Of a stretch of 64,000 bases of DNA, positions 1 through 64,000 are shown piece after piece. The position numbers were made by a program, and so were the translations under genes. Position 1 is the first letter of the stretch, and each line of letters starts with the position of its first letter. The notes beneath the pieces are model-generated. The model had not been told where the DNA came from. It did not search any database and was given only the letters and a program-made list of their open reading frames with translations. Source of the stretch: Tepidiforma bonchosmolovskayae. Its GTDB lineage: Bacteria; Chloroflexota; Dehalococcoidia; Tepidiformales; Tepidiformaceae. Where the stretch lies: the NCBI RefSeq assembly GCF_008838325.1, contig NZ_CP042829.1, positions 2,046,001-2,110,000 of the forward strand, read 5' to 3'.

Positions 1-798
1 CGTCACCCACGACGCCACCTCCCGCACGTCGAGCGTCGCATCGCCGACCAGCCGGTAGCCGCTCGGGCGGTCCGGTGCGTCCACCCGGTTCACCCCCACG
101 TCGATCACCACAGCGCCGGGCTTCACCATCTCCTTCGTCAGCGTGCCGGCCCGCCCCGCCGCCACCACCACGATGTCGGCCCGGCGCGTGTGCTCGGCGA
201 GGTCCGGCGTCGCCGTGTGGCAGATCGTGACCGTCGCGTTGCCGCCCCGCGCCTTGTTCGATAGCAGCACCGCCAGCGGCCGCCCCACCAGCGTGCTCCG
301 CCCGACCACCACCACGTGCTTCCCCGCCGGGTCGTTCCCGGTCCGGAGCAAGAGCTCCACCACGCCGTGCGGCGTGCACGGGATCGCCCCGTCGAGCTCC
401 CCCCGGAGCAGCTTGCCGAGGTTCACCGGGTGAAGCCCGTCGGCGTCCTTCGCCGGGTCGAGCGCGTCGATCACCGCCAGCTCGTTCACCTGCGGCGGCA
501 GCGGGAGCTGCGGCAGGATCGCGTGAAATCGCGGGTCGGCGTTCAGCTGCCGGACCAGCGCAATCACCTCGTCCTGCGTCGCTGTCGCCGGCAGCCGGAA
601 GGTCTCCGAGAAGATGCCCGCCTCGGCGCACGCCTTCGTCTTCATGGAGACATAACTAATCGAGGCGGCGTTGTCTCCCACGATGATCGCGGCGAGCCCC
701 GGCGTCACCCCCGCCTCCCGCAGCGCCGCAGCCTCCCGAGCGACCTCCGCCCGGATCTCGGCCGCAATTGCAGCCCCGTCAATCAGCTTCGCTGGCAT
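1..798 (-). CDS. folD: FolD bifunctional methylene-THF dehydrogenase/cyclohydrolase (3' end cut by window)
   Basis: Interconverts 5,10-methylene-, 5,10-methenyl- and 10-formyl-tetrahydrofolate in the cytoplasm, supplying one-carbon units for purine and formyl-Met synthesis. The ATG is at 798 on the minus strand and 266 codons are visible before the window edge; the family is about 280-300 residues, so only the last C-terminal residues are missing. Visible family motifs are SYVSMKTKACAEAGI (residues 48-62, catalytic Tyr49 and Lys53), ILPQLPLP (94-101), KDADGLHP (117-124), PCTPHG (140-145) and the NAD(P)-binding loop VVGRSTLVGRP (164-174). It diverges from acpS, with 137 bp between the two starts. 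The family assignment is secure. Confidence 0.95.
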   Translation of the reverse strand, partial: MPAKLIDGAAIAAEIRAEVAREAAALREAGVTPGLAAIIVGDNAASISYVSMKTKACAEAGIFSETFRLPATATQDEVIALVRQLNADPRFHAILPQLPLPPQVNELAVIDALDPAKDADGLHPVNLGKLLRGELDGAIPCTPHGVVELLLRTGNDPAGKHVVVVGRSTLVGRPLAVLLSNKARGGNATVTICHTATPDLAEHTRRADIVVVAAGRAGTLTKEMVKPGAVVIDVGVNRVDAPDRPSGYRLVGDATLDVREVASWVT

Positions 799-935
799 GC
801 GCGTAGCGTATCGGGGAACCCCGCTCCGGGCCAAAATCCCGGGCCTGCATCCGATGCCCGGCGCGCAATCGGCCGCGCTCGCGTACGATCCGCTCCAGCC
901 TTGCAGCCAGCATCATCCTGCTCCCGGGGTCGCCC

Positions 936-1406
936 ATGCCCGACGACACGCCCGCGCAGCGCCCGCGCAAGTTCGCCCACGGCATCGACGTCATCGAAAC
1001 CCACCGCATCGCCGACGTCATCGCCCGCCATGGCGACCGCTTCCTCAACCGCGTCTACACGCCCGATGAGCTCGCCCACTGCCGCGGCCGCATCCCCGAA
1101 CTCGCCGTCCGCTTCGCCGCCAAGGAGGCCGTCATGAAGGCGCTCGGCACCGGCATCCGCGGTGTCGGCTGGAAGGACATCGAAATCCTTCCCAACCGCC
1201 GCGGCAAGCCCCTCGTCTTCCTCTACGGCCGCGGGGCCAGGCGCGCCGAGGAGATCGAACTCCGCGGCCTCGAAGTCTCCATGACTCACCTCGCCGACCT
1301 CGCCATCGCCTCCGTCGTCGGCGAACGCGCCCTCACCGAGGCCGAAGACACCCCCCGGCGCGGCGACAGCGCCCTCCGCCTCATCCGCGAGAAAGGCCTC
1401 CGATGA
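936..1406 (+). CDS. acpS: Holo-[acyl-carrier-protein] synthase
   Basis: Transfers 4'-phosphopantetheine from CoA to the serine of apo-ACP, activating it for fatty-acid synthesis. The 156-residue product has the two AcpS signatures: GIDVIE (residues 16-21, Mg-binding Asp18) and RFAAKEAVMKALGTG (59-73, catalytic Glu64), followed by SMTH near residue 115. The C-terminal 25 residues extend past the usual AcpS end. The 3' end overlaps nnr by 4 nt (ATGA), so the genes are probably translationally coupled. With fabF downstream it begins a lipid-synthesis-flavoured operon running to the Clp-N-like gene. Confidence 0.93.
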   Translation: MPDDTPAQRPRKFAHGIDVIETHRIADVIARHGDRFLNRVYTPDELAHCRGRIPELAVRFAAKEAVMKALGTGIRGVGWKDIEILPNRRGKPLVFLYGRGARRAEEIELRGLEVSMTHLADLAIASVVGERALTEAEDTPRRGDSALRLIREKGLR

Positions 1407-2962
1407 AACTCGTCACCGCCGCCGAAATGCGCCAGCTCGAATCCGCCGCCATCGCTGCCGGCTCCTCCGAGGCCCAGCTTATGGAGGAAGCCGGCCTCGC
1501 CGTCGCCCAGGAATCCTGGATGCTCCTCGGCACCCTCGAGGGCCGCCGCATCCTCGTCCTCGCCGGCCCCGGCAACAATGGCGGCGACGGCCTCGTCGCT
1601 GCCCGCCACCTCTACGACTGGGGCGCCGAGGTCGCCGTCTACTTCCCGAAAGGCCACCGCGACGCATCCCGCCTCGAGGAGCTTCGCGCTCGCGAGATCC
1701 CCCTCCTCATGGGCGACGACGACCCCGAGGGCCGGCAGCTCGCCGCCCAGCTCGCCGCCGCCGACCTCGTCATCGACGCCCTGCTCGGCATCGGCCAGCG
1801 CCTCCCCCTCGACCCCGCCGACCCCATCGCCCGGGCCCTCGCCGCCCTCGCCTCCACCCGCTCCTCCTACCAGCCGCCGAAAATCGTCGCCGTCGATGTC
1901 CCCACCGGCCTCGATTGCGATACCGGCGCCGTCGACCCGCTGCTCGTCCGCCCTGACATCACCGTCACCTTCGGCCTGCCGAAGGTCGGCATGTACCAGC
2001 TCCCCGGGAGCGATGCCGTCGGCCGCGTCCAGGTCATCGATATCGGCATCCCGAAAGACGCCGTCGACGCCGTACCGCTCGAACTCATCACCTCCCGCTG
2101 GGTTCGCCAGCACCTGCCGGCCCGGCCTGCCGACGCCAACAAGGGCACGTTCGGCCGCGTCCTCGTGGTGGGAGGCTGCAACCGTTACCGGGGCGCCGTG
2201 GCCCTCGCTGCGGCCGGCGCCTACCGCGCCGGCGCGGGCCTCGTGACCATCGCCACGCTCGAAGACCTCGCCCGCGACCTCGCGGCAGCGATCCCCGAGG
2301 CCACCTGGCTCCCCCAGCCGGCCGGCCCCGACGGTTCCCTCTCCGGCGAGGCCGCGATCGCCCTCCGGGCGGAGTGGGCCGCCGCCCGCGCCGCCGTCAT
2401 CGGCCCTGGCCTCTCGCTCACCGACGATACCCGCGCCTTCACCTGGGCCGCACTCCCCGACACCGCCGACTGCGCCGGCGGTGTTGTCGTCGATGCCGAC
2501 GCGCTCAACGCCCTCGCCGCCATGGACGACGCACCCGCCCGCCTCCACCCCCGCGCCATCCTGACCCCGCATCCGGGCGAAATGGCCCGCCTCCTCCGCA
2601 CGACCGTTCCCGAGGTTCAGCGCGACCGCCTCGGCGCAGCCCGCGCCGCCGCCGACCGCTTCGGCTGCACCGTGGTCCTCAAGGGCGCCCATACCGTGGT
2701 CGCCGCACCGGGCGGCCGCGCCGCTCTCTGCCCGTTCGCCAACCCCCTGCTCGCGACCGCCGGCAGCGGCGACGTCCTCGCCGGCATCATCGCCGGCTAC
2801 CTCGCCCAGGGCGCCGACCCCTTTACGGCCGCCCGCCTCGGCGTCTACCTTCACGCCGCCGTCGCCGAAGCCCTCGAGGCCGAATACGGCCGCGCCGGCC
2901 TCCTCGCCGGCGAAATCGCCGCACGCCTCCCCCGCATCGTCCGGGACCTAACCCAATCCTGA
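1403..2962 (+). CDS. nnr: Bifunctional NAD(P)H-hydrate epimerase / ADP-dependent dehydratase
   Basis: Repairs damaged nicotinamide cofactors: the N-terminal YjeF domain epimerises R- and S-NAD(P)HX, and the C-terminal ribokinase-like domain dehydrates S-NAD(P)HX using ADP. The product has 519 residues, the normal size for the fused form. The epimerase signature GPGNNGGDG lies at residues 55-63. The dehydratase part begins around residue 220 and carries LTPHPGEMARLL and AGSGDVLAGIIAGY near the C-terminus. It is encoded immediately after acpS, a common bacterial pairing, with a 4-nt overlap. Confidence in both domains is high. Confidence 0.94.
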   Translation: MKLVTAAEMRQLESAAIAAGSSEAQLMEEAGLAVAQESWMLLGTLEGRRILVLAGPGNNGGDGLVAARHLYDWGAEVAVYFPKGHRDASRLEELRAREIPLLMGDDDPEGRQLAAQLAAADLVIDALLGIGQRLPLDPADPIARALAALASTRSSYQPPKIVAVDVPTGLDCDTGAVDPLLVRPDITVTFGLPKVGMYQLPGSDAVGRVQVIDIGIPKDAVDAVPLELITSRWVRQHLPARPADANKGTFGRVLVVGGCNRYRGAVALAAAGAYRAGAGLVTIATLEDLARDLAAAIPEATWLPQPAGPDGSLSGEAAIALRAEWAAARAAVIGPGLSLTDDTRAFTWAALPDTADCAGGVVVDADALNALAAMDDAPARLHPRAILTPHPGEMARLLRTTVPEVQRDRLGAARAAADRFGCTVVLKGAHTVVAAPGGRAALCPFANPLLATAGSGDVLAGIIAGYLAQGADPFTAARLGVYLHAAVAEALEAEYGRAGLLAGEIAARLPRIVRDLTQS

Positions 2963-2981
2963 TGTACACTCAGGGCAACAC

Positions 2982-4250
2982 GTGACGAACCACGCATCGA
3001 ACCCCGCCCGTCGCGTCGTCGTTACCGGCCTCGGCATCGTCAGTCCGCTTGGACAGAACGCATGCGACACCTGGAACGCCCTCGTCGAGGCCCGCTCCGG
3101 CACCCGCCGCATCACCCTCTTCGACCCTGCCGGCTTCGACTCGCAGGTCGCTGGCGAAGTCCCTGATTTCGACCCCGCTGCCTACATGGACCGCAAGGTC
3201 GCCCGCCGGGCCGACCGCGCCACCCAGTTCGCCTTCGTCGCCGCCGATGAGGCGCTCGCCCAGTCCGGCTTCCGCCCGGCCCCCGACGACGGCTCCGAAG
3301 TTGCCGTCATCGTCGGCACTGCCATCGGCGGCATCACCACCCTCTCCGCCGAGTTCGAAACGCTCTACACCAAAGGGCCGGGCCGCGTCTCCCCCTTCCT
3401 CATGCCGATGATGCTCGCCGATATGACCAGCGGCCAGCTCAGCATCCGCATCGGGGCCCGTGGCGTGAACTACTGCCTCGTCAGCGCCTGCGCCAGCGGC
3501 GCCGACAGCATCGGCGAGGCCGCCAACATCATTCGTCGCGGCGACGCCGAGGTCGCCCTCGCCGGCGGCACCGAAGCCCCCATCACCCCCATCGTCGTCG
3601 CCGGCTTCGCCTCATCGAAAGCGCTCACGACCGCCAACGACGACCCGGCCCGCGCCTCCCGCCCCTTCGACGCCCGCCGCGACGGCTTCGTCCTCGCCGA
3701 AGGCGCCGCCGTCCTCGTCCTCGAAAGCGAGGAGCACGCCCGCGCCCGCGGCGCGACTATCCTCGCCGAACTCGCCGGCTACGGTGCGACCTCTGATGCC
3801 TACCACATCACCCAGCCCGACGAGCGCGGCGAAGGCGCAGCCCGCGCAATGCAGATGGCGCTCCGGCAGGCCGGCCTCCAGCCCGACGAAATCGATTACC
3901 TCAACGCCCACGGCACCTCGACGCCGATGAACGACCGCCTCGAAACCCTCGCCATTAAGCGCGTCTTCGGCGAGTACGCCTACGACCTCCCAATCAGCTC
4001 GTCGAAGTCCATGACCGGCCACCTCCTCGGCGCTGCCGGCGCCGTCGAGGCGGCCATCTGCGTCCTCGCCCTCCAGAAGCAGATCATCCCGCCGACCGCC
4101 AACTACGAGGTCCCCGACCCCGACTGCGACCTCGACTATGTCCCGAACGTCGCCCGCCCGGCCCGCCTCGAGGCCGTCATGACGAACTCCCTCGGCTTCG
4201 GCGGCCACAACTCCAGCCTCATCTTCCGCACCTATCGGGCCGCGCCATGA
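2982..4250 (+). CDS. fabF: Beta-ketoacyl-ACP synthase II
   Basis: Condenses malonyl-ACP with acyl-ACP in fatty-acid elongation. The start is a GTG at 2982, 19 nt after the nnr stop, giving 422 residues, the usual FabF length. The thiolase-fold catalytic triad is visible: Cys170 in VSACASGADS, one His in NAHGTSTPMND (about residue 308) and one in SSKSMTGHLLGAAG (about 345). The C-terminal glycine motif GFGGHNSSLIF is intact. The gene overlaps recJ by 4 nt. FabB is less likely because the sequence around the active site is of FabF type. Confidence 0.94.
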   Translation: MTNHASNPARRVVVTGLGIVSPLGQNACDTWNALVEARSGTRRITLFDPAGFDSQVAGEVPDFDPAAYMDRKVARRADRATQFAFVAADEALAQSGFRPAPDDGSEVAVIVGTAIGGITTLSAEFETLYTKGPGRVSPFLMPMMLADMTSGQLSIRIGARGVNYCLVSACASGADSIGEAANIIRRGDAEVALAGGTEAPITPIVVAGFASSKALTTANDDPARASRPFDARRDGFVLAEGAAVLVLESEEHARARGATILAELAGYGATSDAYHITQPDERGEGAARAMQMALRQAGLQPDEIDYLNAHGTSTPMNDRLETLAIKRVFGEYAYDLPISSSKSMTGHLLGAAGAVEAAICVLALQKQIIPPTANYEVPDPDCDLDYVPNVARPARLEAVMTNSLGFGGHNSSLIFRTYRAAP

Positions 4251-5956
4251 CCCAGCTCGTCGGCGCCCAGCCCCCCCGCTGGCGGCTCCGCGACCCCTAC
4301 GCCCACCAGAACGGCATCCCCCGGTACCCGCCCGTCCTCGCCACCGTGCTCGCCGCCCGCGGCATCACCACTCGCCAGCAGGCCGAGGCCTTCTACCGGC
4401 CCCATCTCCTCCCTGACCACGACCCGCTCCTCCTGCCCGGCATGGCCGACGCCATCCTCCGGGTCGACCGCGCCATCCGCGAGGGCGAACTCATCGCCCT
4501 CTACGGCGACTTCGACGTCGACGGGGTCACCTCCATCGCCATCCTCCACGAGGGCCTCGCCCCGCTCGGCGCCCGCACCCTGCCCTACATCCCCGACCGG
4601 TTCACCGAAGGCTACGGCCTCAACTTCGGCGCCATCCGCTCCCTCGCCGCAGCCGGCGCCACCCTCCTCGTCACCGCTGACTGCGGCATCTCCTCGGTCG
4701 CCGAAGTCGCCTACGCCAACGAACTCGGCCTCGACGTCGTTATCCTCGACCACCACACCGTCCCGGACGTCCTCCCTGACGCCCTCGCCGCCGTCAACCC
4801 GAAGCGCATCGATTCGCCCTACCCCTTCGATGAACTCGCCGCCTGCGGCGTCGCCTACCGCTTCCTCGAAGTCCTCTACGACCACCTCGGCGTCGCCTTC
4901 AACGACGCCGACTTCATCGACCTCGCCGCCCTCGGCACCGTCGTCGATGTCGCCCCGCTCATCGACGAAAACCGCCGCATCGTCGCCCGGGGACTGGAGG
5001 TCATGCGGACCGGCGGCCTCCGGCCCGGCCTCGCTGCCCTCGCCCGCGTCAGCGGCGTGGCCCCCGAACGCTTCACCTCCGAAACGCTCGGCTTCGCCCT
5101 CGGCCCCCGCATGAACGCCGCCGGCCGCCTCGCCCACGCGAACATCGCCCTCCGCCTCCTCCTCGAACGCGACTACCGCCGCGCCTTCGACCTCGCCAGT
5201 GAGCTGAACGCCCTCAATCGCGAGCGCCAGCGCCAGACCGAAGAGGCCACGCAGCTCGCCGAAGAGCTGCTCGGTCCCGCTGATGCCCCCTTGCTCTTCG
5301 TCGTCACCGACCAGATCGCCCCCGGCATCGTCGGGCTCGTCGCCTCCCGCCTCGCCGAGCGCCGCAACCGCCCTGCAGTCGTCCTCTCGCGCGGCCCCGA
5401 AGAGTCCCGCGCCAGCGCGCGCAGCATCCCCGGCTTCGATATCGTTGCCGCCATCCGAAAAGAAAAAGAGCTGCTCGTCCGCCACGGCGGCCACCGCTCC
5501 GCTGCCGGCTTCACCGTCCGCAACGAACACCTCGACGAACTCCGCGAACGCCTCACTGCCACTGCCGCGGCCCAGCTCGGTCGCGAGCCCGCCCGCCGGG
5601 TCATCGACATCGATGCTGAAGCGCCCCTCGCGGCCCTCGACGGACTGGAGGTCAAGGGCCTCATGAAGTTCGAACCAACCGGTCACGGCAACCGGAAGCC
5701 GGTCCTCCTCAGCCGCGGCGTCCGCCTCCTCGATGCCAAACCTGTCGGGCAGTCGGGTGACCACCTCCGGCTCGCCGTCCGCGACGGCCAGGTGACCTGG
5801 CGCGGTATCGCCTTCCGCCAGGCCGGCGCCGAACTCGACGACGAAGTCGATATCGTCTACTCACTCCAGCACGACCTCTCCGGGACCGGCGTCGAACTTG
5901 AGGTGCTCGACCTCGCGCCCACGGCCGCCGCCCGGCCCCTCGAACGCGGCCGATGA
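4247..5956 (+). CDS. recJ: Single-stranded-DNA-specific exonuclease RecJ
   Basis: A 5'-3' ssDNA exonuclease of the DHH family acting in recombinational, mismatch and base-excision repair. The 569-residue protein has motif I YGDFDVDGVTS (residues 86-96), motif III DCGISS (145-150), the DHH signature at 168-170, and the DHHA1-domain motif HGGHRSAAGFTV in the C-terminal half, followed by an OB-fold-like tail. All metal-binding aspartates and histidines that can be recognised are present. It overlaps fabF and the next gene by 4 nt on each side, consistent with one transcript. Confidence 0.93.
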   Translation: MTQLVGAQPPRWRLRDPYAHQNGIPRYPPVLATVLAARGITTRQQAEAFYRPHLLPDHDPLLLPGMADAILRVDRAIREGELIALYGDFDVDGVTSIAILHEGLAPLGARTLPYIPDRFTEGYGLNFGAIRSLAAAGATLLVTADCGISSVAEVAYANELGLDVVILDHHTVPDVLPDALAAVNPKRIDSPYPFDELAACGVAYRFLEVLYDHLGVAFNDADFIDLAALGTVVDVAPLIDENRRIVARGLEVMRTGGLRPGLAALARVSGVAPERFTSETLGFALGPRMNAAGRLAHANIALRLLLERDYRRAFDLASELNALNRERQRQTEEATQLAEELLGPADAPLLFVVTDQIAPGIVGLVASRLAERRNRPAVVLSRGPEESRASARSIPGFDIVAAIRKEKELLVRHGGHRSAAGFTVRNEHLDELRERLTATAAAQLGREPARRVIDIDAEAPLAALDGLEVKGLMKFEPTGHGNRKPVLLSRGVRLLDAKPVGQSGDHLRLAVRDGQVTWRGIAFRQAGAELDDEVDIVYSLQHDLSGTGVELEVLDLAPTAAARPLERGR

Positions 5957-6372
5957 CCTCCGAAGAGCTCACTCTCGCCCCCGATGCCGCCCAGGCGCTC
6001 CGCGAGTCCCAGGCCCTCTGCTACCGGTTGAACTGCGCGATTGTCGCACCCGAACACCTGCTCGCCGCCTGCCTCCTCCGCCTCCGCGCTGCCGGCGCCG
6101 CAGGTCTCCCGTCGCCTGAGGCCATTCAGCAGGCCCTCGTGGCCACCCAGGGAATCGGCGAAGACCCGCTCGACCGCGACGTCATCTTCGGCTCCGCCGC
6201 GCGCGATGCCATCTCCGCCGCCGCGGCCGCTGCCCGCGCCGCCGGAGAACGGACCATCACGGCCCGCGGCCTCGCCATCGCCCTCGCCGAGTCCGGCGAA
6301 TGCAGCCCGATGTTCTTCGCCTCGCTCGGCATCAGCCGCCGCGAGCTCGCCGACCTGCTCCGGGCTGCCTGA
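5953..6372 (+). CDS. Stand-alone Clp N-terminal (Clp_N) domain-like protein
   Basis: A 139-residue helical protein that resembles the double Clp repeat found at the N-terminus of ClpA/ClpC/ClpB chaperones. It has an ALCYRLNCAIVAPEHLLAACL segment (only the APEHLLAACL part is diagnostic), then a second similar half with TARGLAIALAESGECSP. No ATPase domain follows, because the gene stops 21 nt before the convergent xerD-like gene ends. Such single-domain proteins are usually unassigned and may bind Clp substrates or partners. The gene overlaps recJ by 4 nt. The fold assignment is by eye and moderately secure; the function is unknown. Confidence 0.6.
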   Translation: MTSEELTLAPDAAQALRESQALCYRLNCAIVAPEHLLAACLLRLRAAGAAGLPSPEAIQQALVATQGIGEDPLDRDVIFGSAARDAISAAAAAARAAGERTITARGLAIALAESGECSPMFFASLGISRRELADLLRAA

Positions 6373-6393
6373 GCCGGCCCCCGGCTCCGCCGC

Positions 6394-7302
6394 TCAGGCC
6401 GAGGCCCGCGGATGGGCCTGGTCGTACGCCTTCCGCTTCTGCTGGTCGGTCAGGTGCGTGTAGATCTGCGTCGTCGAGATGCTCGCGTGGCCCAGCGCAT
6501 CCTGCACGTACCGGAGCGGCATCCCCCCGGCGAGCATGTGCGTCGCATACGTGTGGCGGAGCGTGTGCGGCGTAATCGCTGTATCGAGCCCCGCCTCCTT
6601 CGCGTAGTTCTTCAGGATCAGCCAGAAGCCCTGCCGCGTTAGCCGCTCGCCCCGCCGGTTCACGAAGAGCGCCGTCTCGCGCCGGTTCCGAACCAGCCGC
6701 GGCCGCACGTGGAAGATGTACTGCCGCAGCTCGTCCACCGCCGTCGGCGGCAGCGTCAGCACCCGCTCCTTGTCGCCCTTGCCGACGCAGCGCACCGTCA
6801 CCGGGTCGCTCTCCAGGGCCACGTCGTTCACGTCGAGCGATACCAGCTCCGTCACCCGCAGGCCGGTCGCATACGCCAGTTCGAGCATCGCCTTGTCCCG
6901 GCGGGCCTCCGGCGTGTTCCGGCGGGCCGGCTGCTCCAGCAGCTCGTCCACTTCCTCCACCGTCAGTGCCCGCGGAAGCTGCTTGCCAACCTGCGGCGAC
7001 TTCACCTGCTCGGTGGGGTCCGCCTCGATGATGCCCTCGCCCGCGAGGAAGCTGAAGAACGACTTAATCGTCGCGACCTTCCGCGCCACCGTCGTGTCCT
7101 TGTACTTCCGCCCCCGGAGGTGCTCCACGAACGCGACGAGCTGGTCCTTCGTCATCGCCTCCAGCGCAGTCCCCGGGAACGCGCTTTCCATAAATCCCGT
7201 GAACTGCAGCAGATCGTTCCGGTATGCGCTCAGCGTGTTCGTCGAGGCGTTCTTCTCCACAGCGAGAAAATTCAAAAACTGGTCGATGCGCTCGTTGGTC
7301 AC
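6394..7302 (-). CDS. xerD: Tyrosine recombinase, XerC/XerD family
   Basis: A site-specific recombinase of the type that resolves chromosome dimers. The 302-residue protein has a SAM-like N-terminal DNA-binding domain (residues 1-90) and a catalytic domain with every active-site residue: Arg149 (ATGLRVTEL), Lys176 (GKGDKER), His246 and Arg249 (TPHTLRHTYATHML), His272 (LGHASISTTQIYTH) and nucleophile Tyr281. Length and layout match chromosomal Xer proteins rather than phage integrases. No second Xer gene is in the window, so XerC versus XerD cannot be decided. It is convergent with the Clp-N-like gene. Confidence 0.88.
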   Translation of the reverse strand: MTNERIDQFLNFLAVEKNASTNTLSAYRNDLLQFTGFMESAFPGTALEAMTKDQLVAFVEHLRGRKYKDTTVARKVATIKSFFSFLAGEGIIEADPTEQVKSPQVGKQLPRALTVEEVDELLEQPARRNTPEARRDKAMLELAYATGLRVTELVSLDVNDVALESDPVTVRCVGKGDKERVLTLPPTAVDELRQYIFHVRPRLVRNRRETALFVNRRGERLTRQGFWLILKNYAKEAGLDTAITPHTLRHTYATHMLAGGMPLRYVQDALGHASISTTQIYTHLTDQQKRKAYDQAHPRASA

Positions 7303-7405
7303 GTCGCGTTACCTCGGTGCCGTTGCGGTCGTGGGTTCCAGGGGCGGCGCAATGATAGGCAGCCCCCATCCCGGGTGTCCACGCATTTCGAGCCCCGTTC
7401 CGTGA

Positions 7406-7450
7406 ATTTCCGTGATCCCGTGTGCATGCACCCGTATCACGAAAGGAAAT
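7406..7450. promoter_or_regulatory. Imperfect extended dyad between xerD-like and acyl-CoA dehydrogenase genes
   Basis: A 45-bp stretch with nested inverted arms: ATTTCC (7406-7411) with GGAAAT (7445-7450), CGTGAT (7411-7416) with ATCACG (7436-7441), and a perfect 10-bp palindrome GTGCATGCAC (7422-7431) at the core. The arm centres are offset by 1-2 bp. It lies in the divergent intergenic region, so it could be an operator; no protein partner can be named. Confidence 0.35.
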
Positions 7451-7584
7451 CCGCCAGTCCCGGGCCATGCGCTGCGCTCCATACCCTGAGGCTAGCCCGC
7501 CGCGATGAACTGCGCACCCCCGGCCCCCGTTCCCCGACCGGCTGGTAAGCTGTGCCTCACGTCCTTCCCCGGAGAGTGATGCTC

Positions 7585-8769
7585 ATGGTCTCGCTCGAAC
7601 TCAACGACGAAGAAAAGCTCGTCCAGCAGGTCGCCCGCGACTTCGCCCGCAAAGAGATCCGCCCCGTCGCCGCCTACTACGACGAGCGCGAAGAGGTCCC
7701 CTACGACCTCATCAAGAAGGCCGCCGCCATCGGTTTCGGCATCTCGAAGCAGGGCTCCCTCCTCGATGGCGCCGGCTCCTCCCTCATCCCCTCCATCATC
7801 GCCGAGGAGCTCTCCTGGGGGTGCGCCGGGATCGCCCTCGCCATCAACAGCTCCGGCCTTGCCGCCGCTGCCATCGCCGCCACCGGCACCCCCGAGCAGC
7901 GGGAGCAGTGGCTTGCCGCCATCGCCTCCGATGAGCACGAAGTCCACCTGGGCGCCATGTGTCTCACCGAGCCTGATGCCGGCTCCGACGTCGCCAACAT
8001 CCAGACGACCGCCACCCGCGACGGCGACTTCTACGTCCTCAACGGCGAAAAGCAGTTCATCACCAACGGCGGAATCGCCGATGTCCACGTCGTCTTCGCC
8101 ACCGAGGACCGCTCGAAAGGCTGGGGGGGCATCAGCGCCTTCGTCGTGCCGAAGGGCACACCCGGCCTCCAGCAGGGTACCGTCTGGAAGAAGATGGGCA
8201 TCCGCGCCTCCCATACCGCGAACGTCATCTTCAACGACTGCCGCATCCCGGCCGAATACAAGCTCGGCGCACCCGCAAAGCCCGGCGGCTCGGCCGGCCC
8301 CGGCGCCATCGGCGCCCTCATGACCCTCGAGCGGACCCGGCCCGTCGTCGGCGCCTACGCCGTCGGAATCGCCCGCGCCGCCTACGAATACGCCCTCGAC
8401 TACGCCAAAACCCGCGTCCAGTTCGGCCGCCCGATCATTAAGAACCAGGGCATCTCCTTCATGCTGGCCGACATGGCCATGGCCGTCGATTCCGCCCGCC
8501 TCATGGTCTGGCGCGCCGCCTGGATGGCCGGCGCCAACGTCCCCTACCTCCAGGCCGAAGGCTCCATGGCGAAGTGCTACGCCTCCGATGTCGCCATGAA
8601 GGTCACCGTCGATGCCGTTCAGGTCCTCGGCGGGCAGGGCTACATGCGCGACCACCCCGTCGAAAAGTGGGTCCGCGACGCCAAGATCTTCCAGATTTTC
8701 GAAGGCACCAATCAGATCCAGCGGCTCGTCATCGGCCGCGCCCTCGAAGCCCTGCCCCCGCGCGGCTGA
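7585..8769 (+). CDS. Acyl-CoA dehydrogenase
   Basis: An FAD-dependent alpha,beta-dehydrogenation enzyme of acyl-CoA substrates (fatty-acid or branched-chain amino-acid catabolism). The start at ATG 7585 is preferred over ATG 7579 because GGAGAG at 7571-7576 is then 8 nt away; this gives 394 residues. Family motifs are CLTEPDAGSDVANI, LNGEKQFITNGG, QVLGGQGYMRDHPVEKW and IFEGTNQIQRLVIGRAL, with the catalytic-base glutamate in the last. Chain-length specificity cannot be read by eye. The gene is followed by a bidirectional terminator. Confidence 0.92.
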   Translation: MVSLELNDEEKLVQQVARDFARKEIRPVAAYYDEREEVPYDLIKKAAAIGFGISKQGSLLDGAGSSLIPSIIAEELSWGCAGIALAINSSGLAAAAIAATGTPEQREQWLAAIASDEHEVHLGAMCLTEPDAGSDVANIQTTATRDGDFYVLNGEKQFITNGGIADVHVVFATEDRSKGWGGISAFVVPKGTPGLQQGTVWKKMGIRASHTANVIFNDCRIPAEYKLGAPAKPGGSAGPGAIGALMTLERTRPVVGAYAVGIARAAYEYALDYAKTRVQFGRPIIKNQGISFMLADMAMAVDSARLMVWRAAWMAGANVPYLQAEGSMAKCYASDVAMKVTVDAVQVLGGQGYMRDHPVEKWVRDAKIFQIFEGTNQIQRLVIGRALEALPPRG

Positions 8770-8794
8770 GACGTGCCGCATCGCCGCCCACGCA

Positions 8795-8823
8795 AACGGC
8801 CCGCCGGTTGCCGGCGGGCCGTT
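8795..8823. terminator. Bidirectional hairpin terminator
   Basis: A perfect 13-bp inverted repeat (AACGGCCCGCCGG / CCGGCGGGCCGTT) with a 3-nt loop lies 25 bp after the acyl-CoA dehydrogenase stop and 30 bp before the stop of the convergent small gene. Short T-runs flank it on both strands, as expected for a shared terminator. Confidence 0.75.
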
Positions 8824-8853
8824 CTTCATGTCCGTCCGGGGCCGTTCGAGCCC

Positions 8854-9123
8854 TCAGCCCTGCGGAATCTCCTCGCAGCCGCCCGCCGGACCACCGTGCG
8901 GGTCGGCCCCGCGGAAGGTCAGCGCGCCGTCGCGCCCTCCGAATTCCGCCCCGTCCCACGCCGCGGCGCCCGCAGACGCTGCGTCCGAAGCCAGGCTCCC
9001 GCTCTCCTCCAGCACCAGGGTCGTATCCCCGGCCGGCGCCCCCCGCGTCATCAGGACGGCAGCAAGCGGCAGGAGCGCAAACGTTAACGGAAGCGCCACA
9101 AGAATGGCGAAGCTCCGGCGCAC
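8854..9123 (-). CDS. Small membrane-anchored or secreted hypothetical protein
   Basis: An 89-residue protein starting at a GTG (9123-9121) that sits 6 nt after a strong ribosome-binding site AAGGAGG. The N-terminus is RRSFAILVALPLTFALL (basic start, then a hydrophobic stretch of about 20 residues) like a signal anchor. The rest is acidic and rich in Ala and Gly, ending GGCEEIPQG. No family was recognised. The ribosome-binding site, the signal-like start and the terminator after the stop support a real gene; a long open frame that continues upstream in the same frame is just the antisense of ppx. Confidence 0.6.
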   Translation of the reverse strand: MRRSFAILVALPLTFALLPLAAVLMTRGAPAGDTTLVLEESGSLASDAASAGAAAWDGAEFGGRDGALTFRGADPHGGPAGGCEEIPQG

Positions 9124-9219
9124 AGGCGACCTCCTTAACCAGCTGGCATGCAGTCTACCACGCCCGTCCAGCCCCCGGCTTGCTCCCGTCCAGACCCCGG
9201 CGCATGCTGGGAATGGATC

Positions 9220-10731
9220 ATGCCCGTTCACCCCCGCGAGACCATCGCCGTCATCGACGTCGGCTCCAACTCCGTCCGCCTCCTCGTCGCCCGCGCCCTC
9301 AGCCTCACCGCCTTCGAAGTCATCGACGAGGCCCGCTACGACGCCCGCCTGGGGGCTGGCCAGGCCGGCGGCAACCTCACCCCCGAAGGCATGGAACGCG
9401 GCCTCCGCGCGCTCGCCATCATGACTCAGCTTGCAGAGTCCTACAGCCCCGCGCGCCTCCTCGCCGTCGGCACCGAGGCCCTTCGCCGGGCCCCCAACGC
9501 CGACGAATTCCTCGAACGGGTCCGCGAGCGCACCGGCGTGCGCATCCGCGTCCTCTCCGGCTTCGAAGAAGCCCACGCCGGCTACATCGGCGTCATCAAC
9601 AGCACTGCACTCACCGACGGCTACCTCCTCGACCTCGGGGGTGGGTCCCTCGAACTCATGGCCATCGCCGGCCGCCAGCTCCGCGAAGTCCAGTCCGTCC
9701 CCCTCGGCGCCATCTACAGCCGCGAAACCTACCTCCACTCCGACCCGCCCGCTCCGCGCGAGATCCGCGCCCTCCGCAAGGCCGTCCGCCGCTCCTTCAT
9801 CCCGGTCGCCGGCGCTCCGCCGGTCCTGTTCGGCACCGGCGGAGCCGTGCGCAACCTCGCCCGGATCGTCCGCATCCGGCGGCGGTATCCGCTGGGTCGG
9901 CTCCACGGCCTCGAACTGACCCGCAAGGAGGTCACCCGCCTCGCCCGCGAGCTGAGCGCCGTCCCGACCGAGGCCCGCCGCCGCATCCCCGGCGTCAGCG
10001 CCAACCGTGCCGACCTCCTCCACGCAGCCGCGATCGTGATCGACGAAGTTATGGACATCCTTGGCGCGCCGTGCCTCACCGTGTCCGGACAGGGTCTCCG
10101 CGAAGGCCTCGCCTGGCAGGCGATTCGCGGCGAATCGCCGGTCCTGCCCGACGTGCGCGCGGCCAGCATCGCCGGCCTTGCCCTCGCCAACGGCGTCGAC
10201 GTCATCTCCGCCGAGCCGACGGTTCTTGCAGCCGCCGCGCTCTTTGACGCAACCCGCACCCTCCACGGCCTGCCCGATGCCGACCGCAGCCTCCTCCTCG
10301 ATGCCGCCCGCCTCGCCGGCATCGGCATGCACATCGACTACTACAACCGCGACCGCCACGCCGAGTACCTCGTCCACAGCGGCGACCTCCACGGCTACGC
10401 TCACCGCGAAGTCGTCCTCCTCGCCGCACTCGTCCGCTGGGCCGATTCCGGCACCCCCGACCTTTCGCCCTACCGCGCCATCATCCAGCCCGACGACACC
10501 CGCCGGGCCGCCGTCCTCGCCTCACTCCTCGGCCTCGCCCGGGCCATCCGCCGGCGCACCCCTTCACCCATCCACGACGTGCGCGCCGTGCTCGAAGGTG
10601 ACACGCTGCGCCTGCAGCTCACCGCATCCGCGCCAATCGACGTCGAGCTGTACGAGCTGGAGAACCGGCGGCGCCGGTTCGAGGCCACGCTGCGCTGCCG
10701 CCTCGTCGTCGAGCACGCGACGGGCAGCTAA
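9220..10731 (+). CDS. ppx: Ppx/GppA family phosphatase (exopolyphosphatase / pppGpp phosphohydrolase)
   Basis: Cleaves terminal phosphate from polyphosphate or pppGpp. From the ATG at 9220 the product has 503 residues. The actin-like ATPase-fold phosphate loop AVIDVGSNSVRLLV is at the N-terminus and the second loop LLDLGGGSLEL near residue 138. A C-terminal HD-like helical domain follows (about 310-503), with GMHIDYYNRDRHAEYLVHSG and GYAHREVVLLAALVRW. An upstream in-frame ATG at 9148 would add 24 residues without family similarity, so it was not chosen. The substrate cannot be decided between polyphosphate and pppGpp. The 3' end overlaps convergent sixA by 4 nt. Confidence 0.88.
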   Translation: MPVHPRETIAVIDVGSNSVRLLVARALSLTAFEVIDEARYDARLGAGQAGGNLTPEGMERGLRALAIMTQLAESYSPARLLAVGTEALRRAPNADEFLERVRERTGVRIRVLSGFEEAHAGYIGVINSTALTDGYLLDLGGGSLELMAIAGRQLREVQSVPLGAIYSRETYLHSDPPAPREIRALRKAVRRSFIPVAGAPPVLFGTGGAVRNLARIVRIRRRYPLGRLHGLELTRKEVTRLARELSAVPTEARRRIPGVSANRADLLHAAAIVIDEVMDILGAPCLTVSGQGLREGLAWQAIRGESPVLPDVRAASIAGLALANGVDVISAEPTVLAAAALFDATRTLHGLPDADRSLLLDAARLAGIGMHIDYYNRDRHAEYLVHSGDLHGYAHREVVLLAALVRWADSGTPDLSPYRAIIQPDDTRRAAVLASLLGLARAIRRRTPSPIHDVRAVLEGDTLRLQLTASAPIDVELYELENRRRRFEATLRCRLVVEHATGS

Positions 10732-11228
10732 CCCTTCCGCTCCCCCGCAACCCGCCGCAGCACGCCCGGCGGGATCAGCCACTCGAGCCAGCACCCGCCC
10801 GGCCGCGGCTCCCCTGCCGACCGGGCCAGCGCAGCCCCGCCCTTCTTGAACGTTACCGCCATGCCCGCCGGGTCCCCGGTCACCAGGTAGGCCAGCAGCT
10901 CCCCCATCCACGGCTCGTGCCCCACCAGCGCGACCGGCGATGCGTCAGTCTCCGCCGCCGCCTCGATGACGGCGTCGTAGTCCGCGCTCGCCAGCGCCTC
11001 GCAGACGCGCACCCGTCCCAGTCCGTACGTCTCCCGCAGGATCTCTGCCGTCTGCATAGCCCGAAGCCACGGCGAACTCAGGATCGCCTGCGGCGCAATC
11101 AGTCGCGCCAGCCCCCGGGCGGCCTCCTCCATCCGCGCCCGGCCCTCTGGAGTCAAAGGACGCTCCGCATCGCTCGCCATAGTGCCCCGCTCCACCGCAA
11201 TCGCGTGCCTGACGAGCAGGAGGTCCAT
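10728..11228 (-). CDS. sixA: SixA-type phosphohistidine phosphatase (histidine phosphatase superfamily)
   Basis: Removes phosphate from histidine residues such as those of phosphorelay HPt domains. The 166-residue protein starts with the RHG-type catalytic motif LLLVRHAIAVERG (His8), has the LTPEGRARM segment and LSSPWLRAMQTAEIL typical of SixA, and the second catalytic histidine in LVGHEPWMGEL. Length and motif spacing match SixA rather than phosphoglycerate mutase. It is encoded convergently with ppx and may be co-transcribed with the two small paralogues upstream (9-nt gap). Confidence 0.85.
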   Translation of the reverse strand: MDLLLVRHAIAVERGTMASDAERPLTPEGRARMEEAARGLARLIAPQAILSSPWLRAMQTAEILRETYGLGRVRVCEALASADYDAVIEAAAETDASPVALVGHEPWMGELLAYLVTGDPAGMAVTFKKGGAALARSAGEPRPGGCWLEWLIPPGVLRRVAGERKG

Positions 11229-11237
11229 CGGTCCAGC

Positions 11238-11600
11238 CTACCTTCCCGGCGGGGTTCCTCCGCCCTCAGCAGGCTCGAACCCTGCCAGCCCAATCTCGAC
11301 CACCTTCCACTGCCCCACGACCGGCCGCCACGTCGTCGCGACCGTCACGCTGCCCATCGACGAGCGGAACCGCACTCGGTAGCGCGCCTCCTCCGGCGAA
11401 GCGGCCTCCTCTTCGACCTCGAACCCGTCGATCGACGGCAGCTGCGACGGCGAGAGCCCCTGCGCACCCGAGGCAAGCTGCATCAGCTGCGCCATCGCCT
11501 CAGGCGCAAGGTCGGCCATTACCTGCGCGAGATTCCCGGTCATCACCGCCCGCGCTGTTCGTTCGACCGCCGCGCGGACGTCGCCCGGCTCGGCACTCAC
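11238..11600 (-). CDS. Hypothetical protein, paralogue of its upstream neighbour
   Basis: A 120-residue protein with no signal peptide. Its first 35 residues (AVMTGNLAQVMADLAPEAMA) align with the matching part of the 92-residue neighbour (DVVTGNVAGLMGDFTPNAMA), and both end in a beta-rich half. The layout resembles small NTF2/SnoaL-like cone-fold proteins, but that is a guess. The start ATG overlaps the stop of the upstream paralogue by 4 nt, so the two are probably co-translated and may form a heteromer. Confidence 0.75.
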   Translation of the reverse strand: MSAEPGDVRAAVERTARAVMTGNLAQVMADLAPEAMAQLMQLASGAQGLSPSQLPSIDGFEVEEEAASPEEARYRVRFRSSMGSVTVATTWRPVVGQWKVVEIGLAGFEPAEGGGTPPGR

Positions 11601-11875
11601 GACGCCGTCACTTCCTTCACGTCGTCAATCTGCCACTTCCCGCCGTTCTCCACCCACTTGCTCCAGACGACGCGGGTCGTATCGCCGATGTACGAAATCT
11701 CCACCTCGTTGTTGCCGAGGTCCTTGATCTCGAACCGCGTCGCCCGGATTGGGTTGGCGGCGAGCGCCATCACCTTCGCCATCGCATTGGGCGTAAAGTC
11801 ACCCATCAGCCCGGCCACGTTCCCCGTGACTACATCTTGCGCATGTCGTTCCTGCGTCGCCCGCAAATCGGCCAT
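11597..11875 (-). CDS. Hypothetical protein, first of a tandem paralogous pair
   Basis: A 92-residue protein with the same N-terminal pattern as the downstream 120-residue gene (HAQDVVTGNVAGLMGDFTPN) and a C-terminal beta-rich segment, ISYIGDTTRVVWSKWVENG. GAGGT lies upstream of its ATG. No catalytic motif is recognisable. Tandem duplication followed by divergence is the simplest explanation of the pair. It is the first gene of a likely operon ending with sixA. Confidence 0.75.
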   Translation of the reverse strand: MADLRATQERHAQDVVTGNVAGLMGDFTPNAMAKVMALAANPIRATRFEIKDLGNNEVEISYIGDTTRVVWSKWVENGGKWQIDDVKEVTAS

Positions 11876-12690
11876 TTTGTGATATACCTCTTTCTGAGTC
11901 CGCTATAGTGCGCCACAGATTCAAACGGGTGCCCCGTCTGTCTCGTTATGGTCGCGTCGGTACCCTAAAATTCGCCCGTGTCGCTGTCAAACTGCTGTCA
12001 CCGGCGCCCCCTCATCGGGCTCCTTCTCCGGCGGCTTCGATCTCGCGACGCAGCCCCCTCGCAGTTGCAACCAGGAATGGGTGGTATCTCAAACAACCGG
12101 CCCATCAGGCCCAACGACCAGGAGGCTGGCTTCCTGGCGACCACGGCGGTACCGCTGCGTTCACCGGGGTGCTCCACCGCTGGGCCGGTTGGCCCCCGTC
12201 AACCGGCCCACGACCGGCCCAATCGGCCCACTTCCGGGTGCGGCCCCGCCTGCATTCGGCCCATCGGCGGCGTGGCGGACGGGCAGTCCCGACGGCGCGG
12301 CTGCTCAGGCGCCGAACGGCTGTCGAGCCCCGGCCGCATGACGGCCCCGCCCGCCTGTGCCCCACCGGGCCATGGAATCCTGCCCCGGTGGATGACATGC
12401 CAGGCGTTGGTCCCGGCCTCGGGCCACGGTTGTTGACGAGCCCATCAATCCACGGGCAGCCGGGCGGTACCGACCTCGCGGTGATGACCTTTTCCACCTC
12501 CGTCGTCGGCGCCTGGCATTGCGAGACGTTGGGCCGCTGTGCCGCCGTTCCGGCCCATGTGACGCCCTGGACTCCCAAAGCTGCTACCAGGGGTTCGAAG
12601 GTAGAGGCAGCGGCGTCGTCGTGGCATCTCACCGCGTCAACGGAGCGGTCCCCCTTGTGACCCTTGGGTGCCGATCGCACAATCCCGGCT
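11876..12690. other. Gene-poor stretch with GGCCCA-rich low-complexity DNA
   Basis: No open frame here has codon use like the neighbouring genes, and none has a convincing ribosome-binding site. It contains many GGCCCA/ACCGGCCCA words, densest at 12201-12230. The left end (11876-11990) must hold the promoter of the small minus-strand paralogues. Confidence 0.6.
12201..12230. repeat. Three near-tandem CGGCCCA units
   Basis: ACCGGCCCA (12202-12210), ACCGGCCCA (12213-12221) and TCGGCCCA (12223-12230) recur every 10-11 bp. Further scattered copies lie nearby (around 12100-12110 and 12257). The function is unknown. Confidence 0.5.
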
Positions 12691-13230
12691 ATGCGCTTCG
12701 GTGCTGTCATCACGCTGCTTTTCGCTGCGGCCGTGCTGGCTGCCTGCGGCGATGACAGCGAGGAGCTGCAGGCCCTTCGGGAGGAGGTCGCCGCACTTCG
12801 CACCCAGGTCTCGGAAGCGTCGGCCGCATCGCCCGGTCCCGGAACACTTTCAACGCCATCCCCCACGCCCACGGCGACCTTCACACCGACGGCAACAGCG
12901 ATTCCGGAGCCGCCGACCGCCACGCCGACATCACCTCCACCTCCGCCGCCCCCACCAACGCCTACGCCGGTCGCAACCCCAAGCCCGCGCCTGACGGCGG
13001 AGCAGGTCCGGCAAGCGGCGTATTCGCGTTTCGGGCACTGTGTCCAGCAGGGGAGTAAGGTTGCTGTACCCTCGGCGTTGTTTTTTGGCGCCACCTACGT
13101 CGGTGACGGTGTCTGGAGTGTTATTGGGCCCATGGTAAATGTTAATTTCTACCGCGGGAATTTCAACGCGACGCTTAGCGAGGCCACAATGACCTGGCTC
13201 GTGATCTTCGGGCCCCCGGAGTGCCGGTAG
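12691..13230 (+). CDS. Putative lipoprotein with coiled coil and Pro/Thr-rich linker
   Basis: A 179-residue protein. The N-terminus is a lipoprotein signal (hydrophobic residues 5-17, lipobox LAAC with Cys19), followed by the acidic GDDSEE stretch, a short coiled coil (about residues 24-45, EELQALREEVAALRTQV), a Pro/Thr/Ser-rich linker (about 50-105) and a folded C-terminal domain of about 75 residues beginning LTAEQVRQAAY. ATG 12691 is chosen because it places the signal at the N-terminus; an in-frame ATG 27 bp upstream would not. It is predicted to be surface-exposed, and no family was recognised. It stands alone in a gene-poor stretch. Confidence 0.75.
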   Translation: MRFGAVITLLFAAAVLAACGDDSEELQALREEVAALRTQVSEASAASPGPGTLSTPSPTPTATFTPTATAIPEPPTATPTSPPPPPPPPTPTPVATPSPRLTAEQVRQAAYSRFGHCVQQGSKVAVPSALFFGATYVGDGVWSVIGPMVNVNFYRGNFNATLSEATMTWLVIFGPPECR

Positions 13231-14911
13231 CCTGCTCGTCCCGGGGCGGCCTCAGGCCGGGGCACATCTGGCAGCATTGCGGCCAGGGTCCGATACCGGC
13301 CGAGGTGGACGACTTGTGCCTCCTCTTGCCTCTGCACCCCTGGCAGTCTCAGCGGTCATGAACGTCGCGGCCCGTGTCGCTTACTCGGGGTCGTCGACGC
13401 CGCGCCCCGGCGTCCAGGCGATGGGTGACGACAGGAAGAAATTGTCCTTACCGGCGTTGTCACCGGCCGCCGACAGGGTTGGAGCATTCCTGCATGCAGG
13501 GTTTTCGGGTCCGGCTCAGCAACGGCACGGTCGCTGCTCCGCCTTGCCCGCGTGCAGGATGCGCCGGGGCGCCGGCAGGCGCCCCGCCGATAAGGCATAG
13601 CGCGTTGGCCGCGGCATCCGCACACCCCAGGAGAGGCGATGCCGCTACTCGGTTGCTAATCCATAGGCCGGCTCACACAGCGAGGTCCGTCGCCCGAGGG
13701 CGCATCGCCGGTCCACGGCAGCCTCCTCCACTGGGGTGCATCAGCCCTGGCGTGTCCGGCGCCGGGCGCCGGATGGTGGACGGTCCGTCGCGATGCCGCG
13801 ATTGTTCGCGTAGGTCCGAGGACGTTTGACCCCTTTGCAGCCGTCGAACGAGTCCTGGCGAACCTGCCGCGGCCTGGACGACGCTATCTGATTGACGCCT
13901 CGGTAGCTTCCCGTGTCGGTTACGGTCCGACGGCCGTCATCGTCGCCCCTCCCCGATGGCGGCCGACGCTGCTATCTCCTGGCATGGCCCGGCGCATGTC
14001 GGCATCTCCCGGCGACAGTCACTCCCGACTGCGCCTTCGACGGCCCCCGACCGCCTCCGGCGGTATGTGCAAGGACGATCGCGGTAGTCTCCCGGGCAAG
14101 GTCGACGCCATCCTTCGGGTTCAACAATGGGCTCGCAAAGATGCAGAAGTGCGGTGTTGTGTGCGCCGGCGGGTGGGAACCAGAACCGCACAAGGGCCTG
14201 TAAAGGCGGGTCCCGACACGGTTCGTCCTGGGCGATACCCCTGGACTGCTCATGCGGACTTGGCGCTCGCGTCCAGCCCATGTCGTCCATGGCGTCCTCC
14301 CGCATGCCCCGCTTCGGCGTGCGTTCCAGCAGAACTCGAGCAACCGCATCGTCGGGTCCGCGCTTCAACGTGCTCTCGGGGTCTCCCACGAGCATGTTCA
14401 TAGCCCCGGTCCTGGCATCGTGGGGTGGCCGAAGGCAACAGCCGAGGCGCCCGATTGCCCGGTGATTTCGGTCGCTGCCTCTGCTATGCGCTCAAGGCTG
14501 GCTCTCGCGGGAGTGCCGTCCGACATCATGGTTTGATTGGCCTCTGGTAGTATCTCGACCGACTTCTAGGAGAAATTTCTGATCTTCACACCTTCCATGC
14601 ATAAGGAAAAAGGCAATTGATTGCTGAAGGTTAAAGCAGTATTTGCTCTCGAATGATTCCTAACTAACTTCGCGCGTGAAAATCTTTCGGAAGGTCCAGT
14701 ATTGTATATAACTTCGTGAGATTTAGATCTAAATATAATTGCTCTTATCACAGGCTGGAAGTTAACCTCAGCGCGTTGACCGCGAGCCGGAGGGAAGCGA
14801 GAATACTGGCCCACGGCGGACCGGCGTTCGCGAGAAATGTCGCCTAAATGTCGCAGTCGACGATACCCCGGTTCTCCGTGCCACGTTCCGACTCGACGGG
14901 AGGTAGTGACG
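13231..14911. other. 1.7-kb stretch without a supportable gene; AT-rich island at its right end
   Basis: Up to about 14,530 the DNA is GC-rich but has open frames on both strands with mixed codon use and no start signals. The longest plus-strand frame (13660-14403) is open without a good start. Its first third (around LANLPRPGRRYLIDASVASR) looks faintly protein-like, so a decayed gene is possible. From about 14,540 to 14,800 the composition switches abruptly to AT-rich, with a perfect palindrome and a TATAAT box; this is probably the control region of the small gene at 14912. Confidence 0.5.
14721..14739 (+). promoter_or_regulatory. Perfect 14-bp palindrome overlapping a consensus -10 box
   Basis: ATTTAGATCTAAAT (14721-14734) is a perfect palindrome whose last T is the first T of TATAAT (14734-14739). 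Both sit in an AT-rich island of an otherwise GC-rich region, 172 bp upstream of the small acidic-protein gene. No good -35 box is seen at 16-18 bp. It may be an operator over a promoter. Confidence 0.4.
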
Positions 14912-15082
14912 ATGGACGAGAAGGGAAAGGAATGGGAGGCGCAGAGGGAGGAGGAGCTCCGGAGGTTGTACCAGCGCGGAATCTTCATCCCGCTTACCTC
15001 ACGCTCGGAGGAGCCTGAGGAGGCTGCAAGCGAGGAGCAGGAGGAGGAAGACAAGGACAAGAAGAGCGGACAGTCGGCCTAG
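14912..15082 (+). CDS. Small highly charged acidic protein
   Basis: A 56-residue protein starting MDEKGKEWEAQREEELRR and ending in a run rich in Glu, Asp and Lys (EEQEEEDKDKKSGQSA). A good ribosome-binding site GGAGGT lies 8 nt before the ATG at 14912; an upstream in-frame ATG (14837) lacks one. No family was recognised. It is probably partly helical and partly disordered. The ribosome-binding site and the AT-rich upstream island support a genuine gene in an otherwise empty region. Confidence 0.55.
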   Translation: MDEKGKEWEAQREEELRRLYQRGIFIPLTSRSEEPEEAASEEQEEEDKDKKSGQSA

Positions 15083-16341
15083 GCTTCACGGAGACCATAC
15101 GGTCACAGACTGTGCAAGGCCCGTATGCCCCCCCGGGGGCTGCCTTGCGGGCTTACGCGTTCGACGGGCTCCCGTGCAGCCTGAAATGCGGCCCGGGGCC
15201 TGGCTCCGGCCGTCCCGGAGCTGGTCAGGGGCGCCGGACCTCATTTGCCTGCTGGCTGGCCGACTTTGCCCATCTCAACCTGTTCCGCGGCTAGGCCCGC
15301 CCTTCGCCTGCGGTGGGTTTTCCTTGTCCTCCTGGCGGGCGGCCAAATCAGGAGTCTGTCGCGGGGCAAGCGGCAGCAGCCGTAGCCAGGCGATGCCCTT
15401 TGGTCTGATGTCCGCGAGGACGGCCGAGTTCGCCCGTTCCGGTGGTGAGGACAAGCTGGCGAGTAGCAGAGGCTGAACGTGCGCAGCCGGTTCGGCGCCC
15501 GTTTGGCCCCGGATGTCGCTGGTTGCCGGAATGGCCCAGCCTGGCGATGCGGAGCTGACTCCTGCCGATTGCGTCTCGGGCCAAGGGGAAGGCGGTTAAC
15601 CCGGCGCGTGCAGTGCCCAACCTGCGGTGCGCAGTTGGTACGAATCTCCCTGTTCCCAGAGGCACCAGCTGCGTACCGGAGGGGGCCACGCTGCCGTCGG
15701 CGCCGACGCGGCGCCGACGCGGGGCCCCATGGCGCCTCAGCCGCGAAGGAAGCCGGTACGCGGCCCGGTGCGGCAGGCGGCACCCGCGAGTGCCGCGTCG
15801 CCAGCCGCCAGGGGATCCTGCGCTGTCCACGGCGCCCGTCGAACGGCCGGGCATCGACGCTGCGAACGTCGTGCTGGGGGGCGGGGGCTTGTCATCTTTC
15901 GATGAGGTCCCCCGGAGCCGGTGGGTTGCCAGTGAGCTCTGTTTGACCTCGGTCGTTCGCGCAAGCCGGAGCTCGGCGTGAGGAAGGCGTGCCGCTGCTG
16001 CGAACGCAGAAGCATGACGCGAATTTGTCGCATACAGGCTCGCGTTCCTTCGTAAGAATCCAGCCACGAGCATCATCCGGTGTGGCCGCTCCAGGCATCC
16101 ACAGCTCACTTAGTTGAATGCCGGATGTCCATGGCTGCTTTGGCGTTGATGTCGGTGGGCCTGTCGGAAGGTAAACGTGCCAGGTTAGTGTCGCTTCGCC
16201 GTCCAGCCACTCAGGAACCGGGCGAAGGGGTTGCATCCGCAGTTCGGGCTGCGGCAGAATAGTGGCCCGGAAAGCTGAACCGCCAGTGCATAGGCGACCC
16301 TGCCGTTCCAATCTTTGCGCAGAACTTGGAGGAATAAATCA
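15083..16341. other. 1.26-kb stretch without a confident gene
   Basis: Open frames exist on both strands but with codon use unlike real genes here. One fragment, in frame after a GTG at 15608, reads VQCPTCGAQLVRISLFPE, like half of a zinc ribbon. It runs into an Arg-rich, non-protein-like tail, so at most it is a decayed gene. The ribosome-binding site GGAGGA of the next gene is at 16328-16333. Confidence 0.5.
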
Positions 16342-16923
16342 ATGCCCGATCGACAGGCAATGGAAGATCTTAAAAAAAGCATGACGCCCGAAAGATTGGC
16401 AAAGCTAATCGCGGAAGCATATGGCACTTCAGTCAATTCAGACAATCCTGAGGAGGTCGCCATGCGTCTCATCAAGGAATTCGGATTCGAGACTGTCCTT
16501 GATACTTTCTTCGATCCCGATCCTTATATTAGAGACGAGGTCATCGGCGGTCGGATGAGGGAGATGTCGGATTCTTCTCTCGACGTCGCTCGGTGGCTCA
16601 AAAGCAATGGAGACGACTACTCCGCTTATGTAGAAGCGACAGTATACAGTGGAAGGTTCTACAATTCCTCCTGGTGTGATGCAACTGAAATTGGGGTAGT
16701 TTTGGACGACGGAAGTTATATGGACCTCGAATGGGCGTGTGACTCCCTTGACTGGCGTGAGGCTGTAGACGATCTTCCGGTCGGAGAATACACGGTCGTG
16801 GGGAGTGCTCCGATTGTTAACGAGGTCATAGAGCGGCTCAGGTCGCGGGGGTCGAAGGTGTGGGATGAGAAGTCTGCCGCCGAGTGGGACGACGAAGAAG
16901 AGTCCGACGATTCGGAGGCCTGA
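16342..16923 (+). CDS. Hypothetical protein of foreign base composition
   Basis: A 193-residue soluble acidic protein. ATG 16342 follows GGAGGA by 8 nt. The N-terminal half is helical (DLKKSMTPERLAKLIAEAYG), the middle has aromatic-rich strands (YVEATVYSGRFYNSSWCDA), and the C-terminus is acidic (DDEEESDDSEA). Codon use is much less GC-biased than in the surrounding genes, which suggests horizontal acquisition. It lies just before CRISPR array 1, at the edge of the defence island. No family was recognised. Confidence 0.7.
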   Translation: MPDRQAMEDLKKSMTPERLAKLIAEAYGTSVNSDNPEEVAMRLIKEFGFETVLDTFFDPDPYIRDEVIGGRMREMSDSSLDVARWLKSNGDDYSAYVEATVYSGRFYNSSWCDATEIGVVLDDGSYMDLEWACDSLDWREAVDDLPVGEYTVVGSAPIVNEVIERLRSRGSKVWDEKSAAEWDDEEESDDSEA

Positions 16924-17699
16924 GAGCGCTTCGAGCACGGCCGACGGGGTACCACGCGACCGATGATAGGGGGTGAAGGGAAAGCCCCCTCCCCCAGTGG
17001 TCCTTGGGTGTCCCTGCGTCTCGGGAAGGCTTCAGGGCTGCCACGCCTGCGCCTGGCGGCAAAGGCGCAGGCGGCCGAAAGGACCTGCTCGGTCGTGGCG
17101 AATGGGCCTTCGGGCAATCCCTGTCCGCCCGGTGCGCCTCGCAACGAAACTCTGCAGCTGGCTCGACTCCCGCCGCCAGGTCCGAACCGCGGCTGCACAC
17201 CCCGCCAACTCCCCCGCGCAGGACCGGGGGCTCCGCTTCTGCCCTTCGCCCGGGCCGCCAGGCTCGCTTGAGCACCAGCCGCGGGCCGGACCCCGGCGGC
17301 CTGGGCGGGGGGACGCGGCCGTTTGCAACACCTGGCGGTCGCCCCGGCGACAGCCCCTTCCTGTGGTCCGGGAATTACCGGCGCGCGCCGGGCGGAGGTC
17401 GCGCTGCCGGCTTCCCATTCTGCCCGGCCTCGAAATGCGGCTAGACGTACGGGCGCGCCACCCAACCTCCGTCTCCCCGGGACGGCCACGCGTCACTTGT
17501 CTGATGGCTCGCCGGTGAGCAGCCCGGGCGTCCCGGCCATTTCCCGCGCATCCCTCCGCGTTGACCGGTCCCCGCCGTGCGGCGGAGCGTGGCCAGGGGT
17601 CTTGCGTGCGGCCCCTGCGATGGGGCATACTGCGGCGTGATGCGAACTGCTTGCGCTTGCCGCCGTCCCCTAGCACATCCGGTGGGCGAAGTCAATAGA
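16924..17699. other. Gene-free interval including the leader of CRISPR array 1
   Basis: No open frame with supportable coding character was found. The last 100 bp are the array leader: a possible promoter (17602-17631) and the 9-bp junction GTCAATAGA directly before the first repeat, identical to the junction before array 2. Confidence 0.6.
17602..17631 (+). promoter_or_regulatory. Candidate pre-crRNA promoter of array 1
   Basis: TTGCGT (17602-17607), 18 bp, CATACT (17626-17631). The -35 match is weak, but the -10 box and its distance to the first repeat (68 bp) parallel the better promoter found before array 2 (64 bp). Confidence 0.4.
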
Positions 17700-19115
17700 G
17701 TTGCAACCATCGAATCCCCGCGAGGGGACTGAAACTCGAACTTGTCACGGTACTCTTCGGGAACAATCACCTCTGTTGCAACCATCGAATCCCCGCGAGG
17801 GGACTGAAACGTGAGGTATTTTTCGTCGATCCACCGGGTGCCGGAGTTGCAACCATCGAATCCCCGCGAGGGGACTGAAACTCAGCTGCACCTGGACGTC
17901 GATGGTGTCGAGCCGTCCCCAGAGTTGCAACCATCGAATCCCCGCGAGGGGACTGAAACCGAACGCGGCGGGCCTGGAAGCCATTCACCTCAACGGTGAA
18001 GTTGCAACCATCGAATCCCCGCGAGGGGACTGAAACTCGTCCAGCGCTGCCAGAAAGCGGGCGGCATCGTTCATGAGTTGCAACCATCGAATCCCCGCGA
18101 GGGGACTGAAACACAGTCATCCCGCGAATCTCGACCGTCTCGACGGTCTCGATGTTGCAACCATCGAATCCCCGCGAGGGGACTGAAACTTCTTAACGTT
18201 CTCTTCATAGGGAGACATGCTTCCCGATGTTGCAACCATCGAATCCCCGCGAGGGGACTGAAGCCTGAGGGTCCTCTCTCCGAGAGGGGCTCTCGCATGG
18301 TTGCAACCATCGAATCCCCGCGAGGGGACTGAAACTTCTTCATCGATTTCTCGCGTTCCCGAGTAGGAGTAACGCGCCGTTGCAACCATCGAATCCCCGC
18401 GAGGGGACTGAAACTCCTTCGGAGCGATCGTGACCCACTCCCCGTCCTGGACGCCGGGGCTGTTGCAACCATCGAATCCCCGCGAGGGGACTGAAACTGT
18501 ACGAGTTCCTCTGGAAGGTGGGCCAGCTGGTCGTCGACCAGTTGCAACCATCGAATCCCCGCGAGGGGACTGAAACCGGGTGACCGAGGGGATGAAGTCG
18601 AGAGGGTAGCTGTACCGGTTGCAACCATCGAATCCCCGCGAGGGGACTGAAACTCACGAGAGGGAGTGATCCGCCGAATAGTTGCGAACGGCATTGAGTT
18701 GCAACCATCGAATCCCCGCGAGGGGACTGAAACGGCACGGCGGCCTCCTCCGAAATGGACAGGCCGAAAATCGGGTTGCAACCATCGAATCCCCGCGAGG
18801 GGGCTGAAACTAACCCGACATGGGCCCGACGAGGTACACAGTGCCGGAGTTGCAACCATCGAATCCCCGCGAGGGGACTGAAACGCGGTCGACAGGCTCG
18901 CCGCCCAGCGCTCCACGGTCTGCAGCCGGGGTTGCAACCATCGAATCCCCGCGAGGGGACTGAAACAGGAAGCTAACCAGGCTTCTGTTCGAGGCCAGAT
19001 CCTTAAGTTGCAACCATCGAATCCCCGCGAGGGGACTGAAACGTCGACCCCGGCCCGGCGCACGGCATGGCGGGCTGCCGTTGCAACCATCGAATCCCCG
19101 CCAGGGGACAGCAGC
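17700..19115 (+). CRISPR. CRISPR array 1, 19 repeats of 36 nt, transcribed rightward
   Basis: The 36-nt repeat starts GTTGCAACCATCGAATCC and ends GAGGGGACTGAAAC. Repeats begin at 17700, 17775, 17846, 17924, 18001, 18077, 18154, 18229, 18300, 18379, 18462, 18541, 18618, 18698, 18775, 18849, 18931, 19007 and 19080, with spacers of 35-47 nt. Variants are repeat 8 (ends GAAGC), repeat 15 (one A to G) and the last repeat (CGCCAGGGG, then loss of the 3' end). The repeat folds as TCCCC-GCGA-GGGGA, a 5-bp stem with a GNRA-type loop. The conserved ACTGAAAC end is the expected 8-nt crRNA 5' handle of type III systems, so transcription is left to right, with decay at the leader-distal end. Confidence 0.97.
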
Positions 19116-19153
19116 AACACCTCGTCAATCCGGGCGTGGCGCTCGTTCGCCCG

Positions 19154-19189
19154 GTTGTAACGGTCGAATCCTCGCCACTCGACGGCACC
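19154..19189 (+). repeat. Strongly degenerate 20th repeat of array 1
   Basis: GTTGTAACGGTCGAATCC at 19154 onwards matches the first 18 repeat positions with three changes, and is followed by a diverged second half (CTCGCCACTCGAC). It lies 38 nt after the last recognisable repeat, exactly one spacer length away, so it is a worn-out repeat rather than chance. Confidence 0.75.
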
Positions 19190-19235
19190 AGTGTTCGCTC
19201 TCACGACACGTCCAGTCTCGGCCGGAGCTCAGCCC

Positions 19236-19796
19236 ATGCGAGAATTCAAAGTAGGCGACTATACGTACAGGGCAATTTCCGCCGACGACGTGTTCCAGAA
19301 AACCCGCCTCAGCCGCGCCCACCCGCCCTGGTACGTCGTGCCCGGTTCGTCCGCCGGCGAATGGGTCCTCTACTGGCACTGCCGCGCTCGCTACATGGTC
19401 GATGTCACCCAAACCCGTCCGCACTCCCCCATCGACCGGCTCCGTTTTCGGCTTCAGCGGGCATGGGCCCGGGTGGCCGGAAGGCGCTCGCAGCGCGGGC
19501 GCGACTATACCACCTGCAAAGACTGCTGGTATTTCAGCCGGCGGGAACTCGATACGTTCGTCCTGCTCCTCGCCAGCTGGAGCAACGAGAAGCTGGCCGA
19601 CTTCATGTTCGACTGGATGACCCTCGTAAACCAGCGGGATGTGCTCCTGGGCGACCACGACTTCGTGCTGCCCATCCCCGATTGGCCATTCGGGCTGGCC
19701 AAGGCGCTCGGGGGCTTTCGATACTTCGGCCGTAAGGACGGTGCCCTCTACCTCACCGAAACCCACCCCGAGCTTGTCGACCCTACCGCCGATTGA
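19236..19796 (+). CDS. Hypothetical protein following CRISPR array 1 (array-linked family)
   Basis: A 186-residue protein with a CxxC pair (YTTCKDCWYFSRREL, about residues 90-104), many aromatic residues and the C-terminal segment IPDWPFGLAKALGGFRYFG. GGAG lies 9 nt before the ATG at 19236. No family was recognised. A 5'-truncated homologue lies directly after CRISPR array 2 (33156-33437), sharing DWPFGLAK and 24 of 26 nucleotides there. The gene is therefore tied to the arrays, probably because array and gene were duplicated together. It is convergent with cas6. Confidence 0.75.
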   Translation: MREFKVGDYTYRAISADDVFQKTRLSRAHPPWYVVPGSSAGEWVLYWHCRARYMVDVTQTRPHSPIDRLRFRLQRAWARVAGRRSQRGRDYTTCKDCWYFSRRELDTFVLLLASWSNEKLADFMFDWMTLVNQRDVLLGDHDFVLPIPDWPFGLAKALGGFRYFGRKDGALYLTETHPELVDPTAD

Positions 19797-19854
19797 CCCG
19801 CGCCTGGCCCCCGGCCCTGTCGCCCGTGAACGCTCTCACAGCCGGCGGCGAGCC

Positions 19855-20646
19855 TTACTCGGTGCCCGTACCCGAAGCCCGCTCGCTCGCCGCCCGGCGC
19901 CGCCCGGCCGCAGTCGCAACGTCGACGCACCCGAACCCCGTGCTCACCTTCGCACCCACCCCCGCAAACCGCGCGAACCGCGCCAGCACCCCAACCAGCC
20001 CGGCGTACGGTCCCTCGCTCTGCCGCGCCTCGAATTCCGCCGCGCCGACGAACCCCGGCACGAGCCCTTTCAGCTGGACTGCGACGCTCGCCAGCCGGTG
20101 CCGCCGGACCACGATCCCGTCCAGGGCCGTCCCCGCCTCGACGCCGAGGTCGACCGGCGCCCAGGTCTGCCATCGCTCCAGCAGGCCCCCGAACACCAGC
20201 TGCGGCACGGGCAGGGGCAGGTAGTTGCCCCGTGACCGGAACGTCGTCGGCGTCACGAAGGTCATCGTCGCCCGCGATTCCGGAGCCGGCGCGAGCAGTC
20301 CCGCCGCCAGGTCCGGCCACGTGCACCGCTCCACCAGCGCCTCCCCCTCCCGGCGCCACCACCGTGCGTTGAGGAGGAGCCGATCCGGCATCGCCCGGCT
20401 CAGCTCCTGCACGAACGGCGCCAGGAGTCCATACGCCGTGATCACCAGCCGCACATCCGGCTGCCGCCGCAGCGCAATCGAAAACGGCTTCTCCCCGGAC
20501 ATATCGTGCAGCGCGGTGGCGAGCCCGTCATCGCGGGTGGCGAGTTCGCGGTAGAACCATGCCTGCAGCGCCCGGCCGATGAACACCGTCTCCTCGGCCT
20601 GATCCTCCCACCTGCCGGGGATCTCGATCCGCACCAGCTCGTTCAC
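19855..20646 (-). CDS. cas6: CRISPR pre-crRNA endoribonuclease Cas6
   Basis: Cuts pre-crRNA within each repeat, leaving the 8-nt 5' handle. The GTG at 20646 overlaps the csm5 stop as GTGA, giving 263 residues; an upstream ATG at 20679 would overlap csm5 by 37 bp. The N-terminal ferredoxin-like domain has the usual LHDMSGEKPFSIA segment (His47 probably catalytic). The C-terminal glycine-rich loop is GVGAKVSTGFGCV (about 230-242). It is the last gene of the minus-strand type III-A operon and the only processing enzyme for both arrays in the window. Confidence 0.88.
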   Translation of the reverse strand: MNELVRIEIPGRWEDQAEETVFIGRALQAWFYRELATRDDGLATALHDMSGEKPFSIALRRQPDVRLVITAYGLLAPFVQELSRAMPDRLLLNARWWRREGEALVERCTWPDLAAGLLAPAPESRATMTFVTPTTFRSRGNYLPLPVPQLVFGGLLERWQTWAPVDLGVEAGTALDGIVVRRHRLASVAVQLKGLVPGFVGAAEFEARQSEGPYAGLVGVLARFARFAGVGAKVSTGFGCVDVATAAGRRRAASERASGTGTE

Positions 20647-21737
20647 CGGACCGGCTCTGCCCCCGAGACCATCACCCATCCCATCGGCAGCCAGCCGCCG
20701 GGACCGTCGACCACCCGGTGCCCGACCGGGAAGTTTGCCGGGTCCGGCGACTTCGAACGCGACAGGCGGTAGCGGTAGAGCAGCTGCCGCATCAGGTCAC
20801 GGTCGTCCCGCAGGTGCCGGCCGATCGTCTTGGCGACCCACCCCGTGCCGAAACCGACCGGGAAAACAGTCTGGCCAGCCGGCACCTTTCCTTCGAAGTT
20901 CGAGGCCACACCCGGGTCGAGTCGTCGCCAGTGCGCCAGCTCGATCTCCCGCAATGCGGCGCCCCACGTCTGGAGCACGCCCAGGAGGTTGCTCCCGAAC
21001 AGCACTTTCCGGTCATCATCCAGCTCCTTCCACGGCGACCATGCCGCCGGGGCCATCGCCAGTGTGGTAACGAACTGCGCCCCCGGGCTGACCGCCTCGA
21101 CCCACACCGGGATCGCCTGCCGGCCGCGCGACGACACCGACCGTACCTGCACCTCCGACGCAACCATCTTTAGCTCCCCGACCGGGAAGGCATCGGCCAG
21201 CCGCAGCCACCGGTTGACGTCGCGGTTCGGGAAGTCGCGCCCCTCAACGGTGTGCTCGATGTTGACATCGAACGCCCGCCGTTCCACGCCCCGGGCTGCC
21301 TGCTCCCGGGATCCTTCCCCGGCTCGGACCAGCCCCCGGACCGTGTCCCGGTTCCGCTGAACGAAGGCATCGAGCAGCGCCGAACGGAATGCGCCCTTCA
21401 GGGTCGACCCCGGCAGGTAGGCCCGTCCCATCCCGTCCCGGATGAAGGCGAGCAGGTCCTGCCCGACGGCGCGTGTGCCGTACACCGGCAGGATGGCGCG
21501 CGTTGCCTGCTCAAGCGTGCGTGGGTCAAGCGCGGCCGCAATCCGGCCGTCGGCAATGCGCGGAATCAGCTGGTCCGGCAGCAGTTCCAGCGCCCGGTCC
21601 ACGTCGACCAGGCGGACGGCCTTCCCGCCTTCGTCGCGGAAATCGTAGTCGCGGTGGTAGCGGATTCCGGACCCGATGTGCAGCGGGGTGAGGACCTGGA
21701 ACGTGAGACGGAACTGGACCAAGCGCGGCTGGCTCAC
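20643..21737 (-). CDS. csm5: Type III-A effector subunit Csm5
   Basis: A RAMP-fold protein that caps the crRNA 3' end of the Csm complex. The GTG at 21737 overlaps the csm4 stop as GTGA and gives 364 residues. The N-terminus FQVLTPLHIGSG (about residues 12-23) and the G-rich YLPGSTLKGAFRSALLDAF segment are standard Csm5/RAMP motifs. The C-terminal half carries further RAMP-like strands (FGTGWVAKTIG). Position between csm4 and cas6 and the size fit Csm5 rather than a second Csm3. Confidence 0.88.
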   Translation of the reverse strand: MSQPRLVQFRLTFQVLTPLHIGSGIRYHRDYDFRDEGGKAVRLVDVDRALELLPDQLIPRIADGRIAAALDPRTLEQATRAILPVYGTRAVGQDLLAFIRDGMGRAYLPGSTLKGAFRSALLDAFVQRNRDTVRGLVRAGEGSREQAARGVERRAFDVNIEHTVEGRDFPNRDVNRWLRLADAFPVGELKMVASEVQVRSVSSRGRQAIPVWVEAVSPGAQFVTTLAMAPAAWSPWKELDDDRKVLFGSNLLGVLQTWGAALREIELAHWRRLDPGVASNFEGKVPAGQTVFPVGFGTGWVAKTIGRHLRDDRDLMRQLLYRYRLSRSKSPDPANFPVGHRVVDGPGGWLPMGWVMVSGAEPVR

Positions 21738-22759
21738 AGGCGCACCTCGTCGAGAAAGAGTCCGAACCCGTACCGGTAGACCGGGTGCCCGCCCCCAGCT
21801 TCCGGCGTCACGTCCGCCAGCCCGCCACCCGGCCCGCTGCCGCCGAGGTACGAACCTTCGGCCAGCATCGCCACCCGCCGGGAGCGCCATCCGTTCCATG
21901 CCTCGGAGGCGATCCAGCCGCCGCGCTCGACGACGCGGTATCCCCGGGTCTCGTCCAGCTCGAATGCGCCTGCCGCCAGGTCCGCCGGTGACGGCCAGCA
22001 GAGCGAAAGGGTCGGGCCCGCCGCCGGGTTCGCGGTGACCGGTAGCTCGCACGCATGGGGGCCAAGGAGTTCGAACCGGCCCATGCCGCTCGAGCGCTCC
22101 CCGCCGATCCCGGCCTCCCCAAGCACCCGGAGGCAGATGGTGAGGTGCTCGCGCACCGCCTCGTCTGCCACCAGCGCGACTACCCCCGGAATGACCCTCG
22201 ATGCCGTTCCGTTTGAGCTCCCGGGCGGTGCGAAGTGGGTCGCCGCCGACTCGTACAACGCCGACGCGCCCGACCGGCGGTCGACCGTCACTCGCGACCT
22301 CGACTGCACCTCCCAGGGCCGGGCCAGCTCATGGCCATCTAAACCGGCGCCCAGCAACTCACCGAACCGCCTCGGCTCCCGGGAGCTTCCCTCCGCCCCG
22401 AACAGCCACCGGTACGCGGCCCTATCAATGAAGGACACCTGCCGAAGCAATTTTCGGTCGTCGAGCTGGCGGACCGGCTTGCGGACCGGGAGCGGGAAGA
22501 AAATCTCCCCCGGCCCCGAGTCGTCCCACCGGACCGGCAACATGCTCGAAATCCGCAGCTGCGGCTCCGGCGACTTCAGCCCGTCCAGCAGCCGCTGCAG
22601 GGCTTCGTTGCCGAACACCGCCTTCGTCGCCCAGCAGAGCGCTCCAAAGAGCGTGTCCGAGGCAGCCAAAGCCCGCGCGCGGTCGATGTCCTCCGCGTGC
22701 GAGCCGAGCCGCAGTGGCGCTCGCGGCTGAAGCCCGAAGACCCAGGCAGTCGCGGGCAT
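21734..22759 (-). CDS. csm4: Type III-A effector subunit Csm4
   Basis: A RAMP-fold subunit that binds Cas10 and the crRNA 5' handle. The 341-residue protein starts with a beta strand and APLRLGS loop (residues 13-19), has SDTLFGALCWA (typical Csm4), and the RAMP glycine-rich loop GIGGERSSGMGRFELL in its second half. The C-terminus is VYRYGFGLFLDEVRL. It starts 3 nt after the csm3 stop and overlaps csm5, so it is tightly coupled within the operon. Confidence 0.9.
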   Translation of the reverse strand: MPATAWVFGLQPRAPLRLGSHAEDIDRARALAASDTLFGALCWATKAVFGNEALQRLLDGLKSPEPQLRISSMLPVRWDDSGPGEIFFPLPVRKPVRQLDDRKLLRQVSFIDRAAYRWLFGAEGSSREPRRFGELLGAGLDGHELARPWEVQSRSRVTVDRRSGASALYESAATHFAPPGSSNGTASRVIPGVVALVADEAVREHLTICLRVLGEAGIGGERSSGMGRFELLGPHACELPVTANPAAGPTLSLCWPSPADLAAGAFELDETRGYRVVERGGWIASEAWNGWRSRRVAMLAEGSYLGGSGPGGGLADVTPEAGGGHPVYRYGFGLFLDEVRL

Positions 22760-22761
22760 GG

Positions 22762-23550
22762 CTACGCAGTCGCCCAGGCGACCAGGTCAGCGAGGCCCTT
22801 CCGCAGGTCGGCAACGCTCTCGTAGACCGCGGGTCCCTCCCCCGGGATCAGCTGCTGGCCGTCGACCTTCAGCCGGCGCACCGAGATGTTCTTGAACGCG
22901 ACCCTCCCCGAGCCGCGTGCGCCCGATGAGCCGAGCGCATCAGCCTCCAGCAGCTCGAGCCCATCGGCCAGCCATTGCAGCGCTGTGGCGACATTGTCGC
23001 CCTGGTAGACGAACAGGCCGATCTCGCACGGCCCGAACTCCGACCCTGCGGGGACACGCTCCATCGTGCGCGGGACCGCCGCGGAGGTAACCCGGTCGAT
23101 CGCTGCCTCCGATTTCAGCTCCGTGAACGGGAGGTCCGTCGCCGCCTCCATCAGCCGCTCCACCGAAGCCGGGGTAAGGAAGGTGTCCGAGAATCGGAGC
23201 CGCGTCTGGCAGAGCCACCGCTCCTGCGGCGCCGGCGCGCCGAACAGCTGGCAGAGCGTGCAGTTTGCGTAATCCTTTTCTCCTTTGCAGGCGTGGACGC
23301 GGACGCGGTCCCCATGAATCGGCCAGTTCTGGTCGAGCCCGTGAACCCGCTCCAGGAGCGACCGCATCTTCCCTTTTATTGATGAGCCGGGGATGTAGGG
23401 CTGCCGCGTCAGCGGGTCGCGCACCACCGGGTTGTCGACGCCCCCGATCGTCAGCGATGCCTCCTGGGCGCCGATGCGCAGTCCCGTCCGGGCAATGAGG
23501 GTCGAGCGTATGGTCAGAATTCCAGTGATAACTGCAGCGTTTTCACTCAT
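22762..23550 (-). CDS. csm3: Type III-A backbone subunit Csm3 (target RNA nuclease)
   Basis: The repeated backbone subunit that lines the crRNA and cuts bound target RNA every 6 nt. The true start is MSENAAVITG at 23550, overlapping the csm2 stop by 8 nt; upstream codons in the same frame are antisense of csm2. The product has 262 residues. Visible motifs are RTGLRIG, the YIPGSSIKGKMRSLLE segment, a zinc-type CTLCQLFG motif and TFTDTF-like RLRFSDTFLTP, where the Asp is the expected cleavage residue. The glycine-rich GSSGARGSGRVAF loop is at the C-terminal side. Confidence 0.92.
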   Translation of the reverse strand: MSENAAVITGILTIRSTLIARTGLRIGAQEASLTIGGVDNPVVRDPLTRQPYIPGSSIKGKMRSLLERVHGLDQNWPIHGDRVRVHACKGEKDYANCTLCQLFGAPAPQERWLCQTRLRFSDTFLTPASVERLMEAATDLPFTELKSEAAIDRVTSAAVPRTMERVPAGSEFGPCEIGLFVYQGDNVATALQWLADGLELLEADALGSSGARGSGRVAFKNISVRRLKVDGQQLIPGEGPAVYESVADLRKGLADLVAWATA

Positions 23551-24022
23551 CCTTTTTTTCTTCCGGAAGATATGCAACAACAGCTTCGAAGAACTCGACG
23601 AACCTCCTGAATCGCTGTTCTTCCTCATGAGGGTCATCATGTTTTAACTGGCGAATCATAGCGATAAGAGCTGACGCGATTTCGCCAAGGTTTTGCTTCT
23701 CCCTTTGTGCTCTCTTAGTCTGATAAACCAGCCTCGGCTCGAGAAGCCTCGCCCTGCGCAGTGCCCGTGCCCGGTCCTGGTCGAGCAGGAAATCGATCCG
23801 TCGCGCCTCGCCGTAGAGGCGCCGTACCGAGGTGCGCGTCGCGCCGGAGTTCTTCGCAAGCTCCTCCGCCAGGCTGATCAGGGCCTCCACCTCGCCGCGA
23901 ACAATGATTTTTTCAGCCGCTGACGCGAATCTCGACGCGTCGACCGCAGCTGCCCGGCCCTGCTGCTGCGCCCCGCGGTTGCCCTGGTAGCCTCCCTGGC
24001 CCGGCCGTTGATACTGCGTCAT
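23543..24022 (-). CDS. csm2: Type III-A small subunit Csm2
   Basis: The small helical subunit of the Csm complex. ATG 24022 is chosen because AGGAGGT is 8 nt upstream; a GTG 6 nt earlier is too close. It has 159 residues. The first 25 are Gln/Gly-rich and probably disordered (YQRPGQGGYQGNRG). The rest is all-helical with the typical Csm2 pattern LAEELAKNSGATRTSVRRLY and a C-terminal RFVEFFEAVVAYL. The 5' end overlaps the cas10 stop region. The longer disordered N-terminus is unusual for Csm2. Confidence 0.85.
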   Translation of the reverse strand: MTQYQRPGQGGYQGNRGAQQQGRAAAVDASRFASAAEKIIVRGEVEALISLAEELAKNSGATRTSVRRLYGEARRIDFLLDQDRARALRRARLLEPRLVYQTKRAQREKQNLGEIASALIAMIRQLKHDDPHEEEQRFRRFVEFFEAVVAYLPEEKKDE

Positions 24023-24024
24023 AC

Positions 24025-26421
24025 TCACGCACCTCCTGTCCGTCGTCTCTGTTCCGTGTCGCCATCGCTGGCCGTCCGCAGCTCGGCAAGCCGGGCCGCG
24101 AGCGCAACACGCCGGCCCCCCGGCTCGCCGTCAGCCGCCGGTTCAAACGCCGCCTTGCGCAGGTCCATCAGCACCTCCTCCGCGTCCCGGTGGTCCCTCG
24201 CCACCCGGTTCAGCTGGTAGTACGAGCGCCAGATCAGCGGCTCGTAGCGGCCCGGCGCAGCCTTTTCCAGCAGCTGCAGGTGCTGAAGCGCCCGCCGGGC
24301 GAGCTGCTTCTTGTCGTCCTGCCCTCGGACAAGCTCGACAAGCTTCTGCTCATACGCTCGCACCGTCTCGAATCCCGGCCACTTCAGCCACACATCCAGT
24401 GCGACAAGCGCGTTCTTCGCCTCGGCGCCGTTCGGCCGCTGACCCTTCGCCGCCCGCAGCGCCTCCTCGGCAGCCTCGATTCCGGCCTGCACCGGCCGAT
24501 GCGCATGTGCGGCCACCACGCCCGCCGAGAAGTGGAGGTCATCGTTTCCGGCGGTCCACCGCGTGAACTCCTGCCGCAGCTCGCTTGCGAAATCGAGCAC
24601 ATCGAAGAGCGGCCCTGCCAGTGCGACATCGTCGCCGCCGCTAAACACCAGGTAGATGTTCCGGAACCGCTCCGCTGCGAGCTCCGGAAGGTACGCTTCG
24701 AAAAACAGCGAAAGCGCCGTACTCACCGCCAGGAACCGTGACGGCGACGGCGGCCGTTCCGTGAAGTACTGCTGCAGGAACAGACCGAGGTCGTCGACGT
24801 CGGCCTTCATCGTTGCGATTAGCTTCCGCCCCTCGCCCTGCTCGGCAATCTCCTCGAAGTCGAGCAGCCCATCTCTGGATCGCGGCGCATACCGGCCCGT
24901 CGCCACGAGCCGCGCACACGGGAGCTTCTTCAGCCCCTCGGAATCCAGGGCGATGACCGCCCCTCGCACCACCCGCTCCGGCGGCCTGTCCGTGAGCTCC
25001 ACCCGGTGGCCGAGCTCGGCCATCACCTTTCGCCACCCGCTCAAACGTTCACCCGGCCCCGCGGGCTCCAGCAGGACAAACTTCGAATCCAGCAAAGCCC
25101 GGCCCAGGTCCTCGAGCGACGCGCAAAACTCGCACACCCTCCGCTCCACCCCGTCGTCATCCTCGACGCGCCCGCCAATCGCCTCCCGGCCGCACGTCCT
25201 GCACGCCCGGCCCATCGAGGCCACCGCCTGCGGCCGGAACAGCTCCCCGCTCCGCGCCAGCGCTTCGAACTTGCGGGACTTCCGCACCGAAAGCGCCTCG
25301 CGCAGCTGGCGGTAAACCTCGTGAAACGCCCGGAGCTCCTCACCTGAACACACCAGCCCCGCCAGGTTCAGCGAAAGCCCCGGTCCGTGCGCCGCAACCA
25401 GCACCCGGTCCAGCTCCTCCTGGAGGTCGCGGACCATCCCAACCCGTCCAGCCGGCACGGCGACCACAAACTGGCCGCCGACCACCGAGAACGCACACCA
25501 CGGCGGCACCCCGCAGCGAATGGCTACCCAGCGGGCCGCGACCAGGCTCAGCAACTGTATATAAAAGGAACGGGCCCGCAGGGCCCTGGCCGCCCTCCGG
25601 CTCCCCGTGTCATGGATGAACTCCTGGATCCCTGATGCGTCCCCGGCGACCAGGCCAATCCGTGCCCCGGCCGAATCCTCCGCCCGGCTGCCGTCTGCCG
25701 CCAGGGCCGCGGCGAACGCTCCCGCCAGGTGCAGGTGGGTCGCCAGCGGGATATCCGCCACCGCCGTCATAAACGCCGACGGCACGCCCATCGCGCCCCG
25801 GTACACCGCACCCGTGAGGTGTTCGCTCAGCGCGAGCCAGTCCCCGCCCGACAGTGCCGCCGCCGCCTCCAGCCCCGACCGCAGCCCGTCGAACACCTCC
25901 CCGAAGGCAGCGCGCGCAGAATCGGCATCGCCGGCCCGCAACTGCCCAAAGAGCAGCCGAGAGTCCAGCAGTCCCGGCCGAATGAACACCTCGTCCCGTT
26001 TCTTTGCCAGCGGGTGCAACAGCGCAGGGGCCGACCGACCTCCGTCATGTCCCACTCGGTCATACCGGTCGTCCCGCTCGCCCGCAGAGAGGTGGTCGCC
26101 CAGCACCACCCATCGGACCAGGTCGCCGAGTTCGCCAGCATTCGGCGCATGGTGCAGCGCCGCCGCATCCGCCAGGCCGCGGAACTCCGGCAGCGTCTCC
26201 TTCGCCAGCGTCCCGCTCATCGCCGCATGGGCGTACCGGTACCGCCGTTTGCAGCTGTCGCAATCGTCCCACCGCACCTGGTGCCGTTCCGGCGTCTCGC
26301 AGTCGAAACGCGAAGGCTCCGTCCCGCGCCCCGGCACCTGCGCCCATACCTTGCCCAGGTCGTGGAACAACCCGGCGCAATATGCCCGCAGGGTCTCCTC
26401 CGAAATCTCCCAGGACATCAT
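24025..26421 (-). CDS. cas10: Cas10/Csm1, large subunit of the type III-A complex
   Basis: The large subunit with HD ssDNase and Palm cyclase activities. It has 798 residues. The HD motif is at residues 20-21 (GLFHDLGKVW). A zinc module CRTCGREAIGG ... VCEFC lies around 400-430. The Palm2 active site YLVFSGGDDVALAG has GGDD at about residues 594-597, and a helical domain D4 follows. Both catalytic centres look intact, so target-dependent DNA cleavage and cyclic-oligoadenylate synthesis are predicted. It is the first gene of the operon cas10-csm2-csm3-csm4-csm5-cas6. Confidence 0.95.
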   Translation of the reverse strand: MMSWEISEETLRAYCAGLFHDLGKVWAQVPGRGTEPSRFDCETPERHQVRWDDCDSCKRRYRYAHAAMSGTLAKETLPEFRGLADAAALHHAPNAGELGDLVRWVVLGDHLSAGERDDRYDRVGHDGGRSAPALLHPLAKKRDEVFIRPGLLDSRLLFGQLRAGDADSARAAFGEVFDGLRSGLEAAAALSGGDWLALSEHLTGAVYRGAMGVPSAFMTAVADIPLATHLHLAGAFAAALAADGSRAEDSAGARIGLVAGDASGIQEFIHDTGSRRAARALRARSFYIQLLSLVAARWVAIRCGVPPWCAFSVVGGQFVVAVPAGRVGMVRDLQEELDRVLVAAHGPGLSLNLAGLVCSGEELRAFHEVYRQLREALSVRKSRKFEALARSGELFRPQAVASMGRACRTCGREAIGGRVEDDDGVERRVCEFCASLEDLGRALLDSKFVLLEPAGPGERLSGWRKVMAELGHRVELTDRPPERVVRGAVIALDSEGLKKLPCARLVATGRYAPRSRDGLLDFEEIAEQGEGRKLIATMKADVDDLGLFLQQYFTERPPSPSRFLAVSTALSLFFEAYLPELAAERFRNIYLVFSGGDDVALAGPLFDVLDFASELRQEFTRWTAGNDDLHFSAGVVAAHAHRPVQAGIEAAEEALRAAKGQRPNGAEAKNALVALDVWLKWPGFETVRAYEQKLVELVRGQDDKKQLARRALQHLQLLEKAAPGRYEPLIWRSYYQLNRVARDHRDAEEVLMDLRKAAFEPAADGEPGGRRVALAARLAELRTASDGDTEQRRRTGGA

Positions 26422-26448
26422 GTCGCTCCAGCAAGTGCAGGAGACCGC

Positions 26449-26478
26449 ATCCTAGCACACGGCTGTGCACGAGGTGAA
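26449..26478 (-). promoter_or_regulatory. Candidate promoter of the cas10-csm operon
   Basis: Read on the minus strand: TTCACC (26478-26473), 18 bp, TAGGAT (26454-26449), ending 28 nt before the cas10 start. The same -10 word TAGGAT is used in the better-supported livK promoter. The match is modest. Confidence 0.35.
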
Positions 26479-26537
26479 CCCCTTCTTCGCGACAAATAGA
26501 CGACAATTGCGCGCTGACCTTCGGCTCCCCAATAATC

Positions 26538-27779
26538 GTGGCCGTGTCGACCATCCTCCTCGCTACCATCGGCAAGCGCGACCCCTTCCACGAGGGCGAA
26601 CCAACAGGGCCCCTCCGCCTTGCGCGTGAGACGACACCCGACAGGGCGCTCCTGGTCGCCACCGAGGCCGTCCGCCCCCAGGCCGAGGCAACCGCCGCCG
26701 AACTCCAGGCCCTCGGCATCGAGGTCGCCATCGACATCCTCGACGACCTTCGCCGCGGCGTCCCCGACCTCGCAGTCAGCGTTTCCGACCTCCTCCTCGC
26801 CGGGCGCGACCTCGTCCGCCGCCACCCGGAGCTCAAAGAGGCCGAGGTCATCGCCTGCTTCACCTCCGGCACCCCCCAGATGAGCACCGCCTTCACCCTC
26901 GTCGTCCGCTCCCTGCTCCCGGACGCCCGCCACTTCCAGGCCCTGGACCCCTCGCAAACCATCCGCGAGCCCCTGCGCGAGTTCGACCCCGATATCCTGG
27001 GCCACCTCGATGCCCGCGACCGCACCCTCGAGTCGCTCGCCCGGGGCGATGCCGCCGCAGCGGCTGCCTCCGGTGTACCCCTCCTCCACCTTCCATCACA
27101 GGTTCCGCCGCCATGGGACCAGAAGGCCCTCAAAGCCGCCGTCACCATCGCCGAGGCGCTCGCCGCCGTCGAAAACTACCAGCGCCAGTGGCTCGCCCAG
27201 CTCGCCGCCAACATCCCCGCCAGGGCCGGCGGCGTCGACCTCGCCGGGCTCAAAGCCTGGCTCCAGCAGGCGGCAAACGATGACCTCGCCTGGGGCGCCG
27301 AGCTCGGCGCCTGCTTCCTCCGCCTCGACTCCCTCAACCGTCCCACCCAGGCCGTCCTCGTCGCTGCCACCGCAGCCGAAGTTCTCCTCACCGCCGGCCT
27401 CAGGCAATGCGGCATCGACCCCGACGACATCCGCGACCCGGCCCGGTTGCCGTCCGGCTTCAGCGAAGTCGACCTCATGCCCATCGACGGCGGCCGCTGG
27501 CGCATCGAAGGCGCCCAGCGCCGCGCGAAGCTGCTCGAAGCACTCTCCCCCGACTACCGCCGCGCCGTCGAAACGCACGCTGGCGAAACCCTCCGCGCCC
27601 GCCTCGCCGGCGCCCGGAACGACGCCGTCCACAAGGGCCGGCAGGTCCCCAGCGAAAGCCTCGAAGCCGCCAAAGCCTACCTCGAAATCCTCGCCGCGGC
27701 CGTCGGCGCCCCTGCGCCTTCCAGTCTCCCCACAGCCCCCTCGAGTCTCGGTGCTCTTGTCCAGCCATGGCGTTCCTGA
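26538..27779 (+). CDS. csm6: Csm6-like CARF-HEPN ribonuclease
   Basis: A predicted RNase activated by the cyclic oligoadenylate that Cas10 makes. From GTG 26538 the protein has 413 residues (a second GTG at 26544 is possible). The N-terminus is a Rossmann-like CARF domain, starting STILLATIGKRDPF, with the ligand-loop signature ACFTSGTPQMSTAF (around residue 115). The C-terminal half is helical and contains the HEPN R-x4-H motif RNDAVH (Arg360, His365). It diverges from cas10 with a 116-bp shared promoter region. The CARF/HEPN layout, size and position fit Csm6; Csx1 is the alternative. Confidence 0.8.
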   Translation: MAVSTILLATIGKRDPFHEGEPTGPLRLARETTPDRALLVATEAVRPQAEATAAELQALGIEVAIDILDDLRRGVPDLAVSVSDLLLAGRDLVRRHPELKEAEVIACFTSGTPQMSTAFTLVVRSLLPDARHFQALDPSQTIREPLREFDPDILGHLDARDRTLESLARGDAAAAAASGVPLLHLPSQVPPPWDQKALKAAVTIAEALAAVENYQRQWLAQLAANIPARAGGVDLAGLKAWLQQAANDDLAWGAELGACFLRLDSLNRPTQAVLVAATAAEVLLTAGLRQCGIDPDDIRDPARLPSGFSEVDLMPIDGGRWRIEGAQRRAKLLEALSPDYRRAVETHAGETLRARLAGARNDAVHKGRQVPSESLEAAKAYLEILAAAVGAPAPSSLPTAPSSLGALVQPWRS

Positions 27780-27948
27780 CCTGCCCCGTACGGAGGTGTG
27801 CTGCGCTGCCGAGTCTCCACTTACTGGAGCACTTGGCGTTCGATAGATGTAGCAAGTCTCTCGTGGGGCGATTACTAGGTCATACCCAAGGGGTAATCCC
27901 GTGAACCTTGAGCGCTCGGTTGCGCTCTTGCGAACTTAGGCGAATGAA
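27780..27948. other. Gap between the Csm6-like and helicase genes
   Basis: No gene. Base composition becomes AT-richer toward the helicase start, and a small inverted pair TACCC/GGGTA lies near 27885. No clear promoter boxes were found. Confidence 0.4.
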
Positions 27949-30936
27949 ATGCACAGCGCGTTATACTTGCTCGATAAGCTCATTTCATTATGGGATGACT
28001 TTGACCAGAAGCCAGATTACTATCTGCGTGATTTAATTCCTTCGATAATAGCTTATAGAGATCTGAGTAGATTTTCGTTCATAGAAAAGAAATTAATTCA
28101 ACAGTTAAAGTCTCTTATGTCTGAAGAAGAGTGGAACAATCTCGCAAATCTGATTGAGGAGCGGCGGACGGGGAGATTGCATGTCTTGCGGTCAGACAAG
28201 GAGCGCCACTTGGGGGCCAAAAGGGAGCTCCGTCCCCGGGACGAGGAGGAGCTTCGCCTGGAGGCTATATGGCAGCTCCGTCCCCGGGACGAGGAGGAGC
28301 TTCGCCGTTGGGCTGCAGAGGAGCGCCGCCTGCGGGGTGAATGGGAGCGTCGGCGCCGGGAGGAAGCAGAGGAGCGGCGCCGCCGGGATGAAGAGGAGCG
28401 GCGCCGCCGCGAGGAGGAGGAGCGACGCCGTCGCGAGAAGGAGGAGGAGCGGCGGCGTCGTGAGGAAGAGGAGCGGCGCCGCCGCGTCGCTCTCGTTCAG
28501 CGAATTCGGCATGCACTTGAAACAGATTACCTCAATGCTGACCGCGTTTTCGCCAGCGACCCCGACGCCAGCCTGCTCTCGGCTGAAGAATACCGCAGGC
28601 TCAAGGTGGACTTCGTCCGGGAGTGGAGCCGCCGGGAGCTGGGCTTGGAACTCGACGACGAGCAGGCGGCCGCGGTCGCCCTGGCCGCCGGCAATACCCT
28701 GGTCGTTGCCCGCGCCGGCAGCGGCAAGACCACTGCCCTCACGGCGCGCGCCGCATTCCTCCAGAAGCATTGTCGCATCGAGCCACGCGAGCTGCTCCTG
28801 CTTGCGTTCAACCGGGATGCGGCGAACGAAATGAAGAAACGTCTGCGCACGTTCCTCGGCGAGAATGTGCCGCATGTCATGACGTTTCACGCTCTCGCAC
28901 ACGCGATCGTCAAACCACTATCTCGTATCCTCTCTGACCAAAAGGATGAAGATCAGCTCGACCTGAGCAAATTCGTTCAGGATGTCATCGATGACCTCAT
29001 ACGCTCCGAACGGTACGCTGACAGAATTAAGCAATTCATGCTGGCATATTATAAAGAAGACTGGGATCAGATTATCAGAAACAAATTTAATCTTCCTATT
29101 GCCCATTTTTTGGCGTACAGACGATCACTAGAACGGGAGACACTCGCTGGAGAATTCGTCAAGTCATATGGCGAGAAGTTGATAGCTAATATCCTCTTCG
29201 AGCACGGAATAGAATACAAATATGAGAAGCCATTCCGATGGGGCGAAAGTGTTTACCGGCCTGATTTTACCATCTATTTCGACAATCGAAGAGGAGGACT
29301 GATTATCGAATATTTCGGCTTAAAAGGCGAACCGGACTACGATGCGCTCGCTGAAGACAAGATCCGCTACTGGGGTAGCAGACCTCAGTGGAATTTGATC
29401 TATTTTTCTTCTGAAGACATATCCCGGCACGGGCCAGATCGGTTTGCTTCTATACTGCTCGGTGCATTGGACAGATTCGGAATCAGATACCGAAAGCTTT
29501 CAGATCATGAGATATGGGCCAAAGTTAAGCACCGGGCCATCGATAGATTTACAGAGGCGGTAGTCTCCTTTGTGAACAGGGCAAGAGCGCTTGGCGTTAG
29601 TGCTGACGACCTGAGAGAAAAAGTGCTGCACCACAGCTCGATAAGCCAGTTTGAAGCAGACTTCCTGGAGGTCGCCTGCGAGATCTATGATTCATATGTT
29701 GATCGTCTGGCGTCCCAGAATCTCCTGGATTTTCCCGGGTTACTTTGGTCTGCCGTGGAGCGCATCAAAAATGGCGAGACGAGCTTTGTCAGAGATAGAG
29801 GTAGAGAGTCAGGCAATTTGAAGACGATTAAATACGTCCTTGTCGACGAGTTCCAGGATATGAGCACGGCGTTTATCGAACTGTTGTTGGCGATCAAAGG
29901 CGTCTCTGATTCGTCAGGATTCTTCGGCGTAGGTGACAACTGGCAGGCTATTAACAGGTTTGCCGGAGCTGATATCAGATACTTTGGAAACTTTGAGGAC
30001 ATATTTACTTCTCCTTATAAATTCTTGCTGTTAAACAACTATCGGTCAGATGCCAGGATTGTAGAAACGGGAAACGCGATCATGGCCCCATCAGATGAGC
30101 GAGGTGGTGTCGCTGTGTCTCGCCGAGATGGAGAAGTCATGATATTTGATATGGCAAAGTGGCGTTCTCGAGACGCCGAAAAGCAGCGCCACGGTGACGA
30201 CGAAATCACGCCGGCGGCACTGCGTCTGATATGGCACTGTCTCTCTGGCGGTCAAAGGGTGCTGGTGCTGTTCAGGGCCCGGACGATTCCTTGGTATATC
30301 CGGTGGTTGATTGGGCCCGGGGAAAAAGATGGCGTAGAGGCACTGCAGGAACATTTCCGCTCAGCCATTCCAGAGCGTCTGCGAGGAATGGTTACGGTGA
30401 ATACTGCTCATTCCGCGAAGGGTAAGGAAGAGGACGCGGTGATCATTCTGGATGCGCGGGACGGCAGGTTCCCGCTCATTCATCCCCTCTGGGTGACCGG
30501 ACGCGTGTTCGGTGATTCCCTGCTCTCGATCGGCAGCGACGAGCGGCGGTTGTTTTACGTGGCTGCGACCCGGGCGAAGCACGCCCTGTACTTCGTCACC
30601 GACTCCCGGCGGGGCAGCACGTTTCTCGCCGGTGTCCGGTCGCATGCCAACGTCGCAAGCGGAGACTGGCGGAAGCTGGCGGGGCCGCCTTGCGTCGCCA
30701 TTGAGGCAGAAGCGGGGCCAGGTCGCAAACTGTCGCGGTACGGCTTTCGACCTGTGCGTGCAGGGCGGGGCGACGGCGTGTGGCGGAAGGACGTTCCGCT
30801 CGTCGACTTCTCGTGGGATCGAGTGCTGAGCCAGCTCCGTTCGGTCGACCTCCTCGGCGTCCGGGCCATTGATGACGAAGGCAACGTGCTGCACGAGTGG
30901 TCTGCGGGGGTACGCCGCAGTGATGCCGGTGAATGA
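27949..30936 (+). CDS. SF1 (UvrD-like) helicase with charged coiled coil and inserted nuclease-like domain
   Basis: A 995-residue protein. An N-terminal helical domain (1-77) is followed by an extreme Arg/Glu coiled coil (about 78-184), then SF1A helicase motif I ARAGSGKTTA (about 254-263), an inserted domain (about 405-470) with YGEKLIANIL, YRPDFTI and IIEYFG that resembles a PD-(D/E)xK/Vsr-like nuclease as seen in some helicase-IV proteins, motif II VLVDEFQD (about 630-637), and motifs V-VI near VNTAHSAKGKEEDAVI and RLFYVAATRAKHALYF. The third nuclease residue (Lys) is not obvious. Long stretches are AT-rich, unlike the neighbours, so acquisition is likely. It sits between the Csm6-like gene and cas2, and its role there is unknown. 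Confidence 0.82.
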   Translation: MHSALYLLDKLISLWDDFDQKPDYYLRDLIPSIIAYRDLSRFSFIEKKLIQQLKSLMSEEEWNNLANLIEERRTGRLHVLRSDKERHLGAKRELRPRDEEELRLEAIWQLRPRDEEELRRWAAEERRLRGEWERRRREEAEERRRRDEEERRRREEEERRRREKEEERRRREEEERRRRVALVQRIRHALETDYLNADRVFASDPDASLLSAEEYRRLKVDFVREWSRRELGLELDDEQAAAVALAAGNTLVVARAGSGKTTALTARAAFLQKHCRIEPRELLLLAFNRDAANEMKKRLRTFLGENVPHVMTFHALAHAIVKPLSRILSDQKDEDQLDLSKFVQDVIDDLIRSERYADRIKQFMLAYYKEDWDQIIRNKFNLPIAHFLAYRRSLERETLAGEFVKSYGEKLIANILFEHGIEYKYEKPFRWGESVYRPDFTIYFDNRRGGLIIEYFGLKGEPDYDALAEDKIRYWGSRPQWNLIYFSSEDISRHGPDRFASILLGALDRFGIRYRKLSDHEIWAKVKHRAIDRFTEAVVSFVNRARALGVSADDLREKVLHHSSISQFEADFLEVACEIYDSYVDRLASQNLLDFPGLLWSAVERIKNGETSFVRDRGRESGNLKTIKYVLVDEFQDMSTAFIELLLAIKGVSDSSGFFGVGDNWQAINRFAGADIRYFGNFEDIFTSPYKFLLLNNYRSDARIVETGNAIMAPSDERGGVAVSRRDGEVMIFDMAKWRSRDAEKQRHGDDEITPAALRLIWHCLSGGQRVLVLFRARTIPWYIRWLIGPGEKDGVEALQEHFRSAIPERLRGMVTVNTAHSAKGKEEDAVIILDARDGRFPLIHPLWVTGRVFGDSLLSIGSDERRLFYVAATRAKHALYFVTDSRRGSTFLAGVRSHANVASGDWRKLAGPPCVAIEAEAGPGRKLSRYGFRPVRAGRGDGVWRKDVPLVDFSWDRVLSQLRSVDLLGVRAIDDEGNVLHEWSAGVRRSDAGE
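28226..28306 (+). repeat. Two in-frame 33-bp direct repeats inside the helicase gene
   Basis: Identical 33-bp copies at 28226-28258 and 28274-28306, 48 bp apart (16 codons), encode two copies of LRPRDEEELR. They open the charged coiled-coil stretch (to about 28490), itself built of repeated Arg/Glu codons. Unit number could vary by slippage or recombination without shifting the frame. Confidence 0.85.
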
Positions 30937-30990
30937 GCCGCCCGCGCCATCCGCACCGGCGGACCGGTCCGACCCGCATGGTGACGCCAG

Positions 30991-31275
30991 ATGGACGAGC
31001 GCTGGTACGTCGTCGCCTACGATATCCCCGATACCCGCCGGCGCGAAGCCCTCGCCGCCTGGCTCGAGGGATGGGGAGAGCGGGTCCAGCGGAGCGTCTT
31101 CGAATTTGAGCTCCGCCCTGCTGAATTCGCCCGGATGCTCGCCGGCATCCGCACCCGCATCGACCCTGCAGCCGACCAGGTTCGGGTCTACCACCTCGGC
31201 GCCCGAGGCTATCGGTCGATCGAAGTCCCGGCCGGCCCGCCGGCGCGGCCGCGGCCCAGGTGGTTCATCGTGTGA
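30991..31275 (+). CDS. cas2: CRISPR adaptation protein Cas2
   Basis: Cas2 pairs with Cas1 to integrate new spacers. The 94-residue protein begins MDERWYVVAYDIPDTRRR with the conserved Asp11, contains RVQRSVFEFEL, and has a ferredoxin-like pattern throughout. No Shine-Dalgarno is obvious before the ATG at 30991, and the gap to the helicase is 54 bp. No cas1 was found in this window on either strand, so a partner must be encoded elsewhere or adaptation is lost. It lies directly before the leader of array 2. Confidence 0.93.
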   Translation: MDERWYVVAYDIPDTRRREALAAWLEGWGERVQRSVFEFELRPAEFARMLAGIRTRIDPAADQVRVYHLGARGYRSIEVPAGPPARPRPRWFIV

Positions 31276-31287
31276 GGGGGAACCCCC

Positions 31288-31316
31288 TTGTCATGCCGGG
31301 GCTGGCGTGGCATAGT
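31288..31316 (+). promoter_or_regulatory. Pre-crRNA promoter in the leader of array 2
   Basis: TTGTCA (5 of 6 consensus positions, 31288-31293), an ideal 17-bp spacer, CATAGT (31311-31316), 64 bp before the first repeat. A small hairpin GGGGG-AA-CCCCC just upstream (31276-31287) follows the cas2 stop and may end its transcript. Confidence 0.6.
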
Positions 31317-31380
31317 ACGGGCGCGGCCGGCCGGCACGGCGCCGCCCTTAATACCACAGGGAGGGAAGGACGTCAATAGA

Positions 31381-33035
31381 GTTGCAACCCTCGAATCCCC
31401 GCTAGGGGACTGAAACTTGGACCTGTGGACCTCCTCCATCAGGGGGCCTGGGGTTGCAACCCTCGAATCCCCGCTAGGGGACTGAAACTTGGGCGTAATG
31501 GTCAGCCAATTCGGGCCGGCCGGAGTTGCAACCCTCGAATCCCCGCTAGGGGACTGAAACCGGCACCATTCCGCCGGCTCCATCCAGTCCGGCAGCACCA
31601 CGTTGCAACCCTCGAATCCCCGCTAGGGGACTGAAACCGCGATTCTTCCAGCTGGATTTCAGCCAGTTTTTGTTGGTAGTTGCAACCCTCGAATCCCCGC
31701 TAGGGGACTGAAACCGTGGAATGTCGCGTGGCCACGCACGGTCACCAGCGCCGATGTGTTGCAACCCTCGAATCCCCGCTAGGGGACTGAAACTCAACCG
31801 CCGTTTTGTTCGCGATCGGGATCCTCTGAACCTTCCTGAGTTGCAACCCTCGAATCCCCGCTAGGGGACTGAAACAGCTGCAGGACGTTCAGCCACCGCG
31901 GGCCAGCGGCGTCGTTGCAACCCTCGAATCCCCGCTAGGGGACTGAAACATGCCAGGGGCACCCCTAAGGAGAACATTGAGATCCTCCCTAAGTTGCAAC
32001 CCTCGAATCCCCGCTAGGGGACTGAAACTGTACGAACAGGTCCGCGAGGCTATCGAGGACTATTACTAGTTGCAACCCTCGAATCCCTGCTAGGGGACTG
32101 AAACTGCGACAAGATCCTTTACTGGCGCAGTCACCCAGCCGAAGTTGCAACCCTCGAATCCCCGCTAGGGGACTGAAACACGTTTAGATCCTCCTTAAGG
32201 GCAATGGTGATGTTGGTCTTAAGGTTGCAACCCTCGAATCCCCGCTAGGGGACTGAAACTGGTATTCGCGGGCCAGCCCTGTGCCCAGTTCGTAGTCAAG
32301 GGGTTGCAACCCTCGAATCCCCGCTAGGGGACTCAAACATCGTGACCCACGACGGCTGCTCGCCGGGCGAGATGAGGTTGCAACCCTCGAATCCCCGCTA
32401 GGGGACTGAAACCTGTCAACATCGGTGATGGCGTCGACGACAGATGCCCAAGAGTTGCAACCCTCGAATCCCCGCTAGGGGACTGAAACTCAACCGCCGT
32501 TTTGTTCGCGATCGGGATCCTCTGAACCTTCCTGAGTTGCAACCCTCGAATCCCCGCTAGGGGACTGAAACCGAGGAGCATCTGCCAGCTCGAGGCGTCG
32601 AAGTCGACCTTCTGTTGCAACCCTCGAATCCCCGCTAGGGGACTGAAACCGAGGAGCATCTGCCAGCTCGAGGCGTCGAAGTCGACCTTCTGTTGCAACC
32701 CTCGAATCCCAACTAGGGGACTGAAACAACTTCAAGGCCGCCCTTCCCGACAAGCTCGGCGATCGAGGGAAGTTGCAACCCTCGAATCCCCGCTAGGGGA
32801 CTGAAACGCCACGATGACGTCGGCGGTGGAGACCTCCTCCAGCAGTTGCAACCCTCGAATCCCCGCTAGGGGACTGAAACTCCCGCAGGAGCGGGCCGAT
32901 GGCAGAGGGGCTGCCCTCGATGTTGCAACCATCGAATCCCCGCGAGGGGACTGAAACCCGTAGATTGGTGACAACTGCCACACTCCCGATGCGGGAGTAG
33001 TTGCAACCCTCGAATCCCCGCCAGGGGACTGAAAC
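31381..33035 (+). CRISPR. CRISPR array 2, 22 repeats of 36 nt, with duplicated spacers
   Basis: The repeat differs from array 1 at positions 10 (A to C) and 23 (G to T): it starts GTTGCAACCCTCGAATCC and ends TAGGGGACTGAAAC. Repeats begin at 31381, 31453, 31525, 31602, 31679, 31758, 31840, 31914, 31993, 32069, 32144, 32224, 32303, 32377, 32454, 32536, 32614, 32692, 32772, 32845, 32922 and 33000, with spacers of 36-46 nt. Repeat 21 (32922) is exactly the array-1 type; repeats 10, 13, 18 and 22 carry small changes. Spacers 31794-31839 and 32490-32535 are identical, as are 32572-32613 and 32650-32691. Transcription is rightward, as in array 1. Confidence 0.97.
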
Positions 33036-33155
33036 GAGACCGGGCTGCTACTGGCAATGGCCGGTACGGACCTGCGGATAACCACATCCACATCCGTGCG
33101 CTGCTTGAGGAGTACCTTCGATCCGGCCCCGGGGGCATCGTGTCGAACCGGATGA

Positions 33156-33437
33156 TCTGGCGGCCTGACGCCGCTCGCTGCGCCGGTACGCCTGGACTGC
33201 ACCAGTGTTCTTCTCTTCATCGGTAACCTGCCCGGACCCGCCCGCGTTATAGGGCTGTACTCTGAGCGCTTCCGAGAGGCCGCCGTTGACGGCGGGGATT
33301 TGACGATGTTCCTCCCCGACTGGCCATTCGGGCTTGCCAAGGCCACCGATGGCCAGGAGTACATCGCCATCAAAGACGGGTTGCCGACCACCCTCACGTC
33401 TCTCCCGCCAATCTCCCTACCCGACCTGCCAGAGTAA
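33156..33437 (+). pseudogene. 5'-truncated homologue of the gene after array 1
   Basis: The open frame ending at TAA 33435-33437 reads ...LTMFLPDWPFGLAKATDG... and aligns with the C-terminus of the 186-residue protein at 19236-19796, including the invariant DWPFGLAK. At DNA level 24 of 26 bases match (19680-19705 versus 33318-33343). The frame is closed by a stop at 33153, and no N-terminal half or start is found, so this is a remnant. It lies 120 bp after the last repeat of array 2, mirroring the position of the intact gene after array 1. Confidence 0.75.
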
Positions 33438-33750
33438 GGTGGCGGAGCGGCGCCGGGTCGGGCGATTCCCTGCCTGGGAGGAGGCCCCGCCGCCGCTCCG
33501 CTCGGTGACCGCGTTGGGGGACGGTGCAACGATGGCCGCGGAGCCCGGCCCGGCCATCCCACCCCCTGCCTGGCCCGCATGCCGGGCACAGAAGCGACAG
33601 CGGCTGGCGCGCCGGAGCAACTATGATTGCTGACCGCGGCGCCGGCCGACGCTGTGTCCGCGGCGGCGCCGCGGTCGGTGGGGATCTCCGTTCGGCGGCA
33701 GGCTCTCCCGCCAGCCCCGGGCCGGCCGCCCCGGAGGAAAGGAGATACGC
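33438..33750. other. Intergenic region before the SNF2 cassette
   Basis: No gene. A long GC inverted repeat (GCGGAGCGGCG near 33442 with CGCCGCTCCGC near 33491) could form a large-loop hairpin. TATGAT at about 33619-33624 is a possible -10 box without a good -35 partner. A ribosome-binding site AAGGAG precedes the next start. Confidence 0.4.
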
Positions 33751-36700
33751 GTGAAACTCGAGGACCTCACACCCAACGCCGTCATCCGAGGCATTTCGCC
33801 CGGTGGTCTCGTCACGGTCATCAACGTCCAGTGGCACGGCTCCGATGCCCTCACCCTCGTGTACCGCACCGCGGACGGCAAAGTCGCCGACCGCCTCCTC
33901 TACCGCGAGGACGAACCGGACCTCGAACTCGTTGAAGCCGGCCGGCCATGGAGCTTCGATGGCGACGGCGCAACCTACCGGCTTGCAGCCGAGGCCCATC
34001 GCATCCGTCTCGCCCACCTTTTCGACCCCGTACTCGCCGTTCACACCTCGCTGGTCGATCCCTTGCCCCACCAGATCACCGCTGTCTATGAAACGATGCT
34101 GCCCCGTCAGCCGCTCAGGTTCGTTCTCGCGGACGACCCCGGCGCCGGCAAGACCATCATGGCCGGCCTCCTCATCAAGGAGTTGATCGCCCGCGGCGAC
34201 CTCCAGCGCTGCCTCATCGTCTGCCCCGGCAGCCTCGTCGAGCAGTGGCAGGACGAACTCTCGCGCCGCTTCAACCTTCCCTTCGAAATCCTCACCAACG
34301 ACAAGCTCGAAGCAGCCCGCACCGGCAACTGGTTCCTCGAAAACGACCTCGCCATCGCCCGCCTCGACAAGCTCTCCCGCAACGAAGAGGTCCAGCAGAA
34401 GCTCTTCGCCCAGGACAACCGCTACGACCTCGTGGTCTGCGATGAAGCCCACAAGCTCTCGGCAACCTACTTCGGGGGCGAGGTCCAGTACACCAAGCGC
34501 TACCGGCTCGGCCAGCGCCTCTCCGAAATCACCCGTCACTTCCTCCTGATGACGGCAACGCCCCACAACGGCCGGGAAGAGGACTTCCAGCTCTTCATGG
34601 CCCTCCTCGATGGCGACCGCTTCGAAGGCCGGTTCCGCCAGGGCGTCCACCAGGTCGATGTCTCCGACCTCATGCGCCGCATGGTCAAGGAGGACCTCCT
34701 CACCTTCGAAGGCAAACCGCTCTTCCCCGAGCGCATCGCCTACACCGTCCCCTACCAGCTATCCGACGACGAGGCCTTCCTCTACCAGCAGGTGACCGAA
34801 TACGTCCGCGGGGAGTTCAACCGTGCGGAGGCGCTGAAGAACAACAAGCGCGCCGGCACCGTCGGCTTCGCCCTCACCATCCTCCAGCGGCGCCTCGCAT
34901 CCTCGCCCGAGGCCATCTACCAGTCACTCAAGCGCCGGCGGGAGCGCCTCGAGAAGGAACTCAGGGAGCAGGAGCTCCTCGGCCGCGGGCGCGCGGTCGC
35001 CCTCAGCGTGGCCGATACACTGCTCGATGAGGACGCTATCTCAGACCTCGAGGACGCCCCCGACAACGAGGTCGCGGAGGTCGAGGAGCGGGTCCTCGAC
35101 CAGGCAACCGCGGCCCAGACCGTCGAGGAGCTGCGGCGCGAGATCGAGACGCTCCAGCGCCTCGAAGACCTGGCGGCCCGGGTCCGCCGGAGCGGGAGAG
35201 ACACCAAGTGGCGCCAGCTCTCCGAACTCCTCCAGGAGATCTTCACGGACCGTGCCTTGAGCGGCACGGCACGCGAGGAGACCGCCCCCTACGACGGGCG
35301 GCCCCTCCCGGCGCCCGTCGCCTCGCCGAACCAGAAGCTCGTCATCTTTACCGAACACCGTGACACCGTCCGGTACCTCGAGGAGCGCATCGCGACGCTC
35401 TTCGGACGCCCCGACGCGATCGCCGTCATCCACGGCAGCATGGGCCGTGACGAGCGGCGCAACGCCCAGGAGCGCTTCCTCCACGACCCCGCAGTCCGCG
35501 TCCTGCTCGCCACCGACGCCGCCGGCGAAGGCATCAACCTCCAGCGCGCTCACCTCATGGTCAACTACGACCTGCCGTGGAACCCGAACCGCATCGAGCA
35601 GCGCTTCGGGCGCATCCACCGCATCGGCCAAACCGAGGTCTGCCACCTGTGGAACCTCGTCGCCTCCGAAACCCGCGAAGGCGACGTCTACCGGCGGCTC
35701 CTCGAAAAACTCGACGAGGCCCGCAACGCCCTCGGCGGCAAGGTGTTCGATGTCCTCGGCAAGCTGCAGTTCGAAGGCCGGCCCTTGCGCGAACTCCTGA
35801 TCGAGGCCATCCGCTACGGCGACCGCCCCGAAGTCCGCGCCCGGCTCGACACCGTCATCGAGCACGCGGTCGACCCCGCCCACCTCCGTGAACTCCTCGA
35901 AGAGCGCGCCCTCGCCCACGACGCGATGGATTCGAGCCGGGTGGCCCGCATCCGCGAGGAGATGGAGCGCGCCGAGGCCCGCCGGCTCCAGCCGCACTAC
36001 GTCGAATCGTTCTTCCTCGAAGCCTTCCGCCGCCTCGGCGGCGTCGTTCGCGAGCGGGAGCCGCGCCGCTACGAGGTCACCTACGTGCCGGCCCAGGTCC
36101 GCAGCCGCGACCGCCAGATCGGCCGCGGCGAACCGGTGCTCCCGCGCTACGAACGGATCACCTTCGATAAGGAGCTCATCACCGACCCCGGCAAACCGCT
36201 CGCGGCCTTCATCTGCCCCGGCCATCCCCTTCTCGATGCCACCATCGACCTCGTGCTCGAACGCCACCGCGACCTGCTGAAGCGCGGCACCGTCCTGGTC
36301 GACGAGCGCGACCACGGCACCAGTCCGCGCGTCCTCATGGTCCTCGAACATGCCGTCCAGGACGCCAGCCTCCTGCCCTCCGGCGAGCACCGCACCATCT
36401 CCCGGCGCCTCCTCTACGTCGAAATGGACGCCGAAGGCCAGGCCCGCCACCTCCAGTACGCCCCGTACCTCGACTACCGCCCGCTCGCTGACGACGAGCC
36501 TTCCCCCGACGACCTCCTCGCCCGCCCCGAGTGCGCCTGGATCGGCGCCCACATCGAGGCCGTCGCCCGGAACCACGCCATCGCGACCGTCGTGCCCGAG
36601 CACGTTCGGGAGGTTCGCGACCGCCGCATCGAACTCGTCGAAAAGACCCGCGCCGCGGTCCACGACCGGCTGACGAAGGAGATCGCCTACTGGGACTACC

Positions 36701-37332
36701 GCGCCGAGCAGCTTGCCCTCGACGAGCAGGCCGGCAAACCGGCGGCGCGGATGAACTCCGTGGAGGCCCGCCGGCGGGCCGAAGATCTGCGCCTCCGGCT
36801 CCGGCGCCGCATCGAGGAGCTCGACCGCGAGGCCAGGGTCTCAGCCCTGCCCCCGGTCGTTCTCGGCGGCCTCGTCGTCGTGCCCATCGGCCTCCTCGCC
36901 GCCATGACCGGCCGCCCCTACCCCCTGCCCGCTCCCGCTGTCGATACCGGGGCCGCTGCCGCCCTCGGACGCCGGCTCGTCATGGACGTCGAACGGAAGC
37001 TCGGGTACGACCCCGTCGACCGCGAGTCCGACAAACTCAGGTACGACATCGAAAGCCGGGTCGTCTCCGGCCCGGAGCGCGGCCGCCTCCGCCTCATCGA
37101 GGTCAAGGCCCGCGTCGCCGGCGCCGATACGGTTACCGTCACCCGCAACGAAATCCTCACCAGCCTCAACAAGCCCGACGACTACATCCTCGCCCTCGTC
37201 GAACTCCACGCCGATGGCGGCCATCGCGTACGCTACCTGCGCCGCCCCTTCCGGCGCGAGCCCGACTTCGGCGTCACCAGCGTGAACTACGACTTCGCCG
37301 AACTCCTCGCCCGCGCCGAGGAACCGCGGTAG
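33751..37332 (+). CDS. SNF2-family helicase with DUF3883-like C-terminus
   Basis: A 1193-residue SF2/SNF2 DNA translocase. GTG 33751 follows AAGGAG by about 8 nt. Motif I is DDPGAGKTIMAGLL (about 128-141), motif II VVCDEAHKLSA (DEAH about 231-234), motif III LLMTATPHNG, and motifs V-VI ATDAAGEGINLQRAH and RIEQRFGRIHRIGQ (around 590-630). A long charged middle and a C-terminal DUF3883-like domain follow (about 1085-1185: RLRLIEVKARVAGADTV and TRNEILTSLNKPDDY), a fold with nuclease-like EVK residues. It leads a cassette with a DNA methyltransferase and a DUF499 ATPase, typical of defence islands. It is not DrmD for certain, since other DISARM genes are absent. Confidence 0.88.
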   Translation: MKLEDLTPNAVIRGISPGGLVTVINVQWHGSDALTLVYRTADGKVADRLLYREDEPDLELVEAGRPWSFDGDGATYRLAAEAHRIRLAHLFDPVLAVHTSLVDPLPHQITAVYETMLPRQPLRFVLADDPGAGKTIMAGLLIKELIARGDLQRCLIVCPGSLVEQWQDELSRRFNLPFEILTNDKLEAARTGNWFLENDLAIARLDKLSRNEEVQQKLFAQDNRYDLVVCDEAHKLSATYFGGEVQYTKRYRLGQRLSEITRHFLLMTATPHNGREEDFQLFMALLDGDRFEGRFRQGVHQVDVSDLMRRMVKEDLLTFEGKPLFPERIAYTVPYQLSDDEAFLYQQVTEYVRGEFNRAEALKNNKRAGTVGFALTILQRRLASSPEAIYQSLKRRRERLEKELREQELLGRGRAVALSVADTLLDEDAISDLEDAPDNEVAEVEERVLDQATAAQTVEELRREIETLQRLEDLAARVRRSGRDTKWRQLSELLQEIFTDRALSGTAREETAPYDGRPLPAPVASPNQKLVIFTEHRDTVRYLEERIATLFGRPDAIAVIHGSMGRDERRNAQERFLHDPAVRVLLATDAAGEGINLQRAHLMVNYDLPWNPNRIEQRFGRIHRIGQTEVCHLWNLVASETREGDVYRRLLEKLDEARNALGGKVFDVLGKLQFEGRPLRELLIEAIRYGDRPEVRARLDTVIEHAVDPAHLRELLEERALAHDAMDSSRVARIREEMERAEARRLQPHYVESFFLEAFRRLGGVVREREPRRYEVTYVPAQVRSRDRQIGRGEPVLPRYERITFDKELITDPGKPLAAFICPGHPLLDATIDLVLERHRDLLKRGTVLVDERDHGTSPRVLMVLEHAVQDASLLPSGEHRTISRRLLYVEMDAEGQARHLQYAPYLDYRPLADDEPSPDDLLARPECAWIGAHIEAVARNHAIATVVPEHVREVRDRRIELVEKTRAAVHDRLTKEIAYWDYRAEQLALDEQAGKPAARMNSVEARRRAEDLRLRLRRRIEELDREARVSALPPVVLGGLVVVPIGLLAAMTGRPYPLPAPAVDTGAAAALGRRLVMDVERKLGYDPVDRESDKLRYDIESRVVSGPERGRLRLIEVKARVAGADTVTVTRNEILTSLNKPDDYILALVELHADGGHRVRYLRRPFRREPDFGVTSVNYDFAELLARAEEPR

Positions 37333-37349
37333 GCAGGAGAAACGCAGCC

Positions 37350-37601
37350 ATGTCGCAAATCGACATCACCGTGCCCGATGCCCCCTTCGCACCGCTCCGA
37401 AAGGCGCCGCACGAGCTCGCCGCTCGGATGCAGCACGCGGCAGCCATCCACTGGTACCAGCAGGGCCTCCTGTCGATGGAGCGGGCTGCCGAGGCCGCCG
37501 GAAGGGGCCGGGCAGAGTTCCTGGCCGAACTCGCACGTCGTCGCGTCGACGTCTTCTCGCTCGACGAGCGCGACCTCGCCCGGGAGCTCCAGGGTGCCTG
37601 A
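37350..37601 (+). CDS. UPF0175-family antitoxin-like protein
   Basis: An 83-residue protein with the UPF0175 pattern: helix with AAIHWYQQGLLSMERAAEAA (about 32-51), RAEFLAELARRRVDVF and a C-terminal tail. Such proteins are usually paired with a downstream PIN-like DUF3368 toxin. Here the gene overlaps a collapsed DUF3368 remnant, so the antitoxin is effectively an orphan. It lies 18 bp after the SNF2 helicase stop and upstream of the methyltransferase, inside the defence cassette. Confidence 0.7.
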   Translation: MSQIDITVPDAPFAPLRKAPHELAARMQHAAAIHWYQQGLLSMERAAEAAGRGRAEFLAELARRRVDVFSLDERDLARELQGA

Positions 37602-37810
37602 GGTGCTCGTCATCGACGCCTCGCCCGTTCGTGCGCGCTGGCGCTCCGGTATCCCGGTCATGGAAACGGTTGGAATCGTGGCCCTGGCCCGGCGGCCCGG
37701 GGGTGATCCCGGACGCACGCCCCGTGCTGCTCACACTGCGGGCTGCCAGCATCTGGCTTTCCGACGAAGTCATCGCAATGGCGGTGCGCATTGCCGGCCT
37801 GGAAACGTGA
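37594..37810 (+). pseudogene. Collapsed DUF3368 (PIN-like) toxin remnant
   Basis: The first frame, from GTG 37594, reads VLVIDASPV, the standard N-terminus of DUF3368 PIN-like proteins. After roughly 30 codons the family similarity jumps to the +1 frame, where [13 protein letters not shown] and [20 protein letters not shown] end at TGA 37808-37810, the family's normal C-terminus. The family is about 150-170 residues, whereas only about 72 codons lie between the ends, so most of the core is deleted and the frame is broken. The toxin is almost certainly inactive. Confidence 0.7.
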
Positions 37811-37820
37811 GGAGCAAACC

Positions 37821-40700
<2,880 letters not shown>

Positions 40701-40715
40701 TCCAGGAGGTCCACC

Positions 40716-43700
40716 ATGGCGATGACCAACCAGGAACGCGTCGGCAAAGCGCTTGAACTGCTCCGGCAGGGGCTCGCCCCCTGGATCGAGCGCGAATGCC
40801 AGCGGAAGTACGGGAAGTACTGGGTCACGAAGGTCTCCGAGACCTGGAAGAACGACCTGGTCTGGACCGACGAAAACACGCCGGCCCTCGACGCCGCCGT
40901 CCTCCTCCGCGTCATGTGGGAGCAGTGGAACGACGTCTTCCGCGATACCCTCGGCCACGCCGAGCGCAGCCTCGTCTCCGAAATCCGGACGTGGCGGAAC
41001 AAGTGGGCCCACCAGGAGCCGATCTCGAGCGACGACGCCGACCGCGCCCTCGACTCGATCCAGCGCCTCCTCACCGCCGTCTCCGCGCCCGAGGCCGACG
41101 AAGTCGAACGGATGAAGCTCGAGCTGCGCCGCACCATGTTCGACCAGCAGCTCCGCGCCGAGAAGCGCCGCGCCGGCGGCTCGCTCATCGAGCCCGCGGC
41201 CGCGAGCTCCCTCCGCCCCTGGCGCGAGATCGTCGTGCCCCATCCCGATGTCGCGAGCGGCCGCTACCAGCAGGCCGAGTTCGCCGCCGACCTCTGGCAG
41301 GTCCACCTCGGGGAGGGCGCCGACGAGTACCGCGACCCGGAGGAGTTCTTCCGCCGGACCTACCTGACCGAAAGCCTCCGCCGGCTCCTGGTTGGCGCGG
41401 TCCAGCGCCTTTCGGGCACCGGCGGCGACCCCGTCGTCCAGCTCCAGACCAACTTCGGCGGCGGCAAAACCCACTCCATGCTCGCGCTCTACCACCTCTT
41501 CTCCGGCGCCAACCCGGCCTCCCTGTCCGGCGTCGACGGCGTCATGGCCGAGGCGGGCGTCACGAAGCTCCCCGCTGTCCGCCGCGTCGTTCTCGTCGGC
41601 AACAAAATCTCGCCCGGCAATCCCGCGACCAAACCGGATGGAACCAGGGTGCACACGCTCTGGGGCGAACTCGCCTGGCAGCTCGGCGGCCGCGAGGCCT
41701 ACGAGCGCATCCGCGCTGACGACGAGCGGGCCACGAACCCCGGCGACGTGCTGCGCGAGCTGTTCAGGGAGTACGGGCCCTGCCTCGTCCTCATCGACGA
41801 ATGGGTCGCCTACGCGCGCCAGCTCCACGACGAGGGCGACCTCCCCGCGGGCAGCTTCGAAACGCAGTTCACCTTCGCGCAGGCCCTCACGGAGGCCGCG
41901 AAACTCGCCGGCAACTGCCTGCTCGTTGTCTCTCTCCCCGCCTCCGACACGCAGGGGTCGCCGCACACCCAGGCTGACGACGTCGAGGTCGGCGGCACGC
42001 GGGGCCGCGAGGCGCTCGAACGGCTCCGGAACGTCATCGGCCGGCTCGAATCCTCCTGGCGTCCCGCCTCCGCCGAAGAGGGCTTCGAAATCGTGCGGCG
42101 CCGGCTCTTCCAGCCGATCGACGACCCCGAGAAGTTCACCCAGCGCGACCTGACCGCCCGGGCCTTCGCCGACCTCTACCGCGCCAGCACCGCCGAGTTC
42201 CCGCCCGAATGCCGCGAGGCCGACTACGAGAAGCGCATCCGCGCGGCCTTCCCCATCCACCCGGAGGTCTTCGACCGGCTCTACACCGACTGGTCGACGC
42301 TGCTGAAGTTCCAGCGCACCCGCGGCGTCCTCCGCCTGATGGCGGCCGTGATCCACAGCCTCTGGGAAAAGGGCGACAGGTCGCCGCTCATCCTGCCCTC
42401 GACCATCCCCATCGACGACCCCCGGGTCCAGTTCGAACTCACGCGCTACCTCTCCGATAACTGGGTCCCAATCATCGAAAAGGACGTCGACGGCCCGAAC
42501 TCCACCCCTGCCAGGATCGACGCTGAGGTGACGAACCTCGGCAAGTATGCAGCGACCCGCCGGGTGGCGCGCACCATCTACCTTGGGTCGGCGCCGACCG
42601 CCGCGACCGCCCATCGCGGCATCGAGGACCGCCGCGTCAAGCTCGGCTGTGTCATGCCCGGCGAGCCCCCGGCCGTCTTCGGCGATGCCCTCCGCCGGCT
42701 CGCCGCCGCCGCGACCCACCTCTACCAGGACGGTGCTCGCTTCTGGTACTCCACTCAGCCCACCGTGACCCGGCTCGCCGAAGACCGCGCCGAGCAGCTC
42801 ACGCGCGAACCCGACCGCGTCGCTGAGGAGCTGGAGCGCCGCGTGCGCGACGACCTCCGCGACCGCGGGGAGTTCCCCCGCGTCCATCCCTTCCCGCGTT
42901 CGTCCGCCGACGTCCCCGACGAACGAGAGGCCGGGCTGGTTGTCCTCCCTGCCGACTACTCCCACACCAAAGATGGGGAGAGCCAGGCGATCCTGGCGGC
43001 GCGCGGCATCCTGGAGACGCGCGGAAACGCGCCGCGCCTCTTCCGCAACACGCTCCTCTTCCTTGCCGCCGATAAGGTCCGCCTCCAGGACCTCGACGAA
43101 GCCGTCCGGCGCTACCTCGCCTGGAAGTCGATCCTTGACGAGAAGGAAACCCTGAACCTCGAACCGCTCCAGGTGCGCCAGGCCGAGGCCCAGCTCAAGG
43201 CTGCCGACGAGACGGTTAGGGCGCGGCTTCCCGAAACCTTCTGCTGGCTCCTCGTCCCCGAACAGAAGCGTCCGGATGCCCCGGTCGAATGGCGCGCCGT
43301 GCGCCTCTCCGGCAGTGAGGCCCTGGCAGCCCGCGCCGGCAAGAAGGCCCGCGCCGAAGAACTTCTGCTCGGAAGCCTCGGAGGAACGATGCTCCGCACC
43401 TGGCTCGACCGGGTGCCGCTCTGGCGCGGTGACCACGTCTCGCTCCGCCAGCTCGCCGACGACTTCGCCAGCTACCTGTACCTGCCGCGTCTCAAAGGCC
43501 CCGCAGTGCTCGCGAACGCCGTTGCGGGCGGCATCGCGCTCCTGACCTGGGCGAACGATACCTTCGCCTACGCCGAAAGCTTCGACGAGGCCTCCGGGAG
43601 GTACCGAGGGCTCCAGTTCGGGCAGGCCATCTCCCTGCCGCCCGATGCTGCCGGGCTGGTCGTCCGGCCGGAGGCCGCACGCCGGCAAATCGACGCCGAG

Positions 43701-44045
43701 CAGGGTTCAGCAACGACCGGTCACACCGGCATCGATGTTGGCGGAGGGAGCAGCACCGGCGGCAGCGGCGGGACCGGCTCTGGCGTGTACCCGCAGCCGG
43801 CCCCGGAGACCTACCGCCGCTTCCACGGGACAATCGAGCTGGATACCGAGAAGCTCCCGGCGCATGCTGGCCAGGTCAACGCAGAGGTCATCGCCCACTT
43901 TCTCGCAAGGCTGGGTGCGAAGGTCCGGGTCACGCTCGACATCGAAGCCACCCTGCCCGACGGCGCCGATGAGCACCTGCGCCGCGCTGTCGAGGAGAAC
44001 TGCCGGACCCTGAAGTTCTCGAGCTTCGGCTTTGAGCGCGACTGA
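40716..44045 (+). CDS. DUF499 AAA-type ATPase with Swt1-like HEPN N-terminus
   Basis: A 1109-residue protein. ATG 40716 follows AGGAGGT by 5 nt. The first 130 residues form a helical domain with the HEPN motif R-x4-H (RNKWAH, Arg94 and His99), like Swt1-type HEPN domains. The ATPase has Walker A QTNFGGGKTHSMLAL (about 243-257) and Walker B CLVLIDEWVAYARQL (about 357-371). A Gly/Ser-rich linker (about 1008-1025) precedes a C-terminal domain ending SSFGFERD. DUF499 (COG1483) proteins regularly accompany DUF1156 methyltransferases and SNF2 helicases in defence islands; their biochemical role is unproven. Confidence 0.85.
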   Translation: MAMTNQERVGKALELLRQGLAPWIERECQRKYGKYWVTKVSETWKNDLVWTDENTPALDAAVLLRVMWEQWNDVFRDTLGHAERSLVSEIRTWRNKWAHQEPISSDDADRALDSIQRLLTAVSAPEADEVERMKLELRRTMFDQQLRAEKRRAGGSLIEPAAASSLRPWREIVVPHPDVASGRYQQAEFAADLWQVHLGEGADEYRDPEEFFRRTYLTESLRRLLVGAVQRLSGTGGDPVVQLQTNFGGGKTHSMLALYHLFSGANPASLSGVDGVMAEAGVTKLPAVRRVVLVGNKISPGNPATKPDGTRVHTLWGELAWQLGGREAYERIRADDERATNPGDVLRELFREYGPCLVLIDEWVAYARQLHDEGDLPAGSFETQFTFAQALTEAAKLAGNCLLVVSLPASDTQGSPHTQADDVEVGGTRGREALERLRNVIGRLESSWRPASAEEGFEIVRRRLFQPIDDPEKFTQRDLTARAFADLYRASTAEFPPECREADYEKRIRAAFPIHPEVFDRLYTDWSTLLKFQRTRGVLRLMAAVIHSLWEKGDRSPLILPSTIPIDDPRVQFELTRYLSDNWVPIIEKDVDGPNSTPARIDAEVTNLGKYAATRRVARTIYLGSAPTAATAHRGIEDRRVKLGCVMPGEPPAVFGDALRRLAAAATHLYQDGARFWYSTQPTVTRLAEDRAEQLTREPDRVAEELERRVRDDLRDRGEFPRVHPFPRSSADVPDEREAGLVVLPADYSHTKDGESQAILAARGILETRGNAPRLFRNTLLFLAADKVRLQDLDEAVRRYLAWKSILDEKETLNLEPLQVRQAEAQLKAADETVRARLPETFCWLLVPEQKRPDAPVEWRAVRLSGSEALAARAGKKARAEELLLGSLGGTMLRTWLDRVPLWRGDHVSLRQLADDFASYLYLPRLKGPAVLANAVAGGIALLTWANDTFAYAESFDEASGRYRGLQFGQAISLPPDAAGLVVRPEAARRQIDAEQGSATTGHTGIDVGGGSSTGGSGGTGSGVYPQPAPETYRRFHGTIELDTEKLPAHAGQVNAEVIAHFLARLGAKVRVTLDIEATLPDGADEHLRRAVEENCRTLKFSSFGFERD

Positions 44046-44191
44046 CCGGTCGCCGGGCATGACCCGAGGGTCGGGCGCTTTCCCGGCTGCTCCTCCCGGC
44101 TCCTCCTCCGAAGTCTCGCCGGCGCCAGCCGGCCGTCGGCAGCATACCCGCCCCTCCACCCCGCTTCAATCAGCTCTCCTCCCGCCGGCCC
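44046..44191. other. Gap between convergent DUF499 and HD-GYP genes
   Basis: No gene; GC-rich with repeated CTCCTCCCGG words, no clear terminator hairpin seen. Confidence 0.4.
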
Positions 44192-45628
44192 CTACGCCGC
44201 CGGCCGCGATGCGCCGAGCGTGTAGTGGTCCAGGCGGCCGGTGCGCTCCAGCCACCGGATGAACGCCTCCACGCAGTCCGGGTCAAGCTGCGTGCCCGCT
44301 ACCCGCCGGAGCTCCTCGAGCGCCTCAGAAACAGGCCGCTTCGGCCGGTACACCCGCGTCGATGTCAGCGCATCGAACGTATCGCCGACGGCCACCACCC
44401 TCGCCTCGATCGGAATCTGCTCCCCCTTGAGCCCGTCGGGGTAGCCGCCTCCCGCGAACCGTTCATGGTGGGCGCGGATCACCGCCGCCAGGCTCTCGAG
44501 TTCGGGGTGGAGCTTCGCAATGTGCGCGCCCCGCACCGTGTGGTGCTTCATCAGCTCGAACTCTTCAGGCGTCAGCTTGCCGGGCTTGAGCAGCACCGCA
44601 TCCGGCACAGTGATCTTGCCGACGTCGTGAATCCTCCCGGCCGCGGCGCATACCAGCACCTTCCGCTCTGGGAGCCCGAGTTCCCGCGCCAGCCCCTCGG
44701 CAAACTCGGCGACCCGTCCCATGTGGTGCCGCGTGTAGGCATCCTTCCGCTCCACCGCTTCCTCCAGCGACTCCAGCACCCGGACGTCGGCGATTGAGCG
44801 GACCTCATCCAGCGAGTCCCGCAGCTCGAGTGCCCGCGCGAACACGATAAGGCTCTTCGCCCGCGCCGCTTCGATCGCCCACCCGCCAATCACGACGAGG
44901 AAGGCCATGAGCAGGAGGCCGTGGTACAGCCACCAGCTGAGGTGCCACAGGTCGCTGTAGTACATCGAAAGCTGCGCAACCCCAAGCAGCCCCAGCGCGG
45001 TCACCATTGCCAGCTGCCCGGGCAACTCCGTGAGCCGCCACGCCTGGAAATAGCGCCAGCCGGCAATCCCAAGGAGGACAATCGTTGTCCCCGCCAGCAT
45101 GCTATCCCACGCCCGTGACCTCGGTACAAAGTCCCACAGCTCCGGCCGAAGCACCATGCTCGCAAGGTAGGCTGCCAGCGCTGCCAGCCCGGCTGCCAGG
45201 ATGTCGGTGCTGTGCCGCTGGACAAATGTGCCCCCAGGCCACCGCCGCGGCACGACGCTGAGCGCAATGAAGATCGCACCGAGGAACTGGCTCAGTCCCG
45301 CCGAAATGATGACTGCGTACGGGTAATCCGTCTCCGGGATGAGCAGGCCCGGAGTCCCGAGGCCGTGCGTTGCAAACACCATCGCAATAGCCACGAACCC
45401 CAGCGCCAGGTACACCGTCCGCGTCGTCCGCACGCTCTCGACGGACATGGCGAGCCCGGCGCCAACCAGCGCCGAAAGCAGCGCCGCCGCCGAAACCACC
45501 CAGAAGTGCTCGGTCGGGTACACCAGCATGGGGTCCCAGCCAGGGACCAGCTTCATCGCCGCAAACGCGCCCAGCGGTACGAGCACCGCGCCCATCGAAA
45601 GTAACAGCCAGTTCCGGGGCCGCATCAT
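44192..45628 (-). CDS. Membrane-bound HD-GYP domain phosphodiesterase
   Basis: A predicted cyclic-di-GMP phosphodiesterase. The 478-residue protein has about seven or eight N-terminal membrane helices (residues 5-240, e.g. LLLSMGAVLVPLGAF and LLLMAFLVVIGGWAI), a short coiled linker (RALELRDSLDEVRSIA), and an HD-GYP domain: RKDAYTRHHMGRVAEF, GRIHDVGKITVPD (HD about 333-334), HHTVRGAHIA, HHERFAGGGYPDGL (GYP about 395-397) and DTFDALTSTRVYRP. All metal ligands appear present. No GGDEF or other sensory domain is present besides the membrane part. It is transcribed toward the DUF499 gene. Confidence 0.88.
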   Translation of the reverse strand: MMRPRNWLLLSMGAVLVPLGAFAAMKLVPGWDPMLVYPTEHFWVVSAAALLSALVGAGLAMSVESVRTTRTVYLALGFVAIAMVFATHGLGTPGLLIPETDYPYAVIISAGLSQFLGAIFIALSVVPRRWPGGTFVQRHSTDILAAGLAALAAYLASMVLRPELWDFVPRSRAWDSMLAGTTIVLLGIAGWRYFQAWRLTELPGQLAMVTALGLLGVAQLSMYYSDLWHLSWWLYHGLLLMAFLVVIGGWAIEAARAKSLIVFARALELRDSLDEVRSIADVRVLESLEEAVERKDAYTRHHMGRVAEFAEGLARELGLPERKVLVCAAAGRIHDVGKITVPDAVLLKPGKLTPEEFELMKHHTVRGAHIAKLHPELESLAAVIRAHHERFAGGGYPDGLKGEQIPIEARVVAVGDTFDALTSTRVYRPKRPVSEALEELRRVAGTQLDPDCVEAFIRWLERTGRLDHYTLGASRPAA

Positions 45629-45707
45629 CCAGGCCTCAAATACGGGATGTTCGTGTGCCTAAAATCGGCCGGAGGCCGGGATGCCTGAACCCCCTGCGGC
45701 CCGCTGC

Positions 45708-45896
45708 TTACCATTCCTTACGCCCGTGCACCACCACCCGTACCCGGCCGGGCCCCGCCGTCGCCGCGTCCAGCGCCGCCCCGAGGTCCCCGAACACTCC
45801 CAGGGGCTCCTCGCTGCCCTCCCGCACCAGCGCCCACCCCATCGGCCCCGGCACCAGGTGCAGCTCCTTCGGCCCTGCCCCGCTGCGCATCCACAT
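45708..45896 (-). CDS. Small DUF2188-like protein
   Basis: A 62-residue protein: ELHLVPGPMGWALVREG, then a short linker, AALDAATAGPGRVRVVVHGRKEW. The two-part pattern (a strand with GW-x-V-x-x-x-G, a helix with Ala pairs, then a strand ending HGRDG-like) is that of DUF2188 proteins. AGGGAG just upstream is closer to ideal for the ATG at 45890 than for 45896, so the start may be 2 codons later. It lies between the HD-GYP and LOG genes and its function is unknown. Confidence 0.6.
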   Translation of the reverse strand: MWMRSGAGPKELHLVPGPMGWALVREGSEEPLGVFGDLGAALDAATAGPGRVRVVVHGRKEW

Positions 45897-46002
45897 ACTC
45901 CCTACATCGGCCGCACCCGCCCCGGCGACGTAGGGAAACACCCTGCACCTCCGCCCCGGACCCCTGCATCCTCTTCGGCAGCAGGCCGATAGACTTGTCG
46001 CC

Positions 46003-46788
46003 ATGCCTGACGATTCCCTGCCACTTCCTGCCCCGCCGGCGCGCGCCCCCGAGTGGGGCAAGGCCGTCAACGGCGCCGAAGAGCGCCAGTTCCTCGAAGG
46101 CCCGGCCGACCGCGGCTCCGAACTCATCCGCACCTTCCGCATCGCCGCCGAGTTCATCCGCGGCTTCCGCAAACTCCACTTCGTCGGCCCCTGCGTCACC
46201 ATCTTCGGCTCCGCCCGCTTCACCGAAGACCATCCCTACTACGACCTCACCCGCCGCGTCGGCCGGGCCATCGCCCGCGAAGGATTCACCGTCATGACCG
46301 GCGGTGGCCCCGGCCTCATGGAAGCCGCAAACCGGGGCGCCAAAGACGTCGGCGGCCACTCCGTCGGCTGCAACATCCAGCTCCCTCACGAACAGAAGCC
46401 CAACCCCTACCTCGATACCTTCGTCGAGTTCCGCTACTTCTTCGTCCGCAAGGTCATGCTGGCCAAGTACTCCTACGCCTTCATCGCAATGCCCGGCGGA
46501 TTCGGCACCCTCGACGAACTGTTCGAAATCGCCACCCTCATCCAAACCCGCAAAATCCGCGACTACCCCTGCATCCTCATGGGCGTTGATTACTACGAGC
46601 CGCTCATGGACTTCCTCCTCAACCGCCTCGTCGCCATGGGCACCATCGACCCCGAAGACCTCGACCGCCTCGTCCTCACCGACTCCCCCGAAGAAGCCGC
46701 CGCCATCGTCCGTGAAGTCGGCATCCGCAAGTTCGGCCTGCGCTACCGCAGCGTTGCACCGAAGCGCCGGCGCATCCTCTTCGAATAA
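46003..46788 (+). CDS. LOG-family (TIGR00730-like) Rossmann-fold protein
   Basis: Belongs to the lysine-decarboxylase-like LOG family, whose studied members hydrolyse nucleoside monophosphates such as cytokinin ribotides. The 261-residue protein has TIFGSARF (about 66-73), TGGGPGLMEAANRGA (about 100-114), NIQLPHEQ and PGGFGTLDELFE (about 165-176), which carry the catalytic Arg/Glu-type PGGxGTxxE motif. The first 50 residues before the fold are an extension. It is convergent with the MaoC-like gene, with a shared terminator between. Confidence 0.88.
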   Translation: MPDDSLPLPAPPARAPEWGKAVNGAEERQFLEGPADRGSELIRTFRIAAEFIRGFRKLHFVGPCVTIFGSARFTEDHPYYDLTRRVGRAIAREGFTVMTGGGPGLMEAANRGAKDVGGHSVGCNIQLPHEQKPNPYLDTFVEFRYFFVRKVMLAKYSYAFIAMPGGFGTLDELFEIATLIQTRKIRDYPCILMGVDYYEPLMDFLLNRLVAMGTIDPEDLDRLVLTDSPEEAAAIVREVGIRKFGLRYRSVAPKRRRILFE

Positions 46789-46813
46789 CCCGCCCCATTG
46801 CCCTGCAAACAAC

Positions 46814-46841
46814 GGGAGCCCGGCCGCCTGGCCGGGCTCCC
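46814..46841. terminator. Bidirectional hairpin terminator
   Basis: A perfect 12-bp inverted repeat GGGAGCCCGGCC / GGCCGGGCTCCC with a 4-nt loop, 25 bp after the LOG-family stop and 22 bp before the end of the convergent hydratase gene. It lacks a clear T-run. Confidence 0.7.
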
Positions 46842-46863
46842 GCCCGGGAAACTCCCCGGTCCT

Positions 46864-47721
46864 TTAGTCCCGGATGGTAATCGCCGCGTTCGTGATGACC
46901 GGCGTCCCGCGCTCCTTCGTCTGGGCTGCCACGAGAATCGTGTTCCCCTCCCGCCAGAACGACGTCACAATCGTCTCGCCCGGGAACACCACGCCCGCGA
47001 ACCGCGCCTGGTAGCGCGCTACCTTCCCCGTGTCGCCGCCGAGTGCATGGTCCACCACCGCCTTGCACACCACCCCGAACGAGCACAGCCCGTGCAGGAT
47101 CGGCCGGTCGAACCCGCCCATCTTCGCGAAGTCAGGGTCCGCGTGCAGCGGGTTCTTGTCGCCCGAAAGCCGGTAGAGCAGCGCCTGCTGCGGCAGCGTC
47201 TTCGATTCCACCGTGCCGTCCGGCGCCCGGTTCGGGGCCTCGTTCCCTGCCGGCGGGCCGCTCTCGCCGCCGAAGCCGCCTTCCCCGCGCAGGAAGAGCG
47301 AGAACCGGTTCACAAACAGCGGCTCCGCCTCGCCTTTCAGCTTCGTCTCCGTCTCCAGCACGACGAGCGCAGCTTTCCCTTTGTCATAAATCCCGGCGAC
47401 CTTCCCGTTCGTCTCTACCTCGCCCTCGACCGGGATCGGCTTCCGAATCTCCAGGTCCTGCTCCCCGTGCAGCAGCAGCGCCGGGTTGAACTGCAGGCCC
47501 GGCACCTGGCCCACGCCGCCCAGCGACCCAAACGCCGGGATCACCCCGAAGCTCGGCAGCACCTTCAGGTTCCGCTCGTACGTATAGGCCAGCTCGTTCG
47601 GGTCCGTCGGCGGGTCACCAGCCCCAATCCCGAGGTGGTAAAGAATCACCCGGTCCCGGTCCCACCGGAACGAACCGCCCTGGATCGGCGCTCCAAGCGC
47701 CTTCGAAGGATCGATTGGCAC
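46864..47721 (-). CDS. MaoC-like (R)-enoyl-CoA hydratase
   Basis: Double-hot-dog enzyme that hydrates trans-2-enoyl-CoA to (R)-3-hydroxyacyl-CoA, like the hydratase-2 part of eukaryotic MFE-2. The 285-residue protein starts at GTG 47721 (GAGGT 8 nt upstream). The N-terminal half is the degenerate hot-dog (ELAYTYERNLKVLPSFGVI). The C-terminal half has the active-site motif YRLSGDKNPLHADPDFA (about 183-199) with catalytic Asp and His, followed by GFDRPILHGLCSFG. A Gly-rich linker joins them. It fits with the acyl-CoA dehydrogenase and CoA-transferase elsewhere in the window. Confidence 0.87.
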   Translation of the reverse strand: MPIDPSKALGAPIQGGSFRWDRDRVILYHLGIGAGDPPTDPNELAYTYERNLKVLPSFGVIPAFGSLGGVGQVPGLQFNPALLLHGEQDLEIRKPIPVEGEVETNGKVAGIYDKGKAALVVLETETKLKGEAEPLFVNRFSLFLRGEGGFGGESGPPAGNEAPNRAPDGTVESKTLPQQALLYRLSGDKNPLHADPDFAKMGGFDRPILHGLCSFGVVCKAVVDHALGGDTGKVARYQARFAGVVFPGETIVTSFWREGNTILVAAQTKERGTPVITNAAITIRD

Positions 47722-47829
47722 GTCAACGACCTCGCTGTCTCAGGTGTTGCGGCCGAACCCGGTTCGGCCAACCGGCAGCGTACACCGAACCCGCCGCTCC
47801 TGTCCCGCCTCGCGCCGTACACTGGCCCC

Positions 47830-48648
47830 ATGCCCATCCCCCTTCGCCCCTTCGGCGCCGCCGGCTTCGAACTCCCGGTGCTCGGCCTCGGCGCTATGGA
47901 CACGCCCCACTCCCCCGAGGCCGAGGCAACCGTCCGCGCTGCCCTCGATGCCGGCATCCGCTTCATCGATACCGCCCGTGACTACGAAGGCTCCGAATAC
48001 CTCCTCGGCAGCGTCCTCCGAGAGCGGCCCGCCGCCGAAGTCTTCCTTGCCAGCAAGACCTTCCGCCGGACCGCCGCAAGCGCCCAGTACGAAATCGACC
48101 GCTCCCGGCAGGTGCTCGGCCGCGAGACGATCGACCTCTACCAGCTCCACGATGTCTCGACCCCGGAGGCGTGGGCGCAGGTGATGGCCCCCGGCGGCGC
48201 GCTCGAAGGCCTCCGCGACGCCGTCGACCGCGGAGCCATCCGTTTCATCGGCATCTCAACGCACAGCCTCGAAGTCGCCCGCCTTGCAATTGCATCCGGC
48301 GCCTTCGCCGCCATCATGCTCGAATACTCGGCCTTCTACCCGGAGTCGCTTCCCGTGCTCGAACTCGCCGCGGACCGCGGCGTCGCGGTCATCGTCATGC
48401 GGCCCCTCGGCGGCTCGGGGCGGACCAGCGCCATCCGCGGCCGGATGGCGCGCGGCGAAGCCGGGCCCCTCACCCCCGCCAACCTCCTCCGCTACGTGCT
48501 CACCTGCCCGGCGGTCTCGGTCGTCATCCCCGGCGCCCGGTACCCCGACCGCATCCGCGCCAATGTCGCCGCCGTCGAAGCCTTCGTCCCGATGAGCCCC
48601 GCCGAGATGCGGGAGCTGGAGCGGGCCGCGGCAGCGCTCTACGACTGA
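47830..48648 (+). CDS. Aldo/keto reductase family protein
   Basis: NAD(P)H-dependent oxidoreductase of the TIM-barrel AKR superfamily. The ATG at 47830 gives 272 residues. The catalytic tetrad can be read: Asp in RFIDTARDY, Tyr in the same segment (DYEGSEYLLG), Lys in FLASKTF, and His in LYQLHDVSTP. The later barrel strands FIGISTHS and VVIPGARYPDRI (cofactor region) are present. An open frame continues upstream without AKR similarity, so the internal ATG was chosen. The substrate is unknown. Its end overlaps the CDGSH gene by 10 bp. Confidence 0.88.
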   Translation: MPIPLRPFGAAGFELPVLGLGAMDTPHSPEAEATVRAALDAGIRFIDTARDYEGSEYLLGSVLRERPAAEVFLASKTFRRTAASAQYEIDRSRQVLGRETIDLYQLHDVSTPEAWAQVMAPGGALEGLRDAVDRGAIRFIGISTHSLEVARLAIASGAFAAIMLEYSAFYPESLPVLELAADRGVAVIVMRPLGGSGRTSAIRGRMARGEAGPLTPANLLRYVLTCPAVSVVIPGARYPDRIRANVAAVEAFVPMSPAEMRELERAAAALYD

Positions 48649-48845
48649 CCGGCCCGCGGCGCGGAGCTGAACCCCTCCCGCTGGTGCGCCCCGTCGCAGA
48701 ACGGCTTCGTCGCCGAGTGCCCGCACCGGCAAAGCGCCACCACGTCCTTCTTCTCGAAGGCCTTTCCCTCCGCGTCAACCACCGTAAACTCGCCGCGGAC
48801 AATATACGGGCCGTTATCCCGGACAGTGATCGTCGTCTCTGCCAT
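48639..48845 (-). CDS. CDGSH iron-sulfur domain protein
   Basis: A 68-residue [2Fe-2S] protein of the mitoNEET/CISD type, likely in redox or Fe-S handling. The ligand motif is CRCGHSATKPFCDGAH (about residues 38-53), i.e. C-x-C-x8-10-C-x3-H. The N-terminus ETTITVRDNGPYIVRGEF is the usual beta-cap. ATG 48845 is chosen because GGAG is 8 nt upstream; the frame continues upstream without similarity. It overlaps the aldo/keto reductase 3' end by 10 bp on the opposite strand. Confidence 0.85.
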   Translation of the reverse strand: MAETTITVRDNGPYIVRGEFTVVDAEGKAFEKKDVVALCRCGHSATKPFCDGAHQREGFSSAPRAGQS

Positions 48846-48936
48846 CCTGTCGACTCCTTTTCGATGCTGCGTTCTGCGAAAATTTTCCCCGCCTGCCCGC
48901 CGCCGGCGCAAACCACGCCGCCGTACAATGCCCGGC

Positions 48937-49656
48937 ATGGCTGCCGTCGCGCTGTTCGACCCCTGCTACCTGCAGGCCCTCCGCCCCGGCGACGCCGCCA
49001 GTGCCCGCCGCGTCCTCGAAGCCCTCGGCGATGTGGTCACCCTCATCGACGGCCGCTGCTGCGGCCAGCCGGCCTTCAACAGCGGCTTTCGGAGCGAAGC
49101 CCGGGCCGTCGGCCGCCAGCTGCTCCGCGCCGCCCGCGCGCACGCCGCCATCGTCACAGCGTCCGGCTCCTGCACCGCGATGGTGCGCCACTACCTCCCC
49201 GCGCTCTGGGAGCCCCCGCGCTCCGCTGCCGCTGCCGCCATCGCCAGCCGGTTCGTCGACTTCCCGACCTACGTCGCCCGCCACCCGGGTTTCGAACGGC
49301 TTGGCCTCCGCCTTCCCGGCGTCGTTGCACTCCATGAATCCTGCCACTCCCGCCGCGAGCTCGGGGCATCCGCCGCCGTCGCCGCCGTGCTGGCCCGCAT
49401 CGAAGGCCTCGAAGTCCGCGAACCCGCCTTCCCAGAGGAGTGCTGCGGCTTCGGCGGAACCTTCGCCGTCAAAGAGCCCGAAGTCTCCGTCGAAATGATG
49501 CGGGCGAAGCTCGAGGCGCTCGCCGCGACCGGCGCCCGGGTCGTGGTCTCCCCCGATTACTCCTGTCTCGCCCACCTGCAGGCCGGCGCCGCCGGGCTCG
49601 GCATCCAGCTCGAAGGCTGGACCCTCCCCGAACTCCTCGCGAGGGCGCTCGAATGA
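48937..49656 (+). CDS. lutA: LutA/YkgE-type (Fe-S)-binding protein
   Basis: Part of the lactate-utilisation LutABC complex, an iron-sulfur lactate dehydrogenase. The 239-residue protein has two CCG-domain halves: DPCYLQALRPG with GRCCGQPAFN (about residues 33-42), and LHESCHSRRELG with EECCGFGGTFAVK (about 165-180). ATG 48937 is used; an in-frame ATG at 48928 is also possible. It overlaps lutB by ATGA, so the pair is co-translated. The cofactor-binding cysteine pairs are complete. Confidence 0.88.
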   Translation: MAAVALFDPCYLQALRPGDAASARRVLEALGDVVTLIDGRCCGQPAFNSGFRSEARAVGRQLLRAARAHAAIVTASGSCTAMVRHYLPALWEPPRSAAAAAIASRFVDFPTYVARHPGFERLGLRLPGVVALHESCHSRRELGASAAVAAVLARIEGLEVREPAFPEECCGFGGTFAVKEPEVSVEMMRAKLEALAATGARVVVSPDYSCLAHLQAGAAGLGIQLEGWTLPELLARALE

Positions 49657-51407
49657 CCGCCTTCCGCGACCGCGCCCGCCGCGAAATCGCCGCTGAGCAC
49701 CCCTCCGCTACCCTCCAGCCCATCATGCGCAAGCTCGTCGAGGACTCCCGCGCCATGCTTGCCCGCGGCCCCGGCGATGCGCGCGCCCGCGCGACCGCCG
49801 CCCGCGCCGCCGCCGTCGAGAACCTCGAAGCGCTCCACCGCCAGCACCGCGAGCAGCTCGCGCTCCGCGGCGTCGGCTACCACCGCGCGGCCACCGCCGC
49901 CGAAGCCGTCGAAATCGTCCGGCGGCTGCTCGCCGGCGCCCGCCGCGTGGCCAAGTCGAAATCGATGGTCGCCGAGGAGATCGGTCTCACCCACGCCCTC
50001 CGCGCCGACGGCATCGACGTCCTCGAAACCGACATCGGCGAGTACATCGTCGACCTCGAAGGCCGCGGCCCCAGCCACATCACCGCCCCTGCCATCCACC
50101 TCAATCGCAGCCGCATTCGCGACATCCTCCGCCGCGCCGGCGCCAGCCTCGATACCGACGACCCCGTCGTCCTTTCGCAGCACATCCGCGATGTTGTGGG
50201 GCGTTTCTTCGAAGACTGCGATGCCGCCATCACCGGCGCCAACATGCTCATTGCCGGCTCCGGCCGCATCGCGATCGTCGAAAACGAAGGCAACGTCGCC
50301 CTCGGCGTCTCCCACCCGCGCCGTCACATCGTCGTCACCGGCCTCGAAAAGATCGTCGCCGACGAGGCCGCTGCCCTCGCCGTCCTGCAGGTCCTCGCCC
50401 CGAGCGCCACGGCCCAGCCGCTCACCGCCTTCACCCATATCCTCGGCTCGCCGCCGCCGGGGCAGGAGCGGCACGTCGTCGTCGTCGACAACGGCCGCTC
50501 CCGCATCCTCGCCGACCCCCGCTACCGCGACGTCCTCCGCTGCATCCGCTGCGGCGCCTGCATGAACGCCTGCCCCGTCTACCGGAGCGTCAGCGGCATC
50601 GCCTACGGCTCGCGCTACATGGGGCCGATTGGCGCCGTCCTCTCCCCGCTTCTCTGGCCCGGCCGCGAGTACGCCGACCTCCCCTTCGCCAGCTCCCTCT
50701 GCGGAGCCTGCACCGAAGCCTGCCCGGTCGGCATCCCGCTCCACCGCATGCTTCTCGACCTCCGCGCCGATGCCGTGCGCCGCGGGCTCGGCGCCGGCCG
50801 CGCCGAACGCGTCGCCTGGCAGGCCTGGGCTGCCGCCTTCTCCCTCCCCGTCGGCGCCCGCGCGGCCTCGGCCTTCGCCCGCATCGCCCTGCGCGGCGCC
50901 GGTCGTCTCCTCCGCCCGCCGGCGCCGAACCGCGCCGACCCCCGCGTCCTCCCGGAACCCGCCGAACCGCACGACCCGGCGCTCCTCCAGGCGGCCGGTC
51001 CCGATCGCACCGAACGCACGGTCATCGCCCCCGGGGAGGTCCTCCCCCCCACGCCCGCGGAGCGCTTCCGCCTCCGCGCCGGGGCGCTGGGCGTGGCCTT
51101 CGCCGAAGCGCCCGCCCCCGGGTCGCTCGTCCTCCAGGCCGCTGCCGCCGTGGCCGGCACCGGGTCCGTCCTGCTCGCCGGCAGCCCGGTCGACCGCCGG
51201 GCGCTCCTCGCCGCCCAGGCCGTTACGCTCCTGGTCGACCCCGCTGCCGTCGTCGAACACCCCGCCGGCCTCGAGCCGTTCCTCGGCGGCGACGACGCCC
51301 TGGTCCTCACCGGCCCGAGCCGAACCGCGGACATCGAGAAGGTGATCGTCCGCGGCATCCACGGCTCCCAGGACTACGCGGTCGTGCTCCGGCCGCCGCT
51401 GGCGTAA
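49653..51407 (+). CDS. lutB: LutB-LutC fusion: Fe-S lactate-utilisation protein
   Basis: The LutB part (residues 1 to about 470) has GVGYHRAATAAEAVEI, KSMVAEEIGLTHAL, ETDIGEYIVDLEGRGPSH, and two [4Fe-4S] clusters, CIRCGACMNACPVYRS (about 296-311) and CGACTEACPVGIPL (about 349-362). After a Pro-rich linker, the C-terminal 110 residues (about 470-584) match the end of LutC/YkgG: LTGPSRTADIEKVIVRGIHG. LutC is normally a separate gene, and none is found nearby, so this 584-residue protein is probably a fusion in which the LutC part is shortened. The start overlaps lutA by 4 nt. Confidence 0.86.
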   Translation: MTAFRDRARREIAAEHPSATLQPIMRKLVEDSRAMLARGPGDARARATAARAAAVENLEALHRQHREQLALRGVGYHRAATAAEAVEIVRRLLAGARRVAKSKSMVAEEIGLTHALRADGIDVLETDIGEYIVDLEGRGPSHITAPAIHLNRSRIRDILRRAGASLDTDDPVVLSQHIRDVVGRFFEDCDAAITGANMLIAGSGRIAIVENEGNVALGVSHPRRHIVVTGLEKIVADEAAALAVLQVLAPSATAQPLTAFTHILGSPPPGQERHVVVVDNGRSRILADPRYRDVLRCIRCGACMNACPVYRSVSGIAYGSRYMGPIGAVLSPLLWPGREYADLPFASSLCGACTEACPVGIPLHRMLLDLRADAVRRGLGAGRAERVAWQAWAAAFSLPVGARAASAFARIALRGAGRLLRPPAPNRADPRVLPEPAEPHDPALLQAAGPDRTERTVIAPGEVLPPTPAERFRLRAGALGVAFAEAPAPGSLVLQAAAAVAGTGSVLLAGSPVDRRALLAAQAVTLLVDPAAVVEHPAGLEPFLGGDDALVLTGPSRTADIEKVIVRGIHGSQDYAVVLRPPLA

Positions 51408-51443
51408 GTCGCACTGCCGTAATCAAAACCGCGGTTAGCTCTG

Positions 51444-51469
51444 GCAAAATCCAGCAAAATAGGGAAAAT
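51444..51469. repeat. Three phased A-tract repeats before the hybrid kinase gene
   Basis: GCAAAAT at 51444-51450, GCAAAAT at 51454-51460 and GGAAAAT at 51463-51469 recur with 10- and 9-bp spacing, 58 bp upstream of the GTG start. Helically phased A-tracts can bend DNA or serve as a repeated binding site. Confidence 0.55.
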
Positions 51470-51526
51470 CCCGACGTCCTGCCGCACCATTCCCCGTACG
51501 ATGCCGGCGACGAAAAGGACGCGCAC

Positions 51527-54630
<3,104 letters not shown>

Positions 54631-54634
<4 letters not shown>

Positions 54635-55569
54635 GCCAGGCAGCGGAGCGGCCTGCCTCCGTTGAACGCCAGCATCTCCGCAAACATCTGCCGGTAGTCG
54701 AGCGGCGTGCCGCGCGGCTCACCCCGGAGCTCGCTGTACACCCGGTGCAGATTCGGCACAATCCGCTCCCGGTCGTGCCAGTCCGCGAACTCGCCGAAAT
54801 CCAGCCCCTGCGCCAGCTCCAGCGGCGGCACCCCTCGCTCGAAGCCCTCCCGGCCCACGGCCTGCAGCCATTCGAGGTACCGCCGCACCTGGCCGAGCAC
54901 CTCCGGACCCGCCACCGGGCCGTGCCCCGGGACAATCGTCTCTGCCCCCAGCGCCTCGAGCCGGTCCATCGCATCGAGCCAGCCCCCGACCGACCCGCCG
55001 AGCGCGAACGGCGTCCCTCCGTTGAACACCAGGTCGCCGCTGAACAGCAGCTTCCGCTCCGGGATCCACGCCACGATGTCGCTCGTCGTGTGCGCCGGCC
55101 CAAGGTACAGCAGCTCCACGCGCAGGTCGTCGACGTACACCGTCAGCCGGTCGTCGAAGGTCACCGTCGGCGGCGTCAGCGGGCACTCCCCGAAGTCCAC
55201 CATCGGGAACAGGGCGTAGGCCGCATGTCCGGCTGCGAGAATCTCCTGCCTGCACCGTTCGCTCGCGATGATGGCGCTCGCCGGCGCAAACATGAAGTTC
55301 CCGTGCGTGTGGTCGCCGTGGCTGTGGGTATTGATCAGCGCGCTGACCGGGAGCTGCGTCACCTCCCGCACCGCAGCATGGAACGCCCGCGCCCGGCGCT
55401 CCGTCCCGGTCGTGTCGATGACCGTCGCCGACCGGCTCCCCACAATGCAGCCGGCATTGTTCAGGAACCAGCTCCCATCGAGCTGGATGTAGGCGTAGAT
55501 CCCCGGGCTGACCTCTTCGATGGTCGGCGGCGGCACCTCGTCGTGCGGACCCGGCAGCTGCGTCGACAC
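54631..55569 (-). CDS. Metallo-beta-lactamase-fold hydrolase
   Basis: A 312-residue MBL-fold protein starting at GTG 55569 (GGAGGGGAG 6 nt upstream). The metal-binding signature H-x-H-x-D-H is in LINTHSHGDHTHGN (about 79-92); further ligands appear in LLYLGPAHTTSDIV and IVPGHGPVAG. The C-terminal 90 residues form helices (QVRRYLEWLQAVG). The order of ligands suggests glyoxalase-II-like or quinoprotein-relay-like enzymes rather than a true beta-lactamase. The 3' end overlaps the hybrid kinase by 4 nt, convergent. Confidence 0.87.
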
Positions 55570-55655
55570 CGTGTACTCCCCTCCGGCGTGGTCCGCTGGA
55601 GTCTACCGCCGCCGGCGCCGCCGATCACCCCGCCGCCCTGGCGGCAGCCCTGCGC

Positions 55656-56555
55656 CTACTGGACCGGCTGGATGAACGGCTTGAACGTCGGCTCCATCCG
55701 CTCGAACAGCTCATCGACCGTCCACATCTTCGAGCCCTGCAGCACGACCTGCGGCGCGATGTTGCTGTACAGCGTGATCCGGTACCCCGCGATCCCGAAA
55801 CACCGGCCCGAAATCCAGCCGCCGGCGTCGCTTGCGAGGTAGACGAGCGGCGGCGCGATGTTCGCCGGGTCGCGCTCCGTCCCCTTAGCCGCGTCCGAAG
55901 TCACCCGGTTCGGCCCCTGCGCCGAACGCTCCGCCGGGACCGTGTCGGTCATCCGTGTCGCCGCGCCGGGAGCAATCGAGTTCGCCGTCACGCCGTACCG
56001 CCCCAGCGCCCGCGCGCAGCTGAGCGTGAAACCCCAGATGCCCATCTTCGCCGCCGCGTAATTCGGCTGGCCCGGCGCGCCGAACAGCCCCGACCCCGAG
56101 GTGAAGTTGATCAGCCGCCCGCCGTTCCGCGCCTGCCGCCAGTGCAGCGAGGCGAACTTCGTCGTTGCGAACGTGCCCTTCATATGCACCCGCACGACCG
56201 CGTCCCACTCCTCCTCCGTCATGTTGAACACCATCCGGTCGCGCAGGATGCCGGCAACGTTCACGAGGATGTCGAGCTGGCCCCACTCGTTCAGCACGGT
56301 CCGGACCATGTCCTCGGCGGCGTCGAGGTCCGCCACATCCCCGAAGTGCGCAATCGCCTCGCCCCCGGAGGCCCGGATTTCCGCCACGGTCTGCGCCGCC
56401 GGCGAAGCATCCGCGCCTTCGCCCGCGACCGACGTTCCAAGGTCGTTCACCAGCACCCTGCACCCCTCCTGCGCGAACAGCAGCGCCACCTCCCGCCCGA
56501 TGCCCCGCCCCGCGCCCGTGACAATCGCCGTCTTCCCGGCAAGCCTTCCAGCCAT
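55656..56555 (-). CDS. Short-chain dehydrogenase/reductase, FabG- or MFE-like
   Basis: NAD(P)-dependent SDR of 299 residues. The Rossmann motif is GKTAIVTGAGRGIGREVALL (residues 5-24), the NxAG equivalent NVAGILRDRM, and the active site FTSGSGLFGAPGQPNYAAAKMG (Ser ... Tyr-x3-Lys). The C-terminus is longer than FabG and includes NIAPPLVYLASDAGGWISG and about 35 extra residues, as in the dehydrogenase part of MFE-type proteins. It may act on 3-hydroxyacyl-CoA. It stands alone between the MBL and hemerythrin-like genes. Confidence 0.9.
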   Translation of the reverse strand: MAGRLAGKTAIVTGAGRGIGREVALLFAQEGCRVLVNDLGTSVAGEGADASPAAQTVAEIRASGGEAIAHFGDVADLDAAEDMVRTVLNEWGQLDILVNVAGILRDRMVFNMTEEEWDAVVRVHMKGTFATTKFASLHWRQARNGGRLINFTSGSGLFGAPGQPNYAAAKMGIWGFTLSCARALGRYGVTANSIAPGAATRMTDTVPAERSAQGPNRVTSDAAKGTERDPANIAPPLVYLASDAGGWISGRCFGIAGYRITLYSNIAPQVVLQGSKMWTVDELFERMEPTFKPFIQPVQ

Positions 56556-56626
56556 CGTGCCCTCCGAACAGCCGAATCGTGATGGCCCGAAAGCTTACCC
56601 TCACGTGAAGGTTGGCGAAAACCCCC

Positions 56627-57127
56627 TCAGCCGGCCGCCTTCGCCGAGGCGATCCGCTCGCTGTTCTCGACCAGGACATTCACCTGGCTCTCGCTCAGGT
56701 GCTCATCGAGGAGCGGCAGGAAGACCGCATCCTCGGCCTCGAGGTGCGCCCGCGCCAGCCCGTACAGGCCGAACAGGAGCGGCTGCAGGTATCGCCCATA
56801 TGCGAGCGTGTCGCCGTCCTTCTCCGCCGCCGCGGCCACCTGCCGGAGGTCCCCCGCCATCTGCCGCATCGCCTCGTGCTGCTGCTCCAGCACCCCGCAC
56901 GAGCCGGTCAGGCCGAGCACGCCGTCCACAGCCGGGAAGAGCGTGAACTCCTCCGCCAGCGAAGCCGGCAGCAGGGTCCCCTCGACGTAGCGCAGCGCCT
57001 CCGCCAGGGCAGCGCGCGCCGTGTCATCCGGGCCCTGCCCGGCCGCTGCGCCCGCCTTCGCCAGCGACTGCAAACCGGTGCGCAGCGAAGCCCGCCACTC
57101 CCGGTACGGCCCGATGACGCGGTCCAT
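56627..57127 (-). CDS. Hemerythrin-like HHE-domain protein
   Basis: A 166-residue four-helix protein with diiron-ligand patterns of HHE/hemerythrin-like domains: EEFTLFPAVDGV (about 63-74), LEQQHEAMRQMAGDL (about 84-98) and HLEAEDAVFLPLLDEHL (about 128-144). GGAGGT lies 6 nt before the ATG at 57127. Such proteins bind O2, NO or act in iron/redox sensing. The first predicted ligand histidine is less clear, so metal binding is probable but not certain. It diverges from the rhodanese gene. Confidence 0.75.
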   Translation of the reverse strand: MDRVIGPYREWRASLRTGLQSLAKAGAAAGQGPDDTARAALAEALRYVEGTLLPASLAEEFTLFPAVDGVLGLTGSCGVLEQQHEAMRQMAGDLRQVAAAAEKDGDTLAYGRYLQPLLFGLYGLARAHLEAEDAVFLPLLDEHLSESQVNVLVENSERIASAKAAG

Positions 57128-57242
57128 GCGAGCACCTCCCCTGTCGGTCCATGGAGTGTGCCCCCCTCCCGCTGCCCCGGCAACTTACTGGACCCCGTGC
57201 TACCCTTTTCCCATATCCCACCGCACGAAACCGGAGCAGTCT

Positions 57243-57593
57243 GTGGCCACCAGGGACCCCCGCGAGCCGTTTACCCGCATTACCGTCCACGAGGCAAAGG
57301 AAAAACTCGACCGCGGCGAAGCCGTCCTCATCGACGTCCGCGAGCCGCACGAGTACGTCGAAGTCCACGCCAAAGGTGCCCGGCTGATCCCCGTCAACAC
57401 CGTCCTCAACGAAGTCCGGCAGATCCGCGAGTTCGCCAACGGCAAGGAGGTGCTCTTCATCTGCCGCAGCGGGCAGCGCAGCGCACTCGCCGCCGAGTTC
57501 GCAACCGCCGCCGGCCTCGACGACCTGCCGCTCTACAACGTAGAGGGCGGCACCCTCGCCTGGGTCGAAGCCGGCTACCCCACGGGCGACTGA
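57243..57593 (+). CDS. Rhodanese-like single-domain sulfurtransferase
   Basis: A 116-residue cytoplasmic rhodanese domain. GTG 57243 starts the family-like part MATRDPREPFTRITVHEA; longer in-frame starts lie upstream but add unlike sequence. Visible motifs are VLIDVREPHEYVEVHAKGA (about 29-47), active-site loop FICRSGQRSA with catalytic Cys near residue 73, and the C-terminal NVEGGTLAWVEAGYP. Likely roles are sulfur transfer or persulfide handling. The partner is unknown. Confidence 0.88.
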   Translation: MATRDPREPFTRITVHEAKEKLDRGEAVLIDVREPHEYVEVHAKGARLIPVNTVLNEVRQIREFANGKEVLFICRSGQRSALAAEFATAAGLDDLPLYNVEGGTLAWVEAGYPTGD

Positions 57594-57629
57594 GCGCGCC
57601 CGGCCCCCGACTGCCGGTCAGCGCACGCC

Positions 57630-57659
57630 TTGACCATCAGCGCCGGGCATGGCTAGGAT
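57630..57659 (+). promoter_or_regulatory. Promoter of the liv operon
   Basis: TTGACC (57630-57635, 5 of 6 to consensus), 18 bp, TAGGAT (57654-57659), 75 bp before the livK ATG. Inverted repeats in the leader (CCGCGACTGCGG and a GGTTACC/GGTAAACC pair) could be regulatory. Confidence 0.6.
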
Positions 57660-57734
57660 TCCGCGACTGCGGAACTCGTATTCCGGGGTTACCACCCGGT
57701 AAACCGCAGCCGAAACAGAGGAGGGATACGCAAC

Positions 57735-58970
57735 ATGTCCGAACGGAAGGGACGGTCCAGGTTCGCCTGGCTGCTGCTCCTCGCCGCCTTCGCCATGGTC
57801 CTCGCCGTCGCCTGCGGCGGCGACGATGACGACACCGGCGGCGGCAGCGTCACCTATGGCAAGGCCGGCTTCAAGACCGTCGAAATCGCCTCCGGCCAGC
57901 CCATCAAGATCGGCTACTCCGGCCCGCTCTCGGGCGACCTCAAGGGCATCGGCGAGCCCATCCAGAAGGCCGTCGAGCTCGCCGCCAAGGGCAAGACCAT
58001 CAAGGGCCACAGCATCCAGGTTGTCAGCAAGGACGACCTCTGCTCGGCCGATGGCGGCGCCTCCGCAGCCACCCAGCTCCTGCAGGAAGGCGTCGTCGCC
58101 GTCGTCGGCCCCGTCTGCTCCGGCGCCGTCGTTGCCGCCCAGCCGCAGTACGAAGGTGCCGGCATCACCCACGTCTCGCCGTCCTCAACGGCCCACAAGC
58201 CCACCTACCCGGACCGCGGCCAGGTCTTCCAGACCTTCCTCCGCACCACCTACTCCGACGACATCCAGGGTCCGGCCCAGGCCAAGTTCGCCTACAAGAC
58301 GCTCGGCGCCAAGACCGCCTACATCGTCTACGACACCGACGCCTACGGCACCGGCCTCCGCGATGCCTTCAAGGCGGCCTACGAAAAGGAAGGCGGCAAG
58401 ATCCTCGGCAGCGAGGGGTACGAGAAGAAGCAGACTGACTTCAAGGCCGTCGTAACCAACATCAAGAACGCCAAGCCCGACCTCGTCTACTTCGCCGGCT
58501 TCTACTCCGAGGCAACCCCCTTCATCAAGCAGCTCCGCGCCGAGATGAAGGACGTCAAGTTCCTCGGCGGCGACGGCGTGAAGAACGACGAGTTCATCAA
58601 GGGCGCCGGCGCCGATGCCGAAGGCGCCTACCTCTCGCTTCCCAGCCCCGTCTACACCGGCGAGGCCTACAAGACCTTCGGCGACCTCTTCGAAAAGGAA
58701 ACCGGCATCAAGCGCGACGCCAGCCCCTTCGTCGCCGAAGCCTACGACGCTGCCACCGTCATCATCCGTGCGATCGAAAAGGTCGCCGAGGAGAAGGACG
58801 GCAAGCTCGTCATCGACCTCAAGAAGCTGAACGAGGAGATCCGTAAGACCGAACTCGATGGCGCCTCCGGCAAGATCAAGTTCGACGCCCGCGGCGAAAA
58901 CGTCGGCGGCGCGACGCCCGTCAGCCTCTTCCAGGTCAAGAACGGCGCCTTCGAAGAGATCAAGCAGTAG
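57735..58970 (+). CDS. livK: Branched-chain amino acid ABC transporter substrate-binding lipoprotein
   Basis: Periplasmic/surface-binding protein for a liv-type ABC importer. The 411-residue protein has a lipoprotein signal with lipobox LAVAC (Cys27), then an Asp/Gly-rich linker (GGDDDDTGGG) and a type-I periplasmic-binding fold: IGYSGPLSGDLKGIG, VVGPVCSGAVVAAQP, VSPSSTAHKP, and YIVYDTDAYG. A ribosome-binding site GAGGAGGG precedes the ATG. It is followed by a strong hairpin and then livH, so it is probably expressed more than the permease genes. The actual ligand (amino acid, urea or aromatic acid) cannot be inferred. Confidence 0.93.
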   Translation: MSERKGRSRFAWLLLLAAFAMVLAVACGGDDDDTGGGSVTYGKAGFKTVEIASGQPIKIGYSGPLSGDLKGIGEPIQKAVELAAKGKTIKGHSIQVVSKDDLCSADGGASAATQLLQEGVVAVVGPVCSGAVVAAQPQYEGAGITHVSPSSTAHKPTYPDRGQVFQTFLRTTYSDDIQGPAQAKFAYKTLGAKTAYIVYDTDAYGTGLRDAFKAAYEKEGGKILGSEGYEKKQTDFKAVVTNIKNAKPDLVYFAGFYSEATPFIKQLRAEMKDVKFLGGDGVKNDEFIKGAGADAEGAYLSLPSPVYTGEAYKTFGDLFEKETGIKRDASPFVAEAYDAATVIIRAIEKVAEEKDGKLVIDLKKLNEEIRKTELDGASGKIKFDARGENVGGATPVSLFQVKNGAFEEIKQ

Positions 58971-59008
58971 CGCTCCCCGGGCGCAAGCCTGCATACTCCC
59001 GATTCGCA

Positions 59009-59040
59009 GCGGAGAGGCGCCACGATTGGCGCCTCTCCGC
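59009..59040 (+). terminator. Intra-operon hairpin between livK and livH
   Basis: A perfect 13-bp inverted repeat GCGGAGAGGCGCC / GGCGCCTCTCCGC with a 6-nt loop, 39 bp after the livK stop and 28 bp before livH. It lacks a T-run, so it probably acts as a partial terminator or stabilises the livK mRNA. Confidence 0.7.
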
Positions 59041-59068
59041 ACGTCAGCCCGCCGGCAGAGGAACGACC

Positions 59069-60025
59069 ATGTCCGTCGCGCTCACCCTCTCCGTCAGCTT
59101 CTGGTCCGACCAGTTCGTCAATGGCCTCACCACCGGCAGCCTCTACGCCCTCATCGCGCTCGGCTACACGATGGTCTACGGCGTCCTCAAGATGATTAAC
59201 TTCGCCCACGGCGAGGTCTTCATGCTCGGCTCCTTCGCCGGCTATGGCGCCCTCGTCGCCATGGGCGGCAACGACATCTCCGGGCCGGTCATCGCCCTCG
59301 CCATCCTCGGGGCCATCATCGTCGCCATGGCCGCCTCGGTCAGCGCCTCCGTCGTCATCGAACGGCTCGCCTACCGCCCCCTCCGGAACGCCCCCCGCCT
59401 CGCTCCGCTCATCAGCGCCATCGGCGTCTCCATCTTCCTCCAGTACCTCGTCCTCGAACAGACCTCCGCCCGCGCGAAGTTCTACCCCGATATCTTCCCC
59501 CGGGGCTCCGTGGCCGTCGGCCCATTCGAAATCACCTACATCCAGCTCTTCCTCATCGCCAGCTCCGTCGCCATGATGGCCGTCCTCTACGCCATCATCC
59601 AGCGGACCCGCCTCGGCCGCGCCATCCGCGCCGTCGCCGAAAACCCCACCAACGCCTCCCTCATGGGCGTCGATGTCAACCGCACCATCGTCTTCGTCTT
59701 CATCCTCGGCGCGGCAATGGCCGGCGTAGCCGGCGTCCTCTACGGCCTCTTCTTCCAGACCATCCGCGGCTCCATGGGCTTCATCCCGGGCATCAAGGCG
59801 TTCACTGCCGCTGTCCTCGGCGGCATCGGCAGCATCCCCGGCGCCATGGCCGGCGGCTACGCCCTCGGCCTCGCCGAAACCGTCGGCCGCGAACTGCTGA
59901 ACGAACTCCCGGGCATCAACCTCGGTAACCAGTGGCGCGACGTCATCGCCTTCACCCTGCTCGTCGCCATCCTCATCTTCCGCCCGACCGGCATCTTCGC
60001 CCAGCGGAGCACTACCCGTGCCTGA
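59069..60025 (+). CDS. livH: Branched-chain amino acid ABC permease LivH
   Basis: First inner-membrane permease of the liv importer. The 318-residue protein has about eight membrane helices and the LivH pattern GLTTGSLYALIALGYTMVYG (residues 20-39), KMINFAHGEVFMLGSF (about 42-57), an EAA-like loop GRAIRAVAENPTNASLMGVD and PGIKAFTAAVLGGIGSIPGA. It overlaps livM by 8 nt. Confidence 0.93.
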   Translation: MSVALTLSVSFWSDQFVNGLTTGSLYALIALGYTMVYGVLKMINFAHGEVFMLGSFAGYGALVAMGGNDISGPVIALAILGAIIVAMAASVSASVVIERLAYRPLRNAPRLAPLISAIGVSIFLQYLVLEQTSARAKFYPDIFPRGSVAVGPFEITYIQLFLIASSVAMMAVLYAIIQRTRLGRAIRAVAENPTNASLMGVDVNRTIVFVFILGAAMAGVAGVLYGLFFQTIRGSMGFIPGIKAFTAAVLGGIGSIPGAMAGGYALGLAETVGRELLNELPGINLGNQWRDVIAFTLLVAILIFRPTGIFAQRSTTRA

Positions 60026-61163
60026 TACCCCTGCCCCCGCCTGGGCCCGCACCGCCCTCCGCATCCGCTGGCCGCTCTTCGTCGCGCTCGTCTGCCTGCT
60101 GCCGTTCGCCCTCTCCGATGTCTGGGTCCAGATGCTCGTCTTCGTCGGCCTCTTCGTGGTCCTCGGCCTCGGCCTGAACGTTGTGGTCGGCCTCGCCGGC
60201 CTGCTCGACCTCGGCTACGTCGCCTTCTTCGCGGCCGGGGCCTACACCATGGGTCTCCTTACCTCGCCCGGCTCGCCGATCGACTCCGGCCTCAACTTCT
60301 GGCTCATCCTCCCCCTCGGTGTCCTGATCGCCTCCGGCGTCGGGCTGCTCCTCGGCCTCCCCGTCCTCCCGCTCCGCGGCGACTACCTCGCTATCGTCAC
60401 CCTCGGCTTCGGCGAAATCATCCGCCTCTTCCTCATCAACCGCGACGACCTCACCCGCGGTTCCCAGGGCCTTTCCGCCATCCCCCGACCGGAGCTCTTC
60501 GGCTACCGCATCGACTCCTTCACTGCGTGGTTCTATTTCGTGATCGCTGCCGCCGTCCTCGTCGGCTTCTGCACCGCCCGCCTCCGCGACTCCCGCATTG
60601 GCCGCGCCTGGGAGGCCATCCGCGAGGACGAGGACGTCGCCGCCGCCATGGGCGTCAACACCACCAAGTACAAGCTTCTCGCCTTCGCCACCGGCGCCGC
60701 CATCGGCGGCCTCGGCGGCGTCATCTACGCCTCCTTCATCGGTTTCATCAGCCCCGCCGCGTTCTCCCTCCAGGTCTCCATCGATGTCCTCGCCATCGTC
60801 ATCATCGGCGGCATGGGCAGCACTCCCGGCGTCATCCTCGGGTCGCTCATCCTCATCGGCATCCCCCGCATCCTCCAGTTCCGCGAAACCGGCGACTTCC
60901 TCGCGCGCCTCGAGTGGCTGCGCGATGGCCTGAACGGGCTCATCGGCGCGTTCGATGCCGCCCTGCCCGGCTCCATCGGGCGCCTGCCCCCTGCCGAAAC
61001 ATGGGGCGCCCGGCTCGCCGACGACACCCGCTTCATCATCTTCGGCGCCCTCCTCGTCATCGTCATGGTCGTCCGTCCCTCGGGGCTCTGGCCCTCCTCC
61101 CGCCGCCGCCTCGAGTTCGCGCACGACGAAGCTGAACCATCCGCCCCGGTGAGCGCCGCATGA
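60018..61163 (+). CDS. livM: Branched-chain amino acid ABC permease LivM
   Basis: Second permease subunit. The 381-residue protein has a membrane-helix-rich core with GLGLNVVVGLAGLLDLGYVA (about 51-70), the EAA-like loop GRAWEAIREDEDVAAAMGVN (about 195-214), and VDVLAIVIIGGMGSTPGVI-type segment near 260. The C-terminus ends in a charged tail. It overlaps livG by ATGA. Gene order H-M-G-F is the standard liv order. Confidence 0.93.
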   Translation: MPDTPAPAWARTALRIRWPLFVALVCLLPFALSDVWVQMLVFVGLFVVLGLGLNVVVGLAGLLDLGYVAFFAAGAYTMGLLTSPGSPIDSGLNFWLILPLGVLIASGVGLLLGLPVLPLRGDYLAIVTLGFGEIIRLFLINRDDLTRGSQGLSAIPRPELFGYRIDSFTAWFYFVIAAAVLVGFCTARLRDSRIGRAWEAIREDEDVAAAMGVNTTKYKLLAFATGAAIGGLGGVIYASFIGFISPAAFSLQVSIDVLAIVIIGGMGSTPGVILGSLILIGIPRILQFRETGDFLARLEWLRDGLNGLIGAFDAALPGSIGRLPPAETWGARLADDTRFIIFGALLVIVMVVRPSGLWPSSRRRLEFAHDEAEPSAPVSAA

Positions 61164-62048
61164 CCGCCGCCGAACTGGTCGTCGATGGCCTCGGCATGCA
61201 GTTCGAAGGCCTCACTGCCCTTGCCGATGTCACCGTCCGCGTGCCGCCCGGCGAGATTCATGGCCTCATCGGCCCCAACGGCGCCGGAAAGACCACCTTC
61301 TTCAACTGCCTCACCGGCTTCTACCGGCCCACCTCCGGCGCCATCTACCTCACCGGTCAGCGCATCGACGGGCTCCCGCCCCACGTCATTACCGGCCTCG
61401 GCGTCGCGCGCACGTTCCAGAACATCCGCCTCTTCGCCAACATGACGGTCCTCGAGAACGTCCTCGTCGGAGAGCACCAGCACATCGCCGTCGGCGGCAC
61501 CGATATCCTGAGCACCCGCCGCCCCGTCTACCCCACCGCCATCGAAAGGCTCCTTATCCTCCGCGGATTTCCGCGCGCCGCAATGAACGGCGTCATCGAA
61601 ATCGCCGGCGCGATCGTCCGCCCTCCGCGCGTTCGCGCCGCCGAGGCTGCGGCCGTCGCCCGCGCCCGCGACCTGCTCGCCGCCGTCGGCCTCCGCGGCC
61701 GCGAGAACGACCTCGCCCGCAACCTCCCGTACGGCGACCAGCGCCGCCTCGAAATCGCCCGGGCCCTCGCCACCCGCCCCTCCCTCCTCCTCCTCGACGA
61801 GCCGACCGCCGGCATGAACCCGCAGGAGGCCGGCGCCATGGTCAGCCTCATCCGCCGCATCCGCGACGAGTTCGCCACCACCGTCATCCTCATCGAACAC
61901 CAGATGCGCGTCGTCATGGGCGTCTGCGAAAACATCACCGTCCTCGATTACGGCCGGAAGATCGCCGAGGGCCCGCCCGCGGCCATCCAGCGCAACCCGA
62001 CCGTCATCGAAGCCTACCTCGGCACCCGAGCCATCCAGGGAGGCGGCC

Positions 62049-62062
<14 letters not shown>
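61160..62062 (+). CDS. livG: Branched-chain amino acid ABC ATPase LivG
   Basis: Cytoplasmic ATPase of the liv importer. The 300-residue protein has Walker A GPNGAGKTTFFNCLTG (about 38-53), Q-loop VARTFQNIRLF, and a long insert (about 115-165). The ABC signature is weakly degenerate (NLPYGDQRRLEIARAL in place of LSGGQ-type, normal for LivG). Walker B is LLLLDEPTAGMNP, followed by the H-loop ILIEHQMRVV. It overlaps livF by 14 nt. Confidence 0.93.
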
Positions 62063-62758
<696 letters not shown>

Positions 62759-62762
<4 letters not shown>

Positions 62763-63415
62763 ACCTCCGCCGCCTCGCACTCCTCGCGCCGACGTTCCTG
62801 CTGATGGTGGGCGCGGCGGCCGCCGCATCCGCCGCCGGCGACCAGCCCCGGCTCGTCCCGCGGGCCGTCATCCCCAATGTCGCCGCCGGCGACCCCACGC
62901 CCACCCCCACGCCCGTGCCCCCGTACGCCGGCCAGGTTGCCGCCCTGGTCATCCCCGCCGCCGGTGTCGATGGCCGCTTCCCCGTCGAGGTCCGCGACAC
63001 CGCCATCGTCGCCGGCCGCGAGGCCTTCGAAGACCCGTCCCGCCCGGACGCCATCGCCTGGTATCCACGCTTCGGCCGTCCTGGATTTCCTGCCGCAAAC
63101 AGCATCTTTGCCGCGCACATCGACTACGTCGGCTACGGTCCGGGCCCCTTCGCGCGCCTCACCGCCGTCCGGCCCGGCGACGCCGTCTCCGTCCTCATGG
63201 ATAACGGCCTCGTCTACGCCTACACCGTCGTCTCCGTCGATATCGTCCGCCTGTCCGACCTCGATATGGATGCGGTCGTCTTCCCATTCCTCCCCCTTGA
63301 GCGCGAGCGCGTCACGCTCATCTCCTGCGGGGGCACCTTCGTCCCTCGACCGGGCGGCGGCGGCGAGTACGATAGCCGGGTCATCCTCGTCGCCGAGCGC
63401 ACCATCCCGCGCTGA
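62759..63415 (+). CDS. Class F-like sortase
   Basis: A 218-residue cysteine transpeptidase. The N-terminal signal (about residues 5-26) and Pro/Thr linker (46-55) are followed by the sortase barrel with the three catalytic residues: His120 in FAAHIDYVG, Cys190 in LISCGGTF and Arg207 in YDSRVILVA. The GGTF rather than TLxTC context and the length resemble class F/E sortases. It overlaps livF by 4 nt, an odd partnership. No LPxTG-type substrate is seen in the window. Confidence 0.85.
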
Positions 63416-63492
63416 CGGCTCCATCGCGGGACAGACAGGGCACGAATCCGGCAGAATCTCGGCGGCAGCACACACCCCTTCGCGGAGGCAGC

Positions 63493-64000
63493 ATGGACGC
63501 ACTGCAGGGCGTCACCATCCTCGATTTCTCCAGTCACATCGCAGGCCCCTACTGCACGAAGCTCCTCGCCGACCTCGGCGCACGGGTCATCAAAGTCGAG
63601 CGCCCCGGCGGCGACCCCGCCCGCAACCTCCCGCCCTTCCTCGGCGACGAACCCGGCCCCGACCGCAGCGCAACCTTCCAGTACCTCAACACCAATAAGG
63701 AGTCGATCGTCCTCGACCTCAAGCGGCCCGAGGCCCGCGACGTCGTCCGCGCACTTGTCCAGCGCGCCGACCTCGTCGTCACCGCCTCGCCGCCCCGCGT
63801 CGAAAAAGCCCTCGGCATCGACTACGCCACCCTTTCCGGCTACCGCGACATCCCCGTCGTCGCCATCACGAACTTCGGCCACGAGGGGCCCTACCGCGAC
63901 TACTCGCTCGACGACCTCGTCGTCTACGCCATGGGCGCCGAGATGTACAGCCACGGGCTGCTGCATCGCGAACCGCTCAAGCTCGGCGGCACCGCGGCCA
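63493..64000 (+). CDS. CaiB/BaiF family CoA-transferase (3' end cut by window)
   Basis: Class III CoA-transferase, transferring CoA between acyl groups. ATG 63493 follows GGAGGC closely. The 169 visible residues start LQGVTILDFSSHIAGPYCTKLLADLG (first part diagnostic: ILDFS-HIAGPY), then RVIKVERPGGDPAR, NTNKESIVLDLKRPEA and DLVVTASPPRVEKALGIDY. The catalytic aspartate region is probably in YSLDDLVVYAMG. The remaining roughly 200 residues lie outside the window. Confidence 0.9.
   Translation, partial: MDALQGVTILDFSSHIAGPYCTKLLADLGARVIKVERPGGDPARNLPPFLGDEPGPDRSATFQYLNTNKESIVLDLKRPEARDVVRALVQRADLVVTASPPRVEKALGIDYATLSGYRDIPVVAITNFGHEGPYRDYSLDDLVVYAMGAEMYSHGLLHREPLKLGGTAA

Follow-up and report, generated by a model that had tools for sequence, protein, structure and literature searches.

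What is a large helicase gene doing inside a type III-A CRISPR locus, between a csm6-like gene and cas2 and on the same strand as both? The window analysed here is a 64,000-nucleotide stretch of the Tepidiforma bonchosmolovskayae genome. It carries a cas6-csm5-csm4-csm3-csm2-cas10 operon on the minus strand (19855-26421), which is assigned to type III-A by the presence of Cas10/Csm1, Csm2 to Csm5 and Cas6. The remaining parts of the locus are on the plus strand: CRISPR array 1 (17700-19109), a Csm6/Csx1-like CARF gene (26538-27779), an intact cas2 (30991-31275) and, directly 3' of cas2, array 2 (31381-33035), whose repeat is related to that of array 1. The helicase gene (27949-30936, plus strand) occupies the slot downstream of the CARF gene.

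The gene is an open frame of 995 residues that starts with ATG and contains no internal stops. The original prediction described it as an SF1 helicase with an Arg/Glu coiled coil and an internal nuclease-like module, placed it between the Csm6-like gene and cas2 of a type III-A locus, and called its composition foreign; each of these points has held up. Pfam places UvrD-helicase over residues 235-685 (7.8e-40) and UvrD_C over residues 813-884 (6.1e-15), both above the cut-off, and the model of the whole protein superimposes on UvrD-DNA complexes with Z 32.7 and an rmsd of 2.9 over 424 residues. The motor is split. Its first part (residues 232-383; 28642-29097, plus strand) contains the Walker A motif AGSGKT (residues 256-261) and TFHAL, and its second part (residues 527-905; 29527-30663, plus strand) contains motif II, VDEFQD (632-637), followed by GDNWQAI, SAKGKE and ATRA. 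Walker A, a DExQ motif II, motif VI and both the N and C cores of UvrD are thus present, as in the UvrD/Rep (SF1A) helicases, and K260, D633, E634 and R875 are invariant in all 39 proteins of a full-length alignment. Upstream of the motor, an N-terminal helical region (residues 1-96; 27949-28236, plus strand) is modelled with low confidence (pLDDT 34-72) and visibly resembles a homologue from the same phylum (L215, genome G458). It is followed by an Arg/Glu-rich coiled-coil helix (residues about 97-192; 28237-28524, plus strand), of which residues 97 to about 190 are encoded by DNA repeats of 24/27 bp and residues 115-192 are modelled as a single long helix.

Between the two motor parts lies the insert (residues 384-526; 29098-29526, plus strand), which includes the YGEKLIANIL, YRPDFTI and IIEYFG segments that had been likened to a nuclease. 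Modelled with 55 aligned homologues, it reached a mean pLDDT of 94.9 and showed an alpha-beta-beta-beta-beta-alpha-beta order (helix 24-35, strands 46-48, 51-53, 57-60 and 67-73, helix 79-93, strand 98-104 and helix 105-125 of the insert model), which contains the alpha-beta-beta-beta-alpha-beta core of PD-(D/E)XK enzymes. Its closest structural match was the catalytic domain of the homing endonuclease I-Bth0305I (Z 10.2, rmsd 2.5 over 95 residues); two mitoribosomal proteins ranked next, and further nucleases followed, namely NGO0050 (Z 8.7), Bax1 (Z 8.0) and TnsA (Z 7.3), with Can2 and McrBC lower. The Foldseek E-values for the insert are weak when taken alone (best 7.7e-3). The acidic and lysine residues expected of such a nuclease are conserved: the putative active-site residues E409, D439, E454 and K471 do not vary in any of the 39 aligned homologues. 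K471 is placed in the helix that follows the last acidic strand, and has thus migrated from its usual position in E-x-K. Searching the insert and both termini against Pfam gave no match at E-values up to 10. By its predicted fold and its conservation, then, the insert is a PD-(D/E)XK nuclease domain, and sequence, conservation and predicted fold together show the protein to be an SF1A, UvrD/HelD-like helicase carrying this domain between motifs Ia and II, its activities being predicted ones. One or other activity may have been lost in spite of the conserved residues; for the UvrD-type helicase GajB of the Gabija system, nucleotide hydrolysis has been reported without helicase activity (PMC10568477).

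The slot that this gene fills has an identifiable former occupant. A genome of the same genus, G004, has the same gene order and about 80% identity across the cas genes (80% for Cas10, 91% for Cas2), with a 318-residue cas1 between csm6 and cas2. Cas1 is the adaptation integrase, and its gene is the one through which new CRISPR memories are captured. The alignment of the window to G004 ends at 27789, ten bases beyond the csm6 stop, and restarts at 30939, two bases past the helicase stop, from where a single alignment continues into cas2. The segment between these points (27790-30938) has no homology to the csm6-cas1-cas2 region of the relatives and stands for most of cas1. What remains of cas1 is its 3' end (30939-30984, plus strand; 45 of 46 nucleotides identical to G004), in which positions 30940-30984 encode ARAIRTGGPVRPAW and a stop codon, an exact copy of the C-terminal 14 residues of the G004 Cas1. 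The slot is likewise occupied by cas1 in G018, from another genus, and in G001, from the same genus, it contains a frameshifted cas1 sequence. Because cas1 fills the slot in these three genomes, the breakpoints are exact and a 14-codon remnant is left, comparison with the relatives shows that the helicase gene has physically taken the place of nearly all of cas1 in this III-A locus, a replacement known from this one genome. The cas1 gene may have decayed before the insertion or may have been deleted by it. No target-site duplications, common flanking repeats or inverted repeats were found at the junctions.

No other convincing cas1 match occurs within the window. The sole Cas1 of the genome is a Cas4-Cas1 fusion (about 31% identical) at 1019479, about 1 Mb from the window locus, which has its own cas2 and adjoins arrays of a different repeat family. 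This genome has only the Cas4-Cas1 type, and G004 carries both the III-A cas1 and a frame of Cas4-Cas1 size (573 residues). This second CRISPR locus (L230; G000:C1:1005000-1024900), with its long arrays, looks like type I-G.

The replacing gene is foreign to its surroundings. Its GC3 runs between 0.48 and 0.74, compared with 0.82-0.89 in cas10, csm6, cas2, csm3 and hmaA, and GC in 1-kb steps drops to 0.47 at 29001-30000; furthermore, the gene is absent from the five other species or genomes of the genus that were sampled. On these two grounds, comparison with relatives shows it to have been acquired horizontally. Its closest relatives, at 44.5% identity, come from two genomes of the same phylum, G458 and G424. 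The Anabaena sp. 90 plasmid pANA03 encodes one at 41% identity, a Hydrogenophilales MAG one at 39% and an Acidimicrobiales MAG one at 38%; those of the viral contig L054 and of a Tenderia plasmid follow, at 36% and 32%.

The neighbourhoods of these homologues bear directly on function. The survey covered 171 homologue loci, 2.5 Mb in all, some of them without the insert; 80 reading frames, that of the window included, match the insert profile, and in the viral-contig scan an alignment query found 80 loci compared with one for a single-protein query. In the INPHARED phages there were weak partial matches only, mostly in unannotated faecal records. Across the 171 loci there was no match to the Cas10, Csm3, Csm6, Cas2 or Cas6 of the window, to the G004 Cas1 or to the Cas4-Cas1 fusion, in a tblastn search that recovered all Cas queries in three positive-control loci and that would miss very divergent Cas types; no CRISPR arrays were found in them either. 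In 146 genes that neighbour homologues with the insert, PADLOC gave matches to its models for DISARM, BREX and MADS and for type IIG and type IV enzymes, with no Cas model among the 25 matches listed, and Pfam added resolvases, integrases, GmrSD and ordinary or housekeeping genes. As this sample is modest and lacks a matched control, we do not claim an enrichment in defence genes. One association is explicit: in the Hydrogenophilales MAG (L134), the homologue comes after brxA, brxB, brxC and the gene of a pglX-type methylase, and an AAA_11 helicase gene comes next, which puts it inside a BREX operon. Tyrosine integrases adjoin the homologues of Anabaena, the Acidimicrobiales MAG (L135) and the viral contig L054, and the Anabaena homologue (L049) and that of L050 are plasmid-borne. 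On a Rhizobium rhizogenes plasmid (L051:4276-8229), the homologue adjoins a reverse-transcriptase gene.

Taken together, we consider it probable, though well short of certain, that the horizontally acquired SF1A helicase-nuclease which replaced cas1 acts alone, unwinding and cutting the DNA of phages, plasmids or their replication intermediates, and that CRISPR immunity does not include it as a conserved component. In functional terms, a mobile and probably anti-MGE helicase-nuclease displaced cas1. The motor would load on single-stranded or forked DNA of the invader or of its replication intermediate, translocate with ATP and hand its substrate on to the nuclease domain within it. Self-association, or the assembly of subunits, would probably be the task of the long coiled coil.

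The location on plasmids and phages would also suit a role in replication or recombination. On that account, the protein is an element-borne helicase-nuclease serving plasmids and phages and is passive cargo here, with no part in defence. Anabaena, Tenderia, rhizobia and haloarchaea do have plasmid-borne homologues, IMG/VR contigs carry others, and integrases are among the neighbours of homologues. However, one close homologue lies within the BREX operon, DISARM, BREX, MADS and type IV enzymes neighbour the family, and genes directed against plasmids and phages travel on such elements too. We therefore regard a purely element-serving role as a minority possibility, one that deserves to be kept in view behind autonomous action against mobile DNA.

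An accessory role in CRISPR immunity, for adaptation or for DNA targeting, had been put forward in the original prediction. The protein would make spacer substrates or degrade targeted DNA for the III-A system, and would have been kept beside cas2 for that reason. The arrangement invites such a reading, as csm6, the helicase gene and cas2 share a strand, the helicase gene ends 54 bp upstream of cas2 and there is no convincing terminator between them (a scan of the locus for promoters and terminators performed near chance level). But recurrent linkage to cas genes is what the neighbourhood survey failed to show: none of the 171 homologue loci had a match to the window Cas proteins or an array, and so the gene is no conserved accessory of CRISPR systems. 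The gene is also missing from the other sampled members of the genus, and the slot that it occupies is that of the lost adaptation integrase. A CRISPR accessory function is thus improbable. The other suggestion made at the outset, a gene of independent function parked within the island, agrees better with these results, although the gene was not parked beside the adaptation genes; it took the place of one of them.

It is also conceivable that the nuclease aids insertion of its own gene into DNA-integrase genes, here cas1, so that the gene would be homing-like and selfish. The best structural match, I-Bth0305I, is a homing endonuclease, and on the viral contig (L054:5924-11178) the homologue is flanked by an intact tyrosine integrase gene and by a 3' remnant 77.5% identical to it, so that an integrase remnant stands 3' of the homologue just as the cas1 remnant does in the window. 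These are, however, two cases, with neither a target-site duplication nor common flanking repeats; the other homologues examined are not within split genes as far as seen, and the common fold is generic. We consider such homing very improbable. Still harder to credit is a functional replacement of cas1, in which the helicase-nuclease would work with the retained Cas2, for example to produce DNA fragments destined for the array or with Cas2 put to another use, as the DNA motor of a Cas1-less adaptation module. Finally, a housekeeping DNA-repair enzyme moved by rearrangement is scarcely believable, since DNA helicase IV is the best NCBIfam model (NF008276) but its score of 189 bits falls far short of the 543 required by that model, the HelD protein of E. 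coli lacks the insert, and the gene is sporadic and foreign in the genus.

Comparison with known systems places the protein more precisely. The HelD-like/UvrD-type SF1 helicases that carry the insert (Anabaena sp. 90 pANA03 WP_015083734, L215, L229 and L134) share its order of coiled coil or variable N-terminus, motor 1, nuclease insert and motor 2, are 32-45% identical to it and have the invariant nuclease residues in common; unlike the window protein, all the examined members of this group are encoded outside cas loci. E. coli DNA helicase IV (HelD, b0962) has a similar motor sequence but a different N-terminus and a length of 684 residues. AddAB, AdnAB and RecBCD likewise unite an SF1A motor and a PD-(D/E)XK nuclease in one machine (AddAB Z 25.5). 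In those machines the nuclease is a C-terminal RecB-family domain, whereas the window protein has it in its interior, with I-Bth0305I as the closest match. GajB models match the window protein down to 9.1e-39, although no GajA/OLD partner is adjacent, the neighbours being the Csm6-like gene and cas2, and we do not assign it to Gabija. Nor does it belong with the reverse-transcriptase-associated helicases (DRT; PADLOC RTasHel), as it has no reverse-transcriptase neighbour; one rhizobial homologue does. The C-terminal part of a phage-defence candidate, PADLOC PDC-S68, matches the insert (residues 391-471, 1e-13), but the match is limited to the nuclease domain and PDC-S68 is otherwise a different protein. 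Our literature searches found no paper on this insert or on this cas1 replacement, which is not proof that none exists. The replacement is the new point; the protein itself is a little-studied variant among the SF1 helicase-nucleases. It also points to a widespread family of helicases, apparently not yet characterised, whose internal nuclease has no Pfam match and whose genes are spread over plasmids, phages and defence islands.

If the helicase-nuclease acts against mobile DNA, then a probably immune mobile gene has taken over the site of the gene with which another immune system forms its memory, and has left cas2, the effector and the arrays in place. As the III-A effector and cas2 remain, interference can persist. 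The insertion took away the locus's own integrase, however, and autonomous spacer capture should be lost; with that integrase gone, the arrays would be either frozen or reliant on the distant Cas4-Cas1/Cas2 pair in trans. In Flavobacterium columnare, type VI-B arrays gain spacers through a type II-C Cas1 although the repeats differ (PMC8092290), and by analogy adaptation of the III-A arrays by Cas4-Cas1 is possible. The window locus is in effect a natural cas1 knock-out, for which G004, closely related and intact, serves as the control, and it makes testable whether a III-A array can survive on the Cas1 of another CRISPR type whose repeat differs.

Several minor observations concern the loci themselves. 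No spacers common to the III-A arrays of this genome and the arrays of its relatives were found. Within array 2 (31758-32691), two spacers are duplicated (31794 equals 32490, and 32572 equals 32650), which are signs of recombination within the array. The III-A locus of G001 (L047) has many frameshifts, in cas10, csm3, csm4, csm5, cas6 and cas1, and is either decaying or poorly sequenced. Directly after array 2, at 33751-44045, the window contains a complete Hma defence system (HmaA, HmaB and HmaC; PADLOC more than 1100 bits), and hmaA is found in G004 too, at 91% identity.

Follow-up and report, generated by a model that had tools for sequence, protein, structure and literature searches.

CRISPR array 2 of Tepidiforma bonchosmolovskayae, in the 64,000-nt stretch of DNA that we analysed (hereafter the window), contains two pairs of identical spacers, and both are very probably copies of repeat-spacer units that were made after acquisition through misalignment of the 36-nt repeats, by recombination or slippage. 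The duplications are ordinary in themselves and add one further case of a known process.

Two pairs of identical spacers in array 2

Repeat scans placed array 2 at 31381-33035 on the forward strand, with 22 repeats of 36 nt and 21 spacers of 36-46 nt. The array begins about 100 nt downstream of the end of cas2, and cas2 together with the leader upstream suggests that position 31381 is its leader side. String comparison confirmed both of the identical pairs reported in the original prediction. Spacer 6 (31794-31839) and spacer 15 (32490-32535) are the same at 46/46 nt and are separated by eight spacers (7-14), and the neighbouring spacers 16 (32572-32613) and 17 (32650-32691), on the same forward strand, are the same at 42/42 nt. 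Spacer 15 sits directly before spacer 16, so one copy of the distant pair does immediately precede the adjacent pair, as had been noticed. Chance is ruled out as the source of identity over 42-46 nt. A search for further within-array pairs with a common 20-mer found none among the 21 spacers of array 2 or the 18 spacers scanned in array 1 (17700-19115, forward strand), which has no duplicated spacer, and when all spacers were aligned without gaps, none of the matches listed linked array 1 to array 2.

The extent of the identity was then read directly from the sequence. Including the flanks, the maximal exact match of the distant pair is 118 nt (starting at 31758 and 32454) and corresponds to a repeat, the spacer and the next repeat; the adjoining bases differ on both sides and the flanks beyond the repeats are unrelated. 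The maximal exact match of the adjacent pair is 97 nt (32536 and 32614) and runs through a repeat and the spacer and 19 nt into the following repeat. Both matches thus stop at the end of a repeat or inside one, as repeat-mediated exchange predicts. Pair 16/17 has the form of a tandem unit duplication, in which identical spacers are adjacent and the match ends lie in repeats, and pair 6/15 has that of a distant ("rearrangement") unit duplication, in which an identical unit is found far off between unrelated flanks.

The repeat that follows the adjacent pair, repeat 18 (32692-32727, forward strand), indeed carries the mutation that had been pointed out: two neighbouring bases, at repeat positions 20-21, are changed from the consensus CG to AA. 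This change is absent from repeat 17, and the mutated repeat 18 is compatible with a one-unit duplication of spacer 16/17. Either CG to AA is older than the duplication, in which case its absence from repeat 17 puts the exchange point no further than 19 nt into the repeat, or it arose only after the duplication. The distant pair is flanked by consensus repeats only, and no mutation marks an exchange there.

Another variant, repeat 21 (32922-32957, forward strand), is identical to the array-1 repeat at both diagnostic bases although it stands within an array of another repeat type. It is perhaps another exchange footprint in array 2, and may be taken as a sign of exchange between arrays 1 and 2 or of a common ancestral array. 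We also observed a 31-nt stretch that recurs downstream of array 1 (19675-19705) and downstream of array 2 (33313-33343) with 94% identity, which hints that both array regions may be old copies of one another.

Origin of the duplicated units

From these match ends we infer a mechanism in which 36-nt repeats, misaligned during replication or recombinational repair, would lead to the copying of repeat-spacer units. In the adjacent pair, a repeat would pair with its neighbour and produce a one-unit tandem duplication with the order R-Y-R-Y-R(AA). The original prediction held that this pair fits unequal crossover; duplication of one unit by repeat misalignment is indeed the best reading, but a single sequence does not distinguish crossover from replication slippage. 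The distant pair would be a one-unit transfer. It could have been made by duplication of a nine-unit block followed by loss of eight units, or in one step, if break repair copied R-X-R so that spacer 6 was placed at position 15 or the reverse. Both the two-step and the one-step history fit. As for function, the duplicates would probably provide only a higher dose of two crRNAs.

The same arrangement would also result if each repeated spacer had been captured twice from one protospacer, the distant one at a different time or by ectopic insertion within the array. Repeated sampling of a hot protospacer is conceivable, and ectopic integration inside arrays is known from type II-A systems of Streptococcus, where it likewise yields an out-of-order spacer inside the array (PMC7999890). 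The spacers reported there, however, are new ones in type II-A systems, whereas those seen here are very probably copies of resident spacers in a type III-A system. Spacer lengths are variable in the arrays of the window and of a same-genus genome, L025 (35-47 nt, 81 spacers), such that two random spacers are equal in length with a probability of 0.11, and only three of these 81 spacers are 46 nt long, two of them being spacers 6 and 15. Because the copies of each pair share both start and end despite this variation, two independent captures are unlikely. In addition, the adjacent pair would need two identical captures in succession, and intact cas1 is gone from the locus, though the events may precede its loss. 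In a published set of array groups, reacquisitions and independent insertions account for only 15 of 805 duplication candidates (PMC11472070). Taken with the match ends, these points make double capture improbable.

It was also proposed that one larger rearrangement moved a unit and produced both pairs, for example a compound event with template switching across several units. The position of spacer 15 immediately before pair 16/17 speaks for such an event. When one tandem and one non-adjacent pair were placed randomly among 21 positions, however, a copy of the latter flanked the former in 630/3078 cases (~20%), so that a common event is not needed for both pairs; separate events, each of a known kind, are enough. 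The proposal is thus unsupported by the adjacency, and we regard a single compound event as unlikely. CRISPR arrays can be misassembled with short reads, and duplicates in a repetitive stretch may in principle be an assembly error. The genome, however, is a single contig of 2,746,948 bases, and the ~80-nt units are anchored by unique sequences: spacer 6 is flanked by the unique spacers 5 and 7, spacer 15 comes after the unique spacer 14, and the unique spacer 18 comes after pair 16/17. Neither array 1 (18 spacers) nor the two arrays of L025 (42 spacers) contain duplicates, and an assembly error is very improbable.

Copying of repeat-spacer units, the reading that we prefer, is also in line with what is known of other arrays. 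In the public array groups analysed with SpacerPlacer, 805 of 24,090 spacers (3.3%) are given as duplication candidates, comprising 695 simple duplications, 43 rearrangements, 8 reacquisitions, 7 independent insertions and 52 others, and 171 of the 333 groups are without any candidate (PMC11472070). At the rate of 3.3%, 0.69 candidates are expected among 21 spacers and the probability of at least two is 0.15, when each pair is counted as one candidate; two duplications per 21 spacers are thus not unusual against the rate reported for that set. As described for that set, the same spacer found twice in one array is mostly attributed to duplication; SpacerPlacer, however, places events on trees of related arrays (PMC11472070), and no overlapping array was found here. 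A published tree-building tool also favours duplication, with penalties given as 1 for a duplication and 50 for an independent acquisition (PMC10457644).

A close likeness is to the Mycobacterium tuberculosis complex, in whose type III-A array single units were copied in tandem or far off. Among 198 isolates, 16 tandem and 4 far-away duplications are reported, three of the latter four being single units (e.g., DVR35 between 41 and 42), and the same report gives new spacer acquisition in 0/198 isolates, that is, none seen in this type III-A array (PMC7708916). Both forms of copy found here are therefore already known. Unlike array 2, for which one genome was analysed and repeats and spacers are unbroken throughout, the M. 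tuberculosis array was compared across the 198 isolates, with IS6110 insertions described as a main driver (PMC7708916).

Related arrays and protospacers

The array repeat, searched with up to 3 mismatches, was found in three of the six genomes of the genus, this one counted. Comparison of spacer order in sister strains had been suggested as a check on the duplications, but the two same-genus genomes bearing related arrays, L025 and L026, have no spacer in common with this one. Among 118 spacers (39 here, 42 in L025 and 37 in L026, 8 of the latter being largely N), no match between different genomes was listed. A partial repeat sought in 400 genomes from the phylum matched only this genome, the two repeat-bearing same-genus genomes being outside the draw.

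No duplicated spacer was found among the 42 spacers in the two arrays of L025. In L026, an array of 29 spacers contains seven pairs with a common 20-mer, none of them adjacent, and in one of these pairs (spacers 12 and 15) the following variant repeat is common to both; these pairs count in favour of unit copying. Several of the L026 pairs differ through small indels or a shifted start. Repeat exchange predicts identical units and these differences count against it, though assembly errors are possible there. The L026 assembly contains 917 N in 18 kb, none within the array holding the pairs, and its Cas1 is broken across two frames; because of the many N elsewhere and the split Cas1, little weight was given to L026.

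A protospacer search for both duplicated spacers, which had also been proposed, yielded no convincing protospacer in viral contigs, phage records, plasmids or genomes. Three exact 20-21-mers and one back-translated pattern per spacer gave 0 matches for spacers 6 and 16 in viral_contigs, and a 24-mer of spacer 6 gave 0 matches in genome_contigs. The single match of a spacer 16 21-mer in genome_contigs, from Singulisphaera, agrees at 31/42 positions over the spacer and was treated as chance. A plasmid search with both spacers returned no match at E 0.1. Across all six genomes of the genus, this one included, 26- and 27-mers with up to 3 mismatches matched the array copies alone.

BLAST against phage records gave only weak matches. 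Spacer 6 matched one record, in the portal gene of Streptomyces phage Frankenweenie (E 0.8), and spacer 16 matched three: two of Clavibacter phage CN1A (E 0.2) and one of Streptomyces phage Spocter, in a hypothetical gene (E 0.7). The CN1A match is annotated as terminase large subunit in one record and as exonuclease in the other. Translated from its reverse strand, spacer 16 agrees with it in frame (DFDAWSWDVL vs DFDASSWQML), a weak hint that spacer 16 may lie in a gene of this kind. A back-translated scan of viral_contigs made from this reading found nothing.

The type III-A locus and its cas1 remnant

Arrays 1 and 2 flank an operon of cas10/csm1, csm2, csm3, csm4, csm5 and cas6 (19855-26421, minus strand; Pfam and NCBIfam) and a CARF-type (Csx1/Csm6-like) gene (26538-27779, forward strand) that is 80% identical to its L025 counterpart. 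The profile matches of Csm1 (E 5e-124), Csm3 (4.3e-62), Csm4 (1.1e-47) and Csm5 (4.4e-23) are all above the curated cut-off and Csm2 matches with E 7.3e-15. The presence of cas10/csm1 with csm2-csm5 identifies the locus as type III-A.

A cas1-cas2 pair beside the array is frequent in type III-A loci but not required. Here cas2 is full-length (30991-31275, forward strand; Pfam PF09827; 91% identical to L025 cas2), and of cas1 only the last 46 nt including the stop codon are present (30939-30984, forward strand), coding for 14 residues that equal the end of L025 cas1. The order in L025 is CARF gene, cas1, cas2 and array. Alignment with L025 stops after window position 27781 and restarts at 30939 (L025 14891 and 15876), so that 3157 nt stand here in place of 984 nt of the L025 layout, a stretch that takes in 911 of the 957 cas1 nucleotides. 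According to Pfam and the alignment ends, the replacing segment (27782-30938) holds, at the place of L025 cas1, a gene for a UvrD-family helicase of 995 residues (27949-30936, forward strand). The segment has a G+C content of 0.55 compared with 0.68 for the window, and relatives of the helicase in the five other genomes of the genus are only distant (best E 5e-12). No stretch of at least 8 nt is common to the surroundings of the two segment ends (27740-27960 vs 30880-30995). Replacement of cas1 by an unrelated gene is less expected than the spacer duplications.

The only Cas1 match of the genome (E <= 0.001) is at 1019479, 1 Mb away, in a frame of 573 residues. In this region (1019479-1020324 and its surroundings), Cas1 is possibly fused to another domain, and a peptide that recurs among the listed ORFs suggests that an array with a different repeat lies beside it. 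The leader before array 2 is 79% identical to the L025 leader over 98 nt; loss of acquisition, if real, has thus not erased the leader. Array 2 may now change by recombination only. One tentative and still doubtful interpretation is that the locus is a frozen type III-A memory, in which the helicase gene replaced cas1 and ended acquisition, array 2 is now altered only by repeat recombination, and the duplications were made in a system that copies and shuffles but no longer learns. The cas1-less locus here and the intact cas1-cas2-array order in L025, with its 42 spacers and no duplicates, form a natural comparison that could show how an array behaves once acquisition stops.

The spacers of the window and L025 have a strand bias. 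With two duplicates removed, the 81 spacers leave 79 distinct ones, and for 60 of these the better coding score falls on the strand that opposes the array (p 4e-6). In 200 shuffles the mean was 39 and the maximum 52, and the classifier was right on 1332/1800 held-out coding pieces. In array 2 alone, 12 of 19 spacers score better as coding opposite to the array, and the bias is absent from L026, where 15 of the 27 distinct spacers without N do so. The bias in the window and L025 fits crRNAs that are antisense to transcripts, a property reported to be under selection in type III immunity (PMC7515739).

Downstream of array 2, at 33751-44045, three genes match the PADLOC models HmaA, HmaB and HmaC (1674, 1196 and 1141 bits), the HmaB match starting only at model position 222. 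These genes may constitute a further defence system beside array 2.
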